Shown: piece after piece, positions 1-22,617 of the stretch
Numbering within the stretch: the first letter of the stretch is position 1
Layout: each line of letters starts with the position of its first letter
Source: a virus
IMG/VR virus record: IMGVR_UViG_3300050138_000019
Location: 1-22,617 of that record
Length of the DNA: 22,617 nt
Reading direction: 5' to 3' (one strand)
Made by a program: the position numbers and the translations under genes
Notes under the pieces: generated by a model
The model's input: the letters and a program-made list of their open reading frames with translations, nothing else
Told to the model about the DNA's origin: nothing
Database searches by the model: none

Positions 1-2
1 CC

Positions 3-71
3 GAGCGCATCGTGCGCTGGACAGATCTCATGCAGGTTGCAGCACTCACAGTTCCTTCGGAGGTAGCATGA
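3..71 (+). CDS. 3' end of an unknown gene (partial)
   Basis: An open frame enters from the left edge and ends with TGA at 69-71, giving 22 visible residues that end in LTVPSEVA. The stop overlaps the ATG of the next gene as ATGA, the junction used by the two following genes, which supports this being the real upstream frame. The SD-like GGAGG for the next gene lies inside its last codons. Too little remains to assign a function, and a chance frame cannot be excluded at this length. Confidence 0.5.
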   Translation, partial: ERIVRWTDLMQVAALTVPSEVA

Positions 72-448
72 TAGACTTCAGTAAACCAATTCGCACCCGC
101 AAGGGTACGCGCGCGGACCATCTCCGTGCAATCAACACACAGAGCGGCATCAGACATGCTGTTGCGATCACCTACAGCGGTAGCAACCAGATGGTTGAGC
201 TGTACACGAGCGACGGTCGCCTGATGAGGGACCGAGAGTCACCGTTCGACATCGTGCAGCACGAACCGCCGACAACTCACATTGGCTACCTCGTGGTAGT
301 TGACCGCGTCAAAGAGACTGACAGCTGGTACGTGATGGCACAGGTGTATCCCACACGTCAGCGCGCTGCTGAAGCCGCTCACAACATCTTCCCTTCGAGC
401 GCGTACATTGTTCAGTCGGTGCAGCTGCCAGGGCTGGTGATCTCATGA
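68..448 (+). CDS. hypothetical phage protein, 126 aa
   Basis: I do not recognise this protein. It is a soluble-looking 126-residue protein without signal peptide or membrane segment. The middle contains an alternating polar and hydrophobic pattern (VAITYSGSNQMVELYTSDGR, then IGYLVVVDRV), which suggests a small beta-rich fold. The ATG at 68 is preceded by GGAGG at good spacing and overlaps the previous stop by ATGA. Its own TGA overlaps the next ATG at 445 in the same way, so it belongs to a tightly coupled rightward operon. This is the only operon in the window read left to right. Confidence 0.75.
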   Translation: MIDFSKPIRTRKGTRADHLRAINTQSGIRHAVAITYSGSNQMVELYTSDGRLMRDRESPFDIVQHEPPTTHIGYLVVVDRVKETDSWYVMAQVYPTRQRAAEAAHNIFPSSAYIVQSVQLPGLVIS

Positions 449-783
449 CACTCGCAGATCTGGAGAAGCGCTTACAGAAGGCAGAGCAGTCTGGGCGCGA
501 CATGCAGGGTCTGTGCGATGCGCAGACGTCAATCATCGCGATCATGGAGCGTCAGCTGTCGCTGCAGCGCGCCGCGATCTGGGCAATGCTGTCCCAGGCG
601 TCGAAAGACGAAGTATCACAAGATCCGCTGCAGAACCCTTGGCTTGGATTGAAGTCAGAGTTCGCTGGCAAGATCAATCCACTGGTGAAGGCCCTGAACA
701 AACTCCTTGGTGTTGAAGTCAAAGCGATACCTGAAGGCGCAGCGAACAGCATCGTAGTTGCTACGGAGATTCCGCGAGGATGA
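445..783 (+). CDS. hypothetical protein with N-terminal coiled coil, 112 aa
   Basis: The first 55 residues are rich in Glu, Lys, Gln, Leu and Ala with heptad-like spacing (LADLEKRLQKAEQSGRDMQG), so a helical or coiled-coil start is likely. The C-terminal half, with NPLVKALNKLLGVEVK, looks like a second helix followed by a short strand. No known domain is evident. Both ends are fixed by 4-base ATGA overlaps with the neighbours at 445-448 and 780-783, which implies translational coupling. It could be a small oligomerising accessory protein, but no function can be supported. Confidence 0.7.
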   Translation: MTLADLEKRLQKAEQSGRDMQGLCDAQTSIIAIMERQLSLQRAAIWAMLSQASKDEVSQDPLQNPWLGLKSEFAGKINPLVKALNKLLGVEVKAIPEGAANSIVVATEIPRG

Positions 784-1124
784 ACGCACCACGCAGGCTT
801 GACCTGGAGAAGATCCTGCACCAGCCGGATGGTGGCATGTTCAGGCCGCGCGTGCTGAACGCCAAGCGAGTAGGGCTGCCTCAGAACTTTCCTGATGCGG
901 TGTACGTGGGACGCCCCAGCAAGTGGGGTAACCCATTCTCGATTGGGCCGCATGGCACCCGGCGCGAAGTGATCGTAAGACATTTGATGTGGCTTGAGAC
1001 TCAACATGATCTGCTGAACTCACTCCACGAACTGAAAGGCAAGAACCTGATCTGCTGGTGTGCGCCAGAGGCGTGTCACGCTGACATTCTTCTCCAGCTG
1101 GCGAACCAGTACGAACCTCGCTGA
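780..1124 (+). CDS. DUF4326 domain protein, 114 aa
   Basis: The protein carries the hallmarks of DUF4326: a YVGRPSKWGNPF motif near residue 42, a GTRREVIVRHLMWLE helix, and the terminal signature LKGKNLICWCAPEACHADIL with clustered Cys and His residues. The family is common in phages and mobile elements; its biochemical role is not firmly established. The Trp-Gly-Asn-Pro and Cys-Trp-Cys...Cys-His motifs are the likely functional positions. The start is set by an ATGA overlap with the upstream gene. It is the last gene of the rightward operon and is followed 30 bases later by a strong terminator. Confidence 0.88.
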   Translation: MNAPRRLDLEKILHQPDGGMFRPRVLNAKRVGLPQNFPDAVYVGRPSKWGNPFSIGPHGTRREVIVRHLMWLETQHDLLNSLHELKGKNLICWCAPEACHADILLQLANQYEPR

Positions 1125-1154
1125 GGTCACTCCTACCTCAAGCGGGAAGACTCG

Positions 1155-1180
1155 GCCCTGGTCACTCCGGGGCTTTTTTT
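1155..1180 (+). terminator. rho-independent terminator of the rightward operon
   Basis: A stem GCCCTGG / CCGGGGC with a five-base loop (one G-T pair) is followed by seven T residues at 1174-1180. It lies just downstream of the DUF4326 gene. The T tract touches the stop codon of the converging minus-strand lipoprotein gene, so two opposing operons end here back to back. On the minus strand there is no comparable U tract, so it should act mainly on rightward transcription. Confidence 0.85.
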
Positions 1181-1595
1181 AATCCACGATCTTGCTGACG
1201 ACGTTCGAGCGCGCGCTCTCTGTGCCATCGCTGTTGATCGCTGACATCTCAAAGTACCAGGGGCCGACCGGCAGATCCAGGGTGTAGGTGCTGAGCCCTA
1301 CGCCTATCGCGATCATTGATGTCATAGCTATAGAAGGGCCGTAGTAGATCCGATACCCTGCAAGGTTCGTGAGAGCTGAGCCGTCCGTGTTCTGCGTGGG
1401 CGCTACCCAGAAGACCGTGACCGCGCCGATGGTAGGACCAGGGGGCGGGACGGGCGTAGGGACGGGCGTAGGAGGCACCACAGGCGGCGGGGCCGGTGAG
1501 GGGCGGACGATGGGCGGGGCCGGAACGGGAGGCGCGCTGGAGCCGCCGCAGGAAGCCAGGAGGGCTACCGCTACTAAGACGGTCCAGCGCCTCAT
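1179..1595 (-). CDS. lipoprotein with Pro-rich linker and FN3-like domain, 138 aa
   Basis: The N-terminus is a classic lipoprotein signal: MRRW, a hydrophobic run, and lipobox LLASC with Cys16 followed by GGSS. Residues about 20-58 are a Pro/Val/Thr tether. Residues about 59-138 form a fibronectin type III-like beta domain (AVTVFWVAP, GYRIYYG, TYTLDLPVGPWYFEMSAIN, then DGTESARSNVVS). Such a protein should be exported, acylated and displayed from a bacterial membrane rather than built into the virion; that localisation is inferred. It starts three bases after the stop of an 18-residue membrane peptide gene and is the last gene of the leftward operon. A role in envelope change or superinfection exclusion is possible but unproven. 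Confidence 0.85.
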   Translation of the reverse strand: MRRWTVLVAVALLASCGGSSAPPVPAPPIVRPSPAPPPVVPPTPVPTPVPPPGPTIGAVTVFWVAPTQNTDGSALTNLAGYRIYYGPSIAMTSMIAIGVGLSTYTLDLPVGPWYFEMSAINSDGTESARSNVVSKIVD

Positions 1596-1598
1596 GCC

Positions 1599-1655
1599 TT
1601 ACCGGAACAGGAAGAACAACAGGGCGATGACCAGGACGATGCCGAGCAGACTCAC
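1599..1655 (-). CDS. 18-residue single-pass membrane peptide
   Basis: A GTG-started reading frame encodes MSLLGIVLVIALLFFLFR, one continuous hydrophobic segment ending in Arg. It starts in a GTGA overlap with the stop of the upstream 103-residue gene, has GGAG seven bases upstream, and stops three bases before the lipoprotein ATG, so it exactly fills the gap between two supported genes. The composition is that of a transmembrane helix with one positive end. Tiny hydrophobic phage proteins include lysis-related and host-membrane modulating peptides, but no function can be assigned here. A longer overlapping frame exists in another phase, at 1249-1842, and is judged spurious. Confidence 0.65.
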   Translation of the reverse strand: MSLLGIVLVIALLFFLFR

Positions 1656-1963
1656 CGGCGATCTCCATGATCCCGATGATTCCGATGCCAGCCGTCATGA
1701 CTATGCCAGTCGTGACCACGGTCGTCACGGTGCCAGTGCCCGCGACCATACCCGCCGTGTCCGTAGCCGTACCATTCACGGTCCCAATCGCTGCCGGTCC
1801 AGTAGCCGCAGTTGCCATCGTAGAACCCGATGTCTCCACCATAGTACCCGCAGATAGGCGCGGGCCGCAGGATCGGCACTCCGACCTGGAAGCCGAAGTG
1901 AACGTCAGCGTATGCCGTGCCGCCGCCGAGCAGGAGAGCCGCTACGAGGAGTAGGGCCTTCAT
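1652..1963 (-). CDS. exported His/Gly/Tyr-rich protein, 103 aa
   Basis: The protein begins with a Sec-type signal peptide (MKALLLVAALLLGGGTAYA, probable cleavage after AYA at residue 19). A short mature region contains PAPICGYYGGDIGFYDGNCGYW with two Cys residues. It ends in a low-complexity tail of alternating His, Asp, Gly, Trp and Arg (GYGHGGYGRGHWHRDDRGHD). The His/Asp-rich tail could bind divalent metals or nucleic acid; this is inference from composition. The ATG overlaps the upstream stop (ATGA) and the TGA overlaps the downstream GTG. Similar Gly/His/Tyr-rich exported proteins of unknown function occur in proteobacteria. A signal peptide argues against a virion role. Confidence 0.78.
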   Translation of the reverse strand: MKALLLVAALLLGGGTAYADVHFGFQVGVPILRPAPICGYYGGDIGFYDGNCGYWTGSDWDREWYGYGHGGYGRGHWHRDDRGHDWHSHDGWHRNHRDHGDRR

Positions 1964-2526
1964 GCTGCCGCCGCTGCCGTTACTGACGGATCGGGAACCA
2001 ATGCTGGGTTCGGGATCTGCGCCGGTGCCGGGACTGGCGTGAACGCCGTGCCCGTGTCGACCGATAGCGCCGTCAGGTCAGTGACCGTCGCCGCAGCCTG
2101 TGGGGCTGGCGGAGGGGGAACAACAACCACCGGGGGAGTGAACTGCACCGTCGCGCTGTTCGACTCTGCCGAGACCAAACCGTTCGAGGTAACCGTCTCG
2201 ATGTTGTAAACGCTGTCCGCGTTGTCCGCGCCGTCGACCGTGACCGAGTTGACCCCAGCAACAGCCGTGTACTTCGCAAGCGCGCCGTCAGCGTTGGCTG
2301 GTGCGCCGTTCAAGAGAATGCGCGTCTCAACGATGTCGCTCAGTGCCAGCGGTGTCACGCCGTCGAGGTAAGTCGTCGGTGTCGTCCAGCTCAATGTGTT
2401 CTTTAAGATTGTCATGCCGTCCTCCCGAACGTAGGTGAAACCAAGATCTTTGATTGTGGCGGCAACCATGTTGTGATGGTGATGGTGATGCCGATGCCGA
2501 TGCCAACCCCAACGCCAGTCTTCCAT
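1960..2526 (-). CDS. FN3-like protein with natural poly-His N-terminus, 188 aa (or 151 aa)
   Basis: The long form starts WRWGWHRHRHHHHHHN and continues into a beta domain resembling fibronectin type III (NTLSWTTPTTYLDGVTPL, ETRILLNG, SVTVDGADNADSVYNIETVT, NGLVSAESNSATVQF). A Val/Pro linker and an Ala-rich end follow. Two starts are credible: ATG at 2526, with AAAGGGG seven bases upstream, and an internal ATG at 2415, with GGGAGG five bases upstream, which would give 151 residues without the His tract. Both could be used. No signal peptide is seen. It is related in domain type to the lipoprotein two genes downstream and overlaps the next ATG by ATGA. A terminator lies between it and the upstream Gly-rich gene. 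Confidence 0.75.
   Translation of the reverse strand: MEDWRWGWHRHRHHHHHHNMVAATIKDLGFTYVREDGMTILKNTLSWTTPTTYLDGVTPLALSDIVETRILLNGAPANADGALAKYTAVAGVNSVTVDGADNADSVYNIETVTSNGLVSAESNSATVQFTPPVVVVPPPPAPQAAATVTDLTALSVDTGTAFTPVPAPAQIPNPALVPDPSVTAAAAA
2473..2504. repeat. short tandem repeat encoding the poly-His tract
   Basis: Two six-base units are repeated side by side, GATGGT about 2.5 times and then GATGCC three times. On the minus strand these read as His-Arg and His-His codon pairs at the N-terminus of the FN3-like protein. The block looks like a microsatellite able to change His number by slippage in 3- or 6-base steps without breaking the frame. Confidence 0.7.
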
Positions 2527-2554
2527 GTGAATGCCCCTTTCAACCAGTATGCGC

Positions 2555-2591
2555 TAAAAAAGAGGGGCCTCGCCGCGCGAAGCCCCCTCTG
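2555..2591 (-). terminator. rho-independent terminator after the Gly-rich gene
   Basis: On the minus strand GAGGGGGC pairs with GCCCCTC (one bulged base) around a GC-rich loop, and is followed by six T residues. It lies 17 bases after the stop of the Gly-rich exported protein and about 30 bases before the FN3-like gene. It should limit read-through into the FN3/His-rich/lipoprotein genes, so those depend on leak-through or on a promoter not clearly visible here. Confidence 0.85.
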
Positions 2592-2607
2592 TAGTCAACG
2601 AGCTGAT

Positions 2608-3510
2608 TTACTTGCTGAGTTTCTTCTCAAGCGACCGACGCTCTACCTCATGAAGTTCTGAGTGGGTCACGAAGTCGACCGGGGCGACAATCGGAACCTC
2701 AACTAAGCACATCGTCTCCAGGAGTTCCTGGCAATGGTCGCCAAGGGCATCCTTCACGAACGAGATCTTGCACGCTACGTCCTGAGCAGCTTCCTGCGCA
2801 TTGTGGTCGCAGAAGTACTTGACGAGTTCGAGCCGCGCGCAGTCAGCGTCCTTGCGGGACTTGCCTACCGACACGCCGACGATCAACAGCTGGAGGCCAG
2901 CGCCGTCGTGGAAGCGACAGTTAGCTGTCGTCTCACCGTAGCCAGCTATGGCTGTTGCTGCCAAGCGTGGGCTCTTGATGTTCACTTCCTGACCTGCACC
3001 ATTGCCCGAGCTGTTCACGTTGTTGCTTGCTGACGCCTCTGAGCTTCCGCCCTTGCCGCCTTGCGCGCTGGATACCGACTTGCCGCCGGTGCCGCCCATT
3101 GCGTTGCCGCCGATGCCGGTGCCGCCAGTCGCGTTGCCGCCCTTCGCGTTGCCGCCCTTCGCTATAGACTCCGAGTTGCCGCTGTTCTTGACCGTCGAGT
3201 CAGACGAAGAGTTGCCGCTGTTCTTGACCGTCGAGCTGGAGTCGCCGCCGAACGCTACGGACGTTGCGTCGGAGCTTCCGCCCTTGCCGCCCGCGCCGCC
3301 TGCGCCGCCCTGGATGACCGAGCCCGCGCCTGAGCCAACGCCGTTGTTGGTCGTCGTGCTGGTGCTAGTGCTGGTGGACGTGTTGTTGTTGCCAACCACG
3401 TTGCCGTCAGCCACGTTGCCTGTACCAGAGTTGTCGATGGCAGTAGGTGTGACTGCGAATACTGATCCAGCCAGCATGAGGCCAGCTACGATTGCAATAA
3501 GACGTTTCAT
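2608..3510 (-). CDS. exported Gly/Ser/Asn-rich protein with Cys-containing C-terminal domain, 300 aa
   Basis: The start at 3510 gives a clean signal peptide (MKRLIAIVAGLMLAGSVFA, cleavage after VFA); an upstream in-frame ATG at 3555 lacks signal character and overlaps the neighbouring gene. Mature residues about 20-190 are low complexity: Asn/Ser/Thr runs, then GGNAKGGNATGG-type repeats and a twice-repeated STVKNSGNS unit. The last 110 residues form a compact domain (SPRLAATAIAGYGETTANCR onwards) with six Cys residues, possibly disulfide-bonded after export. I do not recognise the domain. The repeat region resembles surface or matrix-forming proteins. A terminator follows directly and an extended -10 promoter lies upstream of the preceding 63-aa gene, so the pair may be strongly expressed. 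Confidence 0.85.
   Translation of the reverse strand: MKRLIAIVAGLMLAGSVFAVTPTAIDNSGTGNVADGNVVGNNNTSTSTSTSTTTNNGVGSGAGSVIQGGAGGAGGKGGSSDATSVAFGGDSSSTVKNSGNSSSDSTVKNSGNSESIAKGGNAKGGNATGGTGIGGNAMGGTGGKSVSSAQGGKGGSSEASASNNVNSSGNGAGQEVNIKSPRLAATAIAGYGETTANCRFHDGAGLQLLIVGVSVGKSRKDADCARLELVKYFCDHNAQEAAQDVACKISFVKDALGDHCQELLETMCLVEVPIVAPVDFVTHSELHEVERRSLEKKLSK
3173..3235. repeat. 27-bp perfect direct repeat inside the Gly-rich gene
   Basis: The same 27 bases occur at 3173-3199 and 3209-3235 (period 36), encoding the repeated STVKNSGNS unit. Further degenerate 12-15 base GGN-type repeats lie at about 3060-3170. The array is in frame and coding, so copy-number change would lengthen or shorten the low-complexity region without a frameshift. 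Confidence 0.85.
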
Positions 3511-3514
3511 GTGT

Positions 3515-3706
3515 TTATTTCCGTGTGGTTTGATAGTCGAGGATTTCTGAACCACTTGTGCCTTTCTTGCCCTTACCGTCTGGTGTAGGCATGCCCTGCT
3601 TGTGCGCAGGCGATCCGCCGCTGACTGTGCTGGCTGGCTTGACGCCGTTCTTTGCAGACCCAGCAGTGTTGCCGCGTCTTTCGTCTTTCATTGCTCGTCC
3701 AGACAT
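3515..3706 (-). CDS. small basic Gly/Lys/Ser-rich protein, 63 aa
   Basis: The protein starts MSGRAMKDERRGNT and is dominated by Gly, Lys, Ser and Thr (GGSPAHKQGMPTPDGKGKKG). It is hydrophilic, probably disordered and basic, with no recognised domain. The ATG at 3706 was chosen because AAGGAG lies seven bases upstream; longer versions from 3865 would run through the neighbouring gene. An extended -10 promoter at 3732-3740 and a short inverted repeat at 3720-3731 precede it. The stop is four bases upstream of the ATG of the Gly-rich exported protein, so the two are probably co-transcribed. Confidence 0.65.
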   Translation of the reverse strand: MSGRAMKDERRGNTAGSAKNGVKPASTVSGGSPAHKQGMPTPDGKGKKGTSGSEILDYQTTRK

Positions 3707-3719
3707 GTGGTCGCTCCTT

Positions 3720-3731
3720 GGGTGAACACCC
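3720..3731. repeat. 12-bp inverted repeat between promoter and RBS
   Basis: GGGTG and CACCC flank a two-base centre, immediately downstream of the predicted -10 element and one base before the AAGGAG of the 63-aa gene. It could be an operator or a small hairpin at the 5' end of the transcript. Confidence 0.4.
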
Positions 3732-3740
3732 ATTGTATCA
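3732..3740 (-). promoter_or_regulatory. extended -10 promoter for the 63-aa and Gly-rich genes
   Basis: The minus strand reads TGATACAAT, an extended -10 (TG-N-TACAAT, five of six matches to TATAAT). No convincing -35 is seen, as expected for extended -10 promoters. It overlaps the stop codon of the 61-aa gene and sits about 26 bases upstream of the 63-aa ATG. Confidence 0.5.
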
Positions 3741-3923
3741 CGCGCGCGCCAGCTCCTTCTCCAGCGCTTTGATCTGAGCGGTGAACTTGCCTTTGCCGAA
3801 CGTGTGACTGGATCGGTCCGTGACCCCAGCGTTCCAGATGCGGAAGGCTGCAAGCTCTGCTTCAAGCTCTGCGCGTTCGAGCACGCGGCACATGTCGATT
3901 GCTTCAGCCTGCGTCCAGCTCAT
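3738..3923 (-). CDS. small helical protein, 61 aa
   Basis: The start at 3923 (MSWTQAEAIDMCRVLERAEL) is set by an ATGA overlap with the upstream gene. The protein is largely helical, with an acidic first half (RAELEAELAAFRIW) and a basic last part ending in QIKALEKELARA, which has coiled-coil character. No known family is recognised. Its position in the middle of a coupled small-gene operon behind the sulfotransferase is the main support. A longer frame to 3980 starts inside the neighbouring gene and is less likely. Confidence 0.65.
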   Translation of the reverse strand: MSWTQAEAIDMCRVLERAELEAELAAFRIWNAGVTDRSSHTFGKGKFTAQIKALEKELARA

Positions 3924-4117
3924 GACAGACCCACGGGCAGAGGAGCGCTGACCCAAGTCCTGAACGGGGGCCGCATACACACGCGGTCGCGCTGGCGGAA
4001 CGCTGGACGGTCGCCGGTGCCGATGTCGCCCTTGCGCTCGATGGACAGCACGCCTCGCTTCTTGAGGCGGGTGCGAAGGAGGGACGCGCGCTTCTGCGCA
4101 TACCTGTGCGCGTTCAC
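3920..4117 (-). CDS. small basic protein, 65 aa
   Basis: A GTG start in a GTGA overlap with the upstream zinc-finger gene gives MNAHRYAQKRASLLRTRLKK onwards, a strongly basic protein. Its second half (GDRPAFRQRDRVCMRPPFRTW) could bind nucleic acid. AAGG lies seven bases upstream of the GTG. The open frame extends further upstream to 4231, but that part is antiphase to the zinc-finger gene and is judged spurious. The stop overlaps the next ATG as ATGA. No family is recognised. Confidence 0.55.
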   Translation of the reverse strand: MNAHRYAQKRASLLRTRLKKRGVLSIERKGDIGTGDRPAFRQRDRVCMRPPFRTWVSAPLPVGLS

Positions 4118-4257
4118 GCCTTCACCTTGCTGATGAGCCGCAGGCGCACATCCTTCTGCTTCAGGTCGCACCAGCTCGGGACGGACTTGAACCGCGACGT
4201 GCGCTTCATCTCGCACTTGCAAGACGGGCACTTGTAGATCCGCTGGCGCTTAACCAC
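4114..4257 (-). CDS. small zinc-finger-like protein, 47 aa
   Basis: A GTG start at 4257, with AAGG eight to nine bases upstream, opens VVKRQRIYKCPSCKCEMKRT, followed by SVPSWCDLKQ. The CPSCKC cluster plus a later Cys suggests a treble-clef or zinc-ribbon-like metal site in a basic, probably nucleic-acid binding, miniprotein. Stops lie in frame just upstream of the GTG, so this is the earliest possible start. The gene overlaps the preceding gene by eight bases and the next by GTGA. Confidence 0.6.
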   Translation of the reverse strand: MVKRQRIYKCPSCKCEMKRTSRFKSVPSWCDLKQKDVRLRLISKVKA

Positions 4258-4393
4258 GCTTCACTACCTTGGCACCGTTGCGCCAGCCCGGTTGCTCGCG
4301 CTTGATGGCCGCGATCTCTTTCGCGTCGTTGCGCGGCAGCGCGCCGTTCCAACGCGAGACGGCTTTCGCCGGGGGAGTCTGTCGTTTGGTCAT
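4250..4393 (-). CDS. small basic hypothetical protein, 47 aa
   Basis: The frame encodes MTKRQTPPAKAVSRWNGALP, then RNDAKEIAAIKREQPGWRNG and a basic end. GAGGAAA lies about seven bases upstream and the ATG overlaps the upstream stop as ATGA, so both coupling and an SD support the start. No domain is recognised. An alternative frame over the same DNA (4206-4439) is very Arg/Ala-rich and looks like a shadow. Confidence 0.6.
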   Translation of the reverse strand: MTKRQTPPAKAVSRWNGALPRNDAKEIAAIKREQPGWRNGAKVVKRG

Positions 4394-4701
4394 TTCGATT
4401 TCCTCTTACGTGTTGGCAACTTGTTGTAGTGAGCCTCAATGAAGTCCATTCCCTTCAGTGCGCCCTGTAGCATCTCGATGGCAGCGTGAGTCTTCTCGCG
4501 CATCTCCTCGAACCCTGCGTGACCCCAGGCACCCCAGCGGATACTGCGGTCACAATCAGTGAGCCAGATCTGCAGGTCAACATTCCTGTTTCCCTCGAGC
4601 AGGTACGCGCTCAGAGCGTAGCGAATGCTGGAGCCTACCTTCGACGGGTAGAGCATGCGCGCGTCGCTGATGACAACCTCTCTCTTGCGTGTGGCGCTCA
4701 T
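4390..4701 (-). CDS. hypothetical protein, 103 aa
   Basis: The start at 4701 (MSATRKREVVISDARMLYPS) is fixed by the ATGA overlap with the membrane-protein gene upstream; the longer frame to 4842 runs antiphase through that gene. The fold looks mixed alpha/beta, with a helical second half (GFEEMREKTHAAIEMLQGAL) and a basic tail. Motif WLTDCDRSIRWGAWGH in the middle is distinctive, but I do not recognise the family. It is the third gene of the sulfotransferase operon. Confidence 0.7.
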   Translation of the reverse strand: MSATRKREVVISDARMLYPSKVGSSIRYALSAYLLEGNRNVDLQIWLTDCDRSIRWGAWGHAGFEEMREKTHAAIEMLQGALKGMDFIEAHYNKLPTRKRKSK

Positions 4702-4925
4702 GACTTCATCCAGTGCGTGTGTATGCCTCGCGCCCAGCCGAGAGTGTAGACCACGGAAAGAGCAACGATGCCCCACTGCTTGTGGGAGACCGACGCCCAG
4801 AACCAGAAGGGCTGACCCGCTAGTCCGAAGATAGGAGCCCACTTTGGTAAGCGCCCCATAGCCAGCCAGATTGCAATGGTGCCAGTGATGGCAACACCGA
4901 CCTGGGGAATGATGTCAATGTTCAT
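4698..4925 (-). CDS. small membrane protein, 75 aa
   Basis: From the ATG at 4925, which overlaps the sulfotransferase stop (ATGA), the protein shows a hydrophobic segment near residues 5-23 (VGVAITGTIAIWLAMG), a middle part with LAGQPFWFW, and a second hydrophobic segment with QWGIVALSVVYTLGWARGI near the end. Two or three membrane passes are likely. I recall the pattern GQPFW...QWGI..LS..YT..W.RG from small phage inner-membrane proteins of unknown function. A holin role is possible from size and topology but is not supported by a neighbouring endolysin in this window. Confidence 0.72.
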   Translation of the reverse strand: MNIDIIPQVGVAITGTIAIWLAMGRLPKWAPIFGLAGQPFWFWASVSHKQWGIVALSVVYTLGWARGIHTHWMKS

Positions 4926-5695
4926 TTGTGGAGAGTGTACCTGTTCCAAAGGACTTCTGGGAGGATAGTCTTGCGACTGTGATAGCGAACCTGCTTACGA
5001 ACAGCGTGCAGACCAGGGGTGCCGAGCGCCGCGTCAAAGACTTCAGCGTGCATCGAGCGCACGTTCTCAAAGTCGTACACGAATGTCGGAAGGTCCAGGA
5101 AGCCGTGTATGTGCTCAAGCTCTCCAAGAGGGTTCGACGCCAGATTCTCGTACTGCACAGGCAGACAGAAGTCGCTGAACAAACCGGCGAGCGCTTCCTG
5201 CATCGCAGCCATCGGCCCGCCAATCATGCCGTCCGGTGCCATGAGCCTCGCGCACCGCTGTTCGAGCGTGAGAGAGGGATCGAAGCCGAAGATGCGCGAG
5301 ACCTTGAACGGATGACGCTGTACCTGCCGCTCGATGCTGTCCAAGATCCATGCCGGATCTCGCATAAGCACAATGACGCGCGCCTTCGGGTACAGCTCAA
5401 TCAGGCTCGCGAGTTTCGTCGTCCACATGCGCCCGGTGTCAAAGTAGGTGAGGTCGTTTGTGTCGCTGTCAGGGCCGTAGTAGCCGCGCACGATCCCCTT
5501 CAGGATCTCCTCGCGCTGACCGTCGTGCATCTCCCAGGCCAGCTCGTTCTTGCCGCTCATTGCCTGGAGCGCCGCGCCGTACAGATTGTAGAGGGGGCTT
5601 GAGATGCCGGTGCTGAACTCAGGGCACTGCCGCAGAAGTGCGGCAAGCAGCGTACTGCCCGAACGCGGGAGGCCACTGATGAAATGGATTTTCAT
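4922..5695 (-). CDS. PAPS-type sulfotransferase family protein, 257 aa
   Basis: The N-terminus is the 5'-phosphosulfate-binding loop of sulfotransferases, SGLPRSGSTLLAALL (residues about 7-21). The 3'-phosphate-binding element is seen as ARVIVLMRDPAWILDSIERQ (residues 105-124, Arg112 and Ser120 as the expected contacts). The family transfers sulfate from PAPS to hydroxyl or amine groups of sugars, proteins or small molecules; the acceptor cannot be read here. The length is complete for the family. It leads an operon of small genes and has an extended -10 promoter six bases before its ATG, with no Shine-Dalgarno, so its mRNA may be leaderless. As a phage-carried modifying enzyme it could act on host surface glycans or on an exported phage product. 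Confidence 0.88.
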   Translation of the reverse strand: MKIHFISGLPRSGSTLLAALLRQCPEFSTGISSPLYNLYGAALQAMSGKNELAWEMHDGQREEILKGIVRGYYGPDSDTNDLTYFDTGRMWTTKLASLIELYPKARVIVLMRDPAWILDSIERQVQRHPFKVSRIFGFDPSLTLEQRCARLMAPDGMIGGPMAAMQEALAGLFSDFCLPVQYENLASNPLGELEHIHGFLDLPTFVYDFENVRSMHAEVFDAALGTPGLHAVRKQVRYHSRKTILPEVLWNRYTLHK

Positions 5696-5701
5696 TTGGG
5701 G

Positions 5702-5710
5702 AGTATACCA
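5702..5710 (-). promoter_or_regulatory. extended -10 promoter of the sulfotransferase operon
   Basis: The minus strand reads TGGTATACT (TG-G-TATACT, five of six matches to TATAAT). Only six bases separate it from the ATG, so transcription should begin at or near the start codon. It directly follows the U-rich tail of the terminator at 5711-5740. Confidence 0.6.
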
Positions 5711-5740
5711 GACAAAGGAAAGGCCCGGATGTCCGGGCCT
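5711..5740 (-). terminator. terminator behind the 18-codon gene
   Basis: A perfect eight-base-pair stem, AGGCCCGG with CCGGGCCT, closes a four-base loop. On the minus strand it is followed by TTCCTTTGTC, a U-rich tail. It ends the short transcript of the 18-codon gene at 5759-5815 and separates it from the sulfotransferase promoter. Confidence 0.75.
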
Positions 5741-5758
5741 CTCGTAGTCTCGACGCGG

Positions 5759-5815
5759 TTAGAAGTGGCCTGTGCCTGCCTGCCGCAGCCCACCTATCGT
5801 TGTGCCATCATTCAT
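5759..5815 (-). CDS. free-standing 18-residue peptide gene
   Basis: The frame encodes MNDGTTIGGLRQAGTGHF. GAGGAGG, a near-perfect Shine-Dalgarno, sits five bases upstream of the ATG, stronger than for most genes in the window. It lies alone between an upstream extended -10 promoter (5861-5869) and a downstream terminator (5711-5740), so it forms a single-gene transcription unit. The peptide is Gly/Thr-rich, hydrophilic and not membrane-like. I do not recognise it. An alternative is that the SD and frame are part of a regulatory leader, but no longer gene follows it before the terminator. Confidence 0.55.
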   Translation of the reverse strand: MNDGTTIGGLRQAGTGHF

Positions 5816-5860
5816 ACGAACCTCCTCGCGTTGGTGTGTAAGACTAAGTTGTACCCGACC

Positions 5861-5869
5861 AGAATAGCA
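5861..5869 (-). promoter_or_regulatory. extended -10 promoter of the 18-codon gene
   Basis: The minus strand reads TGCTATTCT (TG-C-TATTCT), 45 bases before the ATG at 5815. A TTGCAC lies about 18 bases upstream as a weak -35. Position and type match the other predicted promoters of this window. Confidence 0.45.
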
Positions 5870-5892
5870 CAGATCAGGACTATCGTGCAAAT

Positions 5893-5908
5893 AGTCCTCT
5901 GAAGGACT
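5893..5908 (-). terminator. hairpin at the end of the tRNA operon
   Basis: AGTCCT and AGGACT form a six-base-pair stem with a TCAG tetraloop directly after the CCA end of tRNA-Trp, followed on the minus strand by ATTTG. The U tract is short, so it may serve as a weak terminator or as a 3' processing boundary. Confidence 0.45.
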
Positions 5909-5981
5909 GGCGGGACGGCAAGGACTCGAACCTTGATTGACGGTTTTGGAGACCGCGATCCTGCCATTGGATGACCTTCCC
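5908..5981 (-). tRNA. tRNA-Trp (CCA)
   Basis: A 74-nt cloverleaf reads GGGAAGG...CCGTCCC for the acceptor stem (one A-G mismatch). The anticodon loop CTCCAAA (anticodon CCA) sits in the stem GCGGT/ACCGT. The T-arm is CAAGG TTCGAGT CCTTG, discriminator G73, with an encoded CCA end. G73 and CCA fit bacterial tRNA-Trp. It is the last tRNA of the array. Confidence 0.93.
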
Positions 5982-5985
5982 TAAC

Positions 5986-6060
5986 TGGCTCCGAGAGATG
6001 GGATCGAACCACCGACACACGACTTAACAGGCCGCTGCTCTGCCGCTGAGCTATCCCGGA
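5986..6060 (-). tRNA. tRNA-Asn (GUU)
   Basis: A 75-nt cloverleaf has acceptor TCCGGGA/TCTCGGA (one G-T pair), D-stem GCTC/GAGC, anticodon loop CTGTTAA (GTT) and T-loop TTCGATC. The discriminator is G73 and CCA is encoded. The anticodon stem GCGGC/GTCGT contains two G-T pairs. Only four bases separate it from tRNA-Trp. Confidence 0.93.
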
Positions 6061-6064
6061 AAAA

Positions 6065-6140
6065 TGGGGCGACCGTAGGGACTCGAACCCTATAGAGCAC
6101 GTTCACAACGTGCGGGCGAGACCCTTTGCCTTCGACCGCC
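6065..6140 (-). tRNA. tRNA-His (GUG)
   Basis: The anticodon loop TTGTGAA (GTG) sits in the perfect stem GCACG/CGTGC. The acceptor GCGGTCG/CGGTCGC is preceded by an encoded extra G at position -1, facing C73, the identity element of tRNA-His. The T-loop is TTCGAGT and CCA is encoded. The D-stem is short (GGC/GCC). Confidence 0.92.
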
Positions 6141-6146
6141 ATCTAC

Positions 6147-6221
6147 TGGTGCCGGATCTCTGAATCGAACAGAGGAGTGGCAGTTTACAAAACTGCTGCT
6201 GTACCACTGAGCCAATCCGGC
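6147..6221 (-). tRNA. tRNA-Thr (UGU)
   Basis: The acceptor GCCGGAT/ATCCGGC is fully paired. The anticodon loop TTTGTAA (TGT) lies in stem GCAGT/ACTGC, with T-loop TTCGATT, A73 and encoded CCA. The wobble U reads the ACA codon, which is scarce in GC-rich hosts. Confidence 0.93.
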
Positions 6222-6231
6222 GTCAAACAAA

Positions 6232-6305
6232 TGGAGCGGAGCCGGGGAATCGAACCCCGGTGTTCAGTTTGGAAGACTGATGCCCTGCCAATAGGCCAGC
6301 CCCGC
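6232..6305 (-). tRNA. tRNA-Gly (UCC)
   Basis: The acceptor GCGGGGC/GCTCCGC has one G-T pair. The anticodon loop CTTCCAA (TCC) lies in stem TCAGT/ACTGA; the T-arm is CGGGG TTCGATT CCCCG, with U73 as expected for Gly and an encoded CCA. It reads GGA codons. Confidence 0.92.
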
Positions 6306-6365
6306 TATGTACAAAAACCGTTCAACAATCGACACTGTTCACGTTACATGAACACGCCGTAAATA

Positions 6366-6442
6366 TGGTCTGTCGGGTTGGCTTCGATCCAACGACCCCT
6401 CGGTTCCAAACCGAGTGCTCTACCAGACTGAGCTACCAACAG
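6366..6442 (-). tRNA. tRNA-Pro (UGG) with altered T-loop
   Basis: The acceptor CTGTTGG/CCGACAG contains a U-G pair. The D-stem GCTC/GAGC and the anticodon stem CTCGG/CCGAG are intact, and the loop is TTTGGAA (TGG). The T-loop reads ATCGAAG instead of TTCRANY, so position 54 is A in place of the nearly universal T. CCA is encoded. It reads CCA codons. About 60 bases separate it from tRNA-Gly, in which I see nothing else. Confidence 0.85.
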
Positions 6443-6450
6443 AAAAGACT

Positions 6451-6579
6451 CGGCACACGCAGAGTGATCGGCCATGTCACGATCCTTTGGACTCCCTGCG
6501 TGTACCGTCCCGGAGTTGAGGTCCGCCCTATCCCGTTCAAGGTACGGTGGGCTCCTTGGCCCAGGTGGGGCTAGCCCAC
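6451..6579 (-). ncRNA. structured, unassigned RNA segment inside the tRNA operon
   Basis: Between tRNA-Ala and tRNA-Pro lie 170 bases without a supported gene but with dense pairing on the transcribed strand. A 12-bp helix joins 6451-6462 and 6496-6507 (one G-T pair) and encloses a GATCG/CGATC hairpin. Other stems are TGGGC/GCCCA (6548-6552 with 6559-6563) and GTGGG/CCCAC (6565-6569 with 6575-6579). GGTAC at 6541-6545 can pair with GTACC at 6502-6506, which competes with the 12-bp helix. Just after the long helix comes AGTCTTTTC. I could not fold it as a tRNA. It may be a small RNA, a processing or attenuation element, or a decayed tRNA. Confidence 0.4.
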
Positions 6580-6612
6580 ACGATGCGCAACGTCAACCGT
6601 CTACCGGCGAAC

Positions 6613-6687
6613 TGGTGGACCGTCTCGGACTCAAACCGAGCAGGCTAGCTCCGTGCAAGGGAACTCCGGGTACTCTGCCCACAGCCC
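6613..6687 (-). tRNA. tRNA-Ala (UGC), atypical D-arm
   Basis: The acceptor GGGCTGT/ACGGTCC contains the G3-U70 pair that defines tRNA-Ala, with A73 and an encoded CCA. The anticodon loop CTTGCAC (TGC) is closed by GTTCC/GGAGC, and the T-arm is CTCGG TTTGAGT CCGAG. The D-arm is unusual: only a GGG/CCC pairing is visible, the loop lacks the GG pair that docks to the T-loop, and the variable region is seven bases. It could be a functional but divergent alanine tRNA or a decaying copy. It starts about ten bases after a predicted promoter -10. Confidence 0.65.
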
Positions 6688-6696
6688 AGTGCGATC

Positions 6697-6705
6697 ATTC
6701 TACCA
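6697..6705 (-). promoter_or_regulatory. extended -10 promoter of the tRNA operon
   Basis: The minus strand reads TGGTAGAAT (TG-G-TAGAAT, five of six matches), placing transcription start about three bases before tRNA-Ala. It directly follows the U-rich tail of the capsid-operon terminator, the same terminator-promoter layout as at 5702-5740. Confidence 0.6.
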
Positions 6706-6733
6706 TAAAGAAAAGGCCCCACGAGGGGGCCTT
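6706..6733 (-). terminator. terminator of the capsid operon
   Basis: AAGGCCCC and GGGGCCTT form an eight-base-pair stem at 6713-6733 with a short loop, followed on the minus strand by TTCTTTAT. It lies 27 bases after the stop of the major capsid gene and closes the structural transcription unit. Confidence 0.85.
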
Positions 6734-6759
6734 CTCGAAGTATCCCAGGTGGGAGTAAC

Positions 6760-7668
6760 TTATGTTCCCGCGCTTCCCCAGCAGCCCCTGTAGTCTGACC
6801 AGCCAAAACTATATCGTTCTCGCGCCTTGTAGCGCATGTTGCCGGACTCGAACTCACCCTCAAGACCGCGCTCGACTTTCTTTCGCACGAAGTGCTTGAG
6901 ACCGTCTGCAACGTCCGTCTTGATGTACCAGCCGATTGGATCGGTCAGGTAGTGATTGACGCTGACGCCGCCGCTGTACGTCCCGATGGACTTGAGCGCG
7001 TTGACGTCGTTGTCGCCGGTGCCCGGACGGAAGTCCGAGAACAACAGGCGCTGCGCCACGTACTTGTTGCCGTTCGGCACGATTATCCGTTTCGGCTTTG
7101 CAGCCATGCGGATGCCGCGCTCGTCAACCCACAGGCCGATTGCGATGTCGGCAGCTTCCAGCGCGCTCTCTGAGAGGTCGGGCTGAGTTGCGAACATGTT
7201 CGCCTGTGTGCCACCGCCCCAGATCGGGTGCGAGACTGAGAACATCGCAACGCCGTCTCCGCCGAGGTACGATGCGCTGAACCCGTTGTTCAGTACGTTC
7301 GCGCCTGTGACTTCCTTCGTATTCTGCAGACCACGGGCCAGCGACTTGCTGTACTTGCCCGCGATGGAACCGTAGAGGCCGTCCTCTTCCGCTTCCTGGG
7401 TGATGGCAAACGCCAACGCCACTGTGTTGTGGATGTACCGAGCGACGTAGGACTCTGCGCCTTCATCGAACGACACGCCCTGGCCTTCCGCCTTAACAGG
7501 GGCGGTTCCGAGACCGGCCATGAGGACATCCTCTTCATACGCTTTCACGGATGTGTTGATGTCGAAAATATCACGCCACTCTTCGGGATAGCGGTTGTAT
7601 TCCATACCGAACACGGTGTTCAGTCCGTACTGCAACTGCTTCTTGAACAAACTGCGATTCATTGCCAT
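6760..7668 (-). CDS. major capsid protein (Mu gpT-like / HK97-fold type), 302 aa
   Basis: The protein begins MAMNRSLFKKQLQYGLNTVF and continues with EYNRYPEEWRDIFDINTSVK, a start typical of gpT-like major head subunits. Other family features are GAPVKAEGQ-like and Glu-rich segments (SFDEGAESYVARYIHNTVAL), a repeated helical middle (SKSLARGLQNTKEVTGANVL) and a late DPIGWYIKTDVADGLKHFVR segment. It assembles the icosahedral shell. No large prodomain is visible, in keeping with a separate scaffold gene upstream. AAGG lies nine bases before the ATG; the next ATG six bases on is less well spaced. It is the last gene of the structural operon, directly before a strong terminator, the usual place for a highly expressed capsid gene. 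Confidence 0.88.
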   Translation of the reverse strand: MAMNRSLFKKQLQYGLNTVFGMEYNRYPEEWRDIFDINTSVKAYEEDVLMAGLGTAPVKAEGQGVSFDEGAESYVARYIHNTVALAFAITQEAEEDGLYGSIAGKYSKSLARGLQNTKEVTGANVLNNGFSASYLGGDGVAMFSVSHPIWGGGTQANMFATQPDLSESALEAADIAIGLWVDERGIRMAAKPKRIIVPNGNKYVAQRLLFSDFRPGTGDNDVNALKSIGTYSGGVSVNHYLTDPIGWYIKTDVADGLKHFVRKKVERGLEGEFESGNMRYKARERYSFGWSDYRGCWGSAGT

Positions 7669-7706
7669 GTGTGCTTGCCTTCTTGTTGTGCTGTTGCTGC
7701 CGGAAC

Positions 7707-8312
7707 TTACGTACCAGTTGCCTGGATGATGCCAGCCGAGAACTCATGCTGCGCGATCAAAACTTCCAGCTCCGAGACGCCACCAACGTCATTGCCAGGA
7801 ACCTGTGTAAGGCCCAGGATGAACAACGCGACGTTCTTGTTTGCTGTGCCAGTGTGACCCGTGATGTTCGCTGTCTCGCCGCTGATGCCGGTGAGTAAGC
7901 TGCCGCCCGATTGACCCTGGAAGGGGACGAACGCGCTGAACGAGCCGACCAACATTGTGCCGAGGAGCTGGCACTTGAACACGAGGTTCGGATCGTCATA
8001 CACGTATGCCGTTGCAGCCGTACCTGACATGAGAGCCGTGCCTGAAGCCCACGTCTTCTCGAAGCGGACGTTGCCCGCTGAGTCGATGTACTTGCATCCC
8101 GCGAACACGCCACGAACGAACGTGGATGTGGTGGCGAGGATGATGTTCTTCTGGGCCAGGAGGACGCCAGTTGTCGTAGCAACCAAGTCACCCGTGAAGA
8201 TGTTGGCAGCGTAACCCGTTGGGATGCCATATTCGTTTGCACGAATGACACCGCCAGTGAGATGACGAACAGGCTTGAAACCGTAAGGACCGGCGACGAG
8301 AGTAGAAACCAT
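7707..8312 (-). CDS. putative head decoration or minor capsid protein, 201 aa
   Basis: The 201-residue protein is Gly/Thr/Ala-rich with many predicted short beta strands (YGFKPVRHLTGGVIRANEYG, YAANIFTGDLVATTTGVLL, VRFEKTWASGTALMSGTAAT), like small beta-sandwich virion proteins. It lies just upstream of the major capsid gene in the operon, where many podovirus-like phages carry a conserved structural protein of similar size. No enzymatic motif is visible. Decoration or stabilisation of the shell is inferred from context and composition. Its ribosome-binding site lies in one arm of a hairpin at 8321-8338, so translation may be restrained relative to the capsid protein. Confidence 0.65.
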   Translation of the reverse strand: MVSTLVAGPYGFKPVRHLTGGVIRANEYGIPTGYAANIFTGDLVATTTGVLLAQKNIILATTSTFVRGVFAGCKYIDSAGNVRFEKTWASGTALMSGTAATAYVYDDPNLVFKCQLLGTMLVGSFSAFVPFQGQSGGSLLTGISGETANITGHTGTANKNVALFILGLTQVPGNDVGGVSELEVLIAQHEFSAGIIQATGT

Positions 8313-8320
8313 TTGCGAAA

Positions 8321-8338
8321 CCCCTTATTGTTGAGGGG
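8321..8338 (-). promoter_or_regulatory. hairpin covering the RBS of the putative decoration gene
   Basis: CCCCT and AGGGG pair around an eight-base loop, and the AGGGG arm is the Shine-Dalgarno (AAGGGG) nine bases before the ATG at 8312. The structure could lower initiation. It lacks a U tract and is unlikely to be a strong terminator. Confidence 0.4.
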
Positions 8339-8354
8339 CCGCAACTCTCAGATG

Positions 8355-8984
8355 TTAGTCCTCTGAGTTCGGTCGCCGCCCCGTTGATACCCGACTTCTG
8401 CGCTCGGCAATAATAGGCATGCCTGGGCGCTCTTCTTTGTGGATGTCCTTCTCGATGGCTTCGGTCTGCACCGCAGTCATTCCCCGATAGAACTTCGCAC
8501 GCTGTCGCGCGATGCTGACGGGCATTTCGCAAAGGATCAAACCTTCCACGCCTATGCACTCACCATGCGTGCCGTGTAGGATGGTTGGCGGTAAATCTTC
8601 CTTCGCGACTGTATCCAGCTTGCGAGGACGCCATCCTTCACGGAAGGCACGGCTGACGTTCGAGGGGTCTTGCCCCGTGCGGAACGACGTCCGTACCAAT
8701 CTCTGCACAAAACCTGCGCGCGGTGCGGGCATCTCCAGATTGCTGGGATCGCGCCACTGCACCACATCCTGTTCCTGCTCGACCACGTCCACGTTGCCGT
8801 GAACCTGATCGGTGCCATCGTCAACCGCGTTGGTTGCGACAGCCTGTCCAATCTTGTTCCTCAGAGCGGCGTTGACCCTGCGGGCCTCAGCTAACTGAGA
8901 CTGCAGCTCACCGACGTCGTCGGTATCAATCGCTTCTCCCGGAACGAACTCGGGCACTTCCACATAACCTTTCGGGCTATTCAT
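8355..8984 (-). CDS. conserved virion-type protein of unknown function, 209 aa
   Basis: The N-terminal third is acidic, with a short coiled coil (ELQSQLAEARRVNAALRNKI). The central part holds the most distinctive block, PAPRAGFVQRLVRTSFRTGQ followed by SRAFREGWRPRKLDTV and a GVEGLILCEMPVSIARQRAK helix. I recall this arrangement from proteins sited between scaffold and capsid genes of podovirus-like phages, annotated only as structural or hypothetical. The ATG at 8984 has AGGAG seven bases upstream, inside the 3' end of the scaffold gene. It probably takes part in head assembly, inferred from position. Confidence 0.65.
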   Translation of the reverse strand: MNSPKGYVEVPEFVPGEAIDTDDVGELQSQLAEARRVNAALRNKIGQAVATNAVDDGTDQVHGNVDVVEQEQDVVQWRDPSNLEMPAPRAGFVQRLVRTSFRTGQDPSNVSRAFREGWRPRKLDTVAKEDLPPTILHGTHGECIGVEGLILCEMPVSIARQRAKFYRGMTAVQTEAIEKDIHKEERPGMPIIAERRSRVSTGRRPNSED

Positions 8985-8987
8985 GAC

Positions 8988-10031
8988 TTAGCTCCTCTCA
9001 GCTGTTGCGCGCAAGTCGGCGCGCTTGTTGCGTGCAAACTCTCGCAGCACTGCGGGGTTCGACGTGTCTTGCCCCATCTGCTGGAGCATCTGGATCTCGC
9101 TGGGGGTGATCGTCACCTTATTGGGGTTGACGTTCGTCCGCTGCATCGAGTTTCCACCGCGTGTCCCCGAGCTACCAACACCACCTTGACCCGGCTTGCC
9201 GCCGCGTCTGCTCTTCAGGTACTCCGGGTTCACTTCCTTGCTGAACCGTTTCGCGAGCGTCTTGCTCAGCTCGGTGTAGTACTCATCTGAGTTCTGGTTG
9301 TAGCCCATCTTGTAGAGAAGCTGGTCGGCTGCCAATGCAGCCTCTTTGAACAAGGGGTCCGTACCATATGCCGGGTGCGCTGCGATCCAGGCTTGTGCCT
9401 TCGGGTTCGCGGGCTTCACTGCGGGCTGCGACGCTGCCTTCTTCAGCTGCTCTTTAGCCGCATCCAACTGCGCCTTGCGGGATTGAATCCCAGCTTTGAC
9501 GTCAGTGATCTTGTCGTCAAGATCCACTTCGGTTGCCGTCTCGCCTTCCTCGCGCGCCTTGATCTTCTGCGCCTTCAGCTCTTCGAGCTTACGCTGGTCT
9601 GTCGCGTTCAGCTCTGAAGTATCACGCTCCTGCTGCTGCAGGTCGATCTTGCTGCTGAGCTGCCCCAGCTGCGCTTCGAGTCGTCGGCTACGCTCCTCAG
9701 CTTCCTCTCGCATTCGGGTCTCGCGCCCGAGGCGTTCCTCGAAGCGGTCCTTACCCTTGACTGGCTCACCGTCCTCTTGGACCTGCTCCTCGTCAGTGGA
9801 GATTTCAAACTCCTGCTCCTGATCTATATCACCGGGACGCTCGACGCGCTCGATGTCGCCGAACTGGTCGGCCTTCCCTTTGTCAGGATTTCCCGGAGCG
9901 TCGTTGATGATAACTGCGCCGGTAGCGTCTTGCCGATCCCCGTTTCCCTGGAGATCTACCTCTGTTCCTGTGACGGAATCAGCGGTGTGCAGATCGTTGA
10001 AGCTGTGATCGTATTTTCCCATGAGGGGCAT
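8988..10031 (-). CDS. putative capsid scaffolding protein, 347 aa
   Basis: The first 90 residues are acidic and disordered. Residues about 90-205 are a long charged coiled coil (EERLGRETRMREEAEERSRR, LEELKAQKIKAREEGE, QLDAAKEQLKKAA). A globular block follows (KAQAWIAAHPAYGTDPLFKE), then a Gly-rich linker and a basic helical C-terminus. Disorder, coiled coil and a basic C-terminal helix between portal and capsid genes are typical of scaffolds, which fill the procapsid and are removed before packaging. Two starts are possible (10031 and 10022); the SD AAGGA is too close to the first and rather far from the second. The leader carries a CAACAACAACAA tract. Confidence 0.75.
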   Translation of the reverse strand: MPLMGKYDHSFNDLHTADSVTGTEVDLQGNGDRQDATGAVIINDAPGNPDKGKADQFGDIERVERPGDIDQEQEFEISTDEEQVQEDGEPVKGKDRFEERLGRETRMREEAEERSRRLEAQLGQLSSKIDLQQQERDTSELNATDQRKLEELKAQKIKAREEGETATEVDLDDKITDVKAGIQSRKAQLDAAKEQLKKAASQPAVKPANPKAQAWIAAHPAYGTDPLFKEAALAADQLLYKMGYNQNSDEYYTELSKTLAKRFSKEVNPEYLKSRRGGKPGQGGVGSSGTRGGNSMQRTNVNPNKVTITPSEIQMLQQMGQDTSNPAVLREFARNKRADLRATAERS

Positions 10032-10079
10032 GATCCTTGTTGTTGTTGTAACGCCGACCCATGTGGATCGTGAACCACT

Positions 10080-10088
10080 ATCTTATCA
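10080..10088 (-). promoter_or_regulatory. extended -10 promoter before the scaffold gene
   Basis: The minus strand reads TGATAAGAT (TG-A-TAAGAT), 48 bases upstream of the scaffold ATG in one of the few real gaps of the structural operon. It would allow the scaffold, decoration and capsid genes to be transcribed apart from terminase and portal. Confidence 0.45.
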
Positions 10089-10105
10089 TGGTTTTAGGGC
10101 GGCAC

Positions 10106-10234
10106 TTACAGCGCGAGGTACGCAAGCGCTCTGAGATGTGTTGTTTTTCTCTCGGGTACACGCGCATACAACGCAAGAGCTGGGCCAAGTTGTTTGCTAT
10201 GGCCGCACTCCAGGACTTCCCCGGCGCGGTACAT
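10106..10234 (-). CDS. hypothetical protein, 42 aa
   Basis: A short frame starts in a TGATG overlap with the stop of the YspA-like gene and encodes MYRAGEVLECGHSKQLGPAL, followed by a helix ending HLRALAYLAL. A Cys-x-His pair near residue 10 could bind metal, though no second pair is seen. No separate SD is obvious; translation would rely on coupling. It fills the first part of a 200-base interval before the scaffold gene. I do not recognise it. Confidence 0.45.
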   Translation of the reverse strand: MYRAGEVLECGHSKQLGPALALYARVPERKTTHLRALAYLAL

Positions 10235-10653
10235 CAGACGCGCACCACATGAAGATACATACCATGTGCCGCAGCCCTTGTCATCATGTCCTGGGTGCCG
10301 CGACTACGGCCATCCCAGAAACAAATAGCAGCGCCACCCTCGCAGCGCGTCGCCATCTCCTCGTTTCGGTATGGGCCTGCGTACTTGCCGCGCTTACTCC
10401 AGTCTGTAAGCACTCGGACGACAAGCACCTTTGCATCGGTGGCCCACGTCTCCGCCATGCGATCCGGCCCGCGACAACCCCCAGAGTAGATTGCCTGCGG
10501 CTTGCGGATCATCATGAGACGATCCAGCTCGGTGTACATAGACTCCCGCTCACCCTTCTGCCGACCGTACCCGCGCGATCCGCATACGATCCAGACGTTG
10601 TTGAGAAGATGAATCGGGAACCACAGATCTGGTGGCCCGAGCCAAGCGCTCAT
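10234..10653 (-). CDS. YspA-like SLOG family protein (DUF2493), 139 aa
   Basis: The protein contains the Rossmann-like SLOG signature of the DUF2493/YspA group: VWIVCGSRGYG near residue 20, AIYSGGCRGPDRMAETWATD near residue 55, the basic VRVLTDWSKRGKYAGPYRNE block, and AICFWDGRSRGTQDMMTRA near the end. The GSRxY and GG..GPD motifs form the expected nucleotide-binding site. SLOG proteins bind nucleotide derivatives and are proposed to act in nucleotide signalling or conflict systems; the substrate of this one is unknown. The start is set by ATGA overlap with the cochaperonin gene. Sitting inside a structural operon is unusual for this family. Confidence 0.85.
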   Translation of the reverse strand: MSAWLGPPDLWFPIHLLNNVWIVCGSRGYGRQKGERESMYTELDRLMMIRKPQAIYSGGCRGPDRMAETWATDAKVLVVRVLTDWSKRGKYAGPYRNEEMATRCEGGAAICFWDGRSRGTQDMMTRAAAHGMYLHVVRV

Positions 10654-11108
10654 CCTGCTATCCAGCTCCAGATCTTTGCAGGGTCGTCAACCACCATCAG
10701 GATGTCGGTCTCTTTGATGACCTTGAGGATGTCGTTCTTCGTGTCGCCGTTGTCGTCGGTGTACAGCGAGTTGGTCGGCACTTCGGTGCCGGTGTGCGCC
10801 GGGTACATGACCCAGTCTCCAACCTTCGGCTGGTCGGGATCGTCCTGGAACCACAGCTTGCTTGTCGTGAGCGCCTTGTTGCAGAGTTTGCCCATAGCCA
10901 TGATCTGGCCGACTTGGTTGAAGACTTCCTGGGCCTTCTGGTCCGAGCCGGTCAATGCGATCATGCCGACGTTGGTCTTCGCGCGGTGCGGGCGCACCAG
11001 TACGAACCACTTTATAGGCTTGAACCCAAGCTCACCAGCCGTCGCCCTCGGTGCCGACTCCACGACTTGTATGTGCTCTTCCAGTTCGCCTGTTTCCAGA
11101 TTGTTCAT
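10650..11108 (-). CDS. GroES-like cochaperonin, 152 aa
   Basis: Residues about 28-145 follow the cpn10 pattern: FKPIKWFVLVRP at the start, a mobile-loop-like region with KTNVGMIALTGSD, then VGQIMAMGK, PKVGDWVMYPAHTGTEV (the conserved VGD.V.Y...G.EV block) and VIKETDILMVVDDP at the end. Phage GroES-like proteins, such as T4 gp31, work with host GroEL to fold the capsid protein, which would suit its place in the head operon. No GroEL partner lies in the window. The ATG at 11108 is preceded by GAGGAG at nine bases; an upstream in-frame ATG at 11219 lies in other genes. It is longer than host GroES (about 97 aa), owing to an N-terminal arm and internal inserts. Confidence 0.82.
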   Translation of the reverse strand: MNNLETGELEEHIQVVESAPRATAGELGFKPIKWFVLVRPHRAKTNVGMIALTGSDQKAQEVFNQVGQIMAMGKLCNKALTTSKLWFQDDPDQPKVGDWVMYPAHTGTEVPTNSLYTDDNGDTKNDILKVIKETDILMVVDDPAKIWSWIAG

Positions 11109-11292
11109 CGTCGTCGTCTCCTCGTTTGAGTTTGGCGTCTGCCATAAATGATTCGAGCACCAGGAGCTGCTGCCATTTGCCCAGCCACTTTTGATAGGAT
11201 GCGAAGTCTTCCAAGCCACCGGACCACGCCTTCACGATGCGCTCGCGCTCGGTCTTGATGAATGCAGCGATGTCGACAGACACGTCAATCAT
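11032..11292 (-). CDS. hypothetical protein overlapping the cochaperonin gene, 86 aa
   Basis: The start (MIDVSVDIAAFIKTERERIV) is fixed by an ATGA overlap with the 58-aa gene upstream. The first 55 residues look like a helical folded region rich in Trp, Lys and Leu (SYQKWLGKWQQLLVLE). The C-terminus turns acidic, then Gly/Arg-rich, and runs 77 bases into the cochaperonin gene in another frame. The GACGACGACGA codons of its acidic stretch double as the region that includes the next gene's SD. No family is recognised. Confidence 0.65.
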   Translation of the reverse strand: MIDVSVDIAAFIKTERERIVKAWSGGLEDFASYQKWLGKWQQLLVLESFMADAKLKRGDDDDEQSGNRRTGRAHTSRGVGTEGDGW

Positions 11293-11465
11293 AACGCCTG
11301 TCTCAGGAACTCTTCTGTGAGTTTGTCCATTGCATCACGGACGGCGAAGAGCCGCCGCTGGGACGCGACGTCCTTCTTGCCAACGAGGGACACGTACTCG
11401 GCTTCGAGCTTTCTGCTACGGTCCACCAACGGGGAGTTGGCTTGCTGTTTTGTCACCGGCTTCAT
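11289..11465 (-). CDS. small helical protein, 58 aa
   Basis: The frame encodes MKPVTKQQANSPLVDRSRKL, EAEYVSLVGKKDVASQRRLF and a final helix with DAMDKLTEEFLRQAL, a mostly alpha-helical charged protein. AGGG lies six bases upstream of the ATG. The TGA overlaps the next ATG (ATGA), and the 5' end overlaps the preceding 85-aa gene by 50 bases. No domain is recognised. The precise junctions and good codon character support it despite the small size. Confidence 0.6.
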   Translation of the reverse strand: MKPVTKQQANSPLVDRSRKLEAEYVSLVGKKDVASQRRLFAVRDAMDKLTEEFLRQAL

Positions 11466-11673
11466 CTAACACCCTGCTGTGTATGTCGCTTGCTGCGCCC
11501 TGACCGCCCATCATTTGCTTCGCCAGGAACTTCATGACGCCCTTGAATCCTTGCCCAGTTTCCTTTGCCGCCCCGGCGAACGTCCTCGGGCTGATGTCCT
11601 CGGTGCGTATGCCGCGCTGGCGTAGGTAAGAGCGGGCCGCTCGAACCTCAGCCGGTAACGGGTGCGACCCCAT
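11416..11673 (-). CDS. hypothetical protein next to the portal gene, 85 aa
   Basis: The start overlaps the portal stop as TAATG. Residues 8-24 (AEVRAARSYLRQRGIRTEDI) look like a small helical domain and are followed by SPRTFAGAAKETGQGFKGVM and a Gly/Met-rich stretch. The tail overlaps the next gene by 50 bases. Small genes after the portal often encode head-tail adaptor or assembly factors, but nothing in this sequence identifies such a role. Confidence 0.65.
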   Translation of the reverse strand: MGSHPLPAEVRAARSYLRQRGIRTEDISPRTFAGAAKETGQGFKGVMKFLAKQMMGGQGAASDIHSRVLDEAGDKTASQLPVGGP

Positions 11674-14243
11674 TATACAGCCGCGCCTGCGCCGCCGGGA
11701 GTAGAGCCCATTGACGGAGGCGGTCCTTGATTGGTGGGTGCTATGGCCTGACCGCCAGATGGGGTGTCAGACGCGAGCTTGATGTCACCAGGGTGACGGA
11801 TCTGACCCTCGCGCACGAGTCGCGCCTTGACCTTGGCGTCTTCGCGCTTCTGCTCGTTCTTGAAGGCGGTGTCCTTGCGCTTCTCGTCGCCGTGAAACGC
11901 GAGCTGCTTCATGGCTTCCTGGGCTTGCGCGCCCTTCGTGTCCTGCTGGCTCTTGGCGTCTGCGGCCTTGGCGTTGGCTGCGTCCTCTTGCTGCGACTGC
12001 TGCGCCGGATCTTGCTGACCAGGAGGCGGTGCCTGCGGCTGAGGAGGCTGGAGCTGGTTGACCTTCTGCGCGACAGCCGATGCGATCATGTTCTGCAGGT
12101 CTGGCGGAACCTTCGTGTCGGTGGGGTCATGCATATCGAACGGCGGCAACGGTATCCCCATCGCCTTCTCGACCTCAACCTTGTACTGGAATGCCAAGTG
12201 CTCCGCAACGTGCGCCGCCATTATCATTTGGAACTGCTGCTGCAGTGCGACTGGTAGCGCCGGTAAGGTCTTCTGCATGAAGTCATTGTGGATCGCGATG
12301 TGCGCGGTGTGCAGCTGATCGTAGAACGCGCGCACCGGGGTGTTCGCCATGATCGCCATGTTCTCGCTGACGGGGTCCAGCTCCTGGAAGGCGTCGGTGC
12401 CCATGTACGCATCCACATCGTGGACTCGGAGCGCGCGCAACATCTCACGGTGGGCCTTGCGCTTCGCCTTCTCAGAGTACAGCGACGGGTCAGACGTGAT
12501 GAGCCCAAGCACTGACTGGGCCTGCGCGATACGCATCGTGCTCGACCATATGTTCGGATCGCTGACCGGGCGGATCTCGTGCGTCACGTCGCAGTTGAAG
12601 TCGTCGCCTATCGTGAAGCCGTCGAACTGCTTCGACTTGATCGGGTACTTCTCCTCGGACATGTACTCGCTGTTGAGCGTGTACAGAATGCCGAACTCCT
12701 CACCAGCCGCCGTGTGCAGGCGCTTGTGGATCGCGCTGAATACTTTGCTGCCCTGCTCGATGATCGCGAGCGTCGTGCCAACCGGACCAGTGTTCGGAGA
12801 TTCGCCGGTCATAGCCTCCGTGGTGGAGGAAAATGACTGTATGCCCTTGATGAGAAGTTCGAGGGTTTGGAAGAGCGCAGGTGTAGGCTCCTTGAAAGGC
12901 GGCGTGTAAAAACCTTTAGCCAGATCTTCAGCACTCGCGTCAATGTCAACCCATTCGCCAGCTTTATATCGTACCTCACCGGCCTGACTAAGTGACTTAG
13001 TTCTAAAGCCGCCCTGCAGAGATGACGTGAGTGAACCGTCAAGCAATAATCGGAGTGCGCCGCCAGCTGCCGCACCAAGAGATCCGATGAGATGCAGCAG
13101 ACCAAAGCCGTAGAATCCAAATCCCGGCAGGTATTTGTAGTGGACAAACCAGACACGCTTTCTGCGCTTGTCGTCATCGATCTTCCAGTTGCGGCGGATC
13201 GACAATACCTCTCCGCTCTCGCGCTCAAATGTGATGATGTAGGGGTAGGCGAACTCATTTTTCTTTTGCCCCGTTTTGTCGTAGAAGCCAGTTGGAACCT
13301 TCAACCACGGTGTGATCGTGTCCTCCGGTTTGAGCGGGGTGGACTCGTCCGTAAAGTTGAAGTCGATGTGCGTCTCACAAATCTCGTAGGTGCTGTCGTC
13401 CTCATGCCGTGCCTGAGAACGGTTGTCTGCGTGGTTCAATAGTTGACGCGGGTCTTCGGAGCCCTGGACAGAAACGAATGGCTGCTTCCAGATATTCTTC
13501 GGCTCAATGAACTCACCGTCCGCGATGGCTCGGCGCAGATCGTTGCCAGTCAGATAGTAGCGGTGCGTGTATCGGCTCGCGTCCTCAAGACCCATCGCGT
13601 CATAGGGAACAATGAAGTCCTCGACGCGGAGGAACCGCGACACGGGCATGCCGAGCTGGATGTCAAAGAAGCACTTCTTGAATGCTGACCCCGCAAACGG
13701 CAGATAGAACAGCATCTGGTCGACGTTCCAGAAGTACTGCTTGTCCAGCTTCGTGAGCTGGCGGTTCATGAATGTCTCGATGCGGTCCGCTTGATCTTCC
13801 TGGTCTTCGTCCGAGTCATCCTCGGCGACAACCTTCACCGGCCCGGTGGGCGGGAAGAGCTCAGTGATCGAGCGTGACTGAAACTGCACCATTGCCTCGG
13901 CGAGCGCCGGGTGCGTGACTGTTGAAGCTCCCTCAAATACCGTGGCATCTGTTGGAACGTCTTGGAGACCGATGATCTCCAGTCCCTTGATGAGTCGGCG
14001 CATGTGGTCCTTGCGCGACTCCTCGTCAATACCAACGTACTCCTTGAGCTTCATGCCCAGCCCGCGCCGGTGCATCTCATCCAGGCCCTCAGCCAAGTTT
14101 GCGTCGTGCTTTTTCTGGGCAATAGCTTCTTGCTTGTCTTCCTTCTCGTCTGCATCGCCCACGTCAACACTTCCGTCATCATTGTGAGTGATGTCGTCGC
14201 CTTCGTCTTCGGCTGTGAGTGGTGCGAGTCCCTGGAGTGCCAT
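11673..14243 (-). CDS. portal protein, 856 aa
   Basis: This large protein is a podovirus-type portal. Telling segments are ALAEAMVQFQSRSITELFPP near residue 115, YFWNVDQMLFYLPFAGSAFK near 170, the HYKYLPGFGFYGFGLLHLIG block near 375, and the long STTEAMTGESPNTGPVGTTL region near 475 with its helix. Twelve copies form the ring at the unique vertex through which DNA is packaged and the tail attached. The first 60 residues are acidic, and the last 130 are Gln/Pro/Lys-rich and helical (coiled coil with QEDAANAKAADAKSQQDTKG), probably a barrel or internal extension, which makes it longer than many portals. It overlaps the terminase stop as TAATG. Confidence 0.9.
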   Translation of the reverse strand: MALQGLAPLTAEDEGDDITHNDDGSVDVGDADEKEDKQEAIAQKKHDANLAEGLDEMHRRGLGMKLKEYVGIDEESRKDHMRRLIKGLEIIGLQDVPTDATVFEGASTVTHPALAEAMVQFQSRSITELFPPTGPVKVVAEDDSDEDQEDQADRIETFMNRQLTKLDKQYFWNVDQMLFYLPFAGSAFKKCFFDIQLGMPVSRFLRVEDFIVPYDAMGLEDASRYTHRYYLTGNDLRRAIADGEFIEPKNIWKQPFVSVQGSEDPRQLLNHADNRSQARHEDDSTYEICETHIDFNFTDESTPLKPEDTITPWLKVPTGFYDKTGQKKNEFAYPYIITFERESGEVLSIRRNWKIDDDKRRKRVWFVHYKYLPGFGFYGFGLLHLIGSLGAAAGGALRLLLDGSLTSSLQGGFRTKSLSQAGEVRYKAGEWVDIDASAEDLAKGFYTPPFKEPTPALFQTLELLIKGIQSFSSTTEAMTGESPNTGPVGTTLAIIEQGSKVFSAIHKRLHTAAGEEFGILYTLNSEYMSEEKYPIKSKQFDGFTIGDDFNCDVTHEIRPVSDPNIWSSTMRIAQAQSVLGLITSDPSLYSEKAKRKAHREMLRALRVHDVDAYMGTDAFQELDPVSENMAIMANTPVRAFYDQLHTAHIAIHNDFMQKTLPALPVALQQQFQMIMAAHVAEHLAFQYKVEVEKAMGIPLPPFDMHDPTDTKVPPDLQNMIASAVAQKVNQLQPPQPQAPPPGQQDPAQQSQQEDAANAKAADAKSQQDTKGAQAQEAMKQLAFHGDEKRKDTAFKNEQKREDAKVKARLVREGQIRHPGDIKLASDTPSGGQAIAPTNQGPPPSMGSTPGGAGAAV

Positions 14244-15856
14244 TAAGTTGTCCCGATGCCCTTGACTTTACGCGGTCTGAAAAGGCGGATCTCTCCAGCC
14301 TCTTCATCGAACTGTACGCCGTCGCGCTTGCGGAGCCACATGAGCCCCATCAGTAAGCAGTCGACCCAGTCGTCATGCTTGCCCATCGGGAAGTCGGCGC
14401 ACTCGTCAATGACCGGCTTCGAGAATCCTTCGTCGGGAAGATAGAACAGGCACCCCTTCTCCAGGGAGAGGGATGCGGTATGCGCGCGGGCGGTCTTATC
14501 CCCGTCTCCGTCGATCTTGACGGCGAGCACGGGCATGTCCCCTCGGCGCATCTCTTGGATCAGCGAGTGACCGCTGGCCTTCTTCTCAACCAAGATCCAG
14601 TCAGGGTTGACCTTGTCGTTTGATTTCTTTGCTAACTCTCGCAGGACCGGGAAGGAAACTTTATCCTTCCAAGCGCCGATAAGCATAGCCGCATTCCGGG
14701 TCGGCCTCTTAACTGGTCTGTCCACCATTCTACCATCTGGCAGGCGGACCTTCGCCATGACCTCGGGCGTGTAGCGGAAAATGCCCAGGGTGAGCCGCGC
14801 GCTGAAGTCATTCTCCTCACCCTCCTCGAAGGCGGTATCGTACAGCTGGATGACCTCAAAGAACTCTGGTTTCTCGGCCTGCATTCCTGGGCGCGGAGCC
14901 CACGCGGCGTTGACCCAGGGCCTCCAGTATTTGCGCTTGAGGATGTAGCCGCCGTCCTTCGTGGGGTCTTGCTGGAACTGCGCGGAGTAGTCGGCCTCTG
15001 TCATGCCTTCCTTGTACTCCAGGGTCGCCTCGGCTGTGAGCCGGTGCGGGCTCAGCAGCTCTCCCTCGCTCTTGCGCTGGTCGACGTAGATCAGCTTGCC
15101 GACCGTGCCGTCCTTTGTCTTGAGTCGAGTCGTGCAGCGCTTGAGCGCCCTGAACTCATTCGCCAGACACAGGTGGACATACTTCTTCCCCTCGGTGTCT
15201 AGCAAGTGCTGCGTGAGATCCTTCGCGCTGGAGCGCTGCGCGATCAGGATTCGGCGAGCCTCTGATGGATTGTTGACGCGGGTGCGGAGCGGGCCGGTGT
15301 ACCAGCGGATCGCGCCGTCTCTCTTGGCGTCCGAGTGGATGTCCTGCAAGTTATGCGGATCGTCCACGATGTGGTAGTCGCCGCCGAACCCAGTGAGACG
15401 TCCAGCGACAGACACGGCCATGCGCTGACCGCCTGCGTTATTGACGAACAGGTTCTTCTCGTTCTGGTCCGCCTTCAACACGATGTCGTTGCCGAAGCGA
15501 GCACGATACCAGGGGTGCTGCACAAGGTCGCGCATGCGCAGCGCGTCGCGAGTCGCGAGACCTATTTCGTAGGAGCCGGTGAGGAACTTGATCTTCGGAT
15601 TATTTGACCACACCCAGGCGGGCCAGATGACAGATACCGCCGTAGACTTCAGGAAGCGCGGCGGGATTGAGATGATGAGGTTCTTGATGTCCCCAAGGTA
15701 CACGTAGACCAGATGGTCACACAGCGCGTCGAGGTATCGCTCCCACTGGAGGTCTTCATTCTCGATGGTGTGCCAGCTGTCCCGGAAGAAGCGGCGGAAG
15801 TTACGACGACAGAGTTCAGCCTCGACACCCGTTAGTGACGGTGTGGCGAAGTCCAT
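14243..15856 (-). CDS. terL: terminase large subunit, 537 aa
   Basis: The ATPase domain shows a Walker A-like motif IISIPPRFLKSTAVSVIWP near residues 61-79 and Walker B GGDYHIVDDPHN near 159-169, with the acidic pair Asp165-Asp166. The nuclease half has the expected acidic clusters: VIQLYDTAFEEGEENDFSAR near residue 340, a WILVEKKASGHSLIQEM strand-helix near 425, and HDDWVDCLLMGLMWLRKR near 505. The enzyme drives genome packaging into the prohead and cuts concatemers. Length is normal for the family. The ATG overlaps the upstream stop (TGATG) and the stop overlaps the portal start. The small subunit lies 5 kb upstream rather than next to it. Confidence 0.93.
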   Translation of the reverse strand: MDFATPSLTGVEAELCRRNFRRFFRDSWHTIENEDLQWERYLDALCDHLVYVYLGDIKNLIISIPPRFLKSTAVSVIWPAWVWSNNPKIKFLTGSYEIGLATRDALRMRDLVQHPWYRARFGNDIVLKADQNEKNLFVNNAGGQRMAVSVAGRLTGFGGDYHIVDDPHNLQDIHSDAKRDGAIRWYTGPLRTRVNNPSEARRILIAQRSSAKDLTQHLLDTEGKKYVHLCLANEFRALKRCTTRLKTKDGTVGKLIYVDQRKSEGELLSPHRLTAEATLEYKEGMTEADYSAQFQQDPTKDGGYILKRKYWRPWVNAAWAPRPGMQAEKPEFFEVIQLYDTAFEEGEENDFSARLTLGIFRYTPEVMAKVRLPDGRMVDRPVKRPTRNAAMLIGAWKDKVSFPVLRELAKKSNDKVNPDWILVEKKASGHSLIQEMRRGDMPVLAVKIDGDGDKTARAHTASLSLEKGCLFYLPDEGFSKPVIDECADFPMGKHDDWVDCLLMGLMWLRKRDGVQFDEEAGEIRLFRPRKVKGIGTT

Positions 15857-16263
15857 CAGTAGGCTGTGTCCTGGTCGTCGGCAACCGACGTGGGTCCGGC
15901 GGTGCCGAGAGCTGCGTTCGACTTGGCCTTCTGCTTGCCGAGCGCGGCGGTCGCTCGAGCCAGCTTAGGAGCGCCAAGGGCTGGTCCCTGGTTCGCGGGG
16001 CTGGGCATCGGTGCCCGGAAGGACTTGGGGCGCGCGGAGCGCACCATAGGCGTGATCTTCTTGCCTGAGAGCAGCGGGTTGACCGGAGCGCCGCGACCCT
16101 GAAGGGGCGGTGCCTTGGGTACAGCGCCAGGGGCCATGCCCTTGGGGGCCGCAGGGGGCTGATTGGGGGCACCCATGATCGGCTGCTTGAGCGAACGCTT
16201 CGGGCCTTTCGCCGGTGCTGAGGCGATGGGCTGGTTCATACTTCTACGAGCGCGGGATAACAT
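15856..16263 (-). CDS. basic Pro/Ala/Lys-rich protein, 135 aa
   Basis: The protein is low complexity and strongly basic, with repeated Pro/Ala/Gly/Lys segments (QPIASAPAKGPKRSLKQPIM, NQPPAAPKGMAPGAVPKAPP) and a helical ARATAALGKQKAKSNAALG stretch. It is probably disordered and might bind DNA or the terminase; this is inference from composition and position directly upstream of terL. The start at 16263 has AGAGG about eight bases upstream; a second ATG at 16239 lacks an SD. The stop overlaps the terL ATG as TGATG. Confidence 0.65.
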   Translation of the reverse strand: MLSRARRSMNQPIASAPAKGPKRSLKQPIMGAPNQPPAAPKGMAPGAVPKAPPLQGRGAPVNPLLSGKKITPMVRSARPKSFRAPMPSPANQGPALGAPKLARATAALGKQKAKSNAALGTAGPTSVADDQDTAY

Positions 16264-16387
16264 AGGGGTGCCTCTTCTTGATCGTGATCTTCGGCGCGGC
16301 CTTCGACAGGACAGCGCCTCGCGCCGGTTTAACCGCTTGGAAGGCTGGAGCCTTTATCGGGCGCGGCTGTTTCGGCTGGTTTGCCAT
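16244..16387 (-). CDS. small basic Pro/Lys-rich protein, 47 aa
   Basis: The frame encodes MANQPKQPRPIKAPAFQAVK and a basic end (KITIKKRHPYVIPRS), similar in style to the next gene. It overlaps the tail of the HslV-like gene by 59 bases and the next gene by 20 bases, and has no clear SD. It is supported by composition and by filling the interval between the two larger genes, but the C-terminal tail of the upstream gene may be the only product here. Confidence 0.4.
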   Translation of the reverse strand: MANQPKQPRPIKAPAFQAVKPARGAVLSKAAPKITIKKRHPYVIPRS

Positions 16388-16943
16388 TCACTATGGTAAC
16401 ATGAGTTGGGCTATCCGGCGCGGGTGTCGCTTTCCGTATGCGCGCCGTCTTGCGTTGTGCTGAAGCCGTTGTGTTTCGCTTTGCATTGAGTTTCATAGTA
16501 TGAATGGGCGGTGCGCTGTACGGGTCAATCAGACATGATACCTCAACTGCCTTGGCTGCACCAGCCCCCATATACATCGCGCCCATCGCCGCCTTCGCGC
16601 CGGACCCTATAGCGTAGAACTCGTTGAGAACCTTCTCCCCCCTGCACCATTTGTCCCACTCATAGAGTCCGTCAGCCTGCAACACCAGAACGGAAAAGTC
16701 AGCATCGCCGTGGATCAGATTATCTGGCGGGTCTTTACCGGAGCCAAGCCAATCAACGAAGACTAGCCCGCTGAACGTCTCTCCTGCAGTAGCCAAGATT
16801 ACTTCTTGCTGAGCCCCGTTGACCAGGATGGATTTCCGAAACAGCTTCTCGCAGATGAACACTCGCGCACCACCGGCATCGGTGTGTGTTGTGGTGCGGC
16901 TGTCCGCAGCTAGGATACCTGCCCGGTACGCAATCGTTGTCAC
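16329..16943 (-). CDS. HslV-like Ntn-hydrolase (proteasome-type peptidase), 204 aa
   Basis: The GTG start in a GTGA overlap gives MTTIAYRAGILAADSRTTTH. After Met removal the exposed Thr2 matches the catalytic N-terminal Thr of HslV/proteasome beta subunits, Asp14 fits the conserved Asp of the (A)AD.R motif, and Lys33 lies where the catalytic Lys is expected. The middle shows IGSGAKAAMGAMYMGAGAAK (residues about 111-130), the glycine-rich helix typical of the fold. The last 45 residues are a low-complexity Ala/Lys/Pro tail absent from HslV. No HslU-type ATPase is in the window. It may be a phage peptidase acting in head maturation or on host proteins; neither is shown. Confidence 0.75.
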   Translation of the reverse strand: MTTIAYRAGILAADSRTTTHTDAGGARVFICEKLFRKSILVNGAQQEVILATAGETFSGLVFVDWLGSGKDPPDNLIHGDADFSVLVLQADGLYEWDKWCRGEKVLNEFYAIGSGAKAAMGAMYMGAGAAKAVEVSCLIDPYSAPPIHTMKLNAKRNTTASAQRKTARIRKATPAPDSPTHVTIVNGKPAETAAPDKGSSLPSG

Positions 16944-17530
16944 GCGACGCGCTCAGCCTTCTTCGCCGCCTCTGCCTTGCACCACCGCTTGAAGACTACC
17001 GAGACCACGCGGAACCGATCAATGAACTGCTGCACGATCTCGTCCTCGTTCATGAGCGGGAAAATCGTCGGGGAGTAGTGCTTGGGGAACGGGATATACT
17101 GCTCAATGTTGTGGTGCATCAGATCGCGGGCCTCCGTCTGCAGGGCGAGGTAGTCAACATCGTGGATGTGGTCCCACTCCAACTCTGTGGCGAAGCAACC
17201 GTGCTCCTGCCAGATCTGTGCTCGGATTTTGTCACCGGCAACCTTGATGTCTTTCGAGAGATGCTTGGCAGGAGATGGGATGTCTCCGAACACCGCCTCT
17301 TCGACATCGTGCATCAGCGCCGGATACGCCAGCCCTGGGTGCGCGTTGTCGCTTACCCACACGCTGTGCTCCGCGACGCTGTACGTGATGCCCTTCTTCG
17401 TGTGACCGGCAAACCGATTGATGCGCGCCAGGGACAGCGCAAGCTCTTCAATGGTCAGCTCTGATGGGTCGAAGTTATTCAGGTCAACCGATTGACCGCC
17501 GCTGAACATCATGAACTGTGGCTTCTTCAT
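16940..17530 (-). CDS. HD-domain phosphohydrolase, 196 aa
   Basis: The HD metal site is visible: RFAGHTKKGITYSVAEHSVW (His in AEHS) near residues 39-58 and ALMHDVEEAVFGDIPSPAKH near 72-91, with the HD pair and the following Glu and Asp. This is the phage-and-bacterial HD family related to YfbR-like nucleotidases, which dephosphorylate deoxynucleotides. ATG 17530 overlaps the zinc-ribbon stop (ATGA); the longer frame to 17683 runs through that gene. Its neighbour two genes upstream is a dATP/dGTP diphosphohydrolase-like protein, so both may shape the dNTP pool during infection. The exact substrate cannot be told from sequence. Confidence 0.85.
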   Translation of the reverse strand: MKKPQFMMFSGGQSVDLNNFDPSELTIEELALSLARINRFAGHTKKGITYSVAEHSVWVSDNAHPGLAYPALMHDVEEAVFGDIPSPAKHLSKDIKVAGDKIRAQIWQEHGCFATELEWDHIHDVDYLALQTEARDLMHHNIEQYIPFPKHYSPTIFPLMNEDEIVQQFIDRFRVVSVVFKRWCKAEAAKKAERVA

Positions 17531-17703
17531 ATGACCTTCCCAGGTGTGGCTGAAAGGATTCGCTGCGCGAGGTTCATCTCTGCGCCTTCGTGAACGCATT
17601 CCATGCAGACTGCTGTCTGCGCTTGTGGCTGCGAGCCCTGCTCCAGAGAGAGCATGACTTCCGTGATGTGCTTCTTGTCGCACTGGTATTCATAGATTGG
17701 CAT
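17527..17703 (-). CDS. FmdB-like zinc-ribbon protein, 58 aa
   Basis: The protein starts MPIYEYQCDKKHITEVMLSL, the hallmark of FmdB-type regulatory zinc ribbons (MPxYEYxC), followed by a second knuckle AVCMECVHEG. Here the first knuckle is C-D-K-K-H in place of the usual C-x-x-C, so His may be a ligand. Function of the family is poorly known; a role in nucleic-acid or metal-dependent regulation is generally supposed. The start at 17703 lies one base after the upstream stop, and the TGA overlaps the HD gene ATG. Confidence 0.72.
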   Translation of the reverse strand: MPIYEYQCDKKHITEVMLSLEQGSQPQAQTAVCMECVHEGAEMNLAQRILSATPGKVI

Positions 17704-17704
17704 G

Positions 17705-18211
17705 TCAGTACCCCCACTCCTGTCCCCACTCAGAGAGGACGTCACTAATGGACTCAAAGAACGCCTCCTCGGGAGACAACTGCTCTTCATCCTCCGAGAT
17801 GTTCAGATCTCCGGGCATGAGAAGTCCGCACTCCCTGGTGTCCTCATCGCGCCAAAACTCTACCTCTGCGCGAATCTCGTCCAGCGTAGCCGGTCGGCCC
17901 TGCTCAGAGCGCTCTTCCTCTATCGTCAACTGCAGCTCGGCCTTGAGACGCCAGATCGCCTTGGCGAGATGCCACTGCCCATCAGTGTCCTTCTTGGTTC
18001 CGAGCTTATGGTCAAGCATGTGCCTGAACGCGGTGTTCATTTGGTCCGTGGACTTCTCACGTGCCCAGTGAAGAGGCTCATCCCCGTTGTGCTGCTCGTT
18101 CCCTGCGATGGCGACTTCCACTTCCGCCAGGAAGGAGTCAGGGAAGTACTCGGTCAGGTAGGTCCAAGCCTGCAGACGCTTGCGCGCCGCGTTGTCCGTG
18201 GGGAGGCTCAC
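17705..18211 (-). CDS. dATP/dGTP diphosphohydrolase-like protein (DUF5664 type), 168 aa
   Basis: Residues about 20-95 match the dATP/dGTP diphosphohydrolase N-terminal family: YFPDSFLAEVEVAIAGNEQH, then GDEPLHWAREKSTDQMNTAF, and DTDGQWHLAKAIWRLKAELQ, an all-alpha MazG-like bundle with conserved Glu and Asp metal ligands. Members hydrolyse dATP and dGTP to the monophosphate; one subset (MazZ) serves 2-aminoadenine-containing phages. I chose a GTG start at 18211, in a GTGA overlap with the upstream gene and with AGGG six bases before it. A longer ATG frame to 18265 adds 18 residues read antiphase to that gene. The acidic C-terminus (EDEEQLSPEEAFFESI) may be a second part of the enzyme or disordered. 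Confidence 0.78.
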   Translation of the reverse strand: MSLPTDNAARKRLQAWTYLTEYFPDSFLAEVEVAIAGNEQHNGDEPLHWAREKSTDQMNTAFRHMLDHKLGTKKDTDGQWHLAKAIWRLKAELQLTIEEERSEQGRPATLDEIRAEVEFWRDEDTRECGLLMPGDLNISEDEEQLSPEEAFFESISDVLSEWGQEWGY

Positions 18212-18936
18212 GTTGAGCCCTGCCCACCTGGGCCATTCGGGCGAAGGTACGCGGGCTCTTTGCATCGGTCGGGAACATAAATCGGAATGACGTGTCCAGG
18301 TGGGGCGGTCTTCAGCATCTCCTGAATGGCCTCGTCAAACATCTTGGACACATCCCTGGACTGCATAGCACCATCCTTGTCGACACCCAGGAGCTTGATC
18401 GGGTGATGGTTCTGGATGATGGTTGCAATCACGATTGGAGTGAAGGCATCCTGGTCCTTCTGTGGCAATGTTGACGGAGGGTTCGGGTCGTTCTCTACGT
18501 GCATGAAGCTCATGTTCGTAATGGTCGGAGGGACTACGCTCGGCGGCGCTGGTGCCTTCGGTGCATCTTCTCCAGGGGTAAGCGTCTCAGGCTTCTGGTC
18601 TGAGTTGTGCCCAGGTCCAACTACGTCCGGGAGCGTCGTGTCGTCGCCGGGATGATAGACCTTGGAGTCACCGACGCACATGGACATGCCGATGTGCGCG
18701 CTGGGCGGGAGCTGGTCTTGCGCCAACGCGGCCAAGCCTGACGTGGCACCCTGACAGGCGATGACGTTCGGAAAGCCGTTCACGAAGAACTTGACCACTT
18801 CGCCGGTCTCGTTGTCGAACGCAACCGTGAGTAGAACCACCTTCGCGTGCTGCGGAGTCTGCTCTTCCGAGTGGGCGAATGCTGTCGCCGTTAGGCCAAG
18901 AGCCAGAGCTACCAAGTACGTGATCCAATCTTTCAT
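18208..18936 (-). CDS. exported protein of unknown function, 242 aa
   Basis: The start at 18936 gives a clear signal peptide (MKDWITYLVALALGLTATAFA, cleavage after AFA) and has AGGAG six bases upstream; a longer frame to 18972 lacks these features. The first mature part (AKVVLLTVAFDNETGEVVKF, FVNGFPNVIACQGATSG, HIGMSMCVGD) looks like a small beta domain with two Cys. A Pro-rich linker follows, then a C-terminal region with FTPIVIATIIQNHHP and HVIPIYVPDRCKEPAYLRP. I do not recognise it. It is the first gene after a predicted promoter at 18963-18971 and is coupled by GTGA to the dATP/dGTP diphosphohydrolase-like gene. Confidence 0.78.
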   Translation of the reverse strand: MKDWITYLVALALGLTATAFAHSEEQTPQHAKVVLLTVAFDNETGEVVKFFVNGFPNVIACQGATSGLAALAQDQLPPSAHIGMSMCVGDSKVYHPGDDTTLPDVVGPGHNSDQKPETLTPGEDAPKAPAPPSVVPPTITNMSFMHVENDPNPPSTLPQKDQDAFTPIVIATIIQNHHPIKLLGVDKDGAMQSRDVSKMFDEAIQEMLKTAPPGHVIPIYVPDRCKEPAYLRPNGPGGQGST

Positions 18937-18962
18937 TAGGGTCTCCTGTTGAGAGTTTGCAG

Positions 18963-18971
18963 AGTCTACCA
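18963..18971 (-). promoter_or_regulatory. extended -10 promoter before the exported-protein gene
   Basis: The minus strand reads TGGTAGACT (TG-G-TAGACT), 26 bases before the ATG at 18936, just after the HNH gene stop. It shares the TGGTA core with the tRNA-operon and sulfotransferase promoters. Confidence 0.5.
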
Positions 18972-18974
18972 TAC

Positions 18975-19388
18975 TTACGCGAGCGGCGGGAAGGTATTGT
19001 GCTTTAATTTATTTACTGCCCAAGGAAGTGGCCGCAGATTCTCATGTACATGCAACCCGCTGACAAGCTTACCCTGCATAGGAACGATATGATCCACAGA
19101 CATGCGGACGCCGGTGCCGTCCTGCAAATACCTAGCCACTTTATACGCAAGCTCGATCTTTTCTCGGTCTGCCCACGAAGGAACCCTATTCATCTTCGCG
19201 GCGTGAGCCCACATAATACTAGCCGTGTGCTCGGCCTGAACGCGCGGCGCGGCCCTGTGCTTCTTACGGATGACTTTCCACTTGTCTGGATTAGCAAATC
19301 TCCACGCTGTAGAGCGAGCCTTGCTGGATACTTTGTTTGCAAGGTAGTGAAGGCGCGAGTTGATCCGCATCTGTGCTAGTGAAGTCAT
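18975..19388 (-). CDS. HNH endonuclease-like protein, 137 aa
   Basis: The C-terminal half carries an HNH-type motif: SVDHIVPMQGKLVSGLHVHE (Asp-His, then the conserved G..V.G.H...N) followed by NLRPLPWAVNKLKHN, where Asn-Leu and the final Asn-Lys-Lys...Asn complete the beta-beta-alpha metal fold. The N-terminal part is basic (RFANPDKWKVIRKKHRAAPR) and could bind DNA. The start at 19388 overlaps the metallophosphoesterase stop as ATGA. HNH proteins in phages work in packaging, as nicking enzymes with terminase, or as homing endonucleases; the coupled position inside the operon argues against a recent selfish insertion. Confidence 0.85.
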   Translation of the reverse strand: MTSLAQMRINSRLHYLANKVSSKARSTAWRFANPDKWKVIRKKHRAAPRVQAEHTASIMWAHAAKMNRVPSWADREKIELAYKVARYLQDGTGVRMSVDHIVPMQGKLVSGLHVHENLRPLPWAVNKLKHNTFPPLA

Positions 19389-20488
19389 TCTATTTGACTG
19401 ATGTCGATACGATGGCGCTCGATCTCGCCGTGCGTCCGGTGCAGGACGATGGCGTGGGAGTCGCGGCCCGAGCGGTAGCCCATCCCGGCGGTCCAGGAAT
19501 CGCGGCCAGCCAGCGTGCGGAAGCTCTCGACCATGCACCCTCGAAGCTCGAACACCCGGCGCGTATGGATGTGCCCCGTGTACCAGACGCGGAACTCAGT
19601 CGAGCCCCAGTCTACTGGCTTATCCGCAGCCATGATCTCGCCAAGCGATTCAGGCTTTGTCTGGTCACCGTGCGTGACTCCGATAAGGTTCTTGCCGAAG
19701 ATGTGATAGTGGAACCTGCCTGGGCCGTCGTCAAAGGTAACGCGCGGATTTGCCTCATAGAGAAGCGCAAGAGCCACGGTGAGCATCTGGGATGTGTGCT
19801 CGTCGTGGTTTCCGATCTCGTTAATGACGCGCACAGTAGCGTGCTTGAGAAGCGCAGCTTCAATACAGGAACGCATGATTCTAACGCCAACTCGTAGAAC
19901 CTTCGGCCAGCGGGTGTCGATGTCAAGTACGTGTCCCGACTTAAGCGTGCGGTTCGCGGTGCTGTCCCCATGAAAGAAGTCCCCCACGTTGATGATGATT
20001 GCCTGCTCGCTCGGCGGTGAGCTGTCCACGAGCCGCTTCATTGCGATCTGCATATTAAGCTCTGCAACTTCGAGATCGAAGTCGGTGCCGGTCTCGGCCT
20101 TCCATGCGTACATTCCGATGTGCGGATCTCCGAACGGATAGACCGTCAGCAGATCCGAGTTGACGCGCGCCGGTGCCGGGATAAGCGCAACCTTGGGTGT
20201 ATCCGTGAACGCGCCCTTGATGGCGTCGATCAACTGTTTGGACTGCTCTTCCTGCTGGAGGTTGGCCTTCACCCACTGCAGCTTCGGCGTGCCGTCCGCG
20301 TCAAACAACGTGGACGTTGCTTTCGCGAAGAACCCAACCGGAGGCGGGAAGTGCCCGCACTCGGGAAGGTTCGCGATCACTTCATTGACACCGGACTTGC
20401 TGACCCCCATCTCTTTCGCGATGGCTCTCCCAGACTTACCTTCGGATCTCAGCTTCGCAATCTTCGCACGGTCGAGGGGCTTCTTCAT
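19385..20488 (-). CDS. HTH-calcineurin-like metallophosphoesterase fusion, 367 aa
   Basis: Residues 5-40 form a resolvase-type helix-turn-helix (IAKLRSEGKSGRAIAKEMGV, SKSGVNEVI). After a linker, residues about 112-367 are a calcineurin-like metallophosphoesterase with all metal motifs: FGDPHIG (Asp121, His123), VGDFFHG (Asp170), GNHDE (Asn227, His228, Asp229), THGDQ (His273) and TGHIH (His306, His308). The family cleaves phosphodiesters or phosphomonoesters, often of DNA. The attached DNA-binding head suggests action on DNA at chosen sites or autoregulation; this is inference. It lies between the small terminase (ATGA overlap) and an HNH nuclease. Confidence 0.87.
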   Translation of the reverse strand: MKKPLDRAKIAKLRSEGKSGRAIAKEMGVSKSGVNEVIANLPECGHFPPPVGFFAKATSTLFDADGTPKLQWVKANLQQEEQSKQLIDAIKGAFTDTPKVALIPAPARVNSDLLTVYPFGDPHIGMYAWKAETGTDFDLEVAELNMQIAMKRLVDSSPPSEQAIIINVGDFFHGDSTANRTLKSGHVLDIDTRWPKVLRVGVRIMRSCIEAALLKHATVRVINEIGNHDEHTSQMLTVALALLYEANPRVTFDDGPGRFHYHIFGKNLIGVTHGDQTKPESLGEIMAADKPVDWGSTEFRVWYTGHIHTRRVFELRGCMVESFRTLAGRDSWTAGMGYRSGRDSHAIVLHRTHGEIERHRIDISQIE

Positions 20489-21267
20489 TTGGTGTCCTTG
20501 TCAGTTACGGGATGCCTGGGAGCGGGAACCAGAGCAGTTTGGGTAACAGCTGCAGCTGCCACCGTGGTGCCTTTAACGGTCCCCGCCACCAGGACTTCAG
20601 AGGAGTGTACAGGAATCGCGTTCTGATCGCGAGCTTTTCCGACGAGCGCCGCAGCCTTGCGCAGGATTGCCTCAAGCGCTTGCAGGTCGGACGTCGGGAG
20701 CTTGTTCAGCATACCATGACCGACAGGTCCGCCGCCGTCGCCGTCAGGCAGCCGAGTGCCCTGGTCCTTGACGAGGATGCCCGCAGTCTTGCACAGCAGG
20801 TTGAATGCCTTGACCTTATCCACGAGCTTGATATTTGCGAGCACCCAGAATCCTTTTTTGGGATCGTGGTCTTCGGTTCCGAACCAGACCTGCTCGAAGT
20901 CCTGGATCGCGATGCCCTCTTCGCGCGTCAGTTCGCTGATGCGCTTGGGTCGTGTCTCGCCCGTGGTCTCGTCAGTGATGTGGTAGTCGAGCGGGTTCGA
21001 GTACGCCATGTACGTCAGCTCGCGCTGGACGGAGCCCACGCTAATCATCGCGGTGCGCTTGATGTCAGTCTCAAGGGCGTAGATGTATTCGTAGCAGCGC
21101 TTGCGCATCTCCTTTGCGCGGCCCGATGCGTCACCGGCGACAGAGTACCGACCGGCGGCGAGCGCGGCCTTCGGGGAGCGAGTCTTCACCCACTCAAGCG
21201 CGAACGCGCGCTGGTCAGAGTTCAGGTCTTCCAGGGCTGTGCCCTTACCTCTTACGCTTTGTCCCAC
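20485..21267 (-). CDS. putative terminase small subunit, 260 aa
   Basis: The N-terminal part fits small terminases: LEDLNSDQRAFALEWVKTRS, then PKAALAAGRYSVAGDASGRA, an HTH-like DNA-recognition region, then a helical oligomerisation part (RRE-like IKRTAMISVGSVQRELTYMA). The C-terminal third is Ala/Thr/Val-rich and probably flexible. It would recognise the packaging site and load the large subunit. I chose a GTG at 21267 because GGAGG lies nine to ten bases upstream inside the preceding gene; the ATG at 21330 would overlap that gene by 79 bases. The 5-kb separation from terL is uncommon. Confidence 0.75.
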   Translation of the reverse strand: MGQSVRGKGTALEDLNSDQRAFALEWVKTRSPKAALAAGRYSVAGDASGRAKEMRKRCYEYIYALETDIKRTAMISVGSVQRELTYMAYSNPLDYHITDETTGETRPKRISELTREEGIAIQDFEQVWFGTEDHDPKKGFWVLANIKLVDKVKAFNLLCKTAGILVKDQGTRLPDGDGGGPVGHGMLNKLPTSDLQALEAILRKAAALVGKARDQNAIPVHSSEVLVAGTVKGTTVAAAAVTQTALVPAPRHPVTDKDTK

Positions 21268-21662
21268 AGCGGCGCTCCTCCGGTCATGTAGTTGAGATAG
21301 CTCTCGCGGGCTCGCTCGAACCCTGGGCAAACGTCAGCGTAGTAGTTCTTGATGGTCATGTTTCCGGCGAACACGACTTGGTCAGCTGAGACCTTGCCGC
21401 CCTTCGAGCGCTTCATCTCGAAGAACGCACCGTGGTACTTGCCTACCGGGATCGCCAGGAACAGATCGAACGCGCCGGGTGCGAGCCCCTGCTTCTTCAG
21501 CTGAGCCATCTGTGCCGCGCGCCGCCCAGCGCTACCAGCAAGGTGCGCTCCATTCGGGATCGCGATGACCCACGGATCGTGGCGCATCGTTTGGAGATAC
21601 GCAACGAACAGAGCCTGCTCGTCCTTCTCCAATAAAATCTTGGGTTGGTACAAAAGCCTCAT
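21252..21662 (-). CDS. VRR-NUC domain nuclease, 136 aa
   Basis: This is a stand-alone VRR-NUC protein, the phage type of a PD-(D/E)xK nuclease fold. Visible motifs are Glu in LLEKDEQALFVAYLQ, AIPNGAHLAGSAGRRAAQMA, the catalytic Asp in GLAPGAFDLFLAIP, the E-x-K pair in GAFFEMKRSKGG, and Gln in VSADQ. Such enzymes cut structured or branched DNA, including Holliday-junction-like forms, and may resolve replication intermediates before packaging. The length is typical of phage members. The ATG overlaps the upstream stop (ATGA), and the 3' end contains the SD of the small terminase. Confidence 0.88.
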   Translation of the reverse strand: MRLLYQPKILLEKDEQALFVAYLQTMRHDPWVIAIPNGAHLAGSAGRRAAQMAQLKKQGLAPGAFDLFLAIPVGKYHGAFFEMKRSKGGKVSADQVVFAGNMTIKNYYADVCPGFERARESYLNYMTGGAPLWDKA

Positions 21663-21949
21663 TCGAGATCCGCGCCAAGCATCTCGACGGCTTCCGTCTT
21701 GAACACTTCGAGCCAGCCGATGACCTCGACGTCACTGGCATGACCGCGCTGTGCGACGTAGATGTCCGGCTCGTCCTTGACGTCCTTCTGGTCGATCACC
21801 ACCAGGACGATGACCTTGCACGTCTTGCCGTTGCGGGTTTCGTTTATGACCAGATCCCTGGCCTTAGATAGCAGGTCCGCAGGAGACCATTTTGTGGGGT
21901 CTTCCTGGCGAGCGGCGTCGAGCTTGTCGCGGATGTCGGTGATGCTCAT
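21659..21949 (-). CDS. hypothetical protein, 96 aa
   Basis: The protein starts MSITDIRDKLDAARQEDPTK, has a helical first part (ADLLSKARDLVINE), then two beta strands (CKVIVLVVIDQKD and PDIYVAQRG) and an acidic helical end (WLEVFKTEAVEMLGADLE). It looks like a complete small alpha/beta protein, but no family is recognised. Both ends are fixed by ATGA overlaps with its neighbours, which places it firmly in the operon with the VRR-NUC nuclease. Confidence 0.7.
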   Translation of the reverse strand: MSITDIRDKLDAARQEDPTKWSPADLLSKARDLVINETRNGKTCKVIVLVVIDQKDVKDEPDIYVAQRGHASDVEVIGWLEVFKTEAVEMLGADLE

Positions 21950-22329
21950 AGTTTCAAGACCCCCTCAAGAAGTGGAACCGTGTCAGCCTTGCACCCTGGG
22001 ATGGCGATGCGCGTGCGGAGCTGGTACATCTTGATGTTCTGCTCGAAGCAGGTAAAGAGATCAATCGTGATTCTGTCACCAGTGCGCCAGTACAGAGTCG
22101 CAGGCTTCGGGGTTGCCTTGCTGAACAGAATCATCTGCTCATACAACAGCTTGAACATGTCATCGAAGTTCGCCCCTGGGTATCCCTCTGGCACCTGGAT
22201 CAGGAGCGTGAAGTACGGAGTGCGCGAGCACGTCGTCCGGTCGGCGGGCCACTCAGCGATAGCACTCATGTGGCCGAGCCGGTCCGAGTCGAACAGTCCG
22301 GCGATGGCGTCAACGTGGTACTTGTTCAT
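21946..22329 (-). CDS. hypothetical protein, 127 aa
   Basis: The sequence starts MNKYHVDAIAGLFDSDRLGH and shows a mixed alpha/beta pattern: a strand FTLLIQVPEGYPG, a helix MFKLLYEQMILFSK, and further strands TLYWRTGDRITIDLFTCF and LRTRIAIPG. The layout recalls small phage proteins of unknown role and gives no catalytic motif. No clear SD precedes the ATG; its start overlaps the upstream gene by 20 bases, so translation may depend on coupling. The stop overlaps the next ATG (ATGA). Confidence 0.7.
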   Translation of the reverse strand: MNKYHVDAIAGLFDSDRLGHMSAIAEWPADRTTCSRTPYFTLLIQVPEGYPGANFDDMFKLLYEQMILFSKATPKPATLYWRTGDRITIDLFTCFEQNIKMYQLRTRIAIPGCKADTVPLLEGVLKL

Positions 22330-22495
22330 GGGCTCTGTGCTGCAGCTCGGCGCGAATCGTATTCACGAAGTTCTCCAACTCAACCAGATCTGTGGTGTCG
22401 CAGTATGATAGCATGTTGCCAACCAACATATCCTCCACGCACTTAAGCGCGCTATCGCTCATAAGGTCAAACGTGTGTAAGTGGTTCGCACTCAC
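22310..22495 (-). CDS. small hypothetical protein, 61 aa
   Basis: A GTG start in a GTGA overlap with the partial gene upstream gives MSANHLHTFDLMSDSALKCV, followed by VELENFVNTIRAELQHRAHE, a helical acidic protein with two Cys. An internal ATG at 22462 would give 50 residues but lacks an SD. The upstream extension to 22603 is antiphase to the partial gene and less likely. No family is recognised. Confidence 0.6.
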   Translation of the reverse strand: MSANHLHTFDLMSDSALKCVEDMLVGNMLSYCDTTDLVELENFVNTIRAELQHRAHEQVPR

Positions 22496-22617
22496 TTGAA
22501 GCTCACGCGGTGTTCGAGTCCAGCCTTCTCGAAGACGTCGACCCCGAGCTTTCGCGAGACCCATTCGAGGAACGAGACCTGCGTACCAAACTGCTCTTCC
22601 CACTCGCGCACAGTGAT
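22492..22617 (-). CDS. 3' end of an unknown gene (partial)
   Basis: An open frame enters from the right edge and gives 41 residues, including REWEEQFGTQVSFLEWVSRK and a tail ending RVSFK, with a TGA that overlaps the next GTG. Composition and junction look genuine. The 5' part lies outside the window and no function can be assigned. Confidence 0.6.
   Translation of the reverse strand: MTVREWEEQFGTQVSFLEWVSRKLGVDVFEKAGLEHRVSFK

Follow-up and report, generated by a model that had tools for sequence, protein, structure and literature searches.

Some phages carry sets of exported envelope proteins; examples are the curli (type VIII secretion) clusters found in pelagiphages and in the Melnitz methylophage. 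A defence against superinfection has been proposed for the pelagiphage curli genes (PMC9599517), and the role of phage curli is debated between aggregation/exclusion and lysis (PMC9599517, PMC9004378). Ltp-type phage lipoproteins have likewise been reported to act in exclusion (PMC3952083). The phage family phrog_20531 has the members JJJA_0025 of Achromobacter phage JWDelta, pelagiphage HTVC023P gp45, HTVC202P gp24, HTVC033P gp46, and Mosig_00202.

The DNA analyzed here, hereafter called the window, is a 22.6-kb fragment (22,617 nt) of an uncultured phage. The phage is podovirus-like with a gpT-type capsid; its relatives include HTVC023P and CRP-901. On the minus strand, the late operon ends in a group of exported/surface-type genes (1179-3510), namely A, B, C, a membrane peptide of 18 residues, and D. 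The gene set is a mosaic and not a conserved system, and we estimate a probability of roughly 0.55 that the region consists of late accessory cargo with its site of action in the infected-cell envelope.

Organization of the minus-strand gene set

The five ORFs described in the initial annotation were all present at the claimed place on the minus strand: A (2608..3510; codon score, +102.7), B (1960..2526), C (1652..1963), the membrane peptide (1599..1655), and D (1179..1595). By codon usage, A, the core of B, C, the peptide, and D each scored positive in the annotated frame, with mostly negative scores for the two alternatives, and these coding frames are real. A strong intrinsic terminator (minus strand, 2563..2587) with an 11-bp stem, 8 GC pairs, and a U-run was located between A and B. 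Since this terminator stands after A, A is not joined to the rest, and the cluster thus consists of A and a separate B-C-peptide-D unit. Within the latter, the junctions were as annotated: B and C share an ATGA overlap (1960-1963), C and the peptide share a GTGA overlap (1652-1655), and the peptide and D are 3 bases apart. B-C-peptide-D is a translationally coupled four-gene unit. A terminator-like hairpin (1154..1174) separates D from the convergent plus-strand genes. No close relative spanning the whole cluster was found, and a tblastn search of 50,697 phage records with A, B, C, and D as queries gave no matches.

Gene B had been read as a His-rich FN3-like protein. The codons from 2526 to 2470 scored -7.2 in the B frame versus +8.8 in the overlapping frame (MKGAFTWKTGVGVGIGIGITITITTW), and the B frame turned coding-like only past about 2470. 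Because codon usage there favours the other frame, the His-rich start is doubtful, and the extension to 2526 is probably not real. The best start is ATG 2415 (151 aa), which is preceded by a GGGAGG Shine-Dalgarno sequence and forms an ATGA overlap with the stop codon of an overlapping ORF, B0 (minus strand, 2412..2543; 43 aa, TTG start). Codon scores and hydropathy characterized B0 as coding-like in its first half, with a Gly/Ile/Thr-rich hydrophobic stretch. There may be an assembly frameshift at the start of B. The B protein, which ends in a Pro/Ala-rich tail, scored 17.5-18.5 bits against the FN3 HMM, whereas the best of 3000 shuffles reached 9.4; the domain (minus strand, 2149..2397) also weakly matched FN3 proteins of Steroidobacter genomes (E 0.005-0.04). 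B thus appears to be a divergent FN3 protein, on a match that is weak but above chance. Started from ATG 2415, it has no export signal of its own.

C encodes an exported, His/Gly/Tyr-rich protein of 103 aa with the signal peptide MKALLLVAALLLGGGTAYA, as had been described. It had no relatives in Pfam, PHROG, or tblastn of phage records, and a search run without a positive control did not find it in 97 genomes of the Steroidobacter order. The membrane peptide (MSLLGIVLVIALLFFLFR; GTG start, GC3 0.94) is coding by codon score, which was +9.9 compared with -16.5 and -5.3 in the other frames.

Gene A and its phage family

The A protein (300 aa) consists of a signal peptide (MKRLIAIVAGLMLAGSVFA), a Gly/Ser/Asn/Thr-rich stretch, and a C-terminal domain; all six Cys of the protein lie in the C-terminal part, in agreement with the exported, six-Cys protein proposed earlier. 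The family was opened by querying with the isolated Cys domain at permissive E. A viral-contig scan with the single A protein retrieved no relatives, as did one with the single D protein; those of A were recovered with an alignment as the query and those of D with a hand-made degenerate FN3 pattern. The single-protein scans probably missed them through reliance on exact 8-residue patterns. Against a family profile built without the window, A scored 30.8 bits versus 8.6 for the best of 2000 shuffles, and against such a profile with 77 relatives it scored 39.2 bits (E 4.7e-10). The invariant D..C..C..C of the family is retained in the alignment. Judged by these profile scores, the end domain of A (minus strand, 2743..2958) is assigned as a divergent member of a phrog_20531-like phage family. 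The phrog_20531 model itself did not match A at E up to 1, so the membership runs via the wider family only. A predicted model of the domain had low confidence (pLDDT 63), and a fold search with it gave nothing significant and matched no solved fold.

Relatives of A occur at no fewer than 142 viral loci. Those listed carry N-terminal signal-like segments and low-complexity linkers, and the signal peptide and low-complexity N-terminal stretch of the family are present in the window A. The usual downstream partners, a large exported protein and a membrane/coiled-coil protein, are absent in the window, where A is followed by the terminator and then by B, C, the peptide, and D. Among genomes of the Steroidobacter order the family was seen in 1 of 147, on a contig fragment; it is therefore not a general host gene.

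The first reading did not include a recurrent lysis-gene neighbourhood of the A relatives. An endolysin was found in 16 A-family records, and in 13 of these no more than 4 kb separated the relative from a lysozyme or M15 endolysin (5.9 expected, P 5e-5).

The FN3 lipoprotein D and its linkage to A

D (138 aa) has the lipobox LLASC with the modified Cys at residue 16, a Pro-rich linker, and a C-terminal FN3 domain (minus strand, 1182..1430) that scored 103 bits against the FN3 HMM, which agrees with its description as an FN3 lipoprotein. The residue following the Cys is Gly, which by the Lol rule denotes sorting to the outer membrane. The domain shared 45-56% identity with the FN3 found at the C-terminus of exported proteins from Steroidobacteraceae and related gammaproteobacteria, and its family comprised 194 bacterial loci, mainly in Steroidobacteraceae and other gammaproteobacteria. 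These relatives often combine a lipobox, a linker, and a C-terminal FN3; all three are present in D, which by sequence fits this gammaproteobacterial lipoprotein type. Pfam fn3 did not match D itself; its cut-off was passed by the viral D relatives L092, L093, and L095. The exported viral relative in L092 is flanked by a lysozyme-type gene and a membrane (holin-like) gene. That in L095 lies directly upstream of terminase genes, whereas in L094 a terminase-like gene is found 0.5 kb upstream of the relative. A Cas5a match (E 0.014), which takes in the Pro-rich part of D, was taken as chance.

The five genes had been proposed as one coordinated module with a conserved neighbourhood. In the records compared, which are fragments, FN3 relatives of D were found in 0 of 48 viral records with an A relative (two positive controls matched), and A relatives in 0 of 28 records with an FN3 protein or of the same capsid lineage. 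Because A and D were not found together in these records, an outcome that the first reading had itself named as refuting, and a terminator follows A, the module is not supported, and both parts look like mobile cargo. Capsid relatives were found at 80 loci, and those long enough to show the region carry ordinary tail-type genes after the capsid gene and no A family; the terminase relatives amounted to one short contig, which ends before the cluster.

Possible roles in the infected cell

Export signals and gene coupling were shown computationally, as were family membership, FN3 homology, and the lack of conserved linkage between the two parts. The envelope targeting suggested earlier is supported by the signal peptides of A and C, the lipobox of D with Gly after Cys, and the homology of D to exported/lipid-anchored gammaproteobacterial proteins. 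The favoured reading is late envelope cargo in two independent parts, gene A and the coupled B-C-peptide-D unit ending in an outer-membrane lipoprotein. Judging from position, the proteins would be made late in infection, and Sec/Lol would carry them to the periplasm and outer membrane of the infected cell. There, D would present a host-like FN3 domain at the outer membrane, and A may add an extended protein that disulfide bonds probably stabilise. This would likely alter the envelope of the doomed cell, either as surface masking/adhesion, which would also limit re-adsorption, or as an aid to outer-membrane failure at lysis. The lysis neighbourhood of its relatives leans towards lysis for A, and the likeness to host lipoproteins leans towards surface display for D, neither being decisive.

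In a lysis accessory region, A, perhaps with D and the membrane peptide, would destabilize or bridge the outer membrane after endolysin action in a spanin-like manner. Besides the endolysin clustering, one A relative is followed by two intervening genes and then an Rz-like and lipoprotein pair, another comes after a lysozyme and a membrane (holin-like) protein, the exported FN3 protein of L092 adjoins a lysozyme-type gene, and the lipobox and Pro-rich linker of D are o-spanin-like traits. However, no endolysin, holin, or i-spanin was recognized in the window; the case for linking A to lysis comes from other phages, and lysis neighbourhoods are common insertion sites for unrelated cargo. Furthermore, the 18-residue peptide lacks a periplasmic coiled coil and D lacks a membrane segment at its C-terminus; the window therefore contains no spanin, whether two-component or unimolecular. 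The former was rejected since D is next to the 18-aa peptide, where an i-spanin would have a single TM and a periplasmic coiled coil, and the latter since D ends in SNVVSKIVD and its strongest hydrophobic segment is the signal. We regard an accessory lysis role as tentative.

A comparably tentative explanation is a surface exclusion/adhesion module, whose proteins would coat the infected cell and block re-adsorption or make cells stick together. The export signals, the outer-membrane lipoprotein D with its host-like FN3, and the precedents of pelagiphage curli and Ltp lipoproteins are consistent with it, as are nine freshwater loci in which a chain of genes for exported proteins comes after the A relative, one of the products having a weak pilin/adhesin-like fold. 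On the other side, A and D are unlinked in other phages, and the genes close the late region, whereas genes for exclusion are typically early or lysogenic. The superinfection exclusion put forward in the initial annotation found no direct support: exclusion/defence families, including lipoproteins of the Ltp/Llp/Cor type, gave no match in PADLOC, PHROG, Pfam, or NCBIfam, and the PADLOC and NCBIfam searches yielded nothing useful.

It is improbable that these are virion proteins, with FN3 proteins decorating the capsid or tail and incidental signal-like N-termini. Virions commonly bear Ig-like and FN3 domains, and B from ATG 2415 lacks an export signal; decoration proteins are reviewed in PMC7602432. 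Against this, A, C, and D bear clear export signals, the closest relatives of D are exported proteins of cells, and in JWDelta the relative of A is encoded on the other strand from the structural genes. The virion of JWAlpha/JWDelta was found to contain a Big_2 protein whose gene is outside the structural cluster, but every other virion band examined came from complement-strand structural genes (PMC3915230).

Returning to late envelope cargo, we speculate, with considerable doubt, that the A family is an interchangeable envelope-remodelling element which acts late in gram-negative infection, moves together with lysis genes, and exchanges its partner sets from phage to phage, these being large exported and membrane/coiled-coil proteins, pilin-like chains, or an FN3 lipoprotein unit. 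The window itself shows ordinary mosaic cargo; it leads to a very common, uncharacterized family of exported phage proteins with a statistical link to lysis genes, and it is a case of a phage carrying a lipoprotein built like gammaproteobacterial ones. If true, the reading would point to a new component of gram-negative lysis by phage, or of late control over the infected-cell surface.

The two explanations debated for phage curli, aggregation/exclusion and lysis, are also those considered for the window genes. Unlike phage curli, the window has no recognized CsgG, CsgF, or curlin and shows no homology, and A, B, C, and D had no Pfam or NCBIfam match. Rz/Rz1 two-component spanins resemble the window in having a Pro-rich outer-membrane lipoprotein translated beside a membrane protein, but the window lacks a periplasmic coiled-coil partner and D carries an FN3 domain. 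Members of phrog_20531 are, like A, exported proteins with a low-complexity stretch and a C-terminal domain bearing the invariant D..C..C..C and G-x-S-x-G, and in HTVC023P, as in the window, the gene lies downstream of the capsid gene; however, A is only 23-32% identical to the members, has two extra Cys, and lacks their usual partners (a large exported protein, then a membrane/coiled-coil protein). Compared with the exported proteins and lipoproteins that carry a C-terminal FN3 in Steroidobacteraceae and other gammaproteobacteria, D is short (138 aa versus about 200-700 aa for most), whereas many of them share with it the lipobox and the FN3 domain at the extreme C-terminus, joined by a Gly/Pro/Ser-rich linker and at the 45-56% identity given above.

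Genome layout and the exported-protein cluster

The window is a fragment of a tailed phage (virus record, 22,617 bases), in which the small terminase (20485-21330), the large terminase (14243-15856), the portal (11673-14243), and the major capsid protein (6760-7668) are all encoded on the minus strand. The capsid protein shares 52% identity with its counterpart in Roseobacter phage CRP-902, which carries a Mu gpT-like annotation, and 46% with the one in pelagiphage HTVC023P. Past the capsid gene follow a terminator, six tRNA genes (Trp, Asn, Thr, Gly, Pro, and Ala; 5908-6687, minus strand), a second terminator, a sulfotransferase gene, small ORFs, and then the exported-protein cluster, genes A to D. 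The tRNA genes, directly past the capsid gene, occupy the place of decoration and tail genes in related phages; the tail genes of this phage must lie outside the 22.6-kb fragment. The sulfotransferase-family gene (4922-5695, minus strand; Pfam PF13469, E 2e-16) is located just upstream of the small ORFs preceding A. At the end of the cluster, a terminator-like hairpin (1154-1174) faces the plus-strand genes, and a DUF4326 gene (780-1124, plus strand; E 9e-25) is convergent with the cluster. Since a protein with a signal peptide (MKDWITYLVALALGLTATAFA) is encoded among the packaging genes (18208-18936, minus strand), exported proteins also occur outside the A-to-D cluster.

The minus-strand cluster comprises A (2608-3510), an exported protein of 300 aa whose last third contains six Cys; B (1960-2526), an FN3-like protein; C (1652-1963), an exported protein rich in His, Gly, and Tyr; an 18-residue peptide with a single hydrophobic segment (1599-1655); and D (1179-1595), a lipoprotein in which a Pro-rich linker precedes an FN3 domain. 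Judged by the codon preferences of the remaining phage genes, all five frames are supported; even the peptide scored +9.9 in its own frame, and -16.5 and -5.3 in the others. The ATGA, GTGA, and 3-base junctions that the initial annotation described between B, C, the peptide, and D are present, and its five-gene cluster is real, with two corrections. First, a strong terminator (2587-2563) cuts A off from B. Second, it is doubtful that B begins with the His-rich stretch, as 2526-2470 scored -7.2 when read in the B frame and +8.8 when read in an overlapping one, which encodes a Gly/Ile/Thr-rich hydrophobic stretch. The B frame is coding-like only past 2470, and ATG 2415 has a better ribosome site. 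The start region may be an overlapping small gene, an assembly frameshift, or a real but unusual start.

The family of gene A

Whole-protein searches with A found no relatives. With its Cys domain alone and a permissive E value, the search led to hypothetical proteins from pelagiphages and from JWDelta, an N4-like Achromobacter phage. Those from pelagiphages gave matches to phrog_20531, and the model of this family covers JWDelta JJJA_0025 end to end. Against a profile of these five sequences, window excluded, A scored 30.8 bits (best of 2000 shuffles, 8.6), a value possibly inflated by the choice of members for weak similarity to A. An enlarged profile of 77 relatives gave 39.2 bits (E 4.7e-10). 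One conserved pattern, searched against viral contigs, brought up at least 142 relatives, and nearly all those listed have a signal-like N-terminal segment and, ahead of the domain, a Thr-, Asn-, Ser-, or Gly-rich stretch. The domain was modelled as a beta-hairpin with helices (pLDDT 63), and a fold search with this model matched no solved fold.

A relatives are usually followed downstream by a large exported protein and next by a small membrane/coiled-coil protein. Of the 45 records searched, 16 yielded a lysozyme or M15 endolysin, and the A relative lay within 4 kb of the endolysin in 13 of these 16, compared to 5.9 predicted from random positions (P 5e-5). Furthermore, Rz-like genes lie downstream of the A relative in two viral loci, L054 and L061. 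This neighbourhood in other phages speaks for a lysis role of A.

In L061, the A relative, the large exported partner, and the membrane/coiled-coil protein are followed by an Rz-like i-spanin and its lipoprotein partner (9295-10036). The window itself encodes neither a two-component nor a unimolecular spanin. In nine other loci (L010, L014, L015, L020, L021, L025, L034, L041, and L047), exported proteins of 278-307 aa and 165-167 aa lie downstream of the A relative, followed in eight of the nine by a chaperone-like exported protein (123-128 aa) and one more exported protein. The model of the 165-167 aa protein (pLDDT 76) showed weak likeness to the adhesins/pilins SdrE, CfaB, CsuA/B, and FimG (TM about 0.3-0.45).

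FN3 domains of D and B

A degenerate pattern of the FN3 motif of D matched six viral contigs. L092, L093, and L095 were above the Pfam fn3 cut-off, L093 and L094 encode exported FN3 proteins, and the FN3 gene of L092 is flanked on one side by a gene of lysozyme type and on the other by a membrane (holin-like) gene. The domain is common in bacterial genomes (194 loci), mostly of Steroidobacteraceae, Woeseiaceae, Nevskiaceae, and unnamed gammaproteobacteria, and the closest bacterial domains are about 45-56% identical to that of D, a likeness that is at most a hint that the host, or the source of the gene, is gammaproteobacterial. A lipobox was detected by a simple pattern in 43 of 97 bacterial FN3 proteins, and many have a low-complexity linker with FN3 at the extreme C-terminus; D is a short version of this plan. 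Its resemblance to exported lipoproteins of bacteria favours surface display; beyond export to the envelope, the evidence on function is divided between lysis (A) and display (D). When scored with the bacterial FN3 profile, B reached 17.5-18.5 bits, the highest of 3000 shuffles being 9.4, and it weakly matched FN3 proteins in Steroidobacter genomes; judged from these matches, B is a divergent FN3 protein.

One module or two pieces of cargo

The initial annotation had proposed a coordinated envelope-modifying, adhesion-altering or superinfection-exclusion module. Envelope targeting follows from the export signals, by which the proteins would reach the infected cell's envelope; no evidence was found for a coordinated exclusion module. 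A relative of the D FN3 domain occurred in none of the 48 viral records carrying an A relative, a search in which both positive controls matched. Conversely, no A relative was found in 28 records chosen for the FN3 protein or for a capsid of the lineage seen in the window; this search had no positive control, though its query matched one genome in a separate search. Many of these records are fragments, in which single absences carry little weight. Since A and D showed no sign of linkage and a terminator separates A from B, the simplest reading is that A and B-to-D are two adjoining, separate pieces of accessory cargo.

A virion role for the cluster proteins is less likely, being opposed by their export signals and by the JWDelta relative of A, whose gene and the structural genes are on opposite strands; the structural-gene strand was the source of all virion bands examined except one (PMC3915230).

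The size of the A family and its lysis linkage are a more interesting outcome than the gene set of the window itself. The A-to-D set is phage-borne exported cargo, a known kind, and the same two ideas, lysis and surface, are debated for phage-encoded curli clusters (PMC9599517; PMC9004378).
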